Shown here: positions 1 to 64,000 of the stretch, in pieces | Position numbering within the stretch: the first letter of the stretch is position 1 | Layout of the letters: each line of letters opens with the position of its first letter | Source: Opitutaceae bacterium | Lineage (GTDB): Bacteria; Verrucomicrobiota; Verrucomicrobiia; Opitutales; Opitutaceae | DNA: 64,000 nucleotides | Assembly (NCBI GenBank): GCA_027482185.1 | Contig: JAIXWF010000013.1 | Location: 1,426,001-1,490,000, forward strand | Direction: 5' to 3' | The notes under the pieces: model-generated | Seen by the model: only the letters and a program-made list of their open reading frames with translations | Database searches by the model: none | What the model was told of the DNA's origin: nothing | Made by a program: the position numbers and the translations under genes

Positions 1-1057
1 AGCCTTGGAACGTCCACCGCCAGTAAAGCCGGGCGTGGGGTGCGGCGGAGTTTTTTCCCGTGAGGAAGGGCAGCAGGTCCACGCCGTCGAGCGATGCCCC
101 CGCGGGCGGCGCCGCGCCGGCGGCCGCCAGGGCGGTGGGGAGGAGATCGAGCGAGGTCACAGGATGCGCGTAAATCTGTGCGGGCGGGATCGTGCCGGGC
201 CACTGCGCCAGGAACGGCGCGCGGATGCCGCCGTCGTAGACATCACCTTTTTTTCCCCGGAGCGGGTGGTTCAGCGAACCGTTCTGGGGCGGCTGGCCGC
301 CGTTGTCGCTGAGGAAGACCACGAGGGTGTTTTCTTCGAGCCGGGCGGCCCGGAGGGCGGCGAGGATGCGGCCGACACCGTCGTCGAGTTCTGCCATCAT
401 TGCGATGCAGGCACGGCGGACGGCGGAACCTTGTGCGGCGGCGAAAACGGCGTCGTAGCGCGGCGCGTAGACTTGCGGGAAGTGCGGGGACATGGGCGCG
501 ACGTAGAGGAAGAACGGCTGCGAACGAGGCTGCGCGATGTAGGCGGCGGCGCGTTCGAAATAGGCCTGGGTGCGGAGGCGCGGATCCGGGGTCGCGCCGG
601 CTTCGGCGGACTTGGCATCGTAGACGGTTTCGAAGCCATGTTTTGAAGGGTGATGGGCGGGATCGGTTTCCCCGAGGTGCCATTTGCCAATCAGCGCGGT
701 GGCGTAGCCGGCGGACTTGAGATATTCCGGGATCAGCCGGGCGCCGTGGTCGAGTGCGGCGCGCATGGTGAGATTGGTCTCATGACCGAAGCGCTGTTGG
801 TAGCGGCCGGTGAGCAGGCCCACGCGCGACGGGCTGCACTGGGGCGCGGTCACGTAGCCGTCGGTGAAACGCACCCCGCGCCGGCCGATCGAGTCGAGGT
901 GGGGCGTGGCGATCTCCTTGCTGCCGTAGGATCCGACGTCCGCGTAGCCAAGATCGTCGGCCAGGATGATGACGATGTTGGGACGGACGACGGCCGTGCC
1001 GGCGGTGGCCGTCAGACTGAGGAGGGCGACGAGGGCGAGCAGCGAGATGATGCGCAT
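1..1057 (-). CDS. Sulfatase, formylglycine-dependent (3' end outside window)
   Basis: Secreted type I sulfatase that would hydrolyse sulfate esters, probably on polysaccharides. The reading frame begins at the ATG complementary to 1055-1057 and stays open to the window edge, giving about 352 residues of the N-terminal part. A signal peptide (residues 1-20) is followed by the metal-binding DD pair (D34, D35) and the sulfatase signature C74-S-P-S-R78, whose cysteine is converted to formylglycine in this family. A GKWHLG motif and an 'FLSDNGG' motif follow, as expected. The start lies 13 bases downstream of the stop of the TonB receptor gene, so it is probably the distal gene of that operon. It closely resembles the sulfatase at 26100-27527 around the active site. 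The exact substrate cannot be read from the sequence. Confidence 0.9.
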   Translation of the reverse strand, partial: MRIISLLALVALLSLTATAGTAVVRPNIVIILADDLGYADVGSYGSKEIATPHLDSIGRRGVRFTDGYVTAPQCSPSRVGLLTGRYQQRFGHETNLTMRAALDHGARLIPEYLKSAGYATALIGKWHLGETDPAHHPSKHGFETVYDAKSAEAGATPDPRLRTQAYFERAAAYIAQPRSQPFFLYVAPMSPHFPQVYAPRYDAVFAAAQGSAVRRACIAMMAELDDGVGRILAALRAARLEENTLVVFLSDNGGQPPQNGSLNHPLRGKKGDVYDGGIRAPFLAQWPGTIPPAQIYAHPVTSLDLLPTALAAAGAAPPAGASLDGVDLLPFLTGKNSAAPHARLYWRWTFQG

Positions 1058-1070
1058 GGAGCGGGACGCG

Positions 1071-4058
1071 TCAGAACGTGAAGGAAGAACTCAATGCGTA
1101 ACTGCGCGGCTCGAGGACGCGGTAGATAACGCCGACGCCGCGGCCGGTGCCGTCGCGGGGGTCGACGATGCGCTGGACCTTGAGGCCGCCGGACTCGAAG
1201 AGGTTGCTGACGTTCAGTTGCAGGCGCCAGTCCACGCGGCGGAAAAGTTTCCGCTGGTAGGAAACGATCGCGCCATAGTCCTGCGTGGCGCCGGTTGTGT
1301 AAGGGCGGTTGGGGTCGAAGATGCCGGCATTCTCGGCAAAACCGACCACGGCGGGACCGCGCAGGCGGGCGGTGGCGCCGAGACCGAAGCCGCGCAGCCG
1401 CGACTCGGCCGGGAAGTCGTATTTCGTGACGGTGTTGAACGTCCACCGCGCGGAGAGGAGGCTGTCGGCGGGCAGCACGGAGAGAGCGCGGAAGTTCGCG
1501 AGGGAATTTTCAATCTGGCCGACGACCTGCGCGACGGTGCGCGAAGCGTCGTTGGCGGTGGGCGCCGCCAGCCACGCAGCGTTGCCCTTGATGACCGGGA
1601 GCTGCTCCGCGAGGTAGCTCTGGATGATTGTGCCGCGCTCGAGCGTGCGACCCTCCCCGCGACGGCTGCCGTTGACCATGAGGCGCCAGGAGCGCGTGAG
1701 GTTGGCGGTCACGCCGGCCTCGTAGCCGTCGGAGTAGCCGGTGTTGAGGTCGCTCCATTGGAAGAGGCCGGTGGCGTAGGGCGGCGCGTTGTATTTGGAA
1801 TCGCCGGTGAGGGCGTTGACCGTGGACCAGATGTTGTTCAGGTCGCCCTGCAGGTTGCCGTGGATGCCGTTGCGGACGGAACTGTCGGCGCGGTTGGTGG
1901 AGAAGTTCTTGTAGTAGGAAACGTCGCCGCGGATTTTCCCGCCGAGCGCGCTGAACTTGATCCCGTAGTCGCGGCCCTCGCCTTCGGGATTGGGCAGCAG
2001 CGTGCCGTAGACGCTGCGCGCGGAGTCGTTGGGCTGAAAATTGTTCGATTGGTTGTAGTAGAAGCTGAGCCACGGCCGCGCGTGGAAATTCAGGCCGCGC
2101 GTGAAGGTGCGGCCCTCGCGGTCGCGGCGCGAAGCGGGGGCGTCGCGCCGGGCATCGAAGTCGCCGGGATAGGGGAAGAGACCGTTGGCGTCGGCGGTGC
2201 CGGGCCCCGTGCGCCAGTTGGTCTGGCGATCGTCGCGCCAGCCGAAGGTCGCGACGACGCGGCGATCCCAGAAGAAGCTCTGCAGCGCGAGGGCCCGGGT
2301 GATGAGACGCGTGGTGGCGGCCGTGCCGCCGTTGCCGATATGGGCGAAGACGGGCGTGACGCCGTTGGCGTTGGCAGCCGGCAGCGGCTGACCCGCGTAG
2401 AGCGTCGGGTAGACCGGGGTGAGATCGCGGCCGGCGCTTGTGGCGCCCGTCGCGGGATCGAGATAGAAGCGCTGCCAGACGCGGTTGTTGTTGTTCGTGA
2501 TGGCGGCGGGAAAGGCGGCGGCGCCGGTGAGGCCGAGGCGCGCGTTGAGCGCGAGCGGACTCACGTTTTGGGTGCGGAGGTTGCCGAGATCGAAGTCGTC
2601 GTTGACGCCGCTCTCGAAGAACGCGGCGGCCTGGTGCCGGCCGAGCCAGCGCAGCCAGCGCGGCGGCTTCGCGGCGAAATCGAGCGTGTAGGAGAGCGTG
2701 GCGCGCTTGGTCAGGCTGTCGCCGAGCGTGGGGATGATCGTGCCGAAGGACTCGACGTAGAGTTTGCCGACGTTGGGGTTGGGCCGGCCGGTGGGGAGCT
2801 GGCGGTTCACGTCGACGTAAAGGCGGTCGAAGTTGCCGACGAAGGAATTGTTCACGAGCGAGCGATCGCGGGCGCGGTGGAGGGCGGCCTCGACAAAGAG
2901 ATCGGGCGCGAGTTGCTGCTCGGCGTAAACGGTCCAGACGTTGAAGCGAGCGGTGCGGGAGGAACCGAGGCCGTCCACGTTGGCGTCGAAGGGAAAAAGC
3001 CGCGCGTCGGTGACGGACTTGAGGTTGCTCCAATTGGGCACGGTGGGGAACGTGGGGTTGGCGCTGCGGCCCATGTTGCGCCAGCTCATCGGCTCGACCG
3101 GCGTGCCGGCCGGGGAGAAAGCGGTGAGGACCAGCGTGGGGTTGGCGCCCACGTTCTGGATGCCCGGGGTGTTGGTGGGCGAGCCGGCTGTCGGCAGCAG
3201 CGGGGAGCCCGCGAGCTGCCAGCCGGTGACGGCGTCGTAGACCGGCCACGGCCGGACGACGGTGCGATGGTGACGGCCGGTCTCGAACTCGAAGCGCAGC
3301 GTGGTCGGTTTCCAGGGCGTGAACGTGACGGTGCCGAAGTGCCGGCGCTGCAGCCCGTCCGACGGCTCGCGGAAGCCGGCGCTGTTTTCGACGAGACCGG
3401 CGTAGCGCAGGGCGAGCTTGCCGGGAACGAGCACGCGGTTGAGGTCGAGGGAGCCGCGGGCGCTGCCGTAGTTGTCGGTGCGGTATTCGGCGGAGTAACG
3501 GTCTTTGAATCGGGCGCGCTTCGTCGATGACGTGAAGGCGCCGGCGGGATTGCCGAGGCCGAAGAGGATGGCGTTGGGGCCGCGGGTGAAGGTGAAGTTC
3601 TCGGCGTTGTAGCGGTCGGGCGGGACGACGGTGCCGAAGAAATTCTGGCCGACGACGTTGGTGGTGCCGCCGCGCGTGACGTATTGCACGGAGTTGGTGA
3701 GAAACTCGCCGCCGTTGCCGACGGTGTCGCTGAGCGAGCCGACGAACGGATCCGTGTTGGGGGCGAAGGCGAGGATTTCGTTGATCGTATTGGCTCCGAG
3801 GTCGCGCATCAGTTCCTCGGTGAAGATCGTCATGGGGGCGCCGAGATCCTTGAGCGACGCGCTGAGACGGGTGCCGTTGATCGTCTCGGTGGCGAGGTAG
3901 CCGACCTCGGACGATTCGCTGACGACGAACGGCGAAAGCGCGACGGCGGCGGCGGCGGCCGGCGGCGGAACGGCAGCCGGCTTGGAGGCGGCGGCGGACT
4001 GGGCGTGGGCCTCGGCGCCGAGGGCGGCCGCGAGCAGCAGGGCGGTGCGGGAGATCAT
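1071..4058 (-). CDS. TonB-dependent receptor
   Basis: Outer-membrane receptor of 995 residues, predicted to import a ligand with energy from TonB. It has an N-terminal signal peptide ending near AHAQ (residue 20), an alanine/proline linker, the segment LSPFVV (41-46), which I take as the TonB-box region because it recurs in the other two receptors, and then a plug domain (about 50-200, with 'RGPNAILFG'). The rest is beta-barrel and ends in an aromatic residue (SSSFTF), the usual barrel-sorting end. It sits between another TonB receptor (126-base gap) and a sulfatase (13-base gap), which suggests uptake of a sulfated glycan or its fragments. No SusD partner is present, as is typical outside Bacteroidetes. 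The ligand is unknown. Confidence 0.9.
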   Translation of the reverse strand: MISRTALLLAAALGAEAHAQSAAASKPAAVPPPAAAAAVALSPFVVSESSEVGYLATETINGTRLSASLKDLGAPMTIFTEELMRDLGANTINEILAFAPNTDPFVGSLSDTVGNGGEFLTNSVQYVTRGGTTNVVGQNFFGTVVPPDRYNAENFTFTRGPNAILFGLGNPAGAFTSSTKRARFKDRYSAEYRTDNYGSARGSLDLNRVLVPGKLALRYAGLVENSAGFREPSDGLQRRHFGTVTFTPWKPTTLRFEFETGRHHRTVVRPWPVYDAVTGWQLAGSPLLPTAGSPTNTPGIQNVGANPTLVLTAFSPAGTPVEPMSWRNMGRSANPTFPTVPNWSNLKSVTDARLFPFDANVDGLGSSRTARFNVWTVYAEQQLAPDLFVEAALHRARDRSLVNNSFVGNFDRLYVDVNRQLPTGRPNPNVGKLYVESFGTIIPTLGDSLTKRATLSYTLDFAAKPPRWLRWLGRHQAAAFFESGVNDDFDLGNLRTQNVSPLALNARLGLTGAAAFPAAITNNNNRVWQRFYLDPATGATSAGRDLTPVYPTLYAGQPLPAANANGVTPVFAHIGNGGTAATTRLITRALALQSFFWDRRVVATFGWRDDRQTNWRTGPGTADANGLFPYPGDFDARRDAPASRRDREGRTFTRGLNFHARPWLSFYYNQSNNFQPNDSARSVYGTLLPNPEGEGRDYGIKFSALGGKIRGDVSYYKNFSTNRADSSVRNGIHGNLQGDLNNIWSTVNALTGDSKYNAPPYATGLFQWSDLNTGYSDGYEAGVTANLTRSWRLMVNGSRRGEGRTLERGTIIQSYLAEQLPVIKGNAAWLAAPTANDASRTVAQVVGQIENSLANFRALSVLPADSLLSARWTFNTVTKYDFPAESRLRGFGLGATARLRGPAVVGFAENAGIFDPNRPYTTGATQDYGAIVSYQRKLFRRVDWRLQLNVSNLFESGGLKVQRIVDPRDGTGRGVGVIYRVLEPRSYALSSSFTF

Positions 4059-4184
4059 GGGTGGTGGTAATTCCGCGGTGCGACGGCACCGCGGCGGATG
4101 ACGGTTGGGCGGTCTACGGCGGCGCCCAGGCGCGCGGTCCCGGAAAAGGGGCCGCGCGCGGCCTTGGCGCGTGGTGCGGCGGGC

Positions 4185-7100
4185 TTACAGATCGAAGCCG
4201 ACGGTGAGGACGAAGAGCCGCGGCTCGACGCGCGCCCACGCGACGTACTGGCCCGTGGAGAGCACGCGGTTGGGGACGATGGTTTCCGGCTGGAGCAGGT
4301 TGCGCACGTTGAGCTGCACGCGGTATTTCACGCCGCCGAAGTATTTCGCGGTGCCGCGGTAGTTCACGCCGACGTCGGTGAAGAACTCGCTTTTGCCCTC
4401 GAGTTTCCGGTCGAGGTCGAAGCTCACCGTGCCATCGGGCAGCGTCTTCAGGCCGTAGCCGAGGTTGGGCGCGGAGCGGTAGCGGAAGGCGAGGTTCGTG
4501 CCGAGGCCGCGGAGGCGGCCCTCGGTGAACTTGTAGTCGGCGATGAAATTCCAGCGCAGCCCGCGGCCCTGGCTGCGGCCGCGTCCGTCGACGGCTTTGA
4601 TGAACGCGACCGCGGAGCCGACGTCCTCGGCGTAGTAGCGGTCGAACGTCTTCGACGCGGGGTTGTTGCCGTCGAAGGGCGCGGTGTTCCACGTCCAGGT
4701 GCCGATGCTGCCGTCGCCGTTGACATCGCGCGGATTGGTTTTGCCGCCTTCGGGCACGTTGAGCGACTGCCAGACGGGGAGGCGCGCGGCCATCCACTGG
4801 AACCATTCGGTGCCGATGTTGGACTCGGTCGACTCCTGTTTCGCGGCGTTGGCCTTGAAGCTCCAGTTGCGGTTGGGCAACCAGCTCAGGTCGAGTTCGT
4901 AGCCCTTGGCCTCGCCGTCGAACATCACCCAGTAGTTGGCCCGGCCCTTCTCGCGGTAGCCGCCGGTGCCGGCGCCGATCACGGGCAACTGCGGGTCGAG
5001 GGTGCGCATGGCGTTGTCGATGTTGTAGAGCTGGTCGCGGATGGGATCGTTGAAGCCCTGGTTGCCGGCGCGGGTGGGACCGGCGGTGTTGGTGAAGTAG
5101 CTGGCGCGCGCGATGAGTTTGCCGCCGAAAAGACCGAACGAGACGCCGGCATCGTCGCCGAGGCCGACGGCGCCCGGGTATTCTTTGCCGAACGGATCGA
5201 AGCGGCCGATGTTGGGTTGGAACGTATCCGAACGATTGTACGTGAGCGAGGCCCAGGGCGTGAAGTGGAAGACGCCGCCGAAGGTGCGGGTCAGGCCCGA
5301 CTGGCTGGCGCCCCAGCCGCCGAAGCGCGCGACCTCCACGCTCGGATAAAGGCCGCTCCAATCGCGCACCTGATAGCGCGGGTCGATGGTCGCGCTCTTC
5401 GCGGTGTCCTTGCGGTAGCCGAAGAGCAGCACGAGGCGGTCTTTAAGAAGATAGTTCTGCCACGCGAACATCTGCGTCTTCACCTCCGTGCGCGTGCCCT
5501 CGGGGCCGGAGCCGGTGCGCACGAGCTTCCAGCCTTCGCTGTTCCGGTAGGGAGAATCGAACAGGTAGGCGCCCATGGGTTGGCCGGCGGCATCGGTGAA
5601 GCGCCACGTGCCGAAGAGATCGCCGAACGGTTGGAACGCGTGGTTGCCGGCGGGGCCGCCGAGATAGAGGCGCGTTTGGAAATCGCGCACGCCGTTGGTC
5701 GCCCAGAGCTGGGTGCCGGTGCCGGTGGGCGAGCCGACGGAGCCGGTGGTGTAGGTCACGCCGGGCACGGAAGGGGCCTGCTCGAGAATGCCGCGCTGAA
5801 GCTGCTGCCGGCGGCTGATGGATTCGGAACCGGAGCCGAGCAGCGCGAAGCGATTTCGCCCGAGCCATTTCAGGACGCGGTTGGTGCCGAAGCGGCGGCC
5901 GAAGTCGAATTCGTAGGAGAGCGTCGCGCGCCAGTCCTCGCGATCTTCCCACACCTCGCTGCCGGTGGCGCGGCCCTGGATATAGTAGCGCCCGGCGTTG
6001 GGATTGAGCGTGGTGCCGTCGGGCAGATAGCGGTTCGCATCGACGAAAAGCGTGCCGGGACCGAAGCCGGAGTCGGCGGTGCGCTCGTCGAGATCCTCCT
6101 TGTTGAAGGCGAGTTCGAGGTGCAAGTCGGCCGCGAGGCGTTGTTCGACGAAGAGGTTGACGAGATCGGAGCGCAGACGCTGGCCGCGGCTCATGCCGTA
6201 GAGATTGGTGTCGAAGGACGACACGCGTTCGTCCCCGAGGGTGAACGACTGGCGGTCGAGGGCCTGATAGGGATTGAGCGCGGCGGGAATATCCTGCGGC
6301 TGGCGGGTGACGACGGCGTTGTTCCAGCCGCGGAAGGTGCCTTCAAGGCTGCCGCCGGCGCCGAAGAGCCAGACGGCGGGATTGCCCTGGCGGGCGAAGA
6401 GCGGGTGGTTGGCGAGGTTTGCGAGCGTGAAGTTGCCCGGGTTGGCAGCCCCGACCGCGCGGTTGTCGAAGAGCGGGCGGTCGGCGGCGTAGGGGCTGCC
6501 GCGGACGGAGCCGGCGGTTTCCCAGAGCGAGATCGCATCCACGGGCGTGATGCGCGGGGCGCGGTTGCTGAAGCGCTCCACCTTCTCGCCGTGCACGGAG
6601 ATCGTCGTGTGCTTGAACGGCTGCGCGGTGAGGGCGCCGTAGTAGCGGTCCTGCCGGTCGAGATTGGGTTTGGCGAAAGTCTGCGACTCCTCGGAAAGCA
6701 CGGCGGCGCGCAGACCGAGTTTGCCTTTGAGAATCGGCTGGTTGAAGTTCAGCGACGCGCGCCGGGAGTCTTCGGAACTGTATTGGAGTTCGGTGGAGAC
6801 GCTGCGGCGCTGGAGGTTGGCGCGCTGCAGGCTCACGTCCACGATGCCGGACGGACTGCCGAGGCCGAAGAGAATGGCGTTCGGGCCGCGGGCGATGGTG
6901 ATGCGGTCGAGGTTGTAGTTGTCGGTCGGCATCCCCGCTTCGAAGAAATTGCGCGAGAGAGTGGCACCGGTGAGCCCTCGGACGCGGGTGTTGTTCCGCG
7001 GCTGGAACACGCCGAACCCCGTGCCGTCGCCGTCGACGATCTCGTCGCGGCCCTCGATGTTGGTGGAGTAGATGAGCGCCTGCTCGAAGTTGTTCACGCC

Positions 7101-7385
7101 GAGGTCGCGCATGAAATCCATCGTCATCACCTCCATGGGCTGCGCGAGGTCCTTGAAATCGGTCTTCATGCGCGAGCCGCCGAGGGTCTGCGTCGCGACC
7201 CAGCCGGTTTCTTTGCTCTCGTCGATGACGAACGGCGAGAGCTCGACGACGGAGCCGCCGGAGGAGGCCGGGGCCGGACCCGCGGGCGGGGAGGCCGGGG
7301 CGGTTTGCGCGCGGAGCGCGAGCGGGAGAAAAAACGCCAGGAAGACGGCGCGGCAGCAGCGGATTTTCGGGGAGGTCAGGTTCAT
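4185..7385 (-). CDS. TonB-dependent receptor
   Basis: Second outer-membrane TonB-dependent receptor of the operon, 1066 residues. A signal peptide (about 1-26) is followed by a Pro/Ala/Ser linker, the conserved LSPFVI segment (49-54), the plug domain with 'ARGPNAILFGLGSP', and a long beta-barrel. The C terminus is 'VLTVGFDL'. Its start lies 22 bases after the stop of the Gfo/Idh/MocA oxidoreductase gene, so it is probably co-transcribed with the catabolic genes upstream. The two receptors in this operon are diverged enough to be separate genes and probably bind different ligands or different sizes of the same glycan. The ligand cannot be inferred from sequence alone. Confidence 0.9.
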   Translation of the reverse strand: MNLTSPKIRCCRAVFLAFFLPLALRAQTAPASPPAGPAPASSGGSVVELSPFVIDESKETGWVATQTLGGSRMKTDFKDLAQPMEVMTMDFMRDLGVNNFEQALIYSTNIEGRDEIVDGDGTGFGVFQPRNNTRVRGLTGATLSRNFFEAGMPTDNYNLDRITIARGPNAILFGLGSPSGIVDVSLQRANLQRRSVSTELQYSSEDSRRASLNFNQPILKGKLGLRAAVLSEESQTFAKPNLDRQDRYYGALTAQPFKHTTISVHGEKVERFSNRAPRITPVDAISLWETAGSVRGSPYAADRPLFDNRAVGAANPGNFTLANLANHPLFARQGNPAVWLFGAGGSLEGTFRGWNNAVVTRQPQDIPAALNPYQALDRQSFTLGDERVSSFDTNLYGMSRGQRLRSDLVNLFVEQRLAADLHLELAFNKEDLDERTADSGFGPGTLFVDANRYLPDGTTLNPNAGRYYIQGRATGSEVWEDREDWRATLSYEFDFGRRFGTNRVLKWLGRNRFALLGSGSESISRRQQLQRGILEQAPSVPGVTYTTGSVGSPTGTGTQLWATNGVRDFQTRLYLGGPAGNHAFQPFGDLFGTWRFTDAAGQPMGAYLFDSPYRNSEGWKLVRTGSGPEGTRTEVKTQMFAWQNYLLKDRLVLLFGYRKDTAKSATIDPRYQVRDWSGLYPSVEVARFGGWGASQSGLTRTFGGVFHFTPWASLTYNRSDTFQPNIGRFDPFGKEYPGAVGLGDDAGVSFGLFGGKLIARASYFTNTAGPTRAGNQGFNDPIRDQLYNIDNAMRTLDPQLPVIGAGTGGYREKGRANYWVMFDGEAKGYELDLSWLPNRNWSFKANAAKQESTESNIGTEWFQWMAARLPVWQSLNVPEGGKTNPRDVNGDGSIGTWTWNTAPFDGNNPASKTFDRYYAEDVGSAVAFIKAVDGRGRSQGRGLRWNFIADYKFTEGRLRGLGTNLAFRYRSAPNLGYGLKTLPDGTVSFDLDRKLEGKSEFFTDVGVNYRGTAKYFGGVKYRVQLNVRNLLQPETIVPNRVLSTGQYVAWARVEPRLFVLTVGFDL

Positions 7386-7407
7386 GGCTGGGGTTGGAAA
7401 CGTTGGT

Positions 7408-8469
7408 TCAGGGAATGAGATCCACCGCTTGGCCGGTGGCTTGGGAGCGGTAGCAGGCTTCCATCAGCGCGGTGGACTTCAGGTAGTCCTCGCCGGTGCT
7501 CTCGAACGGCGCGCCGTCGCGCATCCGGTCGACGAAGTGGCTTTGGATCGCGTAAACGCAGTCGCCCGCGAAGCCTTCGCGGGTGTGCGGGTAGTCGAGC
7601 GTGCGCGCGGGCTGGCCGAGGAGCTTGAGCGTGAGGTTGCCTTCGAGATCGAGCTCGAGGTGGCCCTTGCTCCCGTCGAGACGCACGGTGCCGAAGGTGT
7701 AGCGCGCATCGGCGGCGTCGGACTCGTTGTAGCGCGAGGCGTCGAGGATCGCCGTCGCGCCGGTGGCGAAACCGCAGACGATCTGGGCGGCGTCCTCGCC
7801 CTTGATCGCGGCGTTGCGTTGCTGCAGGCGCGAGTAAACGGACACGACTTCGCCGCCGAGGTAGCGGAAGGTGTCGAGGAAGTGGACGCCGGTCTCGTAG
7901 CAAAACAGCCGCGGATAGGTGCGGAAAAACGGTTGGCGCGCGAGGTAGGCGTCCTCCTGCCAGCCGTCGCCCAGGCGCAGGCGGACCGAGATCGAGAAGA
8001 GCTCGCCGAGCGCGCCGGCGTCGAGCCGCCGGCGCATCTCGCGATACCACGGCTGCCAGCGGAAGTTTTCGTGGACCATGAAGCGGACGCCGGCGCGGCG
8101 CGCGGTCGCGACGACGGCCTCGCATTCGGCGTAGGTCGGCGAGATCGGCTTTTGGCAGATGACGGCGATGCCGCGCGCGGCCGCGAGGCGCACGGCCTCG
8201 AGGTGCGTCTCGGGCGGCGTGATGATGTCGACGAAGTCGGGCTGCTCCGTGTCGAGCACGGCGGCGAGATCGCTCCATGCCGCGGCGCGCGGGATGCGGT
8301 GCTGCGCGGCCGCGGCGCGGGCCTTGGCGATATCGCGGTTAACCACCGCGACGATCTCGACTCCGGGCAGGCGCGCCCAGGCTTCGTATTGGAAGCGGCT
8401 GAAGTAGCCGGCGCCGAGGCACACGCCGCGGAGACGGCGCACGGGATCGGGTGGGGAGGGAGCGGACAT
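7408..8469 (-). CDS. Gfo/Idh/MocA family oxidoreductase
   Basis: NAD(P)-dependent dehydrogenase of the glucose-fructose oxidoreductase / inositol dehydrogenase / MocA family, 353 residues, cytoplasmic. The N-terminal Rossmann fold shows 'GVCLGAGYFSRF' and 'VAVVNRD'. The family EKP motif appears as 'CQKPIS', followed by the C-terminal alpha/beta domain. The start ATG (8467-8469) overlaps the TGA of the MFS transporter gene by one base (TGATG), which points to translational coupling. The open frame extends further upstream, but that part lies over the transporter gene and has no family similarity. In context it probably oxidises a sugar, sugar acid or cyclitol brought in by the neighbouring MFS transporter. 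The substrate is not known. Confidence 0.88.
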   Translation of the reverse strand: MSAPSPPDPVRRLRGVCLGAGYFSRFQYEAWARLPGVEIVAVVNRDIAKARAAAAQHRIPRAAAWSDLAAVLDTEQPDFVDIITPPETHLEAVRLAAARGIAVICQKPISPTYAECEAVVATARRAGVRFMVHENFRWQPWYREMRRRLDAGALGELFSISVRLRLGDGWQEDAYLARQPFFRTYPRLFCYETGVHFLDTFRYLGGEVVSVYSRLQQRNAAIKGEDAAQIVCGFATGATAILDASRYNESDAADARYTFGTVRLDGSKGHLELDLEGNLTLKLLGQPARTLDYPHTREGFAGDCVYAIQSHFVDRMRDGAPFESTGEDYLKSTALMEACYRSQATGQAVDLIP

Positions 8470-9728
8470 CAGGCGGGAAGCTCGGGTATTTTGCGGGTCG
8501 AGTCCGCCAGCAGCCAGCAGCCGGCGGCCAACGCGCTGCACGCGGCGACGAGGTAAAAGAAGACATCGGCGCTGCCCGTCCACAGGAGCAGCGTGGGGAA
8601 AAGCGGGCCGATGACCGCGGAGCCGATGTTGCCGGCCATGTTCATGGTGCCGGAGACCTGGCCGGCGTGTCGGCCGCCGATGTCGATGCAGAACGACCAT
8701 GACGGGCTCAGCACCATGTCCACGCCGAAGACCGCGAGCGACAGCCAGAAAATCGCCGGGCCGACCTCCGCCTGCCGCACGCTCAGCACCATGCCGACGG
8801 CGGTGAGGGCGAAGCCGAAAACCGCCGGGAGCCGGCGCGAAAGCGCGTGGCGGCCCGCGGCGTAGATGCGATCCACGAGCCAGCCGGAAAACACATTGCC
8901 CACGGCGCCGCAGAGCAGCGGCACCATGCTGTAGAGTCCGGCATCGGCGGAGTTGAGGCCGTAGGTCTTCTTCACGTGCGGGTAGAGCCACGTGAGGCAG
9001 AAGAAGGTGGTGAAGTTGGCGAAGAGGTACTGCACCATCATCAGCCGCAGGCCGGCCGACTTCAGCATCCGGCCGATGGGCAATCTGCCGGCGGGCGCGG
9101 TTTCGGCGCCCGCTTGGCGATGGGCCACGATGTAGGCGAGTTCTTCCCGTGTGATGGTCGGGTGGTCCATCGGGTCGTCGCGAAACCAAAGCCACCAGGC
9201 GAGGGACCAGAGGCAGCCGATGCCCATGAGGACGGCGAACGTGGCCTTCCAACCGAGCGAATCGACCGCCAGCGCGAGCACCGGCAGCGCGAACGCGGCG
9301 CCGAGCCGCGAGCCCGAGAAGTTGATGCCCTTCACCAGTCCCCGTTCGCGCGTGGGAATCCACGAATAGACCGCGCGCGCCATGCCGGGAAACGCCCCGG
9401 CTTCGCCCGCCCCGAAGAGAAACCGGATGACGAGCAGCGACGGGTAGTTCCACGCCAGTGCGCTCAGGCCGGTGAACAGCGACCAAATCGCGACGATGGC
9501 CGCGAGGATTTTGCGCCCGCCGATCTTGTCGGCGAGCATCCCGGACGGCGTCTGGAACAGCGCGTAGCCGACCGCAAACGACGACATCACCCAGCCGAAC
9601 TGCGTGTCGGTGAGGCCGAGTTCCTCGGTGATCGGGCCCTTGGCGGTCGAGATGCAGACGCGGTCCACGTAGAGCAGGACCGACAACAGGAAGGTGCCGG
9701 CAACGACGAGCGCACGACGGGGTAGCAT
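8469..9728 (-). CDS. MFS transporter, ACS (anion:cation symporter) type
   Basis: Inner-membrane carrier of about 419 residues with twelve predicted hydrophobic helices. The 'DRVCISTAKGPI' and 'FQTPSGMLADKIGGRK' regions fit the anion:cation symporter subfamily of the major facilitator superfamily, whose members carry hexuronates, glucarate, galactonate and similar organic anions. I chose the ATG at 9726-9728. A TTG at 9768-9770 would add 14 residues but would overlap the upstream cyclase gene by 16 bases. With the oxidoreductase, cyclase and isopropylmalate-type dehydrogenase around it, import of a sugar acid is the most economical reading. The exact substrate is inference. Confidence 0.87.
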   Translation of the reverse strand: MLPRRALVVAGTFLLSVLLYVDRVCISTAKGPITEELGLTDTQFGWVMSSFAVGYALFQTPSGMLADKIGGRKILAAIVAIWSLFTGLSALAWNYPSLLVIRFLFGAGEAGAFPGMARAVYSWIPTRERGLVKGINFSGSRLGAAFALPVLALAVDSLGWKATFAVLMGIGCLWSLAWWLWFRDDPMDHPTITREELAYIVAHRQAGAETAPAGRLPIGRMLKSAGLRLMMVQYLFANFTTFFCLTWLYPHVKKTYGLNSADAGLYSMVPLLCGAVGNVFSGWLVDRIYAAGRHALSRRLPAVFGFALTAVGMVLSVRQAEVGPAIFWLSLAVFGVDMVLSPSWSFCIDIGGRHAGQVSGTMNMAGNIGSAVIGPLFPTLLLWTGSADVFFYLVAACSALAAGCWLLADSTRKIPELPA

Positions 9729-9754
9729 GGGTTCGGGGGCGGGCGGGATCCCCG

Positions 9755-10420
9755 TCAAAACCGCGGCCAAGCCCCGGGCTCCGTGTCGTAGGCAAAGGCG
9801 CGGACGGGACAGCCGTCGCCGCCGGCGAGCCTAAGGGGCAGCGCATGGAAGAACACGCGCGGTTGCGTGAGGCGATCGAGATGGGCGAGGCCTTCGACGA
9901 TCGTCACGCCCCCGCCGAGCAAAATGCGGTGGATACGCGTGACCTCGGGGAGATTGTTCACGTCGGCGACGGAGGGCGGCTCGACGCCGAGCATGTTCAC
10001 GCGGTGCGCGACGCACCACTGCGCGAGGTCCTCGCCGAGGCGCGGGAGACCGTCGCGATAGAGCGCGGGATCACCGGCGTGTTTGTGCCAGTCGGTGCGG
10101 AGCAACAGGCTTTCGCCGGCGGCGAAATTGTCCGCGACCGTGCCCAAGTGCGCGACCGTGATCAGCTGCCGAGGGGAGAGCGGAGCGAGGTTGACCACAA
10201 CCGCGGGACCGAGGCAGTTCTCCAGCGGCTTGGTGTCGATCGTCTCGGGACCCGCGGCGAAATGGTGCTGCGAATCCATGTGCGTGCCGGCGTGGGAGTA
10301 GAGGTGCCACGTAGCCGCGTTCCAGCCGTCGCGGGCGACGGTGAACTTCGGTTCCATCGCGACGCCGCGTTGGTCCGGAGCGAGCGTCAGGGTAAGATCG
10401 ACCAGGCGCGGGGCAATCAT
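9755..10420 (-). CDS. Cyclase family protein (metal-dependent hydrolase)
   Basis: Member of the cyclase / kynurenine-formamidase-like family (PF04199), 221 residues. The family metal-binding motif HxGTHxDxxxHF is visible as 'HAGTHMDSQHHF' near residues 43-54, with further conserved residues in 'LLRTDWHKH' and 'GVEPPSV'. Known members hydrolyse N-formylkynurenine, isatin or lactone-type rings with Zn or Mn. In this operon, beside a sugar-acid-type transporter and dehydrogenases, opening or closing a lactone is a plausible role, but this is inference. The gene lies 26 bases upstream of the MFS transporter start. A hairpin separates it from the DUF1080 gene before it. Confidence 0.85.
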   Translation of the reverse strand: MIAPRLVDLTLTLAPDQRGVAMEPKFTVARDGWNAATWHLYSHAGTHMDSQHHFAAGPETIDTKPLENCLGPAVVVNLAPLSPRQLITVAHLGTVADNFAAGESLLLRTDWHKHAGDPALYRDGLPRLGEDLAQWCVAHRVNMLGVEPPSVADVNNLPEVTRIHRILLGGGVTIVEGLAHLDRLTQPRVFFHALPLRLAGGDGCPVRAFAYDTEPGAWPRF

Positions 10421-10482
10421 GGGGCGGGGAAATCGGGGTTGGAAGAGTCGGCAGCGTGAACGCCGCCGCAGGGTTGGCGGGC

Positions 10483-10506
10483 GCGGGCGGCATTCCGGCC
10501 GCCCGC
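10483..10506 (-). promoter_or_regulatory. Intercistronic GC-rich hairpin
   Basis: A perfect 9-base inverted repeat (gcgggcggc at 10483-10491 and its complement at 10498-10506, loop of six) lies in the 100-base gap between the stop of the DUF1080 gene and the start of the cyclase gene. No T-run follows on the minus strand, so it is not a classical intrinsic terminator. It may stabilise the upstream transcript or attenuate expression of the downstream genes. Chance is possible in DNA this GC-rich. Confidence 0.35.
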
Positions 10507-10520
10507 CGCGGAGTTTTCGA

Positions 10521-11258
10521 CTAGGGCTTGGGTAGGACCTGCTGCGTCGGATCGGCCTCGCGCGCGGGGAGATCCATCGGGAGGGCGTGGCGGGCGAGAT
10601 CGGCCGTGAGGATGCGCACGTTGCGGAAGCGGATCAGGTTCTGCTCCTGGGCGGCATCCCCCTTCGCGGGAAACGAGTGGATTTTCAGGGCGACGGGGCC
10701 GCGCGTATATTTGTCGTGGATCAGGTGCGAGGTGGGGACGCCGTTGACCCAGACCTTAAGCGAGCGGCCGACGGCCTCGATGCGGAAGCGGGCCCACTCG
10801 TTGAACTTGTAGGCGCCGCGCGCGCGTTCGTCGTCGGCGAGCGTCCGGAGCCAGAGCCAGTTCCGGCCGTAGTCGTCGAAGATGCCGCCGGTCCACCGGC
10901 GGGTCGGCGACGGATCGATTTTCACCTGGTAGCCGTGGAGACGCACGGTGGCGGCGGCCGGGGTTTCCACGCAGCGGAAGAGGATGCCGGTGTTGAAGCC
11001 GCCGGTCTGGAAGCACTCCAGTTCGAGGATGAAGTCGCCGAACGATTCCTCCGTGCAAAAGAAGGTGTGCTCCGGCGTGCCGCGGACCATGTGGCCGGTG
11101 AGCGCGCCGTCCGCGACGTAGGCCGCGGCTTTGGGCGCGGCGCCGACGATTTTCCAGCCGGCGAGGTCGCGGCCGTTGAACAAGTCGCGCCACGGCGGTT
11201 CCGCGGCGAAGGTCGGTGCGCAGGCGAGGATCAGGAGGCAAGCGAGGGCGGTTTTCAT
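10521..11258 (-). CDS. DUF1080 (3-keto-disaccharide hydrolase-like) secreted protein
   Basis: Secreted 245-residue protein with a signal peptide (MKTALACLLILACAPTFAA) followed by a single DUF1080 domain, a LamG/concanavalin-like beta sandwich now linked to 3-keto-glycoside hydrolysis. Family hallmarks visible are 'LFNGRDLAGWK' at the N terminus, 'FGDFILELECF', 'NTGILFRC', 'GGIFDDYGR' and 'VWVNGVPTS'. DUF1080 proteins are abundant in Verrucomicrobia and Planctomycetes and are often encoded near Gfo/Idh/MocA dehydrogenases, as here. Together they could oxidise a sugar at C3 and cleave the keto-glycoside. The ATG overlaps the TGA of the upstream dehydrogenase by four bases (ATGA). The substrate is not determined. 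Confidence 0.87.
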   Translation of the reverse strand: MKTALACLLILACAPTFAAEPPWRDLFNGRDLAGWKIVGAAPKAAAYVADGALTGHMVRGTPEHTFFCTEESFGDFILELECFQTGGFNTGILFRCVETPAAATVRLHGYQVKIDPSPTRRWTGGIFDDYGRNWLWLRTLADDERARGAYKFNEWARFRIEAVGRSLKVWVNGVPTSHLIHDKYTRGPVALKIHSFPAKGDAAQEQNLIRFRNVRILTADLARHALPMDLPAREADPTQQVLPKP

Positions 11259-12334
11259 GGGCGGGGATCGAGATTGGCCCGGACGAGGTCGCCCATCTGC
11301 GCGGTGGAGACGTTGCCGCCGAGGTCGGCGGTGCGGTGCGCGGGATCGGCGAGCACGCGCTCGACGGCGCGTTCGATCAGATTCGCCCCGCGGACGGTTT
11401 CGGGGTGCCCGAACCATTCGAGCATCATCGCCACCGAGAGGATGGTCGCGATCGGGTTGGCGATCCCTTTGCCGGCGAGCGCGGGGGCGGTGCCGTGCGC
11501 GGGTTGGAAGACGCCGTGTTTTTCGCCGAGATCGGCCGACGGCGCCATGCCCATGCCGCCGACGATCCCGGCGCCGAGGTCGGAGAGGATGTCGCCGAAC
11601 ATGTTTTCGGTCACCATCACGTCGAAGGAGTCCGGCCGCTGCACGAGAAAGAGCGCCATCGCGTCGATATAGACGTGCTCGGTGGCGACGGCGGGGAACT
11701 CGCGGGCGACGGAGTCGAAGACGGTGCGAAAGAATGCCATCGAGGGGAGGACGTTGGCTTTGTCCACGAGCGTGCATTTGCGGCGGCGCTTCTCCGCGAG
11801 CCGAAAGGCGGCGCGGCAGATGCGCTCGGCGCCGCGGCGCGTGATGCGCATCGTGTCGGTCTCGAAGTCCCGGCCGGACGGGCGCGGCGCGAGCCGCCCG
11901 GAGAACAGGCCTTCGCAATTCTCGCGGACGATGACGAAGTCGATGCGCCGGCCGGAGCCGACGGTGCCGTAGCCGTGCAACGGCGAGTGCGAGGCGTGGT
12001 AGAGCCGGATCGGGCGGACGCCGTTGTAGAGGTCGAGCTTCTCGCGCAAATCGATCTGCGGGGTCAACTCGACGCCGTTGGGCCGGCGGACATCGGGCAG
12101 ACCCATCGCGCCGAGGAGAATCGCATCGGACTCGCGGATACGGCCGAGAGTCGCCTCCGGGAGGGGATCGCCGGAGCGCAGAAACTCGCCGGCGCCGACG
12201 GAGTGCTCCATCAGGTCGAAGCGCACGCCGGGCAAGGCGGCTTCGACGGCGCGGAGGACCTTGATGCCCTCGGCGACGACCTCGGGACCGATGCCGTCGC
12301 CGCCCAGAACCGCGATGGAGAAATGCTGGCTCAT
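11255..12334 (-). CDS. Isocitrate/isopropylmalate dehydrogenase family protein (LeuB/tartrate-dehydrogenase type)
   Basis: NAD(P)-dependent beta-decarboxylating dehydrogenase, 359 residues, cytoplasmic. 'VLGGDGIGPEV' at the N terminus is followed by 'LLGAMGLPDVR', the substrate-loop region 'LREKLDLYNGVRPI', 'FVIVRENCEGLFSG', and the metal-binding signature region 'TENMFGDILSDLGAG' with 'VGGMGMAPS'. Length and motifs match LeuB and the tartrate/D-malate dehydrogenases. LeuB itself normally sits with leuCD, which are absent here. It is the first gene of an operon with sugar-acid-type transporter and hydrolase genes, so I favour a catabolic 2-hydroxy-acid dehydrogenase over leucine synthesis. 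That choice is contextual and not settled by the sequence. Confidence 0.85.
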   Translation of the reverse strand: MSQHFSIAVLGGDGIGPEVVAEGIKVLRAVEAALPGVRFDLMEHSVGAGEFLRSGDPLPEATLGRIRESDAILLGAMGLPDVRRPNGVELTPQIDLREKLDLYNGVRPIRLYHASHSPLHGYGTVGSGRRIDFVIVRENCEGLFSGRLAPRPSGRDFETDTMRITRRGAERICRAAFRLAEKRRRKCTLVDKANVLPSMAFFRTVFDSVAREFPAVATEHVYIDAMALFLVQRPDSFDVMVTENMFGDILSDLGAGIVGGMGMAPSADLGEKHGVFQPAHGTAPALAGKGIANPIATILSVAMMLEWFGHPETVRGANLIERAVERVLADPAHRTADLGGNVSTAQMGDLVRANLDPRP

Positions 12335-12793
12335 GCGGGCTTCACGGTAGCAGGGCGCCGCCGCGGAGGGGAGGAGTTAATGCACAATAAAACTGAGAAA
12401 TCGCGTCACCGCCGCGGAAATTCGGCCCGGAGCGCGGGGCCCGTGGCGGGAGGCCGGGAGGAATCGGGCCGCAGTCGCCCCCGGAAGGGCGCGCAGGTGC
12501 GGGGCGGCGAGAACGGAGGTGCCGCGACCGCCACGCGGCAGTTTGAAGCGGAGGACCTGCTCCGCGGTCGGTGCGGCGTCGACGCCCGGTTCGACGCAGT
12601 GGTCGGGCCAGGGTTCGGTCAGCGGGGGTGGGGGGCCGGGCCGGATGCGGCGAGTGCCGTCGACGAGTTCAACCTCCACCGATTGCCCGGTGTTTCGCGC
12701 CCGCGGAAGTTGAAGCGATACTTGCCGGGCTCGACTCTTGTCCCGACGCCGAACGGGTACGTCTGCACCGCACTCCGGTGCAATCGGGGGATG

Positions 12794-12880
12794 CTACAGC
12801 CCCCACTTGAAATCGGCGGACGGCATTTCCTTCACGCGTCCCTTCGCGTCGACGATGTCGTCCAAATCGCCGGAGCGAAT
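12794..12880 (-). pseudogene. Sulfatase gene remnant
   Basis: The minus strand encodes a short stretch reading 'GDLDDIVDAKGRVKEMPSAD' followed by 'FKWGL' and a stop. It matches an internal part of the intact sulfatase at 24511-26094, which reads 'DDLDDIVDPQGRVKNKPSAD' followed by 'FNW'. DNA similarity is also evident across about 65 bases. No upstream sulfatase core or active-site motif is present nearby, so this is a fragment rather than a gene. It shows that a second copy of that sulfatase type was once present here. Confidence 0.7.
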
Positions 12881-12995
12881 AAGACTTGGTGATTCGGGGG
12901 CGGAAAAGCTGAGCGCGCGCGCCGGATACGTCGGGGCGGGGGGCGCGAGCCGGACGCAATATCGGTCCGGGGAGTTTCGGGATTCGCGGCGCGTC

Positions 12996-13277
12996 CTATT
13001 TCCGGAAGCCTTTTTCACTGCCGGAACGGCGACCGTCGTCTTCGAGGGTGCCGGGCTTCCAGCTGCGGGCGATGGCAATGTCGGCGGCGACCTGTTCGCT
13101 CAACGCGGTGATGTTTACGTAGCCCAGGCGATTGTAGAGCGCGGGAACGTAGTGCGCATCGCGGACGGCGGCGTAGTGTTTCCAGTGCGCGAGGGCATCG
13201 CCGAGGTGGCGGAGCGAGGCCGCGTGCTCGGACTTGTCGCCGTTGACGTCGAACAGGGCCAAGGCGCAGGCGCCGCA
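12996..13277 (-). pseudogene. C-terminal remnant of an unidentified protein
   Basis: A minus-strand frame without an ATG start (an in-frame TAA lies just upstream; the first possible start is a TTG at 13262) encodes about 90 residues. It includes 'HWKHYAAVRDAHYVPALYN' and 'GYVNITALSEQVAADIAIAR' and ends at a natural stop. The composition and regular helical pattern look like the carboxy end of a larger, formerly functional, probably secreted enzyme. I do not recognise the family. A signal-peptide-like segment about 100 bases upstream on the same strand could be its displaced N terminus, in which case the middle has been deleted. Confidence 0.45.
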
Positions 13278-13930
13278 AATTTATTCGCCCCGCGTGAGGC
13301 GCGCCGCGCGCGTTGGGCAGACCGCCGCGCGGATGAAAATCGACCGGGCCGGATCTGGAGCAGCTTGCAGCGCCAACGCCGAAGGCAGCAAGAGTACAGC
13401 GAGCGAACGAAAAAGGGGGTGGGGAAAATGGCGGGGGCTCGTCCGGCTACGCTGGTAGCGGAAAGTGCCGGAGCGGGTGGAGCCGAGGGGGAGAAGTAGG
13501 GCGGAGGAGAGGCGATTTAAAAGCGAACCAAAGCGCCGCCGGCCACCGCGTACGCCGGAGCGCGTCACCAGCCGTCGAATGGCCGGAAGCGCCATAACCC
13601 TCCCGGGTTTGCGCTCCCGGGGATCCAGGCTCGGCCGCTGGGAAACGGTTGCTCTCCGTCGTCGCGCCCCTCGTTCATGACGCAGGACCCGGTCGAGAGG
13701 CGGTGGCTGCAGCTTATCAGCGAATTGCGCGGATACCGCTCCAGTCGAGCGGCGATTTCCTCGCTGAATATCCGCGGCGACCGGAGGATCCTTCGCCACG
13801 GCTACTCGGTCCCGCCGGAATTGCGCCTTGCACCCGAGAAGCGAAAACTGCGCCGAGGTGCGGGTCCCGGGGTATCGGGGGAGCAAGCCCGCAAAGGAGG
13901 GGGGCTGTAACAAGGCCGGGCGGAGGAATC

Positions 13931-15946
13931 TCAGGGTGGGGCCGCGGGACCCGCGGGCGCGGTTTGAGGGGCCTGGCGCTGGAGAACGGCCGAGGCCTGC
14001 TCGGCCTTGATGACCTGCTCGAAAAATTTCCGCACAGTTTCGTAGTCGGAGGCCGGGATCTCGGCGGCGTAGTAGTCGATTTGGCGGACGAACTTGAGAA
14101 CTCCGTCGGCCGCCGTGCAGCGCGACGTGTAGCGTGCGAACGCGGTTCGGAGTTCGACGGGCGCGGGGAGTTCGTCGACGATATGGTTGGACGGCAACTC
14201 GATGGTGGTGGTCTCGTCCACGCGCGAGGGCGAAAAGAGAATCGGCTGGGTGCGGGTCGTCTCGGTGAAAGCGGTGGTGCGGCGGCGACCGATGAGCGCG
14301 GGGCGAAAGATCAGGAGCTTGCCCCGGAGCGATTGGCCGTAGGCGGGCGCGGTCAGCTCGAGGCTGAGCGAGAAACCGTTTTCTTCGAAGCGATCCTCTG
14401 TCCTGAGGTTGGCGATTTTGGCGCCGCGAATCCCCGAGCTGATCCAGCTGGCGGTCATTTTCTGGTATTGGTCGGGGGTGCGGGATTTCAGATCCTGGCG
14501 TTCCGCGACGGCGTGATGGCCATGGTGCTGCTCGGCGATCCGGGCGGTGAGGGCTCCCGTGGCGGCGAGCTTGGCGGTGATGGTGCGGCGCAGGGCGAAC
14601 GCCTCCGCAGGGTGCGGGGGCAACTCGATGAGGCCGCCGTCGGCACCGGCTTCGAGGAGGACTTGGCTGCCGTAGTGCGAGGCGGGCAATTCGCCGAGCG
14701 GAATGTCTTCGTCGGTGGGATCGAAGGCGAGGAGGCGGCCGAATTTGGGATGATCGAAGACAGCCGGGCCCGGGAAATCGGCGGGCACGGCGATGGCAAT
14801 AATTGCGTGGTTGAATTGGAAGGGCGAGGGCCACTCGGGCCAGATCGCCCGATTGTCGCCCGCGTAGATGGAGAGCGGGTAGGCGGCGATACCCTTGGCC
14901 CTAAGGAGGGCGCGGAGGAGGCTCGCCTTGTCTTTGCAGTCGCCGAAATTGCGCTGCAGGGTGAGGGGCGCTGGGCGGGGCTTGTAGCCGCCGCCGCGGC
15001 CGAGGTTGGCGGCGATGCTGATGTAGTTCACCTTTTGTGCATATCGGCCGAGCGCCCGGACGACGTCGCCCGGGGTATTGGCCGACTTGGTGAGATCGGC
15101 GGCCTTGGCGACTATGGCGGCATCGGTGACGGCGGCTTCGTCGTTGAGTCGACTGAAGTAGACCGAGAGGTCCACCCACGTCGCGAATCGCGGAAGGAGA
15201 CGAGCGGCGCCGGCGGCTGCGTTGGGCACCAGGAGATCGATGCCGAGGAGGGCGGTCAGCCGGCGGTTGCCGGGCATGAAGGGCTCGTCGGGCAGCGCGA
15301 GCCGCGGAGGTATATGCCAAGTGAATACCCCACCTTGGACGACGGGTTCCAACTTGGGGTGGTTGATGAAGGTGGACTTGAGATTCCATCCGCCGGGCAG
15401 CTTGACCGCGATGGTTTGCGCGAGGATGGGCAAGGGCCCCTGCAGTTGCTCGATGAACTGGGAAAATACGGCGCGGCTTTCGACCGAGATTTCGTAGCCG
15501 AACGTGGCCCCGGCGACGGCGTTGCCGGAGGCGTTGAGGTGAAGGGTCCGGGCGTCGCTGAAGAGCGTATCGTTGGTCGGCGTGAGTTCGACAAAGTCTT
15601 TGCGCGCGTAAGCGATCGGGTCGCCGGCGGGCGAGATGAGCCAGGCCAGGGCGGTGCGGATCTTGTCGGTGTCGAGATGAAAACCGGCCGCCGCGCGGGC
15701 ATGCTTTTGGCCCTCCGGTTGCAGGATGCGCACCGCCGCGCGCTCGGTGGAAACGACGACGCCGTCGGGGCGGACCTCATAGACGACTTCGCGATGCAAG
15801 ACGACCGCCTTGGCCTTCGCGTCGAAGGCGGCCGGCACCGGCGTGTCGGCGGCTTTCCGGAGCCAGTCGGGTGCGTTGGGTTTGGCCCGGAGAGGGGCGA
15901 CCGCGGCAAGCACGGCGAGCAGAAGCAATCGGAGGCGCGTGGTCAT
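13931..15946 (-). CDS. Secreted DUF3857 / transglutaminase-like protein, catalytic triad intact
   Basis: Exported 671-residue protein with a signal peptide (residues 1-21), a DUF3857 domain (about 45-230) and a transglutaminase-like domain (about 285-420). The cysteine-protease-like triad can be placed: C337 in 'FGDCKDKASLL', H380 in 'FNHAIIAI' and D409 in 'AFDPTDE'. The C-terminal part (450-650) is a beta-rich domain ending in a Pro/Ala tail. Such proteins are common in Bacteroidetes and Verrucomicrobia, and their substrates are not established. The gene follows a related gene by 13 bases on the same strand, so the two are almost certainly co-expressed. This copy keeps all catalytic residues whereas the neighbour does not, suggesting an enzyme and pseudo-enzyme pair. 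Confidence 0.85.
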   Translation of the reverse strand: MTTRLRLLLLAVLAAVAPLRAKPNAPDWLRKAADTPVPAAFDAKAKAVVLHREVVYEVRPDGVVVSTERAAVRILQPEGQKHARAAAGFHLDTDKIRTALAWLISPAGDPIAYARKDFVELTPTNDTLFSDARTLHLNASGNAVAGATFGYEISVESRAVFSQFIEQLQGPLPILAQTIAVKLPGGWNLKSTFINHPKLEPVVQGGVFTWHIPPRLALPDEPFMPGNRRLTALLGIDLLVPNAAAGAARLLPRFATWVDLSVYFSRLNDEAAVTDAAIVAKAADLTKSANTPGDVVRALGRYAQKVNYISIAANLGRGGGYKPRPAPLTLQRNFGDCKDKASLLRALLRAKGIAAYPLSIYAGDNRAIWPEWPSPFQFNHAIIAIAVPADFPGPAVFDHPKFGRLLAFDPTDEDIPLGELPASHYGSQVLLEAGADGGLIELPPHPAEAFALRRTITAKLAATGALTARIAEQHHGHHAVAERQDLKSRTPDQYQKMTASWISSGIRGAKIANLRTEDRFEENGFSLSLELTAPAYGQSLRGKLLIFRPALIGRRRTTAFTETTRTQPILFSPSRVDETTTIELPSNHIVDELPAPVELRTAFARYTSRCTAADGVLKFVRQIDYYAAEIPASDYETVRKFFEQVIKAEQASAVLQRQAPQTAPAGPAAPP

Positions 15947-15959
15947 GGGGATGCGCGGA

Positions 15960-17942
15960 TCAGGGCGTGCGGACGCCCGGGCTTTCGCCGGAGGCCAGAA
16001 GGGAAAGCGTGTGGTTGTCCTGCGTGTGGATAAAATCGAAGCCCCGTTTGACTTCGGTGTAGTGCACCGGCGGGACGACGATGAAGCGCTGGGTCAGCTC
16101 GCGCTGGTAGATGATTGAAGACTTCCCCGCTACGACCGAGATCTGGGTACGGTATCTGCCGATCGGACCGAGATCGAACAGGGGCACGGGTGCGACGGCT
16201 TCCTCGAGACCAAAGCCCGACGGGAGCGCGATCCGCATCTCGTCGTAAATGGTCAGGTTGTTCCGGAAACTGATGTTGTTCTCACGGGTCTCGGCGGTGA
16301 AATAGGCGGCTCGGCCTTTCTGGAACACCGCGGGCTGGAAGAGCAGCCGCTGCCCGGTGCGATCGGCGTAGTTCGGCACCCGGAGGCGGTATGAAATCTT
16401 GAGCGGTTCGGTCGGCGAATCCGCTCCGGCGACGGTCACGTCGGTGACAACGGCGAGCGGCAAGTCGCGGGCGACCTCCTTGCGGACGTAGTCCTCGCGC
16501 AACCCGGCTGTTTCGCCCTCGAGATCGTACTTGGTCGCGAAGGCCTGCAGGCCGGTGTAATGAACCTCGACGGTGCCGGAAAGATCGCCGTCGGCGGAGA
16601 GCGCGAGGTTGGCGCGCCGGTGTTTGGCGCTGGTCTCGGGCGAGGTCATCGGGGTGACGGCGTGCCTCGCCTGTTTCGGATCCGAAATCACCGCGGTGAC
16701 GCCTTCGTTGTCGGGTGCGAGCAGCCCGTAGGGGAGGAAGATGCTGCCGGGATCGAGGAAGAGCCAGCCGGCTTCCCGCGGGATCGCGACGATGGTCTCG
16801 CGGAACAGGAGTCCGTGGCGGTACTTCACGCTGGGGACAAAGCTGTCGCGATCGCCGACCAGCGCGAGGCGGGCATCGATGTTGAGCGCGCGGGCAAGCG
16901 CGATGAACAAGTAGTTGATGTCGGTCCGGGTGCCGCGGGCGTGCTTGAGAGTGTCGGAGGGCGTTTGGTTGGCCTTGAGGTTCTTGCGCTGCTCGTCCGT
17001 GAACCCGGCATAGCCGTAGTTTTGGTTTTTGATTTTCGTGACGCAGAACTCGTAAAGGCGCCGCAGTTTCTCGTCCTCGGTGCCGGCGCCGGCGGCAAGA
17101 GTTTTGGCGCGGTCCGAGACGTCGCCGCGGGGCTTCGCGCGGTCGCTGCGCAATTCGTCGAGTTTCCTGCAGTAGTTCTGCCAATATTTTTCGACCGTTT
17201 CGGATCGATCGGATGAATACCAGATGAGCAACCAAGGCTTGGTCTGGACGTCCGGCGGGGCAAAGGGTTCGTCCTTATAGGCCTTGATGTTGGTCATCTC
17301 GAGCTGGTAGCGGCCGCGGGAGTCGAGCTTGGGAACCGGACCGCGGTAGTTGACCGAGATGGATTCGAGTCCGAGTCCTTCGTAGGCCCGAAAGTCGTAG
17401 TGGACGGAGCGCGCGGGGTGCCGGCCCTGAAAGGACATTGGAATCATTTGCACGTCATCCCGAAGCTCGGTCCAACGGAGCTCGATCACGCAGCCCGGTT
17501 CGACGCCGGGCAAGGCCACGACCTTGGCGCGGATCCTCGTGCTGTCGTGGCGGACGATCTGCTGATCAAGGATGGATTTCTTGTCGAGTACGACGGTGGT
17601 GCCGTCGGGCTTGTACGTGCGGGCTTCGATGCCGGTGACGCTGCTTGTCCGGTCGTATTCGATCTTGTGGCTAAGGAAATCCTCGACGCCAGCGGCGTTG
17701 AAGATCTTCACCCTGAGGTAGTGCTGGTATTCGGCGTAGTTGCCATTGGAGTCGTCGATGGAGACGCGCCGCGAGATGATCTCGGCGCCCGCGCCGGGTT
17801 CGACAAGGGAATCGGTCTGCGCCGCCTCGGCGGGCGTCAAGGGAGTCCAAGTCGGAGCCGCTCCCGGCATGGCGGGGGCGCTGAGCAGAAGGCCGAGGAT
17901 GAAGAACGCGAGCCAAGGGCGCTGGGCGCGAACGTGACGCAT
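15960..17942 (-). CDS. Secreted DUF3857 / degenerate transglutaminase-like protein
   Basis: Exported 660-residue protein of the same architecture as its downstream neighbour: signal peptide (about 1-28), DUF3857 domain (55-230), transglutaminase-like fold (about 285-400) and a beta-rich C-terminal part. The active site is lost. Where the neighbour has G-D-C-K-D, this protein has G337-T-R-T-D341, so the cysteine is an arginine. The histidine position in 'FRETIVAI' (380-387) is Glu or Thr. Only the aspartate ('FLDPGS', D397) remains. The surrounding fold is well conserved, so this is a maintained pseudo-enzyme rather than a decaying gene. It may act as a binding or scaffold partner of the active paralogue. 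Confidence 0.84.
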   Translation of the reverse strand: MRHVRAQRPWLAFFILGLLLSAPAMPGAAPTWTPLTPAEAAQTDSLVEPGAGAEIISRRVSIDDSNGNYAEYQHYLRVKIFNAAGVEDFLSHKIEYDRTSSVTGIEARTYKPDGTTVVLDKKSILDQQIVRHDSTRIRAKVVALPGVEPGCVIELRWTELRDDVQMIPMSFQGRHPARSVHYDFRAYEGLGLESISVNYRGPVPKLDSRGRYQLEMTNIKAYKDEPFAPPDVQTKPWLLIWYSSDRSETVEKYWQNYCRKLDELRSDRAKPRGDVSDRAKTLAAGAGTEDEKLRRLYEFCVTKIKNQNYGYAGFTDEQRKNLKANQTPSDTLKHARGTRTDINYLFIALARALNIDARLALVGDRDSFVPSVKYRHGLLFRETIVAIPREAGWLFLDPGSIFLPYGLLAPDNEGVTAVISDPKQARHAVTPMTSPETSAKHRRANLALSADGDLSGTVEVHYTGLQAFATKYDLEGETAGLREDYVRKEVARDLPLAVVTDVTVAGADSPTEPLKISYRLRVPNYADRTGQRLLFQPAVFQKGRAAYFTAETRENNISFRNNLTIYDEMRIALPSGFGLEEAVAPVPLFDLGPIGRYRTQISVVAGKSSIIYQRELTQRFIVVPPVHYTEVKRGFDFIHTQDNHTLSLLASGESPGVRTP

Positions 17943-18553
17943 GGGGCAGGAAGTGTTGTGAACAGATCGGGACCAGGCTTTTGCGGGCCAAGCCGGCGAC
18001 GGTCCGAAGAGCTATCCAACGTCGGCGAGGAGTGGTCAGGTGCTGGGCTTTTCGCTTGCCGATGGCGATAGGAAAAGAGCGTCGGAACAGTCCATGTCCC
18101 AACAGCCCGAAGCATCGGCACTGCGCACTGCGATCCGGAGAGTTTGCGCCGGCGCTTGGCGGCGAAGAACCCGCCGATGCGGAGGGGCTTTGCGGGGAGC
18201 GCGGGCGCGAACCTGGTAGCGCGACGTGGTAGCCCTCGGTTAGGTGGACGCACGGGGGGCGGCCGCAGCGGGCGTTGGGACGACGTTAGGTCCAGCGAAG
18301 CCGATTTCGCCCGGACCCACGTCGGCGGTGATGGCGAAGAGCAGGTCGGGTTTGCCCCGACTGCAGCGAATGGAACCCGCAGGAGCGCAGGGATGGCGAC
18401 GAAACGAGAACCGGCGCGATGGTTGAGGATGCGGGATCAGGAGGGCGCGGCCCTGATGTCAGTTTTTGTTCTTCCTCCCCGCCGCCGCGGCGAGCAGGTC
18501 GGGCACGGCAAAGCGGAGGAGCTTCATGGTGCGGGATCCGGCCGGACGGAACC
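17943..18553. other. Intergenic region without recognisable gene
   Basis: About 610 bases between the stop of the PhoD-like gene and the start of the degenerate transglutaminase gene, both on the minus strand. Frames in this stretch are short or are extensions of antisense frames, with no family likeness. The promoter of the DUF3857 pair should lie in 17943-18100, but I see no clear consensus. No tRNA, strong terminator or repeat was seen. Confidence 0.5.
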
Positions 18554-20911
18554 TCATTGGAGGAGGTTCTGGCCGCGATTCTCCGCCTGCCGGATCGTCA
18601 CGGGCCAACCGGGAAACTGGTTGGACGCCTTGCCGTCGGTCGCATCGATCAGAAAGCGGTACGATTCGACGGTGTAGGTTTTCGCGGCGGGATCGAAGAC
18701 CACGAAGCCGAAGCCGCTGCCTTTTTCGTGCGCGCGCTCGTAGCGGTTCGGCGCCTTGCCGACGACGGGATTTCCCACCGCGTAGACGTAGACCTTGTTG
18801 CCGAAGGCATCGATGTACTCGCCGGTGTCGGCCAGCCCGTGCTTCGGACGGTTCGCATGCGGGAACTTCATGTCGTCCGGGCGCCACCAGCGCGGATAGC
18901 CGGCGGCGATCGCGGGCGTGCAGAAGGACCACATGCTGTCCCGCTGTTGCGCGACCCCGTATTGCACGAGGGTCGCCAGGTGCTGGTCGCCGTTGATGTG
19001 CAGCGCCATCGCGGGGCGCAGGAGGTCGATCGCGCGATTCCGCGGGGTCTGCGGCCAAGCTCCCGAATCGAGATCGGCCTTCAGGTAACCGTCGTAGCTG
19101 CCGTGGTGCGTGGCGACCGCGGCGAAGACCGTCTGGCTGAGCACGGCTTTGAGAGTGTGCCCGCGCCAGTCCTGCGCCCATTTTTTCAGAAACTCCTCCT
19201 GCCGCTCGCCGAGCAGGACCAGGCCCGGGACGTCGAGCTTGGTGCAGTCGAAGTTCGGATCGACGACGTGGTCGCGGCGCGGGCCGCCGGTCTGCACGCG
19301 CTCGGGGCCGCTCTTCCATTGGCGGTCGGCAAGGATGGCGAAGCCGACGCCGCCGTAGACCATGTCGCCGTAGTACACGCTGATGTCCTGCTTCGACGGC
19401 GTCGGGTCGTGCGGATCGGGATGGTGCGCGACGTTGGTGCGGTGGACGGCATTCACCATCCGGGCGGGCTCGATGTATCCGCCCTTCGATGACGCGCCGG
19501 GATCTTCCGCGGTGATCGACATCTTGGCCCCGCCTTCGCCCCAGATGTTGCCCTGGAAAACGTCGTGGTCGTCGGGCAGGCACAGGGTGGGCGCGTGCCG
19601 CATCACGTCGCGGAACGCCCAGCCGAATTGATAGAACTTGCGCAGGTAGTTGAGGATCGCGGGCTCCGCCGGTTCGCGGATGATGCCGAAGCCGCCGTGG
19701 CTCTCGTAGATTTGGTCGCCGGAGAAGAAGACCAGATCGGGTTTCAGTTTCGCGACGTTGCGGGCGACGGGTTCGTAGGGGAATCCGTAGTCGTTCTGGC
19801 AAGTCAGCGCCGCCATCCGCAGCGGCCGGCCGGCAGGGTTGGCGAGAATCGTGCCGGTCCACTCGGAAGGCGTCACGGTGCCGTCGCGGTGTTTTTCGCG
19901 GTAGACGAGTTTGTAGGGCGTCGCGCGCTTTTCGTCCCAGCGCGGAATGCGGAACGTCGCGACCCAGGCGTCGGGATCGAGCTTGGCCTCGCCCAGCGAC
20001 TGCCAGCCGCCGTTCCGCTGCACGTGCAATTCCACAACCTGGCTGTCGGCGCGGCCCATCGGGCCCGTCAGCGCGCTCATCTTCATCACGAAGCCTTCCG
20101 CGGTGCGCGAATCGCTGAGGGAATACATCGACCAGAGGAGCGGACCGAAGCGCCGGGCGGGATCGACCGTGAAAGCGTCGCCGGAAATCTGCCAGGCCGT
20201 GAACCGGTGGCGCGAGCCGCCAGCCGCGGTCGTGGCTTTGGCGGCCTTCTTGGCGTTGCCGGGGGCGCCGGCCGCGGCGTACCCGCTTACGAGGGCGACA
20301 TTGCCGAGCAGGGACGCCGCCGGCACCGTATGGCTCAATTGCCCGAGACTGGCGCCGCCGGCGGCCGCGCGCGCCTCCAGCGTGAGAACGACCTCGTCGC
20401 CGCGGCCGACCCCGGTGAGAAGGAGCGCGATTTGCTTCGGATCGGCGCCGGCCGCGAGCGGGCCGGTTTTCGGGCCGAGCACCAGATTCCCGTCCGCCAC
20501 GCCGGCGTTGAGGCCCTGCTGGACGAAGCAATTGCTGCGATACTCGTTGAGCTCGCTGCGCACTCCGAGGCGGAAACCGCCGCCGTTGTCTTTGCCGCGC
20601 ACCTCGAGTTGCGCGAGTTGCACCGACATCGAGAAGCCCTTCGCCGGGTGCGCGAGTTGGTGCGTGAGCGAGTGGATGCTGCGGTTGCCGCCGAGGCTGC
20701 GGCATTCGGCGCCGCCGTCGGCGATGCGCCAATCCTCCATCGGGTTGGCCCAGAAATCGCCGCCGAGAAAGACGCGGTCGTGGGTTTTGCTCCAGGCATC
20801 GGCGGCCGGCGCGGGGGCCGCGGCGGCGGACTTGGTCGCGGCGCCGGCGCCGACGACGGTGGCGGTAGCGAGCAGTTTAAGGGCGGTGCGGCGGGGGATG
20901 AGGTGATCCAT
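18554..20911 (-). CDS. PhoD-like alkaline phosphatase / phosphodiesterase, Tat-exported
   Basis: Exported metallophosphoesterase of 785 residues. The N terminus carries a twin-arginine signal (R7-R8-T-A-L-K-L-L) and an Ala-rich cleavage region. Residues about 40-380 form beta-rich N-terminal domains. The PhoD-like catalytic part follows with '[13 protein letters not shown]', '[12 protein letters not shown]' and a late '[17 protein letters not shown]' metal-binding segment. PhoD enzymes hydrolyse phosphomono- and diesters using Ca and Fe in the periplasm or outside the cell. At 785 residues it is longer than classical PhoD (about 550-600). It is the last gene of the long sulfatase/TonB locus, 52 bases after the receptor stop, so it may strip phosphate from the same substrate. 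Confidence 0.85.
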
Positions 20912-20963
20912 GGGGAAGATTCAGGGTGCGAGCATGCGGCGGGGAGATCGGCCAAGCCAATTT

Positions 20964-23900
20964 CTACAAATCAACCTCGCAGGCCAAAATGAATTGGCGG
21001 GCCACCATGCGCATCGTGGTGAGGGAGTTGCCGTTGAAGAAATCGCGGTTGCGGGAAACGTAGCGGTCCTGCGGGAAGGCGTTGCGGATGTTGAGGTCCA
21101 CGCTGTAGCGGCGGTCGCCGAGCCAGGCGGATTTTCCGCTGTAGCCGAAGGACAGGTCGATCGCGGTTTCGGCCTTTCCTTTCTGGATGATGTTCACGTC
21201 CGGCACGCTGACGCCGTTGACCTGTTTAACGCCGAAGCCGAGCGACGCCGGCGCGCGCCAACGATAACCGCCGCCCGCCCGGAAGCCGCGCAGCGGTCCC
21301 TCGCTGAACCGATACATCGCGTTGAAATTCCAACGGTGGTCGCGGGTGAACTCGTTCGGCCGGCCGTTGTAGGCTTCGAGGACCGGGATGCCGGAGTTGC
21401 CGTTGCGCACATTCGAGATCCAGCTCTCCTTCATCGTCTGCTGGGCCCAGCCGCCCGCGACCTTGTCGTTGTTGCGGCCCCACGGGGTCAGATTGCTGCC
21501 GAGGTTCTGGGGCACGACGTTGCCGGAGCCGGTGCCGACCGGGATGGAATCCCACGTGTATTGCCGGATGACGCCGTCGCCATCCATGTCGAAACCGGCT
21601 GGATTGCGGTAGATCGCCTCGGTGTCGCCCGGCACGTAGCCTTCGGTGAAAAAGGTCCGGTCCATGATCGCCTCGAACTGATCGGCGAACTTGGTCCATT
21701 GGGTGGCGATGCCGCTCTGCGTGACCTGCTGGTGATTCCACGTGAAGCGAACATCCAGATTGCGGGTCGGCTTCCACTGCAGGGTGATTTCTTTGCCGGC
21801 GGCGGCCGTGTCGGCGGTCACGGCGTAGGGGTCGAGGTAGTTGAAGAAGTTCATCGTCTCGAAGCCGCCGTTGTTCACCGACGCGAAGGGATAGGCGAAT
21901 TGGGGATCGCCCTGGTCCTGCAGCGGCCACGCGGGAAACTTGGCGCGGAATTCCGCCTGGTTGGCCACCAGGGCCCGCGTGATGTCCTTCATCACCGGCC
22001 GCATGGCCCCTCTGATCCCGGCGAACAGCGCCCCCAGCCGGCTCGGGGAGGAGTTCACTTCGTACTCGTTGTACCGGACGTTGAATTTTCCCTCGAACAG
22101 CCCGAGACGAAAACCTTGGTCGAAGCCATCGCCCCGTTCGCTGGCCATGAAGCTGCCGTCGGGGTTGCGCGAGGTGGTGTTGGGCGCGAACGTGTTCGAC
22201 TTCGTGTACATGAACGACAGGTCCGCCCCGAGCGGAAGTTTCCAGCCCCAGTGGCGGAACGGATGCACGACGATGCCCTTCAGTTCGGTGGTGCCGGAGG
22301 CCTTGGTCGCCGGATCCATGGGGTCGAAGCCGTAGTAATCGAGATGGGCCTGATAGCCGGCCGACTGGGCCGACACGATCTGGCCCGTTTCCGGATTGCG
22401 CCAGGCCACGGCGGGGGCGGCCGAGCGGGCGGTGTTGTTGGAATCTTCGCGGCGGCCGTAGGTGAGCACGACGCGGTCCTGCAGCAGGAAGCCCTGGTAC
22501 GAGAGAAGTTTGGTATCGAATTCCGAATGGGTTCCCCCGGTGTTCCGGCCCGTGATGAGCCGCTCGCCGTTGGTGCCCGTGCCGGCGTTCGCCGGATCGA
22601 CGATCCAGACCTCGCCGTTGTTGTCGGTGATCCTCCAGGGTTGGCCGATCTCGAAGCCGTCGGTGCGGGGCGCCCAGCCGAAATCCGCGCCGACGTAGGA
22701 GCGGAAATTGACGGCGCGGTTGCTGGCCGCGGCGCTGTAGCCGCTGCCCAACGGGCCGAGTCCCCGCCGGCCGGTCGCGGGATCGACGGTGTAGTTGACC
22801 CCGCTGAAAACGGGATCCCGCATGCGGCCGTTTTCGATCACCGGCTGGAGGTTGTAGCGGTATTCCTGGTTGAGGTTTTTCGATTCGAGAGCCGAGACGA
22901 TGCCCGCCACCCGATGCCGCCCGAGCAACCGCACCCAGCGGTTCTGGAAATGATCCTTGGTGTCGAATTCATACGAGAGCGCGGCGCGCCATTCGTCGCT
23001 CTTGTTCCAACCTTGGCTGTAGCCGGCGAGGCCGTCGAAATACAGCCGGCCCGCGTAGGGATTCGGCGTGACGCCGTCGGGCAGAAAACGGTTCGCGTCG
23101 ACGTTGAGATTCAAACCGCCGTTGCCGCCGAACATATATTGCCCGTTGCGGTTTTTCCCGGCCTCCCGCTGGTAGCCCGCTTCGAGATGCAGGTGGCGGA
23201 AGATCTCCTGGTTGAAAAACAGATTGGTGATCGAGGATTCGCCCGCCGCGAAATCGGTGTGGTAGTGGTAGCTTGTATCCCGGGGATAATATTTGTCGTC
23301 CAGGAGCGAGACTCCCCGCGTGGTGCCGGCGTTGACCGGATCGACGACCCCAGGCCAAAGGCCGTTGTCGGCGATGTTCTGCACGCCCACAGAATAGAAG
23401 CTGCCCGAGGCGCGCACGCCGGCGGGATTGTTGCCGCCGATCACGCTGATGGCGCCGTCGCCCGAGGTGCTGAAAACCCGGTTGTCGGGATTGGTGCGGG
23501 TGGCCTGCCAGGCGAGGCTGTTGTTGAAAAGCGGTTGGTTGCCCAGCGCCGAACCCAGGTCGCCCGCCTGATACCAGACGCGGACCCGGTCGAGCGGCGC
23601 CACGCGCGACGGCATGCGGTTGTGGTTTTCGATCTTCTCGAAGTGGGCGCTGAACGAGGTTTTCCTGAAAGGGGAAAACAGCAGGGCGCCGTACAGCCGG
23701 CGGTCCCGCTCGAGGGACGGCTTGATGTCCGCCTTTTTGTTTTCCGCGAGCAAGGCGCCGCGGAACGCGAGTTTGCCCGGCAGCAGCGTGCGATTGAAGT
23801 GAAACTCCCCGCGCAGCCCGCCGAAGCTGTCGACCTGCATTCTGGTTTTGGCGGTGTTCCGATTCATGATCGGCCGGGCCAGCGTCGCGTCGATCGCCCC

Positions 23901-24419
23901 CGTGGGCGCGCCGATGCCGAACATCATGGGATTCGGTCCGGAGGCGAGGGTGACGCGCTCCAGGTTGTAGTTGTCCGCCCGCGTCCCGGTGGCGAAGAAC
24001 TCGCGCGAACGCCGGGCGTCGCCGATGCCGCGCACGCGCAGATTGCCTTGGCCGGAGTCCTTCGACTCCACGTTGGCGACATATTCGGAGCCGTTCTCGA
24101 TATTGAGCGAGTAGATCGAAGCGTCCTCGACGCTGTTGAACCCGAACTCGTGCATGAAATCCAACGTGAACACGTCCATCTGCGAGGCCACGTCGGCGAG
24201 TTTGGTCCGCATGCGGGTGCCGGCCAGGGTTTCGGCCGGCGTCCAGCCGGTATTGTCGCCGGCCTGCACTTGAAACGGGGCGAGCACGACAAGTTCGCCG
24301 GATTTTTGTCCGGCGGCTTCGTCTTTGGGCGGCGGGACCGTGGTCTGGGCCGAGGTGCCGGGGCTGAAAGCGAGCCAGCCGGCAAGCGCGGCGACGAGGG
24401 GGTGGGGTTTGAGGGGCAT
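20964..24419 (-). CDS. TonB-dependent receptor (large)
   Basis: Outer-membrane TonB-dependent receptor of 1151 residues from the ATG at 24417-24419. The frame is open upstream, but those residues do not resemble a signal sequence. The signal peptide ends near residue 24 (GTSAQ). The segment LVVLAPFQV (43-51) parallels the LSPF segment of the other two receptors. The plug includes a variant of the 'SGPNPMMFGIG' motif and the barrel ends with 'ILACEVDL'. It is larger than the other receptors, with long glycine- and asparagine-rich extracellular-loop-like stretches. It lies downstream of two sulfatase genes and upstream of the PhoD-like phosphatase on the same strand, implying import of the desulfated or still sulfated product. 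Confidence 0.9.
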   Translation of the reverse strand: MPLKPHPLVAALAGWLAFSPGTSAQTTVPPPKDEAAGQKSGELVVLAPFQVQAGDNTGWTPAETLAGTRMRTKLADVASQMDVFTLDFMHEFGFNSVEDASIYSLNIENGSEYVANVESKDSGQGNLRVRGIGDARRSREFFATGTRADNYNLERVTLASGPNPMMFGIGAPTGAIDATLARPIMNRNTAKTRMQVDSFGGLRGEFHFNRTLLPGKLAFRGALLAENKKADIKPSLERDRRLYGALLFSPFRKTSFSAHFEKIENHNRMPSRVAPLDRVRVWYQAGDLGSALGNQPLFNNSLAWQATRTNPDNRVFSTSGDGAISVIGGNNPAGVRASGSFYSVGVQNIADNGLWPGVVDPVNAGTTRGVSLLDDKYYPRDTSYHYHTDFAAGESSITNLFFNQEIFRHLHLEAGYQREAGKNRNGQYMFGGNGGLNLNVDANRFLPDGVTPNPYAGRLYFDGLAGYSQGWNKSDEWRAALSYEFDTKDHFQNRWVRLLGRHRVAGIVSALESKNLNQEYRYNLQPVIENGRMRDPVFSGVNYTVDPATGRRGLGPLGSGYSAAASNRAVNFRSYVGADFGWAPRTDGFEIGQPWRITDNNGEVWIVDPANAGTGTNGERLITGRNTGGTHSEFDTKLLSYQGFLLQDRVVLTYGRREDSNNTARSAAPAVAWRNPETGQIVSAQSAGYQAHLDYYGFDPMDPATKASGTTELKGIVVHPFRHWGWKLPLGADLSFMYTKSNTFAPNTTSRNPDGSFMASERGDGFDQGFRLGLFEGKFNVRYNEYEVNSSPSRLGALFAGIRGAMRPVMKDITRALVANQAEFRAKFPAWPLQDQGDPQFAYPFASVNNGGFETMNFFNYLDPYAVTADTAAAGKEITLQWKPTRNLDVRFTWNHQQVTQSGIATQWTKFADQFEAIMDRTFFTEGYVPGDTEAIYRNPAGFDMDGDGVIRQYTWDSIPVGTGSGNVVPQNLGSNLTPWGRNNDKVAGGWAQQTMKESWISNVRNGNSGIPVLEAYNGRPNEFTRDHRWNFNAMYRFSEGPLRGFRAGGGYRWRAPASLGFGVKQVNGVSVPDVNIIQKGKAETAIDLSFGYSGKSAWLGDRRYSVDLNIRNAFPQDRYVSRNRDFFNGNSLTTMRMVARQFILACEVDL

Positions 24420-24510
24420 TACGGGGTGGGGTGTGGGGAAAGGAAACGACGGCCGCAGGACTCCGAACGAAGTCCGGCGAGCGGCCGCCAACGCGCGGGG
24501 GCGCCGCGCG

Positions 24511-26094
24511 CTATCTCAGATTTGCGGCGGCCCGCGCGGGCCGGATCGTCGGGTCGGGTTTCCCGGCGAGTTCCTGTTTTTCCGCTTTGCCGCCTTGGTT
24601 GTGCGGCACATCGGGGGCGAACGCGGCGGGAAAGGACGCGGCCAGCCGCGCCTTTTGGCGCACGGCTTCCGGCGCGGTCGAGGCGGCGAGATTGGTCCAC
24701 TGCAGCGGATCGGCGGCCATGTCGTAGAATTCCTCGGTGCCGTCCCGGTAGCGAATAAAGTACCAGCGCTCGTCGCGCACGGCGGCGCTGCCGCGGCCGT
24801 CGATCGTGATGGAGACGTGCGGCCACGCCTGCTGCGGATTGCGCAACAACGGCACGAGGCTGCGGCCGTCGATCCCGGGTTTGGCGGGCAGGCCGCAGGC
24901 TTCGATCAACGTGGGATAGAGATCCATCAGATTGACGACGCGCGGGCAGTCCTGCTGGGCCTGCATGCCAGGCATCCGAATAATGAGGGGCAGGCGGGTC
25001 GACTCTGCCCAAAGCGCGGCTTTGCGGAAACGCAGTTTCTCCCCGAGGTGCCAGCCGTGGTCGCCCCAGATGACGACGATGGTGTTGTCGCGGGCCGGGC
25101 TTTTTTCGAGCGCGGCAAGCACGTGCCCGATGCAATCGTCGGCGTAGCTGATCGCCGCGAGGTAGGCCTGCACGGCGGACTTGTGCAGGCGGGGGTCCTG
25201 CCGGACCCAATTGAAGTCGGCCGACGGCTTGTTCTTCACGCGTCCCTGCGGGTCGACGATGTCGTCCAGATCATCGAGCCGGAATTCCGGCAGCTCGATC
25301 GACTCCAGCGGATGGCGGTCGAAATTCTCCTGCGGCACATACCAGGGCAGGTGCGGTTTGGAGATGCCGAGCGCCATGAAGAAAGGTTTGCCCGGGGTTT
25401 TCGCCAAGTGGGCGGCGGCCCACTCGGCGGCTTTCCAGTCCTTGGATTCTTCCTTCGGTCCGCGGGTGGGGCCCCAGGCGAATTCCGTGCCGTCGGCGTC
25501 GCCTTCCTTCATACCCTCGCGCTTCACCTCGGGCCGCGGGATGGGTTTGCCGTTCCACAAATTCTGCCGGCGCGAAGTGAGGCGTGCGGGATCCGGGCGC
25601 GAACCGGCGCCGCCCGCGGCATCTTCCCATTGGTCGAAGGCCCAGTGGCCCTCGTCGCCCGGATGTTTGTGGAAAATCTTGCCGTTCGAAAGCGTGTGGT
25701 AGCCGTGCTTCGAAAAATACTCCGGCAGCGTCAGGTGGGTCTGGATCAATTCGGAACCGCGCATGTTCTGGCTGTTGCCGTAGACGCCGCTCCGGTGCGG
25801 CATGAAGCCCGAGAGCAGGGCCGAACGCGACGGTCCGCACACCGGACCGGCGCAATGGGCCTGTTGGAAAACGACGGAGCCGCGCTGCGCGAAGCGGTCG
25901 AGGTTGGGTGTCGCCGATTTTTTCTGCGGGGCGCCGCCGAAGGGGCCCACCCAGTCGTTCAAGTCGTCGACGGCGATGAAGAGGACGTTGTAGGGAACCG
26001 GCGGTTTTTCGGCGGCGCGAAGTTGGCCGAAGGCGAGGCCAAGCGCGGCGAAAGCGACGGCGCGGAGAGCAAAGAGCGTGGGGTAGGGAGTCAT
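24511..26094 (-). CDS. Sulfatase, iduronate-2-sulfatase-like
   Basis: Secreted sulfatase of 527 residues. The start was set at the ATG 26092-26094, just after the upstream sulfatase stop, which gives a clear signal peptide (residues 1-28). The metal-binding 'AVDDLNDW' (D43, D44) and the formylglycine signature C86-G-P-S-R90 are present. 'NGKIFHKH' replaces the usual GKWHLG, and 'VIWGDHGWHLGEK' lies in the C-terminal half. These features resemble iduronate-2-sulfatase-type enzymes acting on uronic-acid-containing glycans. The gene follows the other sulfatase by 5 bases and precedes the large TonB receptor by 91 bases. A fragment of a close relative is found at 12794-12880. The substrate is inferred by class only. 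Confidence 0.9.
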   Translation of the reverse strand: MTPYPTLFALRAVAFAALGLAFGQLRAAEKPPVPYNVLFIAVDDLNDWVGPFGGAPQKKSATPNLDRFAQRGSVVFQQAHCAGPVCGPSRSALLSGFMPHRSGVYGNSQNMRGSELIQTHLTLPEYFSKHGYHTLSNGKIFHKHPGDEGHWAFDQWEDAAGGAGSRPDPARLTSRRQNLWNGKPIPRPEVKREGMKEGDADGTEFAWGPTRGPKEESKDWKAAEWAAAHLAKTPGKPFFMALGISKPHLPWYVPQENFDRHPLESIELPEFRLDDLDDIVDPQGRVKNKPSADFNWVRQDPRLHKSAVQAYLAAISYADDCIGHVLAALEKSPARDNTIVVIWGDHGWHLGEKLRFRKAALWAESTRLPLIIRMPGMQAQQDCPRVVNLMDLYPTLIEACGLPAKPGIDGRSLVPLLRNPQQAWPHVSITIDGRGSAAVRDERWYFIRYRDGTEEFYDMAADPLQWTNLAASTAPEAVRQKARLAASFPAAFAPDVPHNQGGKAEKQELAGKPDPTIRPARAAANLR

Positions 26095-26099
26095 GGGGT

Positions 26100-27527
26100 T
26101 CAGGGCTGCGAATTCTTTTCCGGGCCGGTGCGGTTGATGAGACCGCCGAAAGGATTGTTGCCGAAGGTCGGGGCGATGAGGCCGCGGTTCCATTCGGCGG
26201 CGGCGGCGGCGAGGCGCGCCGCGACTTCGGGACGGGACGCGGCGAGGTCGCGGGTTTCGCCGAGGTCTTGCGACAAATCGTAGAGCTGCGGCGCGTTTTG
26301 GTAGGTGCGCAGCCACTTCCAATTGCCCTCCCGCACCGCGAACGCCTCGCCGGCGTCCATGCGCCAATACAGCCGCGGGTGCGGGGCGGCGGGATTCTTG
26401 CCGGTGAGAAACGGCAGGAGATCGACGCCGTCGAGCGCGGCGAGCCCGGCGTCGCGTTTGCCCCCGGCGGCGGCGAGGGCGGTCGGGAAGATATCGAGCG
26501 AAATGACCGGCTGGGAATAGGTGCGGCCGGCGGGAATGCGGGTGGGCCAGGCCACGACGAACGGGACGCGGATGCCGCCTTCGAACACATCGCCTTTCTG
26601 GCCGCGCAGCGGGTTGTTCACCGACGCGTTGGCGTTGCGCTTGGTCATCGGTCCGCCGTTGTCGGAAATGAAGAAAATCAACGTGCGCTCGCGTTGGCCG
26701 GCGGCGTCGAGGGCATCGAGGATGCGGCCGACGGCCTCGTCCACCGTGGCGACCATCGCGGCGTAGGTGCGGCGGCGTTCGTCGGCGATCGCGGCGAAGC
26801 GCGCGAGTTGGTCGGCGCGGGCCTGCAGCGGGGTGTGCGGCGCATTGAAGGAAACGTAGAGGAACCAGGGTTGCGGAGTGCGGGCGTAGCGGCCGACGGC
26901 GGCGACGGCCTCTTCGCCGAGCCGCGTGGTGAGCTCCCCGACTTCGGGTTCTGCGGCGGAGTTGCGCAGCAGGGGCGAGGTGTGTTCGGCGTCGCCGGTG
27001 CTCGCCGCTTTCTTGCCCGCGCCGACTTCGACCTCGACGATCGAGTTCGGGAAGTAGCGATGGCCGCCGCCGAGAAAGCCGAAGAAATCATCGAAGCCGC
27101 GGCGATTGGGATGGAAGTGCGGGTGCGAGCCGAGGTGCCATTTGCCGATGGCTCCGGTCCGATAGCCGGCGGAGCGGAGCGCGTCGCCGAGCGTAACCTC
27201 GGAGAGCGGCAGGCCGTGGGTGGCGGCGGTGGCGTCCCACTTGGGATTGTACTCGTAGCCGAACCGTTGCTGGTAGCGGCCCGTCATGAAGCCGGCGCGG
27301 GAAGGACTGCAAACCGGGTAGGAAACGTAGCCGTCGGAGCAACGGACGCCGGAGGCGGCAAGACGGTCGAGGTGGGGCGTGGGAATGTCGCGTCCGCCCT
27401 GAAAGCCGACGTCGTTGTAGCCGAGATCATCGACGACGAGCAGAAGTACGTTGGGCCGCGGCTCGGCGGCGCGAGTCGCCGCCAAACCGAGCAGAGCCAT
27501 CAGCAGGATCGAATAGAAGCAGCGCAT
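26100..27527 (-). CDS. Sulfatase, arylsulfatase-like
   Basis: Secreted type I sulfatase of 475 residues, near the usual family length. The signal peptide (1-21) is followed by 'LVVDDLGYNDVG' (D33, D34), the signature C73-S-P-S-R77 inside 'SYPVCSPSRAGFMTGRYQQR', 'GKWHLGSHP', and 'FFISDNGGPM'. The local sequence around the active site closely parallels the partial sulfatase at 1-1057, so the two are paralogues of the same subfamily. Here it is paired with a different-type sulfatase immediately downstream, which suggests removal of sulfate from two positions of one glycan. The upstream gap of 145 bases to the DUF1592 gene holds no obvious terminator. Confidence 0.9.
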   Translation of the reverse strand: MRCFYSILLMALLGLAATRAAEPRPNVLLLVVDDLGYNDVGFQGGRDIPTPHLDRLAASGVRCSDGYVSYPVCSPSRAGFMTGRYQQRFGYEYNPKWDATAATHGLPLSEVTLGDALRSAGYRTGAIGKWHLGSHPHFHPNRRGFDDFFGFLGGGHRYFPNSIVEVEVGAGKKAASTGDAEHTSPLLRNSAAEPEVGELTTRLGEEAVAAVGRYARTPQPWFLYVSFNAPHTPLQARADQLARFAAIADERRRTYAAMVATVDEAVGRILDALDAAGQRERTLIFFISDNGGPMTKRNANASVNNPLRGQKGDVFEGGIRVPFVVAWPTRIPAGRTYSQPVISLDIFPTALAAAGGKRDAGLAALDGVDLLPFLTGKNPAAPHPRLYWRMDAGEAFAVREGNWKWLRTYQNAPQLYDLSQDLGETRDLAASRPEVAARLAAAAAEWNRGLIAPTFGNNPFGGLINRTGPEKNSQP

Positions 27528-27672
27528 GGGGTATTTGTGGGGAAGGGGCTACGGGGCGCGGAGCAGGGGGAAATCGGGAAAGGAAAATCAACGGAGCCGG
27601 CCCGAACGGGAAAAACGGTCGGCGCCCGGCGCCCGTCCGGCGGCGGGGGCAAGAAGAGGTTGGAACGAAGAC

Positions 27673-30180
27673 TCAGGGGCGGAGGAACAGTTCGCTGGTC
27701 ACCACGGCTTCGATCAGCGAACGCAGGCCGGGTTCGCGCGACGGAAAGGCGGCGAGGATCTTTTCCACGCCGGGATCGTCGAGCACACCGATGCGCCGGC
27801 CGCACGCATAGGTGAGGAGGCGGTCCGTGAGCATGCGGGCGAAGATGTCGCGGCGCTTGACCAAGACCTGCTTCAGGCCGGTCACGTCGGAGAACTTTTC
27901 GCCGCCCGGCAATTCACCGGCGGCATCGATGGGCTTTTTCCCGTAGCTCGTCCGCCACGCCCCGACAGGGTCGAAGTTTTCGAGCGCGAATCCGAGCGGG
28001 TCGATCTTCTGGTGGCAGCCGTAGCAATTCGGCGATTCGCGATGTTTGCTGACCAATTCGCGGATGGACTTGGCACCGCGCACATCGGGATCGATGGCCG
28101 GCACATCGTCGGGCGGCGGCGGCGGCGGCGTGCCGAGGATGTTTTCCAGGAGAAAGACGCCGCGCACGACGGGCGAGGTCTCGATGCCGTTGGCCGAGAC
28201 GGTCAGCACGGAGCCCATGCCCAGCAGGCCGCCGCGGCGGGCATCGGGGAATTCGACCCGGCGGAACTCGTGCGCGCGGGCGGGATCGCCGAGATCGCCG
28301 ACGCCGTAGTGCGTCGCGAGCGGCTGGTTGAGGAAGCTGTAATTGGCGTCGAGAAAGCCGACGATGCTGGCATCGCGGGCGATGAGATCGCGCATGAAGA
28401 GCCGGGTCTCCGTTTTGAACGCCTGCTCCAGGCCCTTGTAGTAATACGGCTCGAAGTCCCTCCGGTCGGGCGGCATCGAGCCGAGATTCCGGAGGTTCAG
28501 CCAACTGTCCAAGAACCCCGAGACCAAGGCTTCGGCGCGCGGGCTGGCGAGCATCCGGCGCGTCTGCACGACGAGGACCTCCGGCCGTGCCAGTTCGCCG
28601 TTGGCCGCAAGCCGGAGCAATTCGGCGTCCGGCATGGTCGACCAGAGGAAATAGGAAAGCCGCGAGGCCAGCGCAAAACCGTTGAGCGGCGGCCGGGCCT
28701 TCGGATCGTCGCCGGCGGGCATGGTGTCCTGCGCGAGATAGAGAAACGACGGGGAACTGAGCGCGGCCTTGAGCGCGTCCTTCAGGCCTTCGAGCGGCGA
28801 ACGGCCTGTGCCCATGCGTTTTGCCGCCACGCCCACGAGACGATCCACTTCCTCGTCCGTGGCCGGGCGGCGATAGGCGCGATCCGCGAAAGCGCGCAGG
28901 ACTTCGCGCAGGTTTTCCGGAGCGAACGGTTTTCCGCCCAGCACCGCCTGCTGGCTTGCGGGCGGCCATTGCCCGACGAGCGGCCCCCGGATTTTGACCT
29001 CGTGGATGCGGATGTGCGGCAGCTTCCCCTCGACGACGCTGATGATGCGGTTCTCGACGATGCCGAGCCCGTTCCTGCGGTCCCGGTTGCGTTCGCTGTT
29101 CGCCTCCTTCGGCCACTTGTCCTTGTGGTACTCGATGATCTTCGCCCACGAATTGCGGGCGCTTTTCGAGCCGTTGGGGAACACAAAGCGCGGCGTTTGG
29201 CCGGCATCCAGCCACACGCGGACCGTCCGCCAAACGGGTTCGCCGTCGTCCAGGACGAGCTCGGCGAGCATGGGCTGGAGCGGTTGCGGCTGATACAGCG
29301 CGCCGGCTTTCGCATCGCCGGGCACGAGCCCGAGCCGGAAAGGCTCGCGCGCATCGGTACCGAAGATCCTCGGATCGTATGGGTGCTGCCGATTCATCGC
29401 CTGCACCAGCACCTGGATCTCATAGTAGCCGTCGACCGGCACCCCGGCCTCGAAGGCGCTGATGAAACCGTAGCCGCCTTCGTGGTGCGGCGTATCCATG
29501 CATTCGTACAGGCCGATGAAGCGGTTGTTGAGGCGCCGGTGGGCGTTGCTCATTTCGGGCTGCGTCTTGAAGTCGCCGCGGAAATGCCACGTGCGCTCCG
29601 CCGGCCGATCCTGCAGCGCAAAGGCTTTTTCGACGACGACGTCCGCCGCTTCCAGGTACTGCTCCAGCAGATAGCCCGAGGTCCGCAGGACGTCGCCGAG
29701 GTTGTCCATGTGTTCCTCGGCCTGGTCGCGGGGGAAATTCGTGGTCGGATCGAAGGCCGCCATGTTCAGGGCGAAGAGATCGCCGACGGTATTGAGATAT
29801 TCGCGACGGTTCAGGCGGCGCAGCACCGTGCGGCCGCCCGTGCTCGCGAGGCTCTCGCGACCCTCGGACAGCGCCTGCGCCAATTGCTCAAGGATCGCTT
29901 TCTGTTCCGCCGATTTGGGCTGCTTGGCCTCGGCGGGCGGCATGTCGCCGAGATGGAGCTGGTCCATCATGTCCTTCAGGTCGAGCAGCGTGTCCTCCTT
30001 CGTCGCCGGCAGCAGCAGCGTGTCGAAACGCCGGTCGGCCTTCTGTTTTTCGGGCCCGTGGCACTCGATGCAGTAGGCGGCGACGAAACGCTTGATCGCC
30101 GCCGGGTCGGCCGCGGCCTGGAGCGGGGAGGAGAGCGCCGCGAGAAGCAGAACCGCCGGATGCAACAAATAGCGAAGCAT
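27673..30180 (-). CDS. DUF1592-type protein with two CxxCH haem-binding motifs
   Basis: Exported 835-residue protein of the Planctomycetes/Verrucomicrobia 'PSCyt' type. A signal peptide (1-23) leads into a cytochrome-c-like segment with C37-I-E-C-H41. DUF1587-, DUF1592-, DUF1588- and DUF1585-like segments follow, with 'RRLNRREYLNTVGDLF' marking DUF1587 and 'IDPLGFALENFDP' the DUF1588 region. A second CxxCH (C-Y-G-C-H, near residue 720) sits in that region, so two haems c are possible. The function of the family is not established; a redox role at the cell envelope is a guess. It is encoded 35 bases after the DUF1552 gene, its near-universal partner. I start at the ATG 30178-30180, since the open frame upstream overlaps that partner. 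Confidence 0.87.
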   Translation of the reverse strand: MLRYLLHPAVLLLAALSSPLQAAADPAAIKRFVAAYCIECHGPEKQKADRRFDTLLLPATKEDTLLDLKDMMDQLHLGDMPPAEAKQPKSAEQKAILEQLAQALSEGRESLASTGGRTVLRRLNRREYLNTVGDLFALNMAAFDPTTNFPRDQAEEHMDNLGDVLRTSGYLLEQYLEAADVVVEKAFALQDRPAERTWHFRGDFKTQPEMSNAHRRLNNRFIGLYECMDTPHHEGGYGFISAFEAGVPVDGYYEIQVLVQAMNRQHPYDPRIFGTDAREPFRLGLVPGDAKAGALYQPQPLQPMLAELVLDDGEPVWRTVRVWLDAGQTPRFVFPNGSKSARNSWAKIIEYHKDKWPKEANSERNRDRRNGLGIVENRIISVVEGKLPHIRIHEVKIRGPLVGQWPPASQQAVLGGKPFAPENLREVLRAFADRAYRRPATDEEVDRLVGVAAKRMGTGRSPLEGLKDALKAALSSPSFLYLAQDTMPAGDDPKARPPLNGFALASRLSYFLWSTMPDAELLRLAANGELARPEVLVVQTRRMLASPRAEALVSGFLDSWLNLRNLGSMPPDRRDFEPYYYKGLEQAFKTETRLFMRDLIARDASIVGFLDANYSFLNQPLATHYGVGDLGDPARAHEFRRVEFPDARRGGLLGMGSVLTVSANGIETSPVVRGVFLLENILGTPPPPPPDDVPAIDPDVRGAKSIRELVSKHRESPNCYGCHQKIDPLGFALENFDPVGAWRTSYGKKPIDAAGELPGGEKFSDVTGLKQVLVKRRDIFARMLTDRLLTYACGRRIGVLDDPGVEKILAAFPSREPGLRSLIEAVVTSELFLRP

Positions 30181-30215
30181 GGACCAAATAGGGGAGGCGG
30201 TGACTTGCCGCGGGC

Positions 30216-31532
30216 TCAAGCGAGGCCGGTCAAGGTGCCGGTGCCGGTGCCGAATTTCCCGACCTCGACGCCGAAGCGCTGGAGCATCGACACGTAGAGA
30301 TTGCAGAGGGGCTGGCGACCGAGCCCTTTCTCCGGATAGACCTTGTGTTCGCCGTGTTTGAAGCCGCCGCCGGCGAGGATGATCGGAAGGTTGCCGTTCG
30401 TGTGGGCGTTGGCGTTGCCCATGCCGCTGCCGAAGAGCACCATCGTGTGTTCGAGCAACGTGCCGGTGCCGTCCCGGATGGAACCGAGCTTGGCGAGGAA
30501 GCGCGCGAATTGCTCGACCTGGTAGCGCTCCATCTTGATCAGGGCGGCGATGGCCTCGGGCCGTTGGCCGTGGTGGGAGAACGCGTGGTAGCCGCCGTTG
30601 AGGCCGAAGGCATTCGCCTCGAAGTCGCCGCCGATCTCGAAGGTCGCGATGCGGGTCGAGTCCGTCTGCAGGGCGAGCGCGATCAGGTCGTACATCACCG
30701 GCAGGTCGGAAACGAAACCCTTGTTCGCGGGCTCCGGCATTTTCGGGTCGGGCTTCGGCACGTGCGCCCATTGGCGGCGAAGTTCGATCTGCTTTTCGAC
30801 GTCGCGGACCGAGGCGAAGTATTCGTCGAGCTTTTCCTTGTCGCGCTGGCCGAGTTGGCGCCCGAGGGATTTCGCCTCGCCTTGCACCGCGTCGAGGATG
30901 GAACTCTTCATTTCGAGCCGATCCAGCGAGGCGGCGACGTGCGTCGCACCTTCCGAGACAAAGAGTTTCCGGAACAGTTCACGCGGCGTGGCGATCGGCG
31001 GCACGCGCGTGCCGCTGCGCGTCCAGGACATGAGGCAGCCGCCATGGATCCCGCTCTCGGAGCCGAGGGCGAGGGAAGGGAAACGCGTCGCGCCGCCCAT
31101 CGTTTCCGCGGCGCGTTGATCCAAGGTGAGATTGCCTTCGGGCATTCCCTTCGCGTCGGCCGTGCGCACGCCGCTCAGGAAGGAGCTGATGGCAAAGTGC
31201 CCGCCCTTCACGCCGTGATCGAGGCCGGTGAAGATCGAGAAATCCTTCCGGTGGGGCGCGAGGGATTCGAGATCGGTGGGCAATTCGTAATTCGGTCCTG
31301 CGGCGGTGGGGAAAAACGCCGGCGGGTGGAAACCGAGCATGTTGCCGACACAGACCATGCGTTTCGGCCGAGTTGCTCCCGCGGCTTTTCCCGGGAGGGT
31401 GCCGACGGCCGAGCCTTGGGCGAAGACGCGTCCGCCGAGCGACTCCAGCAGGGGCAAGGCGAGGCTGATGCCGGCGGCGCGGAGGAAGTGGCGCCGGGTG
31501 GAAACGGCGGACGGGAGAGGGGCGGCGGACAT
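30216..31532 (-). CDS. DUF1552 protein, Tat-exported
   Basis: 438-residue exported protein of the DUF1552 family. The twin-arginine signal 'TRRHFLRAAG' (R13, R14) is followed by a hydrophobic segment and an alanine cleavage region (VFAQG). Conserved stretches include 'RMVCVGNMLGFHPPAFFP', 'GLDHGVKGGH', 'LFGSGMGNANAHTNGNLP' and 'ILAGGGFKHG', reminiscent of alkaline-phosphatase-fold enzymes such as DUF1501 proteins. No activity has been established to my knowledge. The pair DUF1592 plus DUF1552 is common in Planctomycetes and Verrucomicrobia. Here it stands between the sigma/anti-sigma genes and the sulfatases, which links it to the same regulon. The start at 31532 gives the proper Tat signal; upstream codons are not signal-like. 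Confidence 0.87.
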   Translation of the reverse strand: MSAAPLPSAVSTRRHFLRAAGISLALPLLESLGGRVFAQGSAVGTLPGKAAGATRPKRMVCVGNMLGFHPPAFFPTAAGPNYELPTDLESLAPHRKDFSIFTGLDHGVKGGHFAISSFLSGVRTADAKGMPEGNLTLDQRAAETMGGATRFPSLALGSESGIHGGCLMSWTRSGTRVPPIATPRELFRKLFVSEGATHVAASLDRLEMKSSILDAVQGEAKSLGRQLGQRDKEKLDEYFASVRDVEKQIELRRQWAHVPKPDPKMPEPANKGFVSDLPVMYDLIALALQTDSTRIATFEIGGDFEANAFGLNGGYHAFSHHGQRPEAIAALIKMERYQVEQFARFLAKLGSIRDGTGTLLEHTMVLFGSGMGNANAHTNGNLPIILAGGGFKHGEHKVYPEKGLGRQPLCNLYVSMLQRFGVEVGKFGTGTGTLTGLA

Positions 31533-31599
31533 CGGAAGGCGGGGGGCTGCGATTCGGGGCGGGAAAGGAGGAAGCCGGGTGTGGAACCGCCCGGATGGG

Positions 31600-32553
31600 T
31601 TACGGGATGAGGACAGAAACCCGCACATCGTCCAAGTAGTGCGGCGATGCTTCCGCCGACGCGTCGTCCGGGGGCTCCGCGCCGAGGATGAACACCAGGC
31701 TTCGCGCTCCGCGGGGCAAGGGCATCTTCAGCGAGAACGTGTGCCAACCGCCCGCACCGGGCGCCGTGTCGAAACGCTGCGCCACCGACACCACGCCGTC
31801 GTCCTGGGTCTTCGGCCAGAAGCCCCGCGTGGCCTGTTCGGGCGTCTCGCTGAGCGCGAAGGCGCGAATCAGGTAGCGCGAGGCCGCGCCGGCGTTCGCC
31901 GCGTGGAACGAGGCCGTCACTTGCACCTCGGCGGTTTCCGCCGAGGCGGGCGGCGGCAGCGATCCGAGATCCAGGACCTGATACACGCGGGAGGCGTAGT
32001 TCCTCACGTTCTTGTCCCGCGGGATCGGCTCCAGGCGCAGCATCCGGCGGCCTTGCAGCGGTTGCACGCCGTGCTCGGCCGTCACCCATCTGGCCGAATC
32101 CGCGCCCCATTGCCCGACCGACTTGGGCACTCCCCGGGCCGCGATCGATTCCGCGTTTTCCAGCCCGGGATCGTAAACCGGCAGCGGCAGTTTCTTTGCG
32201 ACCGTCGCGCGCTGCGCGACCAAGCCGTAAACCACGGAGGTGCAAAACATGCCTAGTACGATCCCCGCTGCGGCGGCCGTGAGCGGTCGCCACGCCAGCC
32301 AGCGCGCCGGGCGCGCTGCGGTCATCGTCGCCTGGGCCGGCGCGGAATCCAGCAACGAGACGATGCCGTCGTCCCGCAGCCGGTCGAGCAGCGCCTGCTC
32401 GTCCACCATCAGGCGCGCCATCGCGGCGCGGGCGGCGGGTTCGCGGCGCAGCAGTTCGTTGAGGGCGGTGCGCGCCGCGGCGTCGTGCGCATCGCGCGCG
32501 GCCTGCAGCAAGGCGAGCAGCCGGCCTTCGAGCGTGGCGGGATCAGGGTTCAT
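31600..32553 (-). CDS. Putative anti-sigma factor with membrane anchor and C-terminal beta-sandwich-like domain
   Basis: 317-residue protein. The N-terminal part (1-75) is helical and cytoplasmic, in the position and style of FecR-like anti-sigma domains. A transmembrane helix follows at about 88-110 ('AAGIVLGMFCTSVVYGLV'). The external part (about 115-317) looks like a jelly-roll domain, ending in 'YLDDVRVSVLI', a C-terminal pattern typical of carbohydrate-binding or LamG-like modules. The ATG overlaps the TGA of the ECF sigma gene by four bases, so it is its natural partner. I infer a sensor that holds the sigma factor until its outer domain meets a ligand. The domain calls are from pattern only and the family is not named with certainty. 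Confidence 0.7.
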   Translation of the reverse strand: MNPDPATLEGRLLALLQAARDAHDAAARTALNELLRREPAARAAMARLMVDEQALLDRLRDDGIVSLLDSAPAQATMTAARPARWLAWRPLTAAAAGIVLGMFCTSVVYGLVAQRATVAKKLPLPVYDPGLENAESIAARGVPKSVGQWGADSARWVTAEHGVQPLQGRRMLRLEPIPRDKNVRNYASRVYQVLDLGSLPPPASAETAEVQVTASFHAANAGAASRYLIRAFALSETPEQATRGFWPKTQDDGVVSVAQRFDTAPGAGGWHTFSLKMPLPRGARSLVFILGAEPPDDASAEASPHYLDDVRVSVLIP

Positions 32554-33074
32554 GGCGCGAGGCGGAGTTGCCGTTGAATGCAGACGCTCAGCTGCTCGCG
32601 CAGCCGCAGTAGAGTCATTTTCACCGCGCTTTCGCTGCGGCCGGTGAGGCCGGACAATTCGCGCACCGCGCGGCCGGCCAGATAGTGCTCGCGGAGCAGG
32701 TCCGCCTGCTCCGGTTTCAGTTTCTTGAGACAGGTATCCAGCGCTTCGCGGCGATGCTCGAACTGTGCGGCGGCGGTCTCGGTCTCCTCCGTCATCGCGA
32801 GCACCACGTCTTCGTCGAAGACCAGCCGGTCGCGCATCCGGTCGCGGAGATGCGACAGGACGGTGAACCGCGCCACGGCGAAGGCCCAGGGCAGAAACTC
32901 GGTTGCCGGGTCCCATTCGCCGGATTTCTCCCACAGCTTCACGCACGTCGCCTGCAGGGCCTCGCGGGCGTCCTGCCGCTGCGCCAATTGCGCGTGGCAG
33001 AACGCCTCCAGCGCCGGTTGGTGGCGGGTCAGCGCAGCGATGAATCGCGCGGGGTCGCGGGCGTCGGGGGACAT
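32550..33074 (-). CDS. ECF RNA polymerase sigma factor (Rhodopirellula/Verrucomicrobium type)
   Basis: Small group IV (ECF) sigma factor of 174 residues. Region 2 spans about 10-90 ('DAREALQATCVKLWEKSG', 'FLPWAFAVARFTVLSHLRD') and region 4 about 115-170, with the helix-turn-helix 'GRSESAVKMTLLRLREQL'. This corresponds to the ECF type abundant in Rhodopirellula and Verrucomicrobium. The start ATG at 33072-33074 was chosen because upstream residues are low-complexity and outside the family. The gene heads the minus-strand locus of anti-sigma, DUF1552, DUF1592, sulfatase, TonB receptor and PhoD genes, so it probably controls it. ECF genes often autoregulate, but I cannot identify its promoter motif here. 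Confidence 0.88.
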   Translation of the reverse strand: MSPDARDPARFIAALTRHQPALEAFCHAQLAQRQDAREALQATCVKLWEKSGEWDPATEFLPWAFAVARFTVLSHLRDRMRDRLVFDEDVVLAMTEETETAAAQFEHRREALDTCLKKLKPEQADLLREHYLAGRAVRELSGLTGRSESAVKMTLLRLREQLSVCIQRQLRLAP

Positions 33075-33334
33075 GGGGACAACGATAATTCCGGTCGCGG
33101 CACCCGCGGTCACATTAATTTGGCAAGACGTCGGCCGCTGGATGCAAAGGCAACAAGCTCTCGCCCGGATCGCTCCGGTTGGGCGGCCGGTGGCTTTGCG
33201 GCGGCCTTGGCCACGGCGAACGGAATGCGATCCGGGACCAGCCGCCCAAGGTGGGCGGACTGGCCGGGCGGCGGCGGTGAACCCTCGGTTCGCGGTCGAC
33301 GCGAGATCGTTGCGACCGGCCCGGGATGCATGTA

Positions 33335-33474
33335 CTTGAGAGTCGAAAATTGCGGGTTGAGAGATCGATCCGCCAAGGTCCGGAAAACGCCATCGCAGCC
33401 CGGCACGTGCGAAACCGTACGGTTTGGCGCCCAACTCTCAACCCAGCTCTTTCAATGGCACGGGCTCGGCTCAG
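33335..33474. repeat. Inverted-repeat element, copy 1
   Basis: An imperfect inverted repeat. The left arm (about 33335-33372) contains 'cttgagagtcgaaaattgcg' then 'ggttgagagatcgatccg', and the right arm (about 33429-33473) contains 'caactctcaaccc' and 'ctctttcaatgg'. It is homologous to the element at 43112-43259: 19 identical bases occur at 33354-33372 and 43138-43156, and further matches run through the centre (for example 'cggaaa', 'acgtgc') to the shared end 'tcggctcag'. In both copies the element ends with the stop codon of the adjacent minus-strand reading frame. It could form a long hairpin in the 3' untranslated region. Confidence 0.7.
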
Positions 33475-33690
33475 AACTCGAAGGTGTTCGTCAGCGTCCA
33501 GGTCTGGGGGCTGGAGATGCGGGCGCTGGCCAGCGTGCCGTCCGCTGGGTGCTCACCGGGATGAGCTGGTTGCCCGGCCGATGTTTTTCACGTTCAGCTG
33601 GACGTTCCAGGCGAACCGATCGCCGAAGACCTTGCGGCGGTAGGCCTTCAGTTCCGCGTCGAGCGGGTGGACTGCGGCGGCGAAACAGTT
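33471..33690 (-). pseudogene. TonB-dependent receptor C-terminal remnant (frameshifted)
   Basis: On the minus strand three frames joined by two frameshifts read as the end of a TonB receptor barrel. They are 'LKAYRRKVFGDRFAWNVQLN' with 'VKNIG', then 'NQLIPVSTQ', then 'ADGTLASARISSPQTWTLTN' and 'TFEF' with the stop at 33471-33473. The order and content match the ends of the intact receptors (for example 'RVQLNVRNLL' near the end of the 4185-7385 protein, and a terminal aromatic residue). Everything upstream of about 33690 is gone. It lies between the ECF sigma gene and the divergent regulator, marking a fourth receptor once linked to this locus. Confidence 0.8.
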
Positions 33691-33905
33691 CGCTTGTCCG
33701 GTGTGGGGTGGCATCGGGTCGGTCTGCGAGCGGGGCGCGGGAGCCGCGGCAAGGGGGTGGCGGGCGAGGGGGGCGGCCGGCGGGGCGGCGGGACGCTCCC
33801 GCCGGGTACCATAGCATCCAGGTGCCTGAACGGGGCCAAGAATAACCCCATTTTCCTGAGAAATTGCGTCGCGCCGCGGCATTCCCCGGCCGAGGCTCGG
33901 AAACG

Positions 33906-35090
33906 ATGCCGGCGCCGCGCAAGGTCGCACTCCTGATCGAAACCTCCAACAGCTATGCCCGCGAATTGCTGCAGGGGGTGCGCGCCTGGGTCCGTGAGAA
34001 CGGAGGGTGGACCATCCGCCTCACCGAACAGGGCCGCGGGGCCGCCGTCCCCGACTGGTTGCAATCGGGCTGGGATGGGCACGGCGTGATCGCGCGGGTG
34101 GAGAGTGCCGCCATCGCCCGCCGGCTACTCGCCACCGGCCTGCCGGTCATCGACGTGAGCGCGGCCCTGCCCACGCTGGTTTTCCCCCGGGTCGCCACCG
34201 CGGCCGCCGGCGTGGCGGAATTGGCCGCCGACCATCTGGCGCGGCGCGGTCTGCGCTCTTTTGCGTATTGCGGCGACCGGCGTTTCCACTGGGCGCGCCG
34301 GCGCGGGGAAGCGTTTGCCGTCGCGGCGCGCGCGCGGGGAGGGAGCTGCGCCCTGTTCGCTCCGGCACCGGGCACCGTCGACGAGGAAATCGAGACGATT
34401 GCCCGGTGGTTGGCGGGGCTGCCGCGACCGGTCGGGGTGTTCGCCTGTCTCGACCGCCGCGGACAGCAGATTCTGGCCGCTTGCCGCCAGGCCGGGCTCG
34501 ACGTTCCGGGCGAGATTTCGGTCATCGGCGTCCACAACGACGAGTTGCTCTGCGAACTTTGCGATCCGCCGCTCTCGAGCGTGATTCCCAACGCGCGCCG
34601 TGCGGGGCACGCGGCGGCGGCTTTGCTCGCGCGAGCCATGCGGGGGCGCCGCGTGCCCGTGGAACTGCACGAGATCGCACCGGTGGGAGTGGCCGCCCGC
34701 CAATCCACCGATCTTGGCGCCATCGGCGACCCACGGATCGCACAGGTGCTGCGCGTCATGCAGGAACGCGCGGCATCCGGGATCAACGTGGCCGACGTCC
34801 TTCGTACCGTCCCGATGGCCCGCACCGCGCTCGAACGGCGATTCAAATCGCTGCTCGGGACCAGTCCGCACGCGCACTTGCGCTGTTTGCGGATGGAGCG
34901 CGTCCGCGAATTGCTCGTCCGCACCAGCCTGCCCGTCGGCGAAATCGCGGCCGCGACCGGTTTCGAGCACGCGGAATACCTGAGTGCGATGTTTCGCCGC
35001 GAGTGCGGTCTGACGCCGCGTGAATACCGGGCCCAGCACGCGACGGGCGGTGAGGCGACGCCCGGATCCGACGCGCGACGATCGGCCTGA
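33906..35090 (+). CDS. XylR-like transcriptional regulator (LacI-type sensor, AraC-type HTH)
   Basis: Cytoplasmic DNA-binding regulator of 394 residues from the ATG at 33906. Residues 1-280 form a periplasmic-binding-protein/LacI-like ligand domain, with 'KVALLIETSNSYARELLQGV' at the start and 'ISVIGVHNDELLCELCDPPL' matching the LacI-family hinge region. Residues about 295-385 carry two AraC-type helix-turn-helix motifs ('ALERRFKSLLGTSPHAHLR', 'VGEIAAATGFEHAEYLSAMF'). This architecture is that of XylR, which senses a sugar and activates transport and catabolic genes. It is divergent from the ECF-headed sulfatase locus, so control of that locus in response to a monosaccharide product is a reasonable inference. 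The specific sugar is unknown. Confidence 0.88.
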   Translation: MPAPRKVALLIETSNSYARELLQGVRAWVRENGGWTIRLTEQGRGAAVPDWLQSGWDGHGVIARVESAAIARRLLATGLPVIDVSAALPTLVFPRVATAAAGVAELAADHLARRGLRSFAYCGDRRFHWARRRGEAFAVAARARGGSCALFAPAPGTVDEEIETIARWLAGLPRPVGVFACLDRRGQQILAACRQAGLDVPGEISVIGVHNDELLCELCDPPLSSVIPNARRAGHAAAALLARAMRGRRVPVELHEIAPVGVAARQSTDLGAIGDPRIAQVLRVMQERAASGINVADVLRTVPMARTALERRFKSLLGTSPHAHLRCLRMERVRELLVRTSLPVGEIAAATGFEHAEYLSAMFRRECGLTPREYRAQHATGGEATPGSDARRSA

Positions 35091-35840
<750 letters not shown>

Positions 35841-35960
35841 CCAAACCAAGGCGCAGGCAAACGGCGCCCGAACAAAGTGCAAGAGGGATTTCTGTGCCCG
35901 GCGCCGAAGCGCCGAAATCCACGATCCGCAGGGACCTCTCCCCGCGGTCATTCACCCGCC

Positions 35961-36635
35961 TCAATCCTCGTCTTCGCCGCTGCGGTCGCACTCTTCGCGG
36001 CACTCGGTGATGACGCGGAGCCAGACTTCCCGGAGATCGAAGAACGCTGCGAGCGCTTCCTCGCGCCACGCGGCCACGGCCGGCTCCGCCAGCGCGGTTT
36101 CCGCGTTGAGGAGGGCGAGCGAGTGGTTGAGCACGCCCAGCGCGCGTTTGAACAGACTGATCGCCATCGCGTAGTCGCCGAAGTCGAGCGCGTGGATCGC
36201 CTGCACGGAAAACTCCTCGCCCTGCTGGAGCGAACGGAGGAACTGCACTGCGAGTTTCTGCGGCACCTTGGCGCCGTCGACAGCCAGCGTTTCCCAGCCG
36301 CGGTTCAGCCCGAGGTAGATCGCTTTCGTGGCGATGAAAATCGGGTTCTTGTGCAGCGTGTAGACGTCCTCGTCGGGGCCGTCCGCCGTGTCGTCGGCCT
36401 CGTCGGCCTCGCCCTCGGCTTCATCGGACCAATCGTCTTCGCCCCACTGCATCTTCTCGGCGACGTGATCGATGCGGTCCGGGTCGAGGCGGGCGGCTTG
36501 GTAGAAACGCAGGTAGCGCTCGACCGACTCGTCCTGCTCGCGGAGATAGCGTTCCCAATCGAATTCGTTCCAAGCCAGTTCGCCGCGATCTTCCCACTGG
36601 TTCTCTGAGCCGCCGTCGGAATCGAAGTTGCCCAT
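35961..36635 (-). CDS. Conserved hypothetical protein, acidic, helical
   Basis: 224-residue protein without signal peptide or membrane segments, strongly acidic at both ends and in the middle (an Asp/Glu-rich run at about 70-95). The C-terminal half (100-215) is predicted helical, with 'NPIFIATKAIYLGLNRGWE' and 'LDFGDYAMAISLFKRALGVL', and resembles a small helical-bundle domain. I do not recognise the family, and no catalytic motif is evident. The gene is divergent from the acylphosphatase gene and follows tRNA-Ser on the same strand. Even codon usage and a clear ATG suggest a genuine cytoplasmic protein. Confidence 0.75.
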   Translation of the reverse strand: MGNFDSDGGSENQWEDRGELAWNEFDWERYLREQDESVERYLRFYQAARLDPDRIDHVAEKMQWGEDDWSDEAEGEADEADDTADGPDEDVYTLHKNPIFIATKAIYLGLNRGWETLAVDGAKVPQKLAVQFLRSLQQGEEFSVQAIHALDFGDYAMAISLFKRALGVLNHSLALLNAETALAEPAVAAWREEALAAFFDLREVWLRVITECREECDRSGEDED

Positions 36636-36733
36636 GTGTTGGCGCGAAACTGAGTGCCGGCCGCTCCGGAACGCAAATAAAAATCCGGCCGCGGCCGCGC
36701 GCGCCGGGCGGGGCGGCCGCGCCGTTTTGCGGG

Positions 36734-36762
36734 TTGAACGCGTCGGACCGGCGACCTAGGTT
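36734..36762 (+). promoter_or_regulatory. Possible promoter of acylphosphatase/ABC operon
   Basis: A TTGAAC (36734-36739) and TAGGTT (36757-36762) pair with a 17-base spacer lies 10 bases before the acylphosphatase ATG. If it is used, the transcript would start close to the ATG and be nearly leaderless. No Shine-Dalgarno sequence is seen between, which fits. The -10 match is weak. Confidence 0.35.
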
Positions 36763-36772
36763 CCGCGGCCCC

Positions 36773-37048
36773 ATGCCAGACGTGCTTCACGCCTCCGTGC
36801 ATTACACCGGCCATGTGCAAGGTGTCGGTTTCCGCTACGCGGTGCTGCAGACCGCGAAGGAATTCGAGGTCGCGGGCCAGGTGTGCAACCTCGCCGACGG
36901 CCGCGTGCACCTCGAGGCCGAAGGTCCGGCCGCGGAGCTCGAGGACTTTCTCGCCGCGGTGCAGGAGAAGATGCACGGCTACATCCGCAAGGCGGAGCGC
37001 GCCGGCGGCCGTCGGCCGGCCCGGTTCAGCGGTTTCACGATCAAGTAA
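36773..37048 (+). CDS. acyP: Acylphosphatase
   Basis: Small cytoplasmic enzyme of 91 residues, the standard length, that hydrolyses acyl phosphates such as carbamoyl phosphate or 1,3-bisphosphoglycerate. The family signature 'GHVQGVGFRY' (residues 13-22) includes the phosphate-binding loop and the catalytic arginine. The second conserved block 'QVCNLADGRVHLEAEG' includes the catalytic asparagine (N39). The ATG at 36773 gives the correct family start; the open frame extends upstream only into the promoter. The gene lies 4 bases before the ABC transporter ATPase gene and is probably its co-transcribed leader, although the two functions are unrelated as far as is known. Confidence 0.93.
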   Translation: MPDVLHASVHYTGHVQGVGFRYAVLQTAKEFEVAGQVCNLADGRVHLEAEGPAAELEDFLAAVQEKMHGYIRKAERAGGRRPARFSGFTIK

Positions 37049-37052
37049 GCGC

Positions 37053-37943
37053 ATGGCCGATTCCGCTGCCGCCTCTCCGGTGCCGCCCGCCGCGGCGGCG
37101 ATCGAATTGCGCGGGCTGACGAAGGACTTCGCCGTCGGCTTGCGCGGCCTGAAGCTGCGGGCCGTCGACCACGTCGATCTGCGCGTCGAGTCCGGCACGA
37201 TCTGCGGCCTGCTCGGGCCCAACGGCTCCGGCAAAAGCACCACGATCAAGCTGCTGCTCGGCCTGCTCGAACCGACGGCCGGCAGTTGCACGGTCTTCGG
37301 CGTGCCGAGCACGGACGTCGCGGCGCGCGCGGCGGTCGGCTATCTGCCCGAGGCGCCTTACTTTTACCGCCATCTCACCGGCCGCGAATTGGTGCGTTTC
37401 TACGGGCGGATCAGCGGGCTCGGCGGACGCGACCTCGAAGGTCGGATCGACGAAGTGCTGGCGACCGTCGGCATGGCGCCCGCGGCCGACCGGCGCGTCG
37501 GCACGTATTCGAAGGGCATGCTGCAGCGCATCGGTCTCGCGCAGGCTTTGGTCCACGATCCTCGCCTGCTGATCCTCGACGAGCCCACCGCAGGCGTGGA
37601 TCCCGTGGGCTCGGCGGCGATCGCGCAGCTCATTCTCGACCTGAAGGCGCGCGGCAAGACGGTGCTCATCACCTCGCACCTGCTGGGGCAGATCGAGGAC
37701 ATCTGCGACCGCGTGGCGATGCTCGACCGCGGCCGGCTCGTGCTCGAGGGCGCGGTGCGCGATCTGGTCGGGCAGGCCGGCCGGCAGGCGCTGGTGGTCG
37801 AGGCGTTGCCGGAAGCGGAATTGGCGGAACTGAAGGCATGGCTCGCGGCGAAGGGCCGCCGCCTTGAGGCGGTGGAAACGCCGCGGTCGCGCCTCGACCG
37901 GATCTTTCTCGAGCGCGTGCAGCCGCAGGATCCCGCGAAATGA
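37053..37943 (+). CDS. ABC transporter ATP-binding protein (ABC-2 exporter type)
   Basis: ATPase subunit of 296 residues. It shows Walker A 'GPNGSGKST' (55-63), a Q-loop region 'VGYLPEAPYFYRHLTG', the signature 'YSKGMLQRIGLAQAL', Walker B 'LLILDEPTAGVDP' and an H-loop 'LITSHLL'. The closest family pattern is the CcmA/NosF-like ATPases of ABC-2 exporters. A C-terminal extension of about 70 residues is typical. The next gene, a membrane permease, starts inside its stop codon (ATGA overlap), so they form one transporter. The substrate is not evident; the third gene encodes a membrane-anchored repeat protein that may be an accessory. Confidence 0.9.
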   Translation: MADSAAASPVPPAAAAIELRGLTKDFAVGLRGLKLRAVDHVDLRVESGTICGLLGPNGSGKSTTIKLLLGLLEPTAGSCTVFGVPSTDVAARAAVGYLPEAPYFYRHLTGRELVRFYGRISGLGGRDLEGRIDEVLATVGMAPAADRRVGTYSKGMLQRIGLAQALVHDPRLLILDEPTAGVDPVGSAAIAQLILDLKARGKTVLITSHLLGQIEDICDRVAMLDRGRLVLEGAVRDLVGQAGRQALVVEALPEAELAELKAWLAAKGRRLEAVETPRSRLDRIFLERVQPQDPAK

Positions 37944-38782
37944 AGCCGTCCCCGGTGCCGTTCTCGCCGCGGCGCGTCGCCTTGATCGCGCAGAACACCC
38001 TGCTCGAGGCGGCGCGGCAGCGGTTGGTCAACGTGCTCGTTTTCCTCGCCTTCGCGCTCGTGCTCGGGGCGCGCGGATTCCGCGACTTCAATTTCGGCGC
38101 CCCGGAATTGAAGTTCCTTGCCGATTGCGGTTTCGGGGCGATGGCGTTTTTCGGCTCGGCCCTGACGATCGCGGCGACGGCGCAGCTCTTCTTCAGCGAG
38201 ATCGAGAACCGCACCGCGCTGACGTTGCTCGCGCGGCCGGTGTGGCGGGCGGAATTCGTGCTGGGCAAATTGCTCGGCGTGGCGGCGCTGGCGGCGTTGT
38301 TCTGCGCGGTGCTGACGGCGCTGCTGATCGCGGTGCTGTGGACGCGCGAGCGCGAGCTGATGCGGGAGTTTCCGGAATCGTTCGGCGGCGCGCAGGCGGT
38401 GAGCTACGCGACCGTGGCGACCGCGGGACTGCTGCAGGCGTTGAAACTCGCGGTGCTGGCGGCGTTCACCCTGCTGGTCGCGAGCTTTGCGCAGACGCAA
38501 TTGTTCACCGTGGGAGCGGGCTTCTTCATTCTCGTGATCTGCCACCTGCAGTACCTCGCGCAGGATGCGTATGCGCGCAGCGCCTCGCTGGCGGCCAAGC
38601 TGGTCGGCGCGGCGATCGGGTCGGCGTTTCCGAATTTCCAACTCTTCACCGTCGCGGACACGCTCGTGGCGGCCGAAGGCCCGACCGCGCTGCAGGTGCT
38701 GCGGATCGCGGCCTACGCCGCCGGCTACCTGGCCCTCGCCGGCAGTTTGGCGATCTTGGCTTTTCGGAACCGTGAAATCTAA
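37940..38782 (+). CDS. ABC-2 type transporter permease
   Basis: Integral membrane protein of 280 residues with about six hydrophobic helices (for example near 28-48, 65-85, 110-140, 150-200 and 250-275). It resembles NosY/ABC-2 family permeases, with 'ENRTALTLLARPVWRAEFVLGKLLG' being the typical cytoplasmic loop motif of this family (here split over residues 88-112). It overlaps the ATPase gene by four bases and the following gene by 11 bases, so all three are translationally linked. The transported substrate cannot be deduced. Confidence 0.87.
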   Translation: MKPSPVPFSPRRVALIAQNTLLEAARQRLVNVLVFLAFALVLGARGFRDFNFGAPELKFLADCGFGAMAFFGSALTIAATAQLFFSEIENRTALTLLARPVWRAEFVLGKLLGVAALAALFCAVLTALLIAVLWTRERELMREFPESFGGAQAVSYATVATAGLLQALKLAVLAAFTLLVASFAQTQLFTVGAGFFILVICHLQYLAQDAYARSASLAAKLVGAAIGSAFPNFQLFTVADTLVAAEGPTALQVLRIAAYAAGYLALAGSLAILAFRNREI

Positions 38783-39548
38783 GCCGGCGCTTTATCTCGC
38801 GCTCGCGCTGGCGCTCGTCGCCGGCGGCGCGGCGCTGAACCGGACGGTCGCACCCGTCTGGTCCGATTTCCGGGCCCGGCAGCCGGCGCTGCGGGCCGAG
38901 GCGGCGGCGGCGGCGGGGCAGGGCGTGACCCTGGCTCTCTTGGGCGGCTTCCGGGCGCTGGTGGCGGACGCGGCGTGGATCCGGATGTATGTGCTCTGGG
39001 AACAACGCGACGCGCCGGCGGTGGCGACGTTGATCCGGCTCGTGGCGGCGATCGATCCGCGGCCGGTTTACTTCTGGCTGAACGGCGCCCGGATTTTGGC
39101 GCACGACCTGCCGATGTGGCGGCTGGATGCGTTCGGCGGCTACGACCGGGCGCCGACGGCACTGCGGGACCGGGTGGAGCGGGAGCAGGCGCTGCTGGCA
39201 ATCCGCCACCTTGAAGCGGCGCGGCAGCAGCATCCGCAGAGCGTCGATCTCTGGGTCGAGCAGGCGGGTATCGAGTGGCATCGGCTGGGCGATCCGGGGT
39301 CCGCGGCGGAGAGCTATCGGCGCGCGGCCGAACTGCCGCAGGCCCCCTACTACGTGGCCCGGTTGCGGGCGGAGGTGCTGCGGCGCAGCGGCCGGAAGCC
39401 GGAGGCGTTGGCGTGGTTGAAACAGATCCATCCGACCTTGCCCCGCGGAGACGAGGCGGCCGCGGCGGACCTCGTTCTGGCGCGCATCCGGGATTTGGAA
39501 CGGGAACTGGGCGTGCCGGCGCCGGCGGCCTACCGCGCCGAACGTTGA
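38772..39548 (+). CDS. Membrane-anchored hypothetical protein with TPR-like repeats
   Basis: 258-residue protein predicted to start at GTG 38772, which overlaps the permease stop by 11 bases. One N-terminal hydrophobic helix (about 5-22) anchors it. The remainder is helical with tetratricopeptide-like spacing, for example 'ALLAIRHLEAARQQHP', 'AGIEWHRLGDPGSAAESYRR' and 'RRSGRKPEALAWLKQIHP'. It probably lies on the outer face of the inner membrane and may assemble with the ABC-2 exporter encoded just upstream. I do not recognise a named family. A larger frame is open upstream, but it lies over the permease gene. Confidence 0.72.
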   Translation: MKSKPALYLALALALVAGGAALNRTVAPVWSDFRARQPALRAEAAAAAGQGVTLALLGGFRALVADAAWIRMYVLWEQRDAPAVATLIRLVAAIDPRPVYFWLNGARILAHDLPMWRLDAFGGYDRAPTALRDRVEREQALLAIRHLEAARQQHPQSVDLWVEQAGIEWHRLGDPGSAAESYRRAAELPQAPYYVARLRAEVLRRSGRKPEALAWLKQIHPTLPRGDEAAAADLVLARIRDLERELGVPAPAAYRAER

Positions 39549-39639
39549 TTTGCCAATTGCCTGCGCCGCCGTCGGACGGACCGGCGGGGTGCGCCTTTGA
39601 CAGACCGGTCCGGGCCTGATTTCGACTGCGGGTTCCCCG

Positions 39640-40308
39640 ATGACTGTCCATTTGCCGTTGCTGCTGCTCGGAATCGCCCTGCTCTGGTTTCCCCGGAAGT
39701 GGATGCGGCTGGGGATGATTGTCGGCTCGCGCCGGCAGAAGTCGGACCGCAACACGGAAGGCTGGCGCAAACCGGAACCCGGAGATCCGCGCCTGCGTTT
39801 CGGCACCGAGTTTTCCAAGGTCCGCAACTACTTCGATCTGCTGCGCGGCGCCGTCGGCTCCCTGGCCTTGGTGGGCGGTCCCTGGATCGACGCCGGCCTG
39901 TCCGCCGAAGCGGCAAATCGTACGGCCTCCAAGCAGGTTCTGGCCCTGCAGACCGCGATCCTGTTCGTCGGCCTGCTCATTCAGACGATCCGCGTCGAAC
40001 GCCGTCACCTCTCGTTCTTCGCCCCGATCTTCTTTCTTGCCGGCATCTCCGTGACGCTCTGCGGCCCCTGGGGCGCCTTCTTCGCCTTCGCGCTGGTCTG
40101 GGCCGTGAACCCGATGTTCGGCGGCGCGCAGGGATTTCTCGGCCTGTATTCCCTGCTGCTGGGCGGCTTCGGCGCCGTGCTTGGGCATCGGGGATACGCG
40201 CTGCCGATTGTGGCGTTCCTGCTCAGCTTCGCGCCGGTGATGCTGAGCCTGCTCTCGGGACGGCCGCTGATCGTCTTCACGCGGAAGCCCTCCGGTCATG
40301 GCGGCTGA
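39640..40308 (+). CDS. Hypothetical membrane protein
   Basis: 222-residue protein with an N-terminal hydrophobic segment, a polar stretch (about 27-65, containing 'RFGTEFSKVRNYFDLLRG') and then four or five hydrophobic helices to the C terminus. It has no recognised family motif and no cofactor site. The frame overlaps the start of menA by 11 bases, so it is probably translated together with it. It may be an accessory of quinone biosynthesis or simply a neighbour; the sequence does not decide. Confidence 0.68.
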   Translation: MTVHLPLLLLGIALLWFPRKWMRLGMIVGSRRQKSDRNTEGWRKPEPGDPRLRFGTEFSKVRNYFDLLRGAVGSLALVGGPWIDAGLSAEAANRTASKQVLALQTAILFVGLLIQTIRVERRHLSFFAPIFFLAGISVTLCGPWGAFFAFALVWAVNPMFGGAQGFLGLYSLLLGGFGAVLGHRGYALPIVAFLLSFAPVMLSLLSGRPLIVFTRKPSGHGG

Positions 40309-41197
40309 CGCGACCGTGCCCGGCGGGGCCGCAATCTGGTTCGGCGCGATGCGGCCGCGCACCTTGCCGGCGGCGGTCGCGCCGGTGGCGGTGGGCTCGG
40401 CGCTGGCGGCGCACGCGGGCAGTTTCCAACTCGTGCCGGCGCTGCTTTGCCTCGCGTTCGCGCTGCTGGTGCAGATCGGGACGAATTTCGCGAACGACTA
40501 CTACGATTTCGTGAAGGGCGCCGACACCGCGGCGCGCGTCGGACCGCGGCGCGCGGTGGCGGCGGGGCTCGTTTCCCCGGCGACGATGCGCACGGCCATG
40601 ATCGGCGTCTTCGCGGCGTCGTTCCTCGCCGGACTCGGCCTCGTGGCGTGGGGCGGGCCGTGGCTGCTCGCCGTGGGCATCGCGAGCATCCTCTGCGGCG
40701 TCGCCTACACCGGCGGGCCGTATCCGCTGGCGTACCACGGGCTGGGGGACGTGTTCGTTTTCATTTTCTTCGGGCTGGTGGCGGTCGGCGGCACCTACTT
40801 CGTGCAGGCGGGGCGGCTGCCCTGGGACGCGATCCTGGCGGGCGTGCCGGTCGGCCTGCTCGCCGCGAATATTCTCGTCGTGAACAATTATCGCGATGCC
40901 GAGACGGATGCGGCCGCGGGCAAACGCACCCTGGTCGTGAAGCTCGGTCGGCCCGCCGCGCGCGCGCAGTTCGTCGGCTCGCTGGCCGTGGCCTTCGCGT
41001 TGCCGGTGTACTTCGCCTTCGGCCGCGGGTTCGGGGTCTGGGTGCTGCTGCCGTTGCTGGCCGCCCCGCTGGCGTGGTCGCACGTGCGCCGTTTGCAGGC
41101 CGGCAAGACGCCGACGGAACTCATCGCTCTGCTCGGCGACACGGGCAAATTGCTCGCCCTGTATGCCGCGCTGTTTGCGGCCGGGCTCGCGCTCTGA
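40298..41197 (+). CDS. menA: 1,4-dihydroxy-2-naphthoate polyprenyltransferase
   Basis: Integral membrane prenyltransferase of 299 residues that would attach the isoprenoid tail to 1,4-dihydroxy-2-naphthoate in menaquinone synthesis. Two Asp-rich metal-binding motifs of the UbiA superfamily are visible: 'NFANDYYDFVKGAD' (D67 and D70) and 'NNYRDAETDAAAGKRTL'. The order and spacing match MenA rather than UbiA or haem O synthase. Eight or nine hydrophobic helices fit the fold. The presence of menA implies menaquinone-based respiration. It ends 35 bases before a terminator-like hairpin shared with the convergent trxA gene. Confidence 0.9.
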   Translation: MAADATVPGGAAIWFGAMRPRTLPAAVAPVAVGSALAAHAGSFQLVPALLCLAFALLVQIGTNFANDYYDFVKGADTAARVGPRRAVAAGLVSPATMRTAMIGVFAASFLAGLGLVAWGGPWLLAVGIASILCGVAYTGGPYPLAYHGLGDVFVFIFFGLVAVGGTYFVQAGRLPWDAILAGVPVGLLAANILVVNNYRDAETDAAAGKRTLVVKLGRPAARAQFVGSLAVAFALPVYFAFGRGFGVWVLLPLLAAPLAWSHVRRLQAGKTPTELIALLGDTGKLLALYAALFAAGLAL

Positions 41198-41225
41198 GGT
41201 CCGGGGCCGGCCCGGCGCCGGGCAC

Positions 41226-41256
41226 AAAAAAGCCGCGTTCCGGACGGGAACGCGGC
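41226..41256 (-). terminator. Intrinsic terminator of trxA
   Basis: A perfect 10-base stem (GCCGCGTTCC at 41232-41241 with GGAACGCGGC at 41247-41256, loop of five) is followed on the minus strand by a run of six T (41226-41231). It lies 23 bases downstream of the trxA stop. On the plus strand it could also slow transcription from menA, but it lacks a T-run there. Confidence 0.85.
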
Positions 41257-41278
41257 GGGAGAAAACAGCCGTGGCGGC

Positions 41279-41608
41279 TCAGCCGACGTGCGGCGCGAGC
41301 TTCGCCTTGATCGAGGGCTTGGGCATCATGCCGACGAGGGTCTCGGCGACCTTGCCGCCTTTGAAGAGGATCATCGTCGGGATGGCGCGCACGCCGTAGT
41401 CGGCGGCGATGGAGTCGTTCTCGTCGATGTTGACCTTCGCGATCTTCAGTTTGCCGTCGAGCTCCGTGGCGAGTTCCTCGAGCACCGGCGCGATCGCCTT
41501 GCACGGGCCGCACCAGGGGGCCCAGAAATCCACCAGCACGGGGGTGGTTGCAGCATCGATGGTGCTCTTGAAGGAATCGGTGGTCAGGTTGGCGATCTTT
41601 TCGGACAT
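41279..41608 (-). CDS. trxA: Thioredoxin
   Basis: Classic thioredoxin of 109 residues, a cytoplasmic disulfide reductant. The active site 'WCGPC' (32-36) is in 'VDFWAPWCGPCKAIAPVL', and 'YGVRAIPTMILFKGGK' with the cis-proline follows. The start ATG at 41606-41608 gives the usual family length; the frame upstream is open but Arg-rich and lies over the neighbouring small gene. It is the last gene of a minus-strand run scpA, 90-residue gene, 48-residue gene, trxA and is followed by a strong intrinsic terminator. The small membrane-protein gene ends only 5 bases before it. Confidence 0.95.
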   Translation of the reverse strand: MSEKIANLTTDSFKSTIDAATTPVLVDFWAPWCGPCKAIAPVLEELATELDGKLKIAKVNIDENDSIAADYGVRAIPTMILFKGGKVAETLVGMMPKPSIKAKLAPHVG

Positions 41609-41613
41609 GGGAA

Positions 41614-41760
41614 TCAGCGGTTGAGAAACAGGAGAATCGAAAACAGCGCGGACGCAACCGCGGCGACGCCGCAGATGCCGACGAGCCACGAAGGCAAGGG
41701 CTCGGCGGCGGCGGGTTCCGCGGTCGAGCGGTCGGCGGCGGCAGTCGGGCGGACGGACAT
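41614..41760 (-). CDS. Small single-pass membrane protein (48 aa)
   Basis: A 48-codon frame starts with ATG (41758-41760) and ends with TGA five bases before the trxA start. The first 24 residues are polar and Ala/Pro-rich. Residues 25-47 form one hydrophobic helix ('WLVGICGVAAVASALFSILL' followed by F) with a short tail N-R. It lies between the 90-residue gene and trxA with gaps of 17 and 5 bases, so it fits the operon. I do not recognise the family. A small tail-anchored or bitopic protein is the structural reading. The tight spacing and hydrophobic pattern make a real gene likely, but it is short. Confidence 0.6.
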   Translation of the reverse strand: MSVRPTAAADRSTAEPAAAEPLPSWLVGICGVAAVASALFSILLFLNR

Positions 41761-41777
41761 CGGAAAACGGCTCCGGC

Positions 41778-42050
41778 TCAGCGCGGCCGCGATTTGTCGA
41801 GGATCTCGGCGAGCTCGCGCGGATCGACGTTCTCCAGCTGCTTCGCGCGGCGCTTCAGTTCCTCGAAGGTCTTCACGACCGTCTCGGTCATGTGCTCGTG
41901 GGTTTCCTGCGAACCGCCGACGAGCACGAACTTTTCCCCCGTCGTGATGCGCTTGTGGCCGTCCTCGTTGTCCAAGCCGACGCCGAGCAATCCGGCGGAC
42001 GGCTTCGGCTGGCGCTTTTTGCGGACAGGCTTGCTGGGATCCTTGCTCAC
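41778..42050 (-). CDS. Small conserved hypothetical protein in scpA operon
   Basis: 90-residue soluble protein whose ATG overlaps the scpA stop by four bases. The N terminus is basic ('KKRQPKPSAGLLGVG'), followed by 'HKRITTGEKFVLVGGSQETH' and a charged helix ('ETVVKTFEELKRRAKQLENV'). No catalytic motif or membrane segment is visible. The coupling to scpA suggests a role linked to chromosome segregation or gene-dosage matching. I do not recognise the family; it is probably restricted to relatives of this organism. Confidence 0.75.
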   Translation of the reverse strand: MSKDPSKPVRKKRQPKPSAGLLGVGLDNEDGHKRITTGEKFVLVGGSQETHEHMTETVVKTFEELKRRAKQLENVDPRELAEILDKSRPR

Positions 42051-43030
42051 GAAGTCACCGTGGGTGGGTTCGTCGGAGTTTCAAGCGGCTTTTCCGCCGC
42101 GGGCACGTCAGCGACGGGCTCATCGATCGCCGGACTCGCCGCGACGGGCGCGGCTTCGGGCAGGACGGGAAGCGGCGGGATTGCCTCGGGGGAAATCGCG
42201 TTTTCGGAGACGGTGGCCGGCGCCGGCGCGTCGGGCGTGGGTGCGGCCGCGGCGGCAACTTCGCCGGCGGGAACCGCGACCGGGGCAACGGGCTCGTCGA
42301 CCACGGCCTCGGCGATGATGTCGGCAAAGGCTTCGCTCTGGCGGATGCGGAGTTTCTTGAGGCGCGTGAGCTCGAGCATCGCGAGAAACGTCGCGACGAG
42401 GCGACGCAGGGTCACGCCTTCGGGAAACAGCTGCCCGAAAACGAAGGAACGGGTGGCCTGCGTCTTTTCCAGCAGCCATTCCATCTGGTCGGAGACGGTG
42501 ACGACCTCGTCGTGGATCTCGCCGACGACAAGTTTTTCGGCGAGCCGGCGCAGGACGATGTTGAAGGAGTTCCAGAGCTCGATGCGGTCGACGCTCTTGA
42601 GCGGGCGGTCGGTGTAGTCGGAGGAAAGATCGGAAACGTGGCGGGCGAGCAGGTTTTGCCGCGTCTGCACGAGCTCGGCGAGCTGCGCGGCGGCTTCCTT
42701 GAACTTCTTGTACTGGAGGAGCTGATGCACCAGCTCCCAGCGCGGATCGACCTCCTCGTCCTCGGCGTTGGGATCGACGGCGTGCTGGCCGCGCGGGAGC
42801 AGGAGGCGGCTCTTGATCTCCATCAGCGTGGCGGCCATGACGAAAAATTCGCCGGCGACCTCGAGGTCCAGCTGCTGCATGTGGTGCAGGGCATCGATGT
42901 ACTGCCGCGTCACCGATTCGATCGGGATGTCGTAGATATCGAGTTCGTTCTTCCGGATCAGGAAGAGCAGCAGATCGAGCGGGCCTTCGAAGACCTGAAG
43001 TTTGATGCGATAGTCGGCGTCGGGAACCAC
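42047..43030 (-). CDS. scpA: Segregation and condensation protein A
   Basis: Kleisin subunit of the bacterial SMC-ScpAB condensin, 327 residues. The N-terminal family block 'KLQVFEGPLDLLLFLI' with 'IYDIPIESVTRQYIDAL' and 'EVAGEFFVMAATLMEIKSR' (8-85) is well conserved, and the central helical part binds ScpB in known members. The region after about residue 250 is an Ala/Pro/Val-rich low-complexity tail not found in short homologues, so the protein is longer than the common 240-260 residues. It is the first gene of the scpA-trxA run. An inverted-repeat element lies 81 bases upstream. No scpB or smc gene is in the window. Confidence 0.93.
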   Translation of the reverse strand: MVPDADYRIKLQVFEGPLDLLLFLIRKNELDIYDIPIESVTRQYIDALHHMQQLDLEVAGEFFVMAATLMEIKSRLLLPRGQHAVDPNAEDEEVDPRWELVHQLLQYKKFKEAAAQLAELVQTRQNLLARHVSDLSSDYTDRPLKSVDRIELWNSFNIVLRRLAEKLVVGEIHDEVVTVSDQMEWLLEKTQATRSFVFGQLFPEGVTLRRLVATFLAMLELTRLKKLRIRQSEAFADIIAEAVVDEPVAPVAVPAGEVAAAAAPTPDAPAPATVSENAISPEAIPPLPVLPEAAPVAASPAIDEPVADVPAAEKPLETPTNPPTVTS

Positions 43031-43111
43031 CGCGCGATGGTTGGGCGGGTGCCGGACGCGGCAAGGGAAAAGCGGGCGGGCGCCGCGCCGGCAATCGTCC
43101 CTCAGCCGGGA

Positions 43112-43259
43112 TCATGCAGTTGAGAGATGAAAGTTGAGGGTTGAGAGATCGATCCGTCGAGCAACGGAAAGGGAGCCGAAGTCAAATCGACGTGCCGAAC
43201 CGAACAGTTTCGCTCTCAACTCTCAGCCAATCTCTCTCAACTGCATGAGTTCGGCTCAG
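43112..43259. repeat. Inverted-repeat element, copy 2
   Basis: A long imperfect inverted repeat. The left arm (43112-43148) begins 'tcatgcagttgagagatgaa' and the right arm (43212-43248) is its near complement, with about 28 of 37 positions pairing. Both arms have units of about seven bases on the theme TTGAGAG. The element is homologous to copy 1 (33335-33474): 19 identical bases at 43138-43156 and the same end 'tcggctcag' (43251-43259). Its right end coincides with the stop codon of the rRNA methyltransferase gene, exactly as in copy 1. It could fold as a long hairpin in the 3' part of that transcript. Confidence 0.8.
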
Positions 43260-44464
43260 GCGCCCGCGCGACGGCGCAGCGAAGCCACGAAGAAACCGTC
43301 GGTGTCGTGCCGCGCGGGCAAGATCGTCAGGCCGCCATCCGCGGGTTCGAAGCCGAAGGTCTGCGCGAAGGGTGCGGGGGCGAAATCGGGATGGCCGCCG
43401 AGGAAATCGGCGACGACGGCGGCGTTTTCCTCCCGGCTCAACGAGCACGTCGCGTACACGAGCCGGCCGCCGGGCCGGACGTGGGCCGAGAACGCGGCGA
43501 GCAGGCGGCGTTGCGTGGCGGCGGAGGCGGCGACGGCTTCGGGCGTCGTGACCCATTTCAGGTGCGGGGAACGCCGCCACGTGCCGGAGCCGCTGCAGGG
43601 GGCGTCGACGAGGACGCCGTCGAATTGTTCGCCGGCGGCCGGCGCGGTCGCGCGGATGCGGATGCGCGCGGCGACGTCGCGGTGATGGCTGACGGACAAT
43701 CCGGCGCGGTCGGCACGCAGCACGAGTTCCTCGAGCGCGGCGGCGCGGACGTCGTGGGCGTGGATGGCGCCGCCGGGACCGAGCAGTTCCGCGAGGTGCA
43801 GGGTCTTGCCGCCGGCGCCGGCGCAGGCGTCGAGCCAGGTGCCGCCGGGTGCGACGCCGACCGAGGCGAGAATGAACTGCGAGCCGAGATCCTGGATCTC
43901 GACGTCGCCGGCGGCGTGCGCGGCGGATTTGGCCACGTCGGCATCGGGCGGCAACTGCCACGCGCCGGGCAGCGCGTCGGCCGGCCGCACGGTCCAGCCC
44001 TGCGCGGCGAATGCGGCGGCGAGACCGGCCGTATCCGGTTTCCGGATCCGCAACCAGAGCGGGGCGCGGCGCAGCATGGCCGCGGCTTCGTCGGGCGCAA
44101 AGAGCGCGGGGCAATGCGCCTCGAACCACGCGGGCAACAGGTCGGTTGCGGGTCCGGCCGGCGGCGTCCCGACGGCGAACTCGGCCTTGAAGGCGCGTGT
44201 GGCGGGCGTGTCCGCCGCGAGCCACGCGATGAGCCGCGCGGCCTCGGCCGGATCGTCCGCGAGCCGCGGTTCGATCCAGGGCAAGGCGCGCAGCACGGTG
44301 TAGATGAGTTCGCGGTAGAGCCGCCGGTCGCGGGAACCGAATTCGCGCGTACGCGCGAGGAGCGTGTGGATGCGGGCCGGGAGCGCGGCGTCGCGGCGCC
44401 AATGCGGCTGCAGGTGCGCGAGCAGCCGCAGCAACGTGCGCTGTTGGTTGGCGGCGATGCTCAT
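43256..44464 (-). CDS. RsmB/NOP family class I SAM-dependent RNA m5C methyltransferase
   Basis: Cytoplasmic methyltransferase of 402 residues, probably making 5-methylcytosine in 16S rRNA. An N-terminal NusB-like helical domain (about 1-140) precedes the catalytic domain. The SAM-binding motif is 'DACAGAGGKTLHLAELLG', and the two catalytic cysteine motifs are 'DAPCSGSGTWRR' (motif IV) and 'YATCSLSREENAAVV' (motif VI). RsmB is the best-known family member with this arrangement, but RsmF-like specificity cannot be excluded, so I leave out the symbol. It starts 13 bases after the lptD stop. The stop coincides with the end of inverted-repeat copy 2. Confidence 0.9.
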   Translation of the reverse strand: MSIAANQQRTLLRLLAHLQPHWRRDAALPARIHTLLARTREFGSRDRRLYRELIYTVLRALPWIEPRLADDPAEAARLIAWLAADTPATRAFKAEFAVGTPPAGPATDLLPAWFEAHCPALFAPDEAAAMLRRAPLWLRIRKPDTAGLAAAFAAQGWTVRPADALPGAWQLPPDADVAKSAAHAAGDVEIQDLGSQFILASVGVAPGGTWLDACAGAGGKTLHLAELLGPGGAIHAHDVRAAALEELVLRADRAGLSVSHHRDVAARIRIRATAPAAGEQFDGVLVDAPCSGSGTWRRSPHLKWVTTPEAVAASAATQRRLLAAFSAHVRPGGRLVYATCSLSREENAAVVADFLGGHPDFAPAPFAQTFGFEPADGGLTILPARHDTDGFFVASLRRRAGA

Positions 44465-44477
44465 GCGCGGGCCGCGT

Positions 44478-46559
44478 TCAGAACCGCACCGTGTCGATCT
44501 GGATGTTGAAACCGAAGCCGCTCTCGCGCCGGCGGCCGGAGTAGAGGCTCACGGTGTAGGAAATCAGCCAGGTGTTCCCGAGGTTCTGGGCGAGGCCGTA
44601 GGACTGCTCGTTGAAGCGGTGGCGGCGGGCGTCGTAGTGCAGGCGCGTGAGGGCTTCGAGGCGTTCGTTCAGGCGGCGGCGGCCCTCGAACGAATAGTCC
44701 TGGATCTGGGAGCGGAGGAAATTGTTGCCGAAACGGACCGACCAGGCGGCACCGTCGCGCAGGGTAATGCCGGAGTTCAATTCCCGCAGCGTGAACGACT
44801 GCGGCGCGAAGCTCTGGTAAACGTCGACCTGCAGCCAACGGGCCGGCGTGAGGGCGAGGTCGACGTGGGTTTCCGAGACATCGCGTTCGCCCGCGCGGCG
44901 CTTGAAGCGGAAATCGTTGGCCAGATTGAGCCAGACAAGATCGCGGGAGCCCTCGGCGCGGTCGCGCGTCTGCAGCAGGTTCTCGAGGGAGAGGCGGAGC
45001 GTGTTGGTGGCGCGCAGGTCGTCGACGTTGCGCACCTCGGCGAGACCGAGCGGCTGCAGGTAGGTCGAGAACGACTCGCGGTCGATGCGCGCGATGCGGT
45101 CGACGCCGCGGTCGGCCTCGGGCACGTAGCGGTAGCTCAGGCGCGGCGTGAGGAGGTGACGGAGGCCGTCGATTTTCCACTGCGGATTGCGGTAATCGAA
45201 TACGCCGCTGAACCGCACGGCGGCGTCGAAGCCCGCTTCGCCCAAGGCCCGCGTGTACGAGCCGGTGCGGACGGGGCCGGTGGAATTCGCGTAGTGCGTG
45301 AGCCGGCCGCCGACGACGGGCGTGAACGTGACGGCATCGCCGGCGGCGATCGGCCGGAAGACGGAGTAGTAGGCGTCGAGGCGGTCGCTCCGCAGCGTCG
45401 GCCCCGGGCCGAGCGGATCCTCGCGCAGCACGGCGGCGCCGGCGTTGAAACGGTGGTAGAAACCTTCGCCGAGCGCGGAGGGCAGGAGGTCGAAGCGCAA
45501 TTCGGGCAGGCGTTCCTGGACGCGCTGGAACGAGTTCGGCTGGAAGCGCGTGAAGAGCGAAACGAAGTAGTTGCCGCCGGTGTAAACCGCTTCCGCGAAG
45601 GTGTCCGGCTCCTGCACGGGGAAGAATGCGCGCGGGCGGAAGTCGCGGACGACTTCGGAATCGGTCCAGGCGTTGGCTTGGGCGCGGAGCGTGAGATTCG
45701 GGGCGAGCAATTGCTCGTGCTGCCACTCGAGGAACGCGCGCTCCTCGGGGACGCGGCGGTTGAGGCGGTCGAAGCCCTTGTCGCCGTGGTCGTTGATGTA
45801 GCCGGAACGGAAAAAGCCCCGGAGGGCGGCCGCGTTTTTCGGATCTTCGTAGCGGCCGGAGGGACCGACCATGAAGCCGCGGTTGCTGTAGAGGCCGACA
45901 TCGGCGCCGAGGCGGAGGCCGGGTTTGACCGGGGCGTGCACGGTCGCCTCGAGGAAGACGCCGAGGGAGCTGCGGTAGCCGCCGTTGAGGTTGACGCTGC
46001 CGACCAGCGGCGTGCGGAGATTCTGTTCGAAGCGCGGGATCGGGATCGGCTGCATGCTGCCGATGCCGGCGGACATGTTGACCATGCGGAACTGCTGGCC
46101 GGGGGAAAACACGATCGAATCCGCCGCGATCGTGGGCTGCCAGGGACCCGGTTCGCCGTAGCTCAGGGTCGCCTTCTGGACCGTGATCTCGGTGCGCGAG
46201 CCGGCGGCGGAGGCGCCCTCGACGAAGTACGGGTGGCTGCCGAGCCGGATGTTTTCGGCGCTGAAGGCGCCGGTCTCGAGGCGGTAGACGAGACGGTCGG
46301 CCAGGAGCCGGACTTCGCCGCGCGTGAAGGCGACGTTGCCCGTGGCGACGGCGGTTTGGGTGGTCGGCTGGTAGACGATGCGGTCCGCCACCAGCAACTG
46401 GGCGCCGTCGGCGATGCGGGCGTTGCCTTCGTAGAACGCCTCGCCGCCGCGGAACTCGGAGCGGTCGGCGGTCAGCTCGGGTTGGCGCGCCGGCGGGGTC
46501 TGGGCCCGCAGGCACACCGTCGCACTGAGCGTCAGGAGGAAGGCGAAACGGAAAATCAC
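44478..46559 (-). CDS. lptD: LPS-assembly protein LptD
   Basis: Outer-membrane barrel of 693 residues that, with LptE, inserts lipopolysaccharide into the outer leaflet. A signal peptide (1-19) precedes an OstA/LptA-like domain (25-150, with 'EFRGGEAFYEGNARIADG' and 'NVAFTRGEVRLLADRLVY'), followed by a large beta-barrel (about 180-693) ending in 'IQIDTVRF'. Length is slightly below E. coli LptD (784). I find only one cysteine, in the signal peptide, so the conserved disulfides of enterobacterial LptD are absent. The lptE homologue is at 56386-56901. The presence of both implies a lipid-A/LPS-bearing outer membrane. Confidence 0.87.
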   Translation of the reverse strand: MIFRFAFLLTLSATVCLRAQTPPARQPELTADRSEFRGGEAFYEGNARIADGAQLLVADRIVYQPTTQTAVATGNVAFTRGEVRLLADRLVYRLETGAFSAENIRLGSHPYFVEGASAAGSRTEITVQKATLSYGEPGPWQPTIAADSIVFSPGQQFRMVNMSAGIGSMQPIPIPRFEQNLRTPLVGSVNLNGGYRSSLGVFLEATVHAPVKPGLRLGADVGLYSNRGFMVGPSGRYEDPKNAAALRGFFRSGYINDHGDKGFDRLNRRVPEERAFLEWQHEQLLAPNLTLRAQANAWTDSEVVRDFRPRAFFPVQEPDTFAEAVYTGGNYFVSLFTRFQPNSFQRVQERLPELRFDLLPSALGEGFYHRFNAGAAVLREDPLGPGPTLRSDRLDAYYSVFRPIAAGDAVTFTPVVGGRLTHYANSTGPVRTGSYTRALGEAGFDAAVRFSGVFDYRNPQWKIDGLRHLLTPRLSYRYVPEADRGVDRIARIDRESFSTYLQPLGLAEVRNVDDLRATNTLRLSLENLLQTRDRAEGSRDLVWLNLANDFRFKRRAGERDVSETHVDLALTPARWLQVDVYQSFAPQSFTLRELNSGITLRDGAAWSVRFGNNFLRSQIQDYSFEGRRRLNERLEALTRLHYDARRHRFNEQSYGLAQNLGNTWLISYTVSLYSGRRRESGFGFNIQIDTVRF

Positions 46560-46629
46560 GCGCGGAGGAAACTACCCGGGCGGACCGCAAGCAAGCGCGC
46601 GGTGTTCCGCCGGCCGGGCGCGCCGCGGC

Positions 46630-47904
46630 TCACGGGAAGAGCCCGCGGCTCTGCTTGGCGTCGGCGACGCGCTGGATGCCGAGCGTGAGGGCCGCGAGGC
46701 GGCGGCTGAATTTGAATTTTGCCTTCTGGGCGTCGACGGCGTCCTTGGCCTTGTCGAGCATGGCGAAGAGTTTCTCGAGCACTTCGTCGCGCGACCAGTA
46801 GAAGCTCGAGAGGTTCTGCAGCCATTCGAAGTAGGAGACGATGACGCCGCCGGAATTGCACAGCACGTCGGGGATGATCTCGATGTCGCCGCGGGCTTCG
46901 ATGATTTTGTCGGCGGCGTTGGTGGTGGGGCCGTTGGCGGCCTCGGCGAGGAGGCGGCATTTCAATTTCGGCGCATTTTGGTCGGTGATGACCCGTTCGA
47001 GCGCGGCCGGGATGAGCACGGTGCACTTCTGTTCCAACAATGCCTCGTTCGAGATCGCCTCGCCGCCGTCGAAGTCGCGGAGCGTCTTCTGGTACCTCAC
47101 GTAGGTCAGCGCCTTCTTGATATCGATGCCCTTCGGATTCCAGATGCCGCCGGTGTAGTCGGAAATGCCGACGATCTTCGCGCCGTAGCGGTCGAGGGCG
47201 ACGGCGGTTTCGCTGCCGACGTTGCCGAAACCCTGGATGACAACCGTGGCTTTCTTCACCGGGATCTTCAGGTCGGCGAGGTATTTGACGACCAGATACG
47301 CGACGCCGGCGCCGGTGGCTTCGCGGCGGCCCTGCGAGCCGCCGAGGGAAATGGGCTTGCCGGTGACGACGGCGGGGGCGAGGTGGCCGACGTGGTTGGA
47401 GTAGGTGTCCATCATCCAGCCCATGATCTTCTCGTTGGTGCCGACATCGGGCGCGGGCACGTCGGTCTGCGGGCCGACGAAGCCGACCATCTCCTGCATG
47501 TAGCGGCGGGAGAGGTGCTCGAGTTCGGATTCGGACAGGTCGTTGGGATTGACGATCACGCCGCCCTTGGCGCCGCCGTAGGGCAGGCCGACGAGCGACG
47601 TTTTCCAGCTCATCCACATGGCGAGCGCGGCGACTTCGCCGAGGGTGACATCCTGGTGGAAACGGATGCCGCCCTTCGAGGGGCCGGTGGAAAGGTTGTG
47701 CTGGACGCGGTAGCCTTCGAAGACCGTCACGCTGCCGTCGCGGCGCTTGACCGGGAGCGAGACGGCGAGGCAGCGGCGCGGGTATTTCGTGCGGTCGCGG
47801 ATCGCGTCGGGGAGGTTGATGGCGTCGGCCGCCTGGTCGAACTGGCGGCAGGCCATGCGGAACACGTCGGAATCGTACAGGGAAGAGACGATGGCTTTGG
47901 ACAT
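46630..47904 (-). CDS. gdhA: Glutamate dehydrogenase (Glu/Leu/Phe/Val dehydrogenase family)
   Basis: Cytoplasmic enzyme of 424 residues interconverting glutamate and 2-oxoglutarate plus ammonia with NAD(P). The N-terminal ELFV domain shows 'STGPSKGGIRFH' and the catalytic lysine region 'LPYGGAKGGVIVNP'. The C-terminal Rossmann domain has 'VVIQGFGNVGSETAVALDRY'. Length and motifs match the small hexameric GDH class found in many bacteria and archaea. I start at ATG 47902-47904; the open frame upstream is unrelated to the family. It is followed after 70 bases by lptD on the same strand and is divergent from the coiled-coil gene. Cofactor preference cannot be fixed by eye. Confidence 0.93.
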   Translation of the reverse strand: MSKAIVSSLYDSDVFRMACRQFDQAADAINLPDAIRDRTKYPRRCLAVSLPVKRRDGSVTVFEGYRVQHNLSTGPSKGGIRFHQDVTLGEVAALAMWMSWKTSLVGLPYGGAKGGVIVNPNDLSESELEHLSRRYMQEMVGFVGPQTDVPAPDVGTNEKIMGWMMDTYSNHVGHLAPAVVTGKPISLGGSQGRREATGAGVAYLVVKYLADLKIPVKKATVVIQGFGNVGSETAVALDRYGAKIVGISDYTGGIWNPKGIDIKKALTYVRYQKTLRDFDGGEAISNEALLEQKCTVLIPAALERVITDQNAPKLKCRLLAEAANGPTTNAADKIIEARGDIEIIPDVLCNSGGVIVSYFEWLQNLSSFYWSRDEVLEKLFAMLDKAKDAVDAQKAKFKFSRRLAALTLGIQRVADAKQSRGLFP

Positions 47905-48085
47905 GGGGTCGGGCAGGGTTGGGAGTTTGCCCGGAAACTGTGGGCGGAGCCCGGAGTTGGCAAACGGCAACCCGGCGGCCGGCCGGGGGAGTAACCGGGC
48001 TAATCGCGGACGCCGCCGGCCTGATTTTGCCGGGGAGGAGAACGCAGGTTGAAATCGCCGCCGCGTTGCCCAACACCATGCGCCG

Positions 48086-49498
48086 ATGCCCGGACCCTTG
48101 CTCACGTTCGCCGCTTGGCTCGGCCGCAAACTCGCGGCGGCGGGGGTCATCGTGATCATCGCCGTCGCGGGCTACGGACTTTGGCTCTATCTGCAGCAGG
48201 AAGGCACGCTGGAGCGCATCCGCCTCGAACGGCTGCGGGAGGCGGTGGCGGAGCGCGATGTCCTGCAGGCGGCGCGCGCGGAGGCGGAGGCGAAACTGGC
48301 GGCGGCCAAGGCCAAGCTCGAGGCGGAGCAATTGCGGATCCGCAAGGCGGCCGAAGTGGTCGCGGCGCTGCGCTCGCTGGAGAGCTGGTGGGAGCGTTGG
48401 TTCGGCGATTCGGCCCAGCAGCGCGCGAATGCGGAGCAGATGCGGAAAATGGAGGAGTTGAAGACGACGTCGGCCGGCCGGCTCGCCGAGCTCAAGCGCG
48501 AGGCCGCGGAGGCCAAGTGGGCGCACGACGGCATTGCGGTCGCGCTCGAACGCACGGGCGAACGCGTGGCGGAGCTCGAGGCCGCGCAATCCCGCGCGCG
48601 CCAATTCGTGCTCCAGGCCTGGGAGAAGACCAAGTGGTGGCTGGCGGCGGCGCTGGCGGGATACTTTTTCGGCCCGACGCTGTGGGCGCTGGGGCTCTAT
48701 TTCGGCTTTGCCCGGCTGCTGGTCCGCGGACGGCCGATCGTGCTCGGCGGCGAGCCGGCGGCGCTGCCGGCGGTGGGACCGAGCGCGGTGTCGCTCGATC
48801 TGGCGCTGCGGCCCGGCGAACGCCTGCGCATCCGCGAAAAGTTCCTGCAGTCCTCGGATGAAGGCGTCGCCAAGACCACGCGGTTCGTCCTCGATTGGCG
48901 GATACCGTTCACGAGTCTGGCCTGCGGGCTGACCGAGCTCCTGGAGCTGCGGCATCCCGGGAAGGACGGCGAGTACCGGCTCACGTTGTCCAACAGCGAC
49001 GACCCGCACACGGAACTCGCGGCGATCGACGTGCCGGCCGGGGCCTCGCTCGTGCTGCGGCCGCGGTTTCTGGCCGGCGTGGTGCAGGGGGCGGCGGACC
49101 GGCTCGTCATCCGGCGGCACTGGCGGCTGTTCCGCTGGCAGGCCTGGGTGACGGGGCAGTTCCGCTACTTCGAATTCGTCGGGCCGTGCCGGCTCGTCGT
49201 GGCGGGCGCTCGCGGCGTGCGGGTCGAGAATCTGGCCGCGCGCGACGGGCAGGCCATGCCGGCGCGGCGCACCAACCAGGATGCGACGATCGGCTTCACG
49301 CCGAATCTCGAATACCGGCCCGTGCGCGCGGAGACGTTCTGGAGCTACTACCGCGGGATGAACCCGCTGTTCGACGATCTGTTTGCGGGGCGCGGACTGT
49401 TTCTCCTGCAGGAAACGGCGACGCCGAGTTCGGCCGCGCGGGCGGGCCGTTTCTGGAGCGGAGTCTGGAGCGGCGTGCTGCGCGTGTTCGGGCTCTGA
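48086..49498 (+). CDS. Membrane protein with coiled coil and C-terminal beta-rich domain
   Basis: 470-residue protein. A hydrophobic helix (about 16-36, 'LAAAGVIVIIAVAGYGLWLY') is followed by a long charged coiled coil (40-180, heptads rich in Ala/Glu/Arg/Leu) and a second hydrophobic segment (about 195-222). The C-terminal half (230-450) is beta-rich and includes 'FEFVGPCRLVVAGARGVRVE', reminiscent of AIM24-like tryptophan-rich beta domains, although this match is weak. The coiled coil would then lie on one side of the membrane as a hairpin. I do not recognise the family. It is transcribed divergently from gdhA and followed after 45 bases by uvrB. Confidence 0.7.
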   Translation: MPGPLLTFAAWLGRKLAAAGVIVIIAVAGYGLWLYLQQEGTLERIRLERLREAVAERDVLQAARAEAEAKLAAAKAKLEAEQLRIRKAAEVVAALRSLESWWERWFGDSAQQRANAEQMRKMEELKTTSAGRLAELKREAAEAKWAHDGIAVALERTGERVAELEAAQSRARQFVLQAWEKTKWWLAAALAGYFFGPTLWALGLYFGFARLLVRGRPIVLGGEPAALPAVGPSAVSLDLALRPGERLRIREKFLQSSDEGVAKTTRFVLDWRIPFTSLACGLTELLELRHPGKDGEYRLTLSNSDDPHTELAAIDVPAGASLVLRPRFLAGVVQGAADRLVIRRHWRLFRWQAWVTGQFRYFEFVGPCRLVVAGARGVRVENLAARDGQAMPARRTNQDATIGFTPNLEYRPVRAETFWSYYRGMNPLFDDLFAGRGLFLLQETATPSSAARAGRFWSGVWSGVLRVFGL

Positions 49499-49543
49499 CC
49501 GGACATGGGTTGCGCAAACGGCCGCGGCCGCTTTGCTGCGACC

Positions 49544-51583
49544 ATGCTGTTCCGGCTCAACTCCGAGTACGTTCCCACCGGCGACCAGCCGCAGGCGATC
49601 GAGAAGCTCGTCGCGTCCCTCGAAGCCGGCAACCGCCACCAGACCCTCCTCGGCGTCACCGGCTCGGGCAAGACCTTCACGATGGCCAACGTCATCGCGC
49701 GCGTGCAGCGGCCGACACTCATCATCTCGCACAACAAGACCCTCGCGGCGCAGCTGTACTCCGAGTTCAAGAATTTCTTCCCCGACAACGCGGTCGAGTA
49801 CTTCGTCAGCTACTACGACTACTACCAGCCCGAGGCCTACATTCCCTCGAGCGACACCTTCATCGAGAAGGATTCCTCGATCAACGAGGAGATCGAGCGG
49901 CTGCGGATGGCGGCGACGAGTTCGCTCGTGTCGCGGCGCGACGTCGTCGTCGTGGCCAGTGTCTCCTGCATCTACGGCCTCGGCTCGCCGCAGGAATTCA
50001 ACGAGCTGCGGATCCCGTTGCGCCGGGGGGCGATGCTCGGGCGGCAACGGTTGCTGGAACGGCTGGTCGACAACATTTACGACCGGAACGACTACGAATT
50101 GAAGCCCGGGCGCTTCCGCGTGCGCGGCGACGTCGTCGACGTCATGCCGGCCTATCTTGAGACGGGGCTGCGGATCGAGTTCTTCGGCGACGAGATCGAA
50201 AATCTGAGCGAGTTCGATCCGCAAACCGGCGAGGTGCTGCGGCCGCTGGAGCAATTCGATCTTTATCCCGCCAACCAATACGTCACGAGCCGCGGCAAGC
50301 TCGAGCCGGCCATCAAGGCGATCCGGGCGGAGCTCGACGAGCGCGTCGCGTATTTCGAAGGCAAGGGGCAGTACCTCGAGGCGCAGCGCATCCGGATGCG
50401 GACCAACTACGATCTCGAGATGCTGCAGGAAATGGGTTTCTGCAATGGCATCGAAAACTACTCGCGGCACCTCACCGCGCGGCAACCGGGCGAGCGGCCG
50501 TTCTGCCTGATCGATTTCTTTCCGAAGGATTTCCTCCTGATCATCGACGAGAGCCACGCGACCGTGCCGCAGGTCGGCGGCATGTTCAACGGGGACCGCG
50601 CGCGCAAAAAGACGCTGGTCGATTTCGGATTCCGCCTGCCCTCGGCGCTCGACAATCGGCCGCAGAGTTTCGCGGAATTCGAATCCGTGACCGGGCAGAC
50701 GGTCTACGTTTCCGCCACGCCGGCGGACTATGAGATGCAACGTTCCAAGGTCGTGGCCGAGCAGTTGATCCGGCCGACCGGCCTGCTCGATCCCGAGATC
50801 ACGCTGCGGCCGACCAAGGGCCAGGTCGAAAACCTCATCGCTGAGATCAAGGCCGCGGCGACGGCCGGGGAACGCGTGCTGGTGACGACGTTGACGAAAC
50901 GGCTGTCCGAGGATCTCACGAGTTATCTCCGCGAGGCGAAGATCCGCGTCGAATACCTGCATTCCGACATCGATGCGATCGAGCGCGTCGAGATCCTGCG
51001 CAATTTGCGCCTCGGCAATTTCGACGTCCTTGTCGGCATCAATTTGCTGCGCGAGGGCCTCGATCTGCCCGAGGTGGCGCTGGTGGCGATCCTCGACGCG
51101 GACAAAGAAGGCTTCCTCCGCAGCGAGACGTCGCTGATCCAGACGGCGGGCCGCGCCGCGCGCCACGAAAAGGGCCGCGTGATTTTCTACGCGGACCAGG
51201 AAACGGAATCGATCAAACGCACGATCGCGGCGGTGAATTACCGCCGGGCCAAGCAACTCGCCTACAACCAGGAGCACGGGATCGTGCCGCGCAGCGTGCG
51301 GCGGGCGGCGCAGGCCAGCCTGCACGTGTACGACGGGTCGGGCGACCGGCCCGAGGAGGCGGCGGTGGCGGAAAACGCGGACGACGTCGCGAACGTCATC
51401 GCGGAATTGGAATTGGAAATGCAGGACGCGTCCGGCCGGCTCGAGTTCGAGCGGGCGGCGGTGTTGCGCGACCAGATCAACGCGCTGCGCAGCGGCGATT
51501 ACCGCAAGGCCGCGCTGCAGCCGGCGACGTCGTATCCCAAAGCCAAACGCGCGGCCGCCGCGGTGCGCGGCCGCCGGCGTTAG
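49544..51583 (+). CDS. uvrB: Excinuclease ABC subunit B
   Basis: DNA-repair helicase-like subunit of the UvrABC nucleotide-excision-repair system, 679 residues, the normal length. Walker A is 'GVTGSGKT' (37-44), and the beta-hairpin that clamps DNA is 'YYDYYQPEAYIPSSDTFIEK'. The DEAD-like box II is 'IIDESHATVPQ', and helicase motifs V/VI are 'GINLLREGLDLPEV' and 'QTAGRAARH'. The C-terminal UVR domain ('IAELELEMQDASGRLEFERA') binds UvrC. The ATG at 49544 agrees with the family start; an earlier in-frame ATG at 49505 adds 13 residues with no family counterpart. Regulation by LexA is not evident from the upstream sequence. Confidence 0.97.
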   Translation: MLFRLNSEYVPTGDQPQAIEKLVASLEAGNRHQTLLGVTGSGKTFTMANVIARVQRPTLIISHNKTLAAQLYSEFKNFFPDNAVEYFVSYYDYYQPEAYIPSSDTFIEKDSSINEEIERLRMAATSSLVSRRDVVVVASVSCIYGLGSPQEFNELRIPLRRGAMLGRQRLLERLVDNIYDRNDYELKPGRFRVRGDVVDVMPAYLETGLRIEFFGDEIENLSEFDPQTGEVLRPLEQFDLYPANQYVTSRGKLEPAIKAIRAELDERVAYFEGKGQYLEAQRIRMRTNYDLEMLQEMGFCNGIENYSRHLTARQPGERPFCLIDFFPKDFLLIIDESHATVPQVGGMFNGDRARKKTLVDFGFRLPSALDNRPQSFAEFESVTGQTVYVSATPADYEMQRSKVVAEQLIRPTGLLDPEITLRPTKGQVENLIAEIKAAATAGERVLVTTLTKRLSEDLTSYLREAKIRVEYLHSDIDAIERVEILRNLRLGNFDVLVGINLLREGLDLPEVALVAILDADKEGFLRSETSLIQTAGRAARHEKGRVIFYADQETESIKRTIAAVNYRRAKQLAYNQEHGIVPRSVRRAAQASLHVYDGSGDRPEEAAVAENADDVANVIAELELEMQDASGRLEFERAAVLRDQINALRSGDYRKAALQPATSYPKAKRAAAAVRGRRR

Positions 51584-51610
51584 GCGCGGGCACGGGCCCG
51601 AGGCATCCCG

Positions 51611-51737
51611 CGCGGTTGAAAGGTGAAAGAGCCAAGTTGAAGGAACGGCAATGGCCGGAAAGAACCTCGGCGCGAGCGCCGGGTCCGGCCTTCAACCTTC
51701 AACCTTCAACTTTCACCTGTCGCGCCGTCGGCGCGAC
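51611..51737. repeat. Inverted-repeat element, copy 3, with adjoining palindrome
   Basis: Between uvrB and hpt (convergent) lies an imperfect inverted repeat: the left arm 51611-51643 ('cgcggttgaaaggtgaaaga' onward) and the right arm 51687-51718, which is built of tandem 7-base units 'cttcaac'. The unit style (TTGAAGG rather than TTGAGAG) makes it a relative, or analogue, of copies 1 and 2 but not a close copy. Immediately beside it, 51719-51737 is a perfect 19-base palindrome (gtcgcgccg, t, cggcgcgac), 3 bases from the hpt stop. This could act as a hairpin terminator for hpt, although no T-run follows. Confidence 0.65.
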
Positions 51738-51740
51738 ACC

Positions 51741-52325
51741 TCAGCCCGAAGCCCAGGCGGCGGAGTTCTGCTTGTCGGGGCGGAGCACGCCGATGCCGGG
51801 CAGGTTCCGGTAGCGCTCGGCGTAGTCGAGGCCGTAGCCGACAACGAATTTGTCCGGGATCTCGAAACCGACGAAGTCGGCCTCGATCGGCACCTCGCGG
51901 CGCGCCTTTTTGTCGAGCAGGACGCAGGTGCGGAGGCTGGCGGGTTTGAGGTCGAGAATGAGGCCGCTGACGAGCTTCAGCGTTTTGCCGGTGTCGAGGA
52001 TGTCGTCGATCAGCAGCACGTCGCGCTGCGCGATGTCGAGGGTGAGGCTGTGGATGACCTGCGGGGTGCCGATGGACTTGGTCTTGCCGCCGTAGCTCGA
52101 GACGCGGATGCAGTCGAGGCGGACGGGGTTGTCGATTTCGCGCATCAGGTCGGCCGTGAACATGACGGCGCCGTTGATCAGCGAGATGATCGTGAACTCG
52201 GAATCGCCGATGGCGGCCTTGATTTCCCGGGCGATCGACTTCACGCGCGCCTTGATCTGGGCCTCGGTGAGCAGCACTTCGGCGAGGTCGGGATGCAGGG
52301 GGGCGGGCGGCTTGGAGTTCGGCAT
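51741..52325 (-). CDS. hpt: Hypoxanthine phosphoribosyltransferase
   Basis: Purine-salvage enzyme of 194 residues that makes IMP (and possibly GMP) from the base and PRPP, in the cytoplasm. The PRPP-binding signature 'VLLIDDILDTGKTL' is clear, and the hood-region 'SSYGGKTKS' and C-terminal 'DFVGFEIPDKFVVGYGLDY' match type I hypoxanthine phosphoribosyltransferases. The ATG at 52323-52325 gives a slightly longer N terminus than the E. coli enzyme (178). It is divergent from the ABC importer genes and converges with uvrB; a hairpin and a repeat element lie in its 3' region. Confidence 0.94.
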   Translation of the reverse strand: MPNSKPPAPLHPDLAEVLLTEAQIKARVKSIAREIKAAIGDSEFTIISLINGAVMFTADLMREIDNPVRLDCIRVSSYGGKTKSIGTPQVIHSLTLDIAQRDVLLIDDILDTGKTLKLVSGLILDLKPASLRTCVLLDKKARREVPIEADFVGFEIPDKFVVGYGLDYAERYRNLPGIGVLRPDKQNSAAWASG

Positions 52326-52400
52326 GACGCGAGGGCCGAGCCAGACAAAGCCCGCGGGCGGATGCAACCCGTTCCTCGGCCGCGCGAGCCGGGAAATACT

Positions 52401-52419
52401 TTGACTCGCCCCGGGGCGA
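52401..52419 (+). promoter_or_regulatory. -35-like box overlapping a 14-base palindrome upstream of ABC importer genes
   Basis: TTGACT (52401-52406) is followed directly by the perfect palindrome TCGCCCCGGGGCGA (52406-52419, sharing one base), 31 bases before the ATG of the ABC ATPase gene. A palindrome at this place could be an operator for a dimeric repressor. A -10 box at the right distance is not convincing. Palindromes of this composition can arise by chance in GC-rich DNA. Confidence 0.4.
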
Positions 52420-52449
52420 AACGTTGCCTCGCGCCGCCCGCGCCCCCGC

Positions 52450-53519
<1,070 letters not shown>

Positions 53520-53523
<4 letters not shown>

Positions 53524-55136
53524 AACGCGCCTTCATCATTCTCACGCTGGTGGCGGTCGTGGCGCTGCCGTTCGCACTGCGGCCGGCGCGTGATCGGCCC
53601 GGCGCGGCGGACGACACGCTGGTCGTCATCACGCCGCACAACGAAGCCATCCGGCAGGAATTCGCGCGCGGCTTCGCGCGCTGGTACCGGGAGCGGACCG
53701 GACGCACGGTGGCCATCGATTGGCGCATGGTCGGCGGCACGAGCGACATCGCGCGCTTTCTCGAGGGCGAATACACCTCCGCCTTCGAACTGCACTGGCG
53801 CCGGCTGGGCCGGACCTGGAGCGCGGAAATCCAGGCGGGGTTCCAATCGGCGCGTTTGCCGGCGGACGCCTCGGCGGCGGTCAAGGAGGCGCGGGCGGCA
53901 TTCCTCGCCTCCGACGTCGGGTGCGGCATCGATGTGTTCTTCGGCGGCGGCACCTACGATTTCGACCGGCAGGCCCAGGCCGGGCGGCTCGTCGATTCGG
54001 GGATTTTGCGCGCGAAGCCGGAGTGGTTCACCGAGTCCGTCATTCCGCGCCGCTTCGGCGGCGAGGAGTACTACCACGGCGAAGGGCTGTGGATCGGCGC
54101 GGTGCTCAGCGCCTACGGCATCATTTACAACCGCGACTCGCTGCGCCGTCTCGGGATCGAGCGCGAACCGACGCAATGGACGGATCTCGCCGACCCGCGG
54201 CTGATCGGCGAGGTGGCGCTGGCCGATCCGACCAAGAGCGGCTCCGTGGCAAAGGCGTTCGAGAACATCCTGCAGCAGCAAATGCAGCGCCGGCTCCAGA
54301 CCCTGCAAGCGGCCGAGCCCGCGGCGCCGGCGGCCGAACTCGAGGCCAGGGCGGTGCGCGAAGGTTGGCTCAACGGCATGCGGATTCTCCAACGCATCGG
54401 GGCCAACGCCCGCTACTTCACCGATACGTCCCAGAAGCCGCCGATCGACGTGGCCTCGGGCAACTGCGCGGCCGGGCTCTGCATCGATTTCTACGGGCGC
54501 CAGCAGCAGGAGGCCGTGCGCCGGCGCGGCGGCTCCGAGCGCGTCGGTTACCAGACGCCGGCCGGCGGTTCCGTGGCCTCGGTCGACCCGATCGCGCTGC
54601 TGCGCGGGGCCAAGCACCGCGCGGTGGCCGTGGCGTTCATCGAATACGTGCTCTCCATGGACGGCCAGAAGCTCTGGAACTTCAAACCCGGCACCCCCGG
54701 CGGCCCCGAGCAGTTTGTTCTGCGGCGCATGCCGGTGCGGCGCGACTTCTACGCGCAGCGCGAATGGCGCGCGTCCATGACCGACCCCGAGGATTCTCCC
54801 TTCGAGGAAACCGACCCGCTGGTTTACCGGGAGCCGTGGACGGGACGCTACTTCCGCGAGATGGCCCTGATCATCCGCGTGATGTGCCAGGATACGCACC
54901 GCGAACTGAAGCTGGCTTGGCAGGCGATCCAATCCGCCCCGCCGGAGCGCCGCGAACGGGCTTTGGCGGCGATGCAGAATCTCGACGCCGTCGACTACGC
55001 GAAAGCGACCGGCGAGATCCGCCGCCGGCTAGGTGCGCGCGACAAGGTCGAGGAAGTGCGCCTCGCCAAGGACCTCGCCGATTTCTTCCGTGCCAATTAC
55101 CGCCGGGCCGAAGCGATCGCCTCAGGCCGGGAGTGA
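53520..55136 (+). CDS. ABC importer extracellular substrate-binding protein
   Basis: Exported solute-binding protein of 538 residues from GTG 53520 (overlap of four bases with the ATPase stop). The N-terminal hydrophobic helix (about 4-22) lacks a lipobox cysteine, so it is either cleaved by signal peptidase I or stays as an anchor. The mature part resembles type 2 binding proteins of the iron(III)/polyamine group: 'LVVITPHNEAIRQEFARGF', 'VGCGIDVFFGGGTYDFDRQ', 'YGIIYNRDSLRRLGIE', 'ALADPTKSGS'. It is longer than the usual 330-380 residues, with the extra length mainly at the helical C terminus (about 420-538). No permease gene follows. Confidence 0.86.
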
Positions 55137-55157
55137 CGTGCCTCGGAAACTCCGCGG

Positions 55158-55616
55158 TCAGCCCCGCAGGCGGAGCCGCCGGTACACGTCCTGATCGCGG
55201 CGCTCCATGTGTTTGCCGGGTTCGTCCACGCGGGCGAATCCGAATTTCTCATACAGCGCGTGCGCGTCGCGGGTGACGAGTTGCAGGCGCCGCAGGCCCT
55301 GGAGTTTCGGGTGCGACGCGAGCAACGCGAGGGCCGCCTTGGCCAGGCCGCGGCCGCGGTGCGCCTCGAGCACGTACACATCGCAGAGCCAGGCGAAGGT
55401 CGCGTAGTCCGAGATCACCCGGATCAACCCGACCTGCGCGCCGTTGGGCGCGTAGATGCCGAGGCAGAGCGAGTTCGCCAGCGACTCGGTCACGGTCCGC
55501 AGAGGAATACCTTCGGCCCAATAGCTGCGGGTCAGATACGCGTGGATCGCCGCCGCATCGAGCCACGACGGGTCGTCGGAGAGAATGTAGCCTTGGTGGG
55601 TGCTTTCGTGGGCCAT
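55158..55616 (-). CDS. GNAT family N-acetyltransferase
   Basis: Cytoplasmic acetyltransferase of 152 residues. The acetyl-CoA-binding motif A reads 'DVYVLEAHRGRGLAKAAL', with the R/Q-x-x-G-x-G/A pattern present as R-G-R-G-L-A. 'ARVDEPGKHMER' near the C terminus and 'ALYEKFGF' (motif B) are typical of the family. The substrate is not evident; similar proteins acetylate small amines or protein N termini. The ATG at 55614-55616 was chosen because it precedes the first beta-strand of the fold. The gene is 23 bases after rpe and ends 21 bases from the convergent binding-protein gene. Confidence 0.87.
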   Translation of the reverse strand: MAHESTHQGYILSDDPSWLDAAAIHAYLTRSYWAEGIPLRTVTESLANSLCLGIYAPNGAQVGLIRVISDYATFAWLCDVYVLEAHRGRGLAKAALALLASHPKLQGLRRLQLVTRDAHALYEKFGFARVDEPGKHMERRDQDVYRRLRLRG

Positions 55617-55639
55617 GGCGCCGTCGCGAGGGTGCCGGT

Positions 55640-56305
55640 TCAGAGGGCCGCGATGGCCGCGGCGTAGGCGGCCCGGTCCGCGGCTTTGAAAAACGAGGTG
55701 CCGGCGACGAACGTGTCGGTGCCCGCGGCGCGGCAGAGCGGGGCGTTGGCCAGATCGATGCCGCCGTCGACTTCGAGGCGGAAATCGAGCCCGCGTTCCC
55801 GGCGCCACGCGTCGATCTGCCGGATCTTCGCGATCATCTCGGGGCGGAAGGCCTGTCCACCGAAACCCGGTTGAACCGTCATGACGAGCACGAGATCGAC
55901 CTGGCCGAGCAACGGTTCGATCGCTTCCGCCGGCGTGCCGGGGTTGAGCACGATGCCGTTGCGGCAACCGAGGGCCCGGATCCGGGCGAGGGCCGCGGCG
56001 TGGTCGTACGCGGGCTCGATGTGGATGCTGATGAGGTTGGCGCCGGCCTTGGCGAAGGCCTCGAGGTAACGGTGCGGCTCGGACAGCATCAGGTGCGTGT
56101 CGAAAAAGAGCTTCGCGCCGTGGCGCCGGAGGGCGGCGAGCGTCTCGGGGCCGAAGGTCAGGTTCGGCACGAAGTGGCCGTCCATGATGTCGACGTGCAG
56201 CCAGGAGAGGCCGAGGTCCTCGACGGCGCGGACGCTGGCGGCGAGAGCGGCGTGATCGCCGGCGAGCAGCGACGGACTGAGCAAGGGGGCGTGCGGCGAA
56301 GGCAT
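55640..56305 (-). CDS. rpe: Ribulose-phosphate 3-epimerase
   Basis: TIM-barrel enzyme of 221 residues interconverting ribulose-5-phosphate and xylulose-5-phosphate in the pentose phosphate pathway. Metal-binding histidines and catalytic aspartates are in 'LHVDIMDGHFVPNLTFG' and 'FFDTHLMLSEP'; the loop 'MTVQPGFGGQAF' and the phosphate-binding 'EVDGGIDLANAP' complete the signature. I start at ATG 56303-56305; 13 upstream in-frame residues are not conserved. It lies between lptE (80-base gap) and the acetyltransferase gene on the same strand. Confidence 0.95.
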   Translation of the reverse strand: MPSPHAPLLSPSLLAGDHAALAASVRAVEDLGLSWLHVDIMDGHFVPNLTFGPETLAALRRHGAKLFFDTHLMLSEPHRYLEAFAKAGANLISIHIEPAYDHAAALARIRALGCRNGIVLNPGTPAEAIEPLLGQVDLVLVMTVQPGFGGQAFRPEMIAKIRQIDAWRRERGLDFRLEVDGGIDLANAPLCRAAGTDTFVAGTSFFKAADRAAYAAAIAAL

Positions 56306-56385
56306 GTCGCGGAGATAAGCCGAGCGAGGCGCTTTGCCGGCCAAAGCTCAACCGCGGAGTTGCGCGGCCGGAACGGACCGCGGCG

Positions 56386-56901
56386 TCACCAGGCGTCGGC
56401 CACGGCGCGGACGATCTTCCCGGCGAGGGTCTCGGCGAGGAGCGGCAGTGCCTGGTACTCCGACTGCAACTGGCCGCCGTCGGTGAAGACTTCGCGGGTG
56501 GCGGTGGCCGGGCGCTTGTCCGCGTGCAGGGTGCCGGCGCGGTTGTCGCGGACGGAATACTCGGCGGCGAGCGTGACGTTGAATTTGCGGGCGAGGCCGG
56601 TGTCATCCTCGCGGACGGCGGCGATGTCGCGGCGGTAGCCCGTGAGGACCACGGACAACGTGGCGTCGGCTTCGGCGGCCGAGTTGACGAGGGTGAAGCG
56701 GCTGTCGCGGGCGAGCGTCTCGCGGAGCCGGGCCGACACGGCGGCCTGGGCCTGCGGCAAATGGGTGCGGTTGGCGACCGGCTCGACGTAGACCGTGCGG
56801 AATGCGGGGGCCGCCGCGGTCCCGAGGCGGTAGTTGGCGCAGCCGGTCAGGCCGGCGAACAGGCCCAGCAGAGCAACGAGAACGAACCAAAAACGCGGCA
56901 T
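56386..56901 (-). CDS. lptE: LPS-assembly lipoprotein LptE-like
   Basis: Outer-membrane lipoprotein of 171 residues, predicted partner of LptD in lipopolysaccharide insertion. The signal peptide ends in the lipobox L-T-G-C21. The mature part has 'FRTVYVEPVANRTHLPQAQ' and 'VSARLRETLARDSRFTLVNS', typical of the LptE/RlpB fold, and a basic helix at the C terminus. The start ATG (56899-56901) gives the proper lipoprotein signal; the longer open frame upstream has none. The gene is 35 bases after the BamD-like gene, in a run of envelope-biogenesis genes (plsX, fabH, bamD-like, lptE). Confidence 0.82.
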   Translation of the reverse strand: MPRFWFVLVALLGLFAGLTGCANYRLGTAAAPAFRTVYVEPVANRTHLPQAQAAVSARLRETLARDSRFTLVNSAAEADATLSVVLTGYRRDIAAVREDDTGLARKFNVTLAAEYSVRDNRAGTLHADKRPATATREVFTDGGQLQSEYQALPLLAETLAGKIVRAVADAW

Positions 56902-56936
56902 GCGCGGGACGGCCGGCGGGGAAGGGAGCGCGCGGC

Positions 56937-57995
56937 TCAGAAGAAAAAGAACCGCTTCTTCTTCGGGGCCTCGCCGGGAGCGGCCGCGGGCGCCGGTTGG
57001 TTGTTGGCCTTGGCCTCGACTTCGGCGAGGCGGGCCTTGGCGCGGTTGGCGATGGCGGATTCCGGATAGGCGGTGATCGCTTCGTTGTAGAACACCCGCG
57101 CCGCCTTGTAGTTCGAGCGCTTGTAGAAGTAGAAATCGGCGATCTTGATTTTGCTCTCCGCGAGCATCGTCTTCATGCCGTCGAGACCCTTTTCCGCGGC
57201 GCCGACGTTCGCGTCGCTCGGGAACAGCAGCATGAAGTCCGTGAAGTAGGTGATCGATTCCTTGGTGGAGCCTTGGTCGTAGTACGGACCGTCGACCAGC
57301 GAAGCGTGGGTCTGGGCGAGCTTCAGGTAAGCGTCCGGGGCGAGCAGGCTCTGCGAGTAATTGTTGATCATCCGGTCGAGGGCATCGATCGCGTCCTCGG
57401 TGTTGCCGAGCTTCTGGTGCCCGCGGGCGATGTTCATCAGCGAGAGGGGCGCGTAGTCGCTGTAGGGCGCGTTGACCAAGATGGTCTCGAAGAACTCGAT
57501 CGCCTTGTCGCGCTGGGTGAAGCCGGGCAGGAGGCCCCACATCATGCGGCCGCGGGCGCCGTCGAGGAGGGCGCTGGCGATGCGGTACTGCTCGCCGACA
57601 ATTTCGTTGAAGCGCGGGGTGTTCGGGTACTTGCCGAGCACCTGCTGGAAGTCCTCGAAGGCCTTGTTGAAATCGCGGCCGGCGAGGCGCAGGCGGGCGG
57701 AGCGGTAGAGGGCCTCGGGGGCGTAGACGGAATTCGGATACTTTTTGGCGATGGCGGCGTAGGCGCGGATCGCGGTGCGGCGGCTGCCGTCTTCCTCGGC
57801 GCTGCGGGCCTTGTTCATCTGCTCCAGGGCGTTGCGGCCCTCGGCGCCGGACAAGCCGGAAAGCGCCCCGCCTTCCACGCGCCAGCCGGTCCCGGGCGTC
57901 CAGACGAGTTCCGCCCGCGCGGCGGTCGCCGCAAAACCGAAGGCGGTGGCCAGGAAAAGGAAAAGGGCCGGCAGGCGGGCGGAGGCGGAAAGCAT
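56937..57995 (-). CDS. BamD/YfiO-like TPR outer-membrane assembly protein
   Basis: Exported 352-residue protein with a signal peptide (about 1-28) and five or six tetratricopeptide-like repeats ('AIRAYAAIAKKYPNSVYAPE', 'AFEDFQQVLGKYPNTPRFNE', 'AIDALDRMINNYSQSLLAPD', 'ARVFYNEAITAYPESAIANR'). The pattern is that of BamD, the TPR lipoprotein of the outer-membrane barrel assembly machine. Two oddities: no lipobox cysteine follows the signal peptide, and the C terminus is K-K-K-R-F-F-F-F. It is longer than typical BamD (about 245). A GTG at 58010 overlapping the fabH stop (GTGA) is an alternative start that adds five residues. Confidence 0.8.
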   Translation of the reverse strand: MLSASARLPALFLFLATAFGFAATAARAELVWTPGTGWRVEGGALSGLSGAEGRNALEQMNKARSAEEDGSRRTAIRAYAAIAKKYPNSVYAPEALYRSARLRLAGRDFNKAFEDFQQVLGKYPNTPRFNEIVGEQYRIASALLDGARGRMMWGLLPGFTQRDKAIEFFETILVNAPYSDYAPLSLMNIARGHQKLGNTEDAIDALDRMINNYSQSLLAPDAYLKLAQTHASLVDGPYYDQGSTKESITYFTDFMLLFPSDANVGAAEKGLDGMKTMLAESKIKIADFYFYKRSNYKAARVFYNEAITAYPESAIANRAKARLAEVEAKANNQPAPAAAPGEAPKKKRFFFF

Positions 57996-58006
57996 TCGAA
58001 AAAGGG

Positions 58007-58999
58007 TCACCAGCGAATCAGGGCACTTCCGTAGGTCAAGCCCGCCCCAAACGCGACGAGCAGCGTGAGGTCGCCGGGCTTGATGCGGCCGGTGCGGCGG
58101 GCCTCGTCGAGCGCGAGCGGGATCGAGGCCGCGGAGGTGTTGCCGTAGCGGTCGACGTTTACAAAGAAACGCTCCATGGGCAGCTCGAGGTACGAGGAGA
58201 TCGCCTCGATGATCCGCAGGTTGGCCTGGTGGGGAATCACGAGCGAAATCTGATCCGCGCGGATTCCGTGTTGTTCCAGAATATCGCGGGCGGCCTCGTC
58301 CATGCCGCGGACGGCGAGCTTGAAGACTTCCTTGCCCTTCATCCGGATGCAGTGGTCGCGCGCGGCGATCGACTCGGCGGTCGAGGGCGCGCGGCTGCCG
58401 CCGCGCGGGATGCACAGCAGGTCGGTGCCTTCGCCGAAACTGCCGAGCCGGGTCCCGAGTAGGCCGACGCCGGCGGTCTCGGTCGTGCCGATCACGGCGG
58501 CGCCGGCGCCGTCGCCGAACAGCACGCACGTCGTGCGGTCCTGCCAATCGACGACGGACGAGAGTTTTTCCACGCCGATGACGAGGGCCTTGCGGTAACG
58601 CCCGGACCCGAGCATCGCGCAGGCGGTGTCGAGGGCGTAGACGAAGCCGGAGCACGCGGCGTTGAGGTCGAAACACGCGGCGGTCGTCGGGACGCCGAGC
58701 TTGTGCTGGATGTAGCAGGCGCAGGCCGGCATCGGCGTGTCCGGCGTGACGGTGGCGACGACGAGCAGATCGATGTCGGCCGGCGTCAGGCCGGCGTCCT
58801 CGAGGGCGCGGCGCGCGGCCTGGAGGCCCATGTCGGAGGACGCTTCGTCGGGAGCGGCGATCCGGCGTTCGCGGATGCCGCTGCGGGTGCGGATCCATTC
58901 GTCCGACGTATCCACCATCGCGGACAGCTCGGCATTCGTCAGGACGCGGGCGGGAGCGTAGGAGCCGGTGCCGAGGATGACGGTGGAACGGTTGGGCAT
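58007..58999 (-). CDS. fabH: 3-oxoacyl-[acyl-carrier-protein] synthase III
   Basis: Initiating enzyme of fatty-acid synthesis (330 residues) that condenses acetyl-CoA with malonyl-ACP. The catalytic triad residues are in 'DLNAACSGFVYAL' (C116), 'SLVIPHQANLRII' (His) and 'DRYGNTSAASIPLAL' (Asn), all conserved. Length and N-terminal 'ILGTGSYAPARVLTN' match FabH. The gene follows plsX after 90 bases on the same strand and overlaps or abuts the BamD-like gene. The rpmF-plsX-fabH order is a well-known bacterial cluster that couples ribosome and lipid production. Confidence 0.96.
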   Translation of the reverse strand: MPNRSTVILGTGSYAPARVLTNAELSAMVDTSDEWIRTRSGIRERRIAAPDEASSDMGLQAARRALEDAGLTPADIDLLVVATVTPDTPMPACACYIQHKLGVPTTAACFDLNAACSGFVYALDTACAMLGSGRYRKALVIGVEKLSSVVDWQDRTTCVLFGDGAGAAVIGTTETAGVGLLGTRLGSFGEGTDLLCIPRGGSRAPSTAESIAARDHCIRMKGKEVFKLAVRGMDEAARDILEQHGIRADQISLVIPHQANLRIIEAISSYLELPMERFFVNVDRYGNTSAASIPLALDEARRTGRIKPGDLTLLVAFGAGLTYGSALIRW

Positions 59000-59089
59000 C
59001 GGGAAAACGGAAACGTGGGGAAAAACGGGACCGGACCGCGGCTCAGGCGGGCGGCGACCCGGCGAACGCGACGGCGGCGGCCGGCCGGA

Positions 59090-60148
59090 CTAGGTGTAGA
59101 CGGGCTGGGCGAGCAGCTCGTTGGCGCGGGCGATGTCCGCCTCGATGTGCTGGTTCATGTCCGCCTTGACGACTTCGTTGGCGGCCAAGATGGCGCTCTT
59201 GATCGAGCGGCGGTTGGAGGAGCCGTGGGCTTTGAGGACGTTGCCGTTGAGGCCGAGAAGCGGGGCGCCGCCGTAACGCTCGGGGTTGATGCGTTCTTTC
59301 AGGGCGTTGAAGGCGCCTTTGGAAAGCAGGGCGCCGGTAGCGCGCATCGGGTTGGCCTGGAGTTCCTCTTTCAGCATGCTGCTGAAGAATTTCACGAGCG
59401 ACTCCCAGCTCTTGAGCATGATGTTGCCGACGAATCCGTCGCACACCACGACGTCGACGTGTTCGGCGAAGACGTGGAAACCCTCGATCGGTCCCGCGTA
59501 ATTGATGATGCTGCCGACCCGGCGGAGCTGTTCGCTGGTCTCGGTGATGAGGGCGTTGCCCTTGCCCTCCTCGGTGCCGATGGTCATCAGGCCGACGCGG
59601 GGTTTGTCCACGCCGAGCATGACGCGGCAATAATGACTGCCGAGAATCGCGTTGTGGACGAGGTGCTCGGGCTTGGCTTCGGGATTGGCGCCGGCGTCGA
59701 TCAGGACGAAGTGGCCGCCTTCGCGCGGGCAGATGGCCGCGAGCGCGGGACGGGCGATGCCCTCCATCGGCCGCAGCCGCAGAGTGCCTCCGGCCATGAG
59801 GGCGCCGGTGTTGCCGCAGCTGACGACGATGCTGGCGTCGCCGTTTTTGACCAGTTCGATGGCGCGGACCATCGAGGAATCCTTTTTCCGCTTCAGGGCA
59901 TTGAGCGGCTTGTCCTCCATCGTGATCACCTCGGAGGCGTGATGGAGGGCGAGCCGGTCGCCGAGCGCGAGATCCGCCTGGGCGAGCAGGGGCAGAAGCA
60001 CCGCCTGATCGCCGACGAGCGTGATAGGATTGAGGGTCGCGGACTGCGCGAGGGCGAGTTTGACGCCCGCTACGACCTCGGCGGGACCGAGGTCGCCGCC
60101 CATGGCGTCGACCGCGATACGCCCCGCGGAACCTGACTTGGTGACCAT
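59090..60148 (-). CDS. plsX: Phosphate acyltransferase PlsX
   Basis: Peripheral membrane enzyme of 352 residues that makes acyl-phosphate from acyl-ACP for phospholipid synthesis (with PlsY). The family start 'IAVDAMGGDLGPAEVVAGV' is intact, and 'VSCGNTGALMAGGTLRL' and 'VVCDGFVGNIMLKSWE' are characteristic conserved blocks. The length is normal. It lies 30 bases after rpmF and 90 before fabH on the minus strand. An alternative GTG start is not needed; the ATG/GTG (60146-60148 region) begins 'MVTKSGSAGR'. Confidence 0.96.
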   Translation of the reverse strand: MVTKSGSAGRIAVDAMGGDLGPAEVVAGVKLALAQSATLNPITLVGDQAVLLPLLAQADLALGDRLALHHASEVITMEDKPLNALKRKKDSSMVRAIELVKNGDASIVVSCGNTGALMAGGTLRLRPMEGIARPALAAICPREGGHFVLIDAGANPEAKPEHLVHNAILGSHYCRVMLGVDKPRVGLMTIGTEEGKGNALITETSEQLRRVGSIINYAGPIEGFHVFAEHVDVVVCDGFVGNIMLKSWESLVKFFSSMLKEELQANPMRATGALLSKGAFNALKERINPERYGGAPLLGLNGNVLKAHGSSNRRSIKSAILAANEVVKADMNQHIEADIARANELLAQPVYT

Positions 60149-60178
60149 CGCTGGGATGGCGGGAACGAAAAACGAGGC

Positions 60179-60358
60179 TTAAACCTCGACATTCAGGACC
60201 TGGCGGCCGCGGTACATCCCGTTCTTCGGGTTTACGCGGTGCGGCCGGAACGCGCTGCCATCGGTCGGATCCTTGGCGAACTCAGGCGCCTTGAAGGCAT
60301 TGGCCGCGCGGCGGTTGGCGCTGCGGCGTTTGGACTGTTTGCGTTTCGGATTGGCCAT
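60179..60358 (-). CDS. rpmF: 50S ribosomal protein L32
   Basis: Ribosomal large-subunit protein of 59 residues. The N terminus 'MANPKRKQSKRRSANRRAAN' is the family pattern with the very basic first helix, and the C-terminal half ('HRVNPKNGMYRGRQVLNVEV') matches the conserved end. The zinc-finger cysteines found in some L32 proteins are absent, so this is the cysteine-free form. It opens the rpmF-plsX-fabH cluster and is preceded by a good sigma-70-type promoter at 60423-60450. Confidence 0.96.
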   Translation of the reverse strand: MANPKRKQSKRRSANRRAANAFKAPEFAKDPTDGSAFRPHRVNPKNGMYRGRQVLNVEV

Positions 60359-60422
60359 GGTAGTGAGAAGGGACTGGGGCGGAGGCGGCAAAGCGTCCGC
60401 GGGTTTTTGTGAAAAGGTTGGG

Positions 60423-60450
60423 AGTAAAGGGCGGGCGAAGGACGCGTCAA
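60423..60450 (-). promoter_or_regulatory. Sigma-70-type promoter of rpmF-plsX-fabH
   Basis: On the minus strand TTGACG (complement of 60445-60450) is followed after 16 bases by TTTACT (complement of 60423-60428), matching five of six and four of six consensus bases. It lies between the uppP stop and the rpmF start, about 65 bases upstream of the ATG. This is the best -35/-10 pair I found in the window. Confidence 0.55.
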
Positions 60451-60472
60451 GCGTCATCCTTGCGCTTCGTTG

Positions 60473-61483
60473 TCAGAGGTAAAAGACAACCCCGAGCACG
60501 GCCGCGAGCGCAAGCCGGTACCAGGCAAAAACCGCCAGCCCGTGGCGCGTCAGCCAGTGCACGAGGAAGCGCACGCACACCGCCGCCGTCACTGCGGCCA
60601 CGGCGCCGCCGAGCAGCGCATGCGACCAACCGAAGACCTGGATGACCGCGCCGCCGCTCTTCAATGCCTTGTAGCAGGACGCGGCGGAAAGAGTGACAAA
60701 CCCGAGCAGGAAACTGAATTCCGCGGCCCGCCGCGGATTGAGGCCCGCAAAGTAGCCGCCGACGATCGTCATCATCGAACGGCTGGTGCCCGGCCACATG
60801 GCGACGCATTGCAGCCCGCCGATCAGGAGGGCGGACTTCGCCGTCATCGGCGCGTCGGTCGCGGCCGCAGGTGCCGCAGCCAGACGGCGGCGCCGCCAGG
60901 CTTCGGCATAAAACATGAGGCCCGCGCCGGCGACTTGGGCAACGATCACCGCGCCGACCGAGAACAGATGCCGATCGATCCAATCGTGGGCGAGAAACCC
61001 GACCACCGCCGCCGGCAGAAACGCGATCATCACGTGCACGAGAAGCCGTCGGCCGGCGGGATCGAGGCCGAAAAGACCTCGGGCCATCGACCACAGCGGC
61101 GTCCAATAAAGCAACGCAACCGCGGCGATCGCGCCGAATTGGAGGACGACGTTGTAGGTGTCGGCGGCGAGCTTGAGCGTAAGCGGGATGCCCTCGGGAT
61201 GTTTGGGCGAGGGCGGTTTGTGCCAAAGCGGCTGGCCGGCGGCATCCTTGAGCGGCACTTCGGATTCAAGGCCGAGGAAACGCGTGGCGACGATGAGATG
61301 GCCGGTGGAGGAAATGGGCAGGAACTCGGTGACGCCTTCGATCACACCCAAAATGGCCGCGTCGACGGTACTCAGCTCCGCCGCGGGTCCGCCGGGACCG
61401 GGGGCGGCGCCGGGCGCCGGGGCCGGCGCGGCGGCCAAAGCAAGAAGCGGGACGAGAAAAAAAGCGGCAATGCGGAGACGCAC
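60473..61483 (-). CDS. uppP: Undecaprenyl-diphosphatase (BacA type) with N-terminal extension
   Basis: Inner-membrane phosphatase of 336 residues that recycles undecaprenyl pyrophosphate for cell-wall synthesis. The catalytic motifs are intact: 'VIEGVTEFLPISSTGH' (E49, E53, S58-H62) and 'PGTSRSMMTIVGGYFAGL'. It is longer than the usual 265-275 residues for two reasons. There is an N-terminal extension with a hydrophobic, signal-like start (1-19) and an Ala/Pro/Gly linker (20-36), and an insertion of about 30 polar residues (72-103) after the first motif. The gene is divergent from trpD. Confidence 0.9.
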   Translation of the reverse strand: MRLRIAAFFLVPLLALAAAPAPAPGAAPGPGGPAAELSTVDAAILGVIEGVTEFLPISSTGHLIVATRFLGLESEVPLKDAAGQPLWHKPPSPKHPEGIPLTLKLAADTYNVVLQFGAIAAVALLYWTPLWSMARGLFGLDPAGRRLLVHVMIAFLPAAVVGFLAHDWIDRHLFSVGAVIVAQVAGAGLMFYAEAWRRRRLAAAPAAATDAPMTAKSALLIGGLQCVAMWPGTSRSMMTIVGGYFAGLNPRRAAEFSFLLGFVTLSAASCYKALKSGGAVIQVFGWSHALLGGAVAAVTAAVCVRFLVHWLTRHGLAVFAWYRLALAAVLGVVFYL

Positions 61484-61592
61484 GCCCCGGTGTTTTCAGT
61501 TTTGGGGCGGCGCGGCAATTTTTTTGCACCCGGCGGGATTTGGCGTTGCGCGGGGCGGGCGTATCCGGGCATTCAACGCGCGCTTGCCGGCC

Positions 61593-61610
61593 GCGTTGCG
61601 CCCGCAACGC
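61593..61610 (+). promoter_or_regulatory. Perfect palindrome upstream of trpD
   Basis: gcgttgcg (61593-61600) and its complement cgcaacgc (61603-61610) flank two bases, ending 11 bases before the trpD ATG, in the divergent uppP/trpD intergenic region. It could be an operator or a small hairpin covering the ribosome-entry site of trpD. There is no supporting regulator gene nearby. Confidence 0.35.
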
Positions 61611-61621
61611 ACGCCACCACC

Positions 61622-62668
61622 ATGTCCTTACTTGCCGAACTTACGGGCCGCTTGGCCGCCGGACAGGATCTTGATCCTGCCGCCGTCGATCCGGCGGCCG
61701 CCGCCCTCGCCGGGACCGAGGAAAACGACGAAACGAAGGCGGCCTTTCTCGCCGCGCTGGCCGCCAAAGGCGAATCCGTCGCGGAAGTCGCGGCGTTCGC
61801 CGCGGCGTTTCGCCGGCGGGCGGTGAATCCGGGACTCGAGGCGTGGGCGCCGGAAGCGATCGATGTGGTCGGCACGGGCGGCGACCACGCGGGCGGTTTC
61901 AATATCTCCAGCCTGGTGGTGCTCGTGCTCGCGAGCGCCGGCGTGAAGGTCATGAAGCACGGGAACCGCGGCATCACCTCGAAATGCGGCAGCGCCGATT
62001 TGCTCGCGGCCCTGGGCTGCAACCTCGAGGCGCCGCCCGAAACGATGCGCCGGGCCCTGCAGGAACTCGGCTTCGTGTTTCTCTTCGCGCCCGCGTACCA
62101 TCCGGCGTTCAAGCACATTGCGCCGGTGCGCAAGGCGCTCGCGGCGCGCGGCCAGCGCACGGTGTTCAATATCCTCGGGCCGTTGATCAACCCCGGCCGG
62201 CCCGCGCATGTGCTGCTCGGGTCGTTTTCCGCGGCCTGGGTGCCGAAACTCGCCGGAGCGCTGGAGGCCCTCGGCGCGCAGGCCGGGCTGGCGGCGCACG
62301 GCACGATCGATGCGGGCCGCGGCATCGACGAGCTGACGTCGGCGACGGTGAACCGCGTGCAGGGCTTCGGCCGGCTGCGCGACGTATCCGGCGACTGGAC
62401 ACCCGAGCGGTTCGGCGTGGCGCGCGCGCCGTTCGCCGATTTGGCCGGCGGCGACCTGGCGGCCAACCTGGCGACGGTCGACGCGATTCTCGCGGGCCGG
62501 GCCCCGGCGGGCTTGGTCGATACGATCGTGCTCAATGCCGCGGTGGCGCTCTGGATCGTCGGCAAGACCGGCTCGGTCGAGTCCGGGCTCGGCCCCGCGC
62601 GCGAGCTCCTGCTCGGCGGTGCGGTGCGCGCCAAGATTGCGGCGACACGGGAGTTTTTCCGCGCATGA
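61622..62668 (+). CDS. trpD: Anthranilate phosphoribosyltransferase
   Basis: Tryptophan-pathway enzyme of 348 residues that joins anthranilate and PRPP. Key motifs are present: the PRPP-binding 'DVVGTGGDHAGGFNIS', 'KHGNRGITSKCGSADLL' and 'RTVFNILGPLINPG'. The start ATG at 61622 gives the standard family N terminus; the longer open frame upstream runs over the antisense uppP gene. No other trp genes are in the window, so the pathway is probably split. Its TGA overlaps the glmM ATG by four bases, so it is translationally coupled to glmM. Confidence 0.95.
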   Translation: MSLLAELTGRLAAGQDLDPAAVDPAAAALAGTEENDETKAAFLAALAAKGESVAEVAAFAAAFRRRAVNPGLEAWAPEAIDVVGTGGDHAGGFNISSLVVLVLASAGVKVMKHGNRGITSKCGSADLLAALGCNLEAPPETMRRALQELGFVFLFAPAYHPAFKHIAPVRKALAARGQRTVFNILGPLINPGRPAHVLLGSFSAAWVPKLAGALEALGAQAGLAAHGTIDAGRGIDELTSATVNRVQGFGRLRDVSGDWTPERFGVARAPFADLAGGDLAANLATVDAILAGRAPAGLVDTIVLNAAVALWIVGKTGSVESGLGPARELLLGGAVRAKIAATREFFRA

Positions 62669-64000
62669 GCCGCCGTTACTTCGGGACCGACGGCGTCCGG
62701 GGGCCCTACGGCGGTCCGGTGCTGAACGAAATTTTCGCGGCGCGTCTGGCCGAAGCGGCCGCGCGTTGGCGGCGGGCGCAAAAGTCCGGCGCCCTCGGCC
62801 AAATCATGATCGGGCGCGACACGCGCGCGTCCGGCGCGGCGCTCGAGGAGGCGGTCGCCCGCGGCCTGCGGGCCGCCGGGGCGGAGCCGGTTTTGCTGGG
62901 GATCGTGCCGACACCGGCGGTTGCGCGGGCCGTGCGGCACGCCGGGGCCGATCTCGGCGTCGTGATCACCGCCTCGCACAATCCGGCGAGCGACAACGGC
63001 ATCAAGTTTTTCGGTCCGGCGGGCATGAAGTTGTCCGATGCGGAAGAGACGGCGATCGAGGCGTTGCTCCCCGAGCGGCCGACGGACCTTCCGGCGCAGG
63101 CGGTCGCCCGGGCCGGCGCGCGGGACGATTACATTGGCGCGGCCTTGGCCTTGCTGCCGGGTGCGGCGTTGGCCGGCTGGAAGGTCGTGCTCGACACCGC
63201 CAACGGTGCCACGGCGGCAACCAGTCCCGAGGTTTTCCGCCGGCTCGGCGCGACGGTCGCCGCGATCGGCGGCGAACCCGACGGCATGAACATCAATGCC
63301 GGGGTCGGCAGCGAGCATCCCGAAGCCCTCGCGGCCCGGGTCGTGGCCGAGGGCGCCCGACTCGGGGTCGCGCATGACGGCGACGGCGACCGTTGCGTGC
63401 TGTGCGACGAAACCGGCGCCGTGCTCGACGGCGACGAGTTGATGACGATTTTGGCCACCCACGCGCTCGCCCGCGGGAACCTCGCCCGGAACCTCCTCGT
63501 GACGACGATGCAGAGCAATCTCGGGGTGGATGCGGCGGTGGCGGCCGCCGGCGGCCGGGTTGTCCGCACGAATATCGGCGACCGCTACGTCATGGAGCGG
63601 ATGGTGGCCGATGGCGCCACGCTCGGCGGCGAATCGTCGGGCCACATCATTTGTTCGGATGTGTCGCCGACCGGCGACGGCTTGATCGCCGCGCTCCGCG
63701 TGATCTCCGTCATGCTGGAAACCGACCGTCCGCTGTCGGATTTGCGCCGCAGCCTGCGGCGGTTTCCGCAGCGTACCGCCGCGCTGAAGGTCCGGGAGAA
63801 ACGGCCGCTGGCCGACCTGCCCACGTTGCCCGGCGTGATCGCCGCGCTCGAGGCGGAGCTCGGCCCCGCGGGCCGCGTGCTGGTGCGTTATTCCGGGACC
63901 GAGGCCAAGCTGCGGTTGCTGATCGAGGGACCGGCCGATGCGGTCGTCGACGCCGGATTGGCCCGCTTGGCGGCCGCGGTCCGCGCGGATCTCGACGTTT
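62665..64000 (+). CDS. glmM: Phosphoglucosamine mutase (3' end outside window)
   Basis: Enzyme converting glucosamine-6-phosphate to glucosamine-1-phosphate for peptidoglycan and LPS precursors. The N terminus 'RRYFGTDGVRGPYGG' and the phosphoserine loop 'TASHNPASDNGIKFFGPAG' (S104) identify the GlmM class. The metal-binding loop 'HDGDGDRCV' and the sugar-binding 'GGESSGHI' follow, then the phosphate-binding 'VRYSGTEAKLRLL' near the end. About 445 residues are visible, so only a few C-terminal residues are missing. The ATG lies inside the trpD stop. Confidence 0.96.
   Translation, partial: MSRRYFGTDGVRGPYGGPVLNEIFAARLAEAAARWRRAQKSGALGQIMIGRDTRASGAALEEAVARGLRAAGAEPVLLGIVPTPAVARAVRHAGADLGVVITASHNPASDNGIKFFGPAGMKLSDAEETAIEALLPERPTDLPAQAVARAGARDDYIGAALALLPGAALAGWKVVLDTANGATAATSPEVFRRLGATVAAIGGEPDGMNINAGVGSEHPEALAARVVAEGARLGVAHDGDGDRCVLCDETGAVLDGDELMTILATHALARGNLARNLLVTTMQSNLGVDAAVAAAGGRVVRTNIGDRYVMERMVADGATLGGESSGHIICSDVSPTGDGLIAALRVISVMLETDRPLSDLRRSLRRFPQRTAALKVREKRPLADLPTLPGVIAALEAELGPAGRVLVRYSGTEAKLRLLIEGPADAVVDAGLARLAAAVRADLDV

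Follow-up and report, generated by a model that had tools for sequence, protein, structure and literature searches.

In the window analyzed here, a 64,000-nucleotide stretch of an Opitutaceae genome, genes for an ECF sigma factor and a membrane protein head a row of sulfatase and other enzyme genes. The locus raises the question of whether the membrane protein is a glycan sensor that controls the sigma factor and, through it, the genes that follow.

Gene content of the locus

The eight co-oriented genes listed in the preliminary description are all present in that order on the minus strand (18554..33074), with gene starts refined here:

33086..33114, minus strand: putative ECF autoregulatory promoter TGTGACC-N15-GGAATTA, 11 bases 5' of the sigma ATG
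32550..33074, minus strand: ECF sigma factor, TIGR02989 (Rhodopirellula/Verrucomicrobium family)
31600..32553, minus strand: single-pass membrane sensor, putative anti-sigma factor, 317 aa
32302..32553, minus strand: sensor N-terminal helical domain, residues 1-84, putative sigma-binding part whose identity tracks sigma
32218..32301, minus strand: sensor membrane-helix region, residues 85-112, with a conserved AA(x)G and GxxxG pattern
31603..32202, minus strand: outer domain of the sensor, residues 118-317, modeled as a CBM-type jelly roll
30216..31532, minus strand: DUF1552 (HXXSHH) protein with a twin-arginine signal
27673..30180, minus strand: PSCyt1-PSD3-PSD5-PSD4(DUF1592)-PSCyt3-PSD2 protein with two CxxCH motifs, from Pfam matches
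26100..27527, minus strand: sulfatase 1, FGly motif CSPSR, nearest solved relatives carrageenan sulfatases
24511..26094, minus strand: sulfatase 2, FGly motif CGPSR
20964..24419, minus strand: probable TonB-dependent receptor, family evidence weak
18554..20911, minus strand: PhoD-like phosphatase (PF09423) with a twin-arginine signal

The spacing computed from these coordinates, a 4-base overlap of the sigma and sensor genes followed by gaps of 67, 35, 145, 5, 91, and 52 bases, is compatible with a single operon. A terminator scan (22 sites; 15.7 in shuffles) and a sigma-70 promoter scan (no site) gave no useful signal.

The DUF1552 protein exceeds the PF07586 cut-off (278 bits), carries the twin-arginine motif TRRHFL, and models with an alkaline-phosphatase-superfamily fold. 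Its gene adjoins that of the PSCyt/PSD protein, all six domains of which score over their Pfam cut-offs, giving a DUF1552-DUF1592 (PSCyt3) pair (PF07586 beside PF07631/PF07627); the two haem-type motifs reported earlier for the DUF1592 protein are CIECH and CYGCH. Both sulfatases exceed the PF00884 cut-off and contain the C-x-P/A-x-R maturation motif. Sulfatase 1 aligns along most of its sequence with seven carrageenan-sulfatase PDB chains at 345-358 bits, the next match reaching 252 bits. Its matches 9hh2 and 9hh3 are named S1_19; 6prm, 6bia, and 6b0j are members of S1_19 as well, and 6hhm is an ulvan sulfatase. The likeness to carrageenan sulfatases extends to the FGly motif, but the operon contains no carrageenase. 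PhoD exceeds the PF09423 cut-off, and its twin-arginine motif (RRTALKLL) agrees with the Tat-type export previously proposed for the phosphatase. The call of a TonB receptor is weaker than first described: a partial PDB match to an enantio-pyochelin receptor (E 4e-7) favors it, with a FhuA match below cut-off, but the protein has no Pfam match at E ≤ 0.01. Pfam finds no SusD family member among the eight operon proteins, and hence no SusC/SusD pair of a Bacteroidota-type PUL; PADLOC has no match for the sigma, sensor, DUF1552, or PSCyt/DUF1592 proteins.

The sigma factor, its promoter, and the sensor

The sigma factor matches TIGR02989 at 135 bits (curated cut-off 124.55) and contains the Sigma70_r2 and r4_2 Pfam domains. 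A common ECF promoter had been suggested, and a conserved ECF-type element, TGTGACC-N15-GGAATTA, indeed precedes the sigma gene in each of the 11 genomes in which this sigma type was found. The 6.4 Mb genome of the window contains no other perfect copy. A search of the same genome for a wider regulon found none, yielding besides the perfect site four sites with no more than two mismatches; the reversed pattern gave two. For one-mismatch sites elsewhere, position does not discriminate: an open frame of at least 200 residues on one strand covers 22 of the 24 non-sigma sites examined, but also 7 of the 11 sigma-gene sites.

Neither Pfam nor NCBIfam yields a match for the sensor at E ≤ 0.01. The AlphaFold2 model of this protein bears out the predicted layout of a helical part, one membrane helix, and an outer β-sandwich: three N-terminal helices fall within residues 8-68 (8-21, 25-37, and 39-68), followed by a membrane-type helix at 90-116 (low confidence) and a β-sandwich at 122-316. 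Pfam searches of 22 sensors at E ≤ 1 gave no useful match; seven families are listed, none an RsgI-type N-terminal domain, and the anti-sigma profiles RskA_N (0.046) and zf-HC2 (0.27) appear weakly in one sensor each.

The outer domain models as a carbohydrate-binding-type fold, a galactose-binding-like jelly roll. The preliminary description had made its glycan reading depend on such a fold, and its presence in the model leaves that reading standing. The structure is matched as well by meprin MAM domains and by HpiC1-type cyclases as by several CBMs. By sequence, neither the window sensor nor the 22 sensors at E ≤ 1 has a Pfam CBM match, and the best CBM link is to a CBM22 chain (E 0.013), with nothing stronger. 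The model points to a CBM-type jelly roll and a candidate glycan binder, in which the conserved E132 and D308 may resemble a calcium site that has a structural role in CBM jelly rolls.

Sigma and N-domain identities are correlated (ρ = 0.51, permutation p 0.001) over 39 non-redundant pairs, drawn from 51 rows of which one was too long and 46 were usable. For sigma and the outer domain the correlation is 0.16 over all pairs and 0.39 once seed loci are excluded (22 pairs). These rows do not include L131, L132, and L137-L139, FecR-type relatives whose sensor-profile scores are too low. This set supersedes an earlier one of 25 non-redundant pairs (0.63 for the N-domain and -0.09 for the outer domain), in which the membrane helix was located by pattern, leaving out 16 pattern-less and 4 short or sigma-less rows. 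The N-domain thus appears from sequence to follow its sigma factor, which is the coevolution expected of class I anti-sigma factors. We quote membrane-helix conservation for rows outside the seed loci (22 non-redundant rows, counting the window), because the search seed GIVLGMFC biases L019-L036. Helix identity in these rows is 0.44, compared with 0.24 in shuffles; GxxxG occurs in 21 (5.2 expected) and AA(x)G in 19 (4.8 expected).

Related loci

Three loci, L019 (the same as L108), L020, and L021, repeat the order sigma-sensor-DUF1552-DUF1592-sulfatase, with protein identities of 63-93%; in L020 the DUF1552 gene is spread over two reading frames. Gene order, on which the preliminary description had also staked its reading, is therefore conserved, though in few relatives. 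At L131 and L132, the sigma factor and the N-domain share 60-61% identity with those of the window. In a comparison of RpoB between the genomes, G478 yielded no RpoB.

A proposed glycan switch and its alternatives

We favor, with moderate confidence, a one-operon glycan switch as the best explanation of the locus. Sequence or modeling establishes its basis, namely gene content, promoter conservation, the outer-domain fold, tracking of sigma by the N-domain, outer-domain exchange, and recurrence beside carbohydrate genes; we infer the ligand, sigma binding, cleavage, co-transcription, and substrate. The sensor would reside in the inner membrane and hold the ECF sigma factor through its N-terminal helical domain. 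Its outer CBM-like jelly roll would meet a glycan, most likely sulfated, or a fragment imported by the TonB receptor, and binding would expose the sensor to proteolysis. Following the RseP/ClpXP logic of anti-sigma cleavage, the alanine-rich, small-residue membrane helix could plausibly be cut by a site-2 protease, and M50 protease homologues are present in the genome. Freed sigma would then transcribe from the TGTGACC-N15-GGAATTA element directly before its own gene, jointly raising sigma, sensor, sulfatases, DUF1552, the cytochrome-type DUF1592 protein, receptor, and PhoD. The regulatory interpretation in the preliminary description is partly supported.

The sensor could be an anti-sigma factor whose jelly roll instead binds a protein or senses the envelope state, the sulfatase neighbors reflecting a general richness in Verrucomicrobiota. 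We consider this unlikely, although it would accommodate the meprin and HpiC1-type fold matches, and no family was found for the first genes headed by the sensor relatives at L112, L114, L024, and L027. According to Wecker et al. (PMC2754498), R. baltica ECF factors are induced by heat, cold, and salt; RB10049 is among them and is a suggested regulator of a PSD1/PSCyt2 gene. Against this stand the outer parts of sensor relatives, which are FecR with LamG or CBM96, themselves lectin-like modules, and the presence of PL8, GH28, GH29, and GH32 among the carbohydrate genes near related loci.

Control of the operon by other routes is less probable still. A XylR-like AraC regulator (33864-35090; periplasmic-binding-protein-like domain plus AraC helix-turn-helix) points away from the sigma gene and could govern the operon, leaving the sigma-sensor pair a minor or independent unit; an AraC-type match also lies ~6 kb upstream of the sigma gene in the FecR-LamG relative L132. 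We think this improbable, as the stretches that precede the cassette in L108, L020, and L021 (about 3.4, 2.4, and 1.4 kb searched) yielded no homologue of the regulator, whereas the ECF promoter is retained in all three. FecR/FecA-type signaling, with the TonB receptor relaying the signal and the outer domain serving as a protein contact, is very improbable. FecR domains (PF04773) do occur in sensor relatives (L130-L132 and L137-L139), and in 9 of 27 non-seed sensor rows a TonB receptor follows within 6 kb. The window sensor, however, has no FecR match, L020 and L021 show no TonB match in the stretch covered, and the receptor's alignment to a solved receptor starts near residue 52, which would leave little space for an N-terminal signaling domain.

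Among known systems comparable with the proposed glycan switch, RsgI proteins have interchangeable, carbohydrate-type outer domains from a CBM/PA14 repertoire. Like the RsgI/SigI pairs of Clostridium thermocellum, as described in PMC12203970, the window encodes a membrane anti-sigma candidate with an alanine-containing helix (XAA motifs in RsgI) and belongs to a set of paralogues, which in RsgI serve different substrates. The analogy drawn earlier holds as a possible working mode but not as membership: the partner is a TIGR02989 ECF sigma and not SigI-type, and the sensor, without any Pfam match, lacks the RsgI-type N-terminal domain. The target here also looks like sigma's own operon, and helix conservation, low in RsgI by the same source, is well above shuffles. 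Class I anti-sigma factors (ASDI; PMC7406223) share the N-terminal helical domain beside an ECF sigma and its tracking of sigma, but the window protein has no profile match; sensory domains, typically well conserved within one ASDI group according to that source, differ here within one sigma type.

The DUF1592-sulfatase link, at first taken as unusual, is not so in itself: He et al. 2017 (PMC5615132) describe PSCyt genes near sulfatases in freshwater Verrucomicrobia, with a PSCyt3-type gene beside a second unknown family. They state that nothing is known of the functions of these abundant PSCyt/PSD genes in lake Verrucomicrobia, and their main text does not contain the word "sigma". A title-level literature search found no paper on this sensor type. 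The sigma-sensor pair and its defined promoter could offer a way into PSCyt/PSD function, in that the glycan bound should point to the enzyme substrate and the promoter marks co-regulated genes. Outer-domain exchange on one sigma type would show re-targeting of the sensor with output kept. Similar switches in relatives, with other outer parts and enzyme sets, would make the roles of uncharacterized enzymes open to testing, and glycan-responsive switches could be built from the parts.

More tentatively, and as a possibility we would not yet lean toward, Verrucomicrobiota may own a horizontally exchanged, plug-and-play form of glycan sensing that arose independently of RsgI. In it, a constant ECF sigma, leaderless autopromoter, and GxxxG/XAA helix would be combined with interchangeable lectin-like ectodomains and enzyme operons. 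Here they would drive a desulfating/oxidative route made up of sulfatases, the alkaline-phosphatase-fold DUF1552, and a dihaem-type DUF1592 protein, the last of which would act on the sugar backbone instead of a glycoside hydrolase. The FecR/LamG-type partners of ECF sigma factors in the phylum (L131, L132, L137, and L138) likewise adjoin a sigma matched by the same profile; the window sensor differs in having neither FecR nor LamG, its CBM-type jelly roll directly following the membrane helix.

The sigma-sensor pair and its probable operon

All eight co-oriented genes that the preliminary description had placed in this locus are found; they occupy 33074 to 18554 and are read from the minus strand. 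The first encodes an ECF sigma factor (TIGR02989, score above the cut-off); its gene shares four bases with that of the sensor, a 317-residue membrane protein and putative anti-sigma factor. Genes follow for a DUF1552 protein, a DUF1592-type protein (PSCyt1-PSD3-PSD5-PSD4-PSCyt3-PSD2) with two CxxCH motifs, sulfatases 1 and 2, both with the C-x-P-S-R maturation motif, a probable TonB-dependent receptor, the least secure of the eight assignments, and a PhoD-like phosphatase. The intergenic gaps from sigma to PhoD, taken from the coordinates, are -4, 67, 35, 145, 5, 91 and 52 bases, sizes compatible with a single operon. The features around the pair are:

31600-32553, minus strand: sensor
32550-33074, minus strand: ECF sigma factor
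33864-35090, plus strand: XylR-like AraC regulator, divergent and adjoining the sigma gene
35749-35840, minus strand: tRNA-Ser (GCT), which lies about 2.7 kb away from sigma and might mark where a transferred cassette inserted

No homologue of the AraC regulator was found in the roughly 3.4, 2.4 and 1.4 kb available upstream of the cassette in the related loci L108 (= L019), L020 and L021; one is located about 6 kb upstream of sigma in L132.

The most plausible interpretation of the pair is an autoregulated, dedicated sigma/anti-sigma switch whose outer domain is of a sugar-binding type and which heads a sulfated-glycan operon. The switch resembles RsgI/SigI in its working but differs in its component families. 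The enzyme families of the operon are already known, as are the proximity of PSCyt genes to sulfatases (described in PMC5615132) and the suggestion of an ECF factor as regulator of a PSCyt gene (Wecker et al., PMC2754498). In the literature searched, we found no description of this sensor type, its TGTGACC-N15-GGAATTA promoter or the sensor's modular exchange.

A putative promoter before the sigma gene

A search for a common ECF promoter had been suggested, and a putative element, TGTGACC-N15-GGAATTA, lies upstream of the window sigma and is kept before sigma in relatives. This sigma type (68% identity or more) was found in 11 genomes, and in each of them the element lies 9-11 bases ahead of the ATG of sigma; ten match TGTGACC-N15-GGAATWW without mismatch and one with a single mismatch, while the upstream DNA outside the element, read by eye, is not alike among relatives. 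Because the -10 element is so near the ATG, the transcript would be leaderless. L131 and L132, with sigma factors 60-61% identical and FecR-LamG sensors, show only degenerate forms and no match at one mismatch.

The window's 6.4 Mb genome contains a single perfect site, before sigma, and four other sites with at most two mismatches, versus two for the reversed pattern. Across 13 genomes, allowing a single mismatch, the scan yields 38 sites versus 7 for the reversed pattern, and 10 of the 11 perfect sites are upstream of the sigma gene. The eleventh (genome G474) lies elsewhere in its genome, 94 bases before a DUF1552 gene that is followed by a PSCyt3/DUF1592 gene. As this perfect site precedes the pair away from sigma, the sigma factor probably controls the same kind of DUF1552-DUF1592 pair in trans in G474. 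On contig C61 of the same genome (L173), a one-mismatch site is found 40 bases ahead of a gene whose product looks secreted, is truncated at the contig end and, by eye, resembles a parallel beta-helix enzyme. Upstream of other sigma subtypes (L117, L118, L119, L121, L111, L115, L116), an element of approximately GGTAA[AC]-N15..17-[AG]CATAC is seen by eye. Sigma subtype and promoter element may match one to one.

Sensor modules

Fifty aligned sensors were split into N-domain (residues 1-84 in the window sensor), membrane helix (85-112) and outer domain (118-317, a CBM-type jelly roll by model), and pairwise identities were compared over 39 non-redundant sigma-sensor pairs. Sigma identity correlates with that of the N-domain (rho 0.51, p 0.001) and less with that of the outer domain (0.16, p 0.03). 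Restricting the comparison to the 22 pairs outside the seed loci, with the window among them, gives 0.60 and 0.39. Tracking of sigma is also seen for the membrane helix (0.41 overall and 0.67 in the 22 pairs). At the sequence level, the N-domain tracks sigma more than the outer domain does.

The contrast is clearer in single loci than in the correlations. L022-L028 are 68-80% identical to the window in sigma and 47-65% in the N-domain, versus 20-25% in the outer domain. L131 and L132 (sigma 61 and 60%, N-domain 60 and 61%) carry FecR and LamG domains after the N-domain in place of the jelly roll. Conversely, the outer domains of L005-L007 are 44% identical to the window's, with a neighbouring sigma only 29-30% identical and an N-domain that gave no match. 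The L130 protein (9515-11713) has, after FecR, a distant copy of the jelly roll, 19% identical, with more sequence beyond it; it is possibly an intermediate between FecR and FecR-less sensors.

Over 22 non-redundant rows that include the window and leave out the seed loci, which were found partly through a helix peptide, membrane-helix identity is 0.44, compared with 0.24 in shuffles, and GxxxG occurs in 21 helices and AA(x)G in 19. Judged from these alignments, the likeness is greater than composition accounts for. Excerpts of PMC12203970 report that RsgI is cleaved by RseP within its membrane helix, where XAA sites are recognised by ClpXP. By analogy, the sensor helix might be processed in the same way; the window's genome encodes M50-protease homologues.

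Downstream genes, probable transfer and distribution

A comparison of the gene order across relatives had been suggested, and the start of that order (sigma, sensor, DUF1552, DUF1592) recurs in L019, L020 and L021. L019 continues with sulfatase 2, TonB and PhoD; L020 and L021 continue with sulfatases 1 and 2 and have PhoD upstream. In L020 (3968-5311), DUF1552 occupies two adjacent frames, through either gene decay or faulty assembly.

RpoB is usually among the most conserved proteins. That of the window's genome is 96% identical to G026 and only 69% to G471 and G472, the genomes carrying L020 and L021, while the cassette proteins reach 80% (sigma), 82-85% (sulfatase 1), 81-84% (DUF1552; the L020 value covers 73% of the gene, its second piece being 66%), 74% (sulfatase 2), 70% (DUF1592) and 63-66% (sensor). 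Since RpoB is less alike than several of these, horizontal transfer of the cassette is likely, with the caveat of mis-binning in metagenome assemblies. Against this caveat speaks the presence of the cassette, at 91.5% DNA identity, in two MAGs from different samples.

Elsewhere, this sigma or a related one stands before different genes: PSCyt2/PSD1, DUF1501, an unnamed gene and GH28 (L023); PL8 and a GH2/alginate-lyase protein (L026); GH32 with a DUF1552-DUF1592 pair (L027); and DUF1552-DUF1592 (L025). In L131 and L132 it heads giant proteins with alpha-L-fucosidase, whose reading frames exceed 2700 aa up to the locus end and contain autotransporter-type PATR repeats. L028 ends too early to show what follows its sensor. 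The first three downstream proteins of L024 gave no family. Of 29 proteins chosen around these and further loci, 9 have no Pfam family (E<=1e-5), 7 match glycoside hydrolase or lyase families, and TIM-barrel, leucine-rich-repeat, lactonase-type and FAD-oxidoreductase proteins occur once each. L024 and the family-less neighbours weigh against a uniform carbohydrate-gene context.

We looked within 6 kb downstream of the sensor in 27 non-seed rows, a set that omits one longer row and contains redundant rows and rows truncated at contig ends, and find DUF1552 in 6, DUF1592 in 8, sulfatase in 8 and TonB receptor in 9. The chance expectation for a nearby DUF1552, estimated from how many DUF1552 copies each of 17 genomes has (2 to 62), is 0.1-3.5%. 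The sigma-sensor switch appears to be shuffled between operons and probably between lineages.

Sensors are not common in the samples: they are present in 6 of 120 genomes of the host's family and in at least 16 of 387 of the phylum, a possible undercount, since scoring was limited to five candidates in each genome. Of the seven DUF1552 loci in the window's genome, only one includes the sensor, and another (L104) has a sigma match nearby. In this genome, a second sigma-sensor pair (L107, contig C3, 759000-778000) precedes a TonB receptor as well as three matches to sulfatase profiles.
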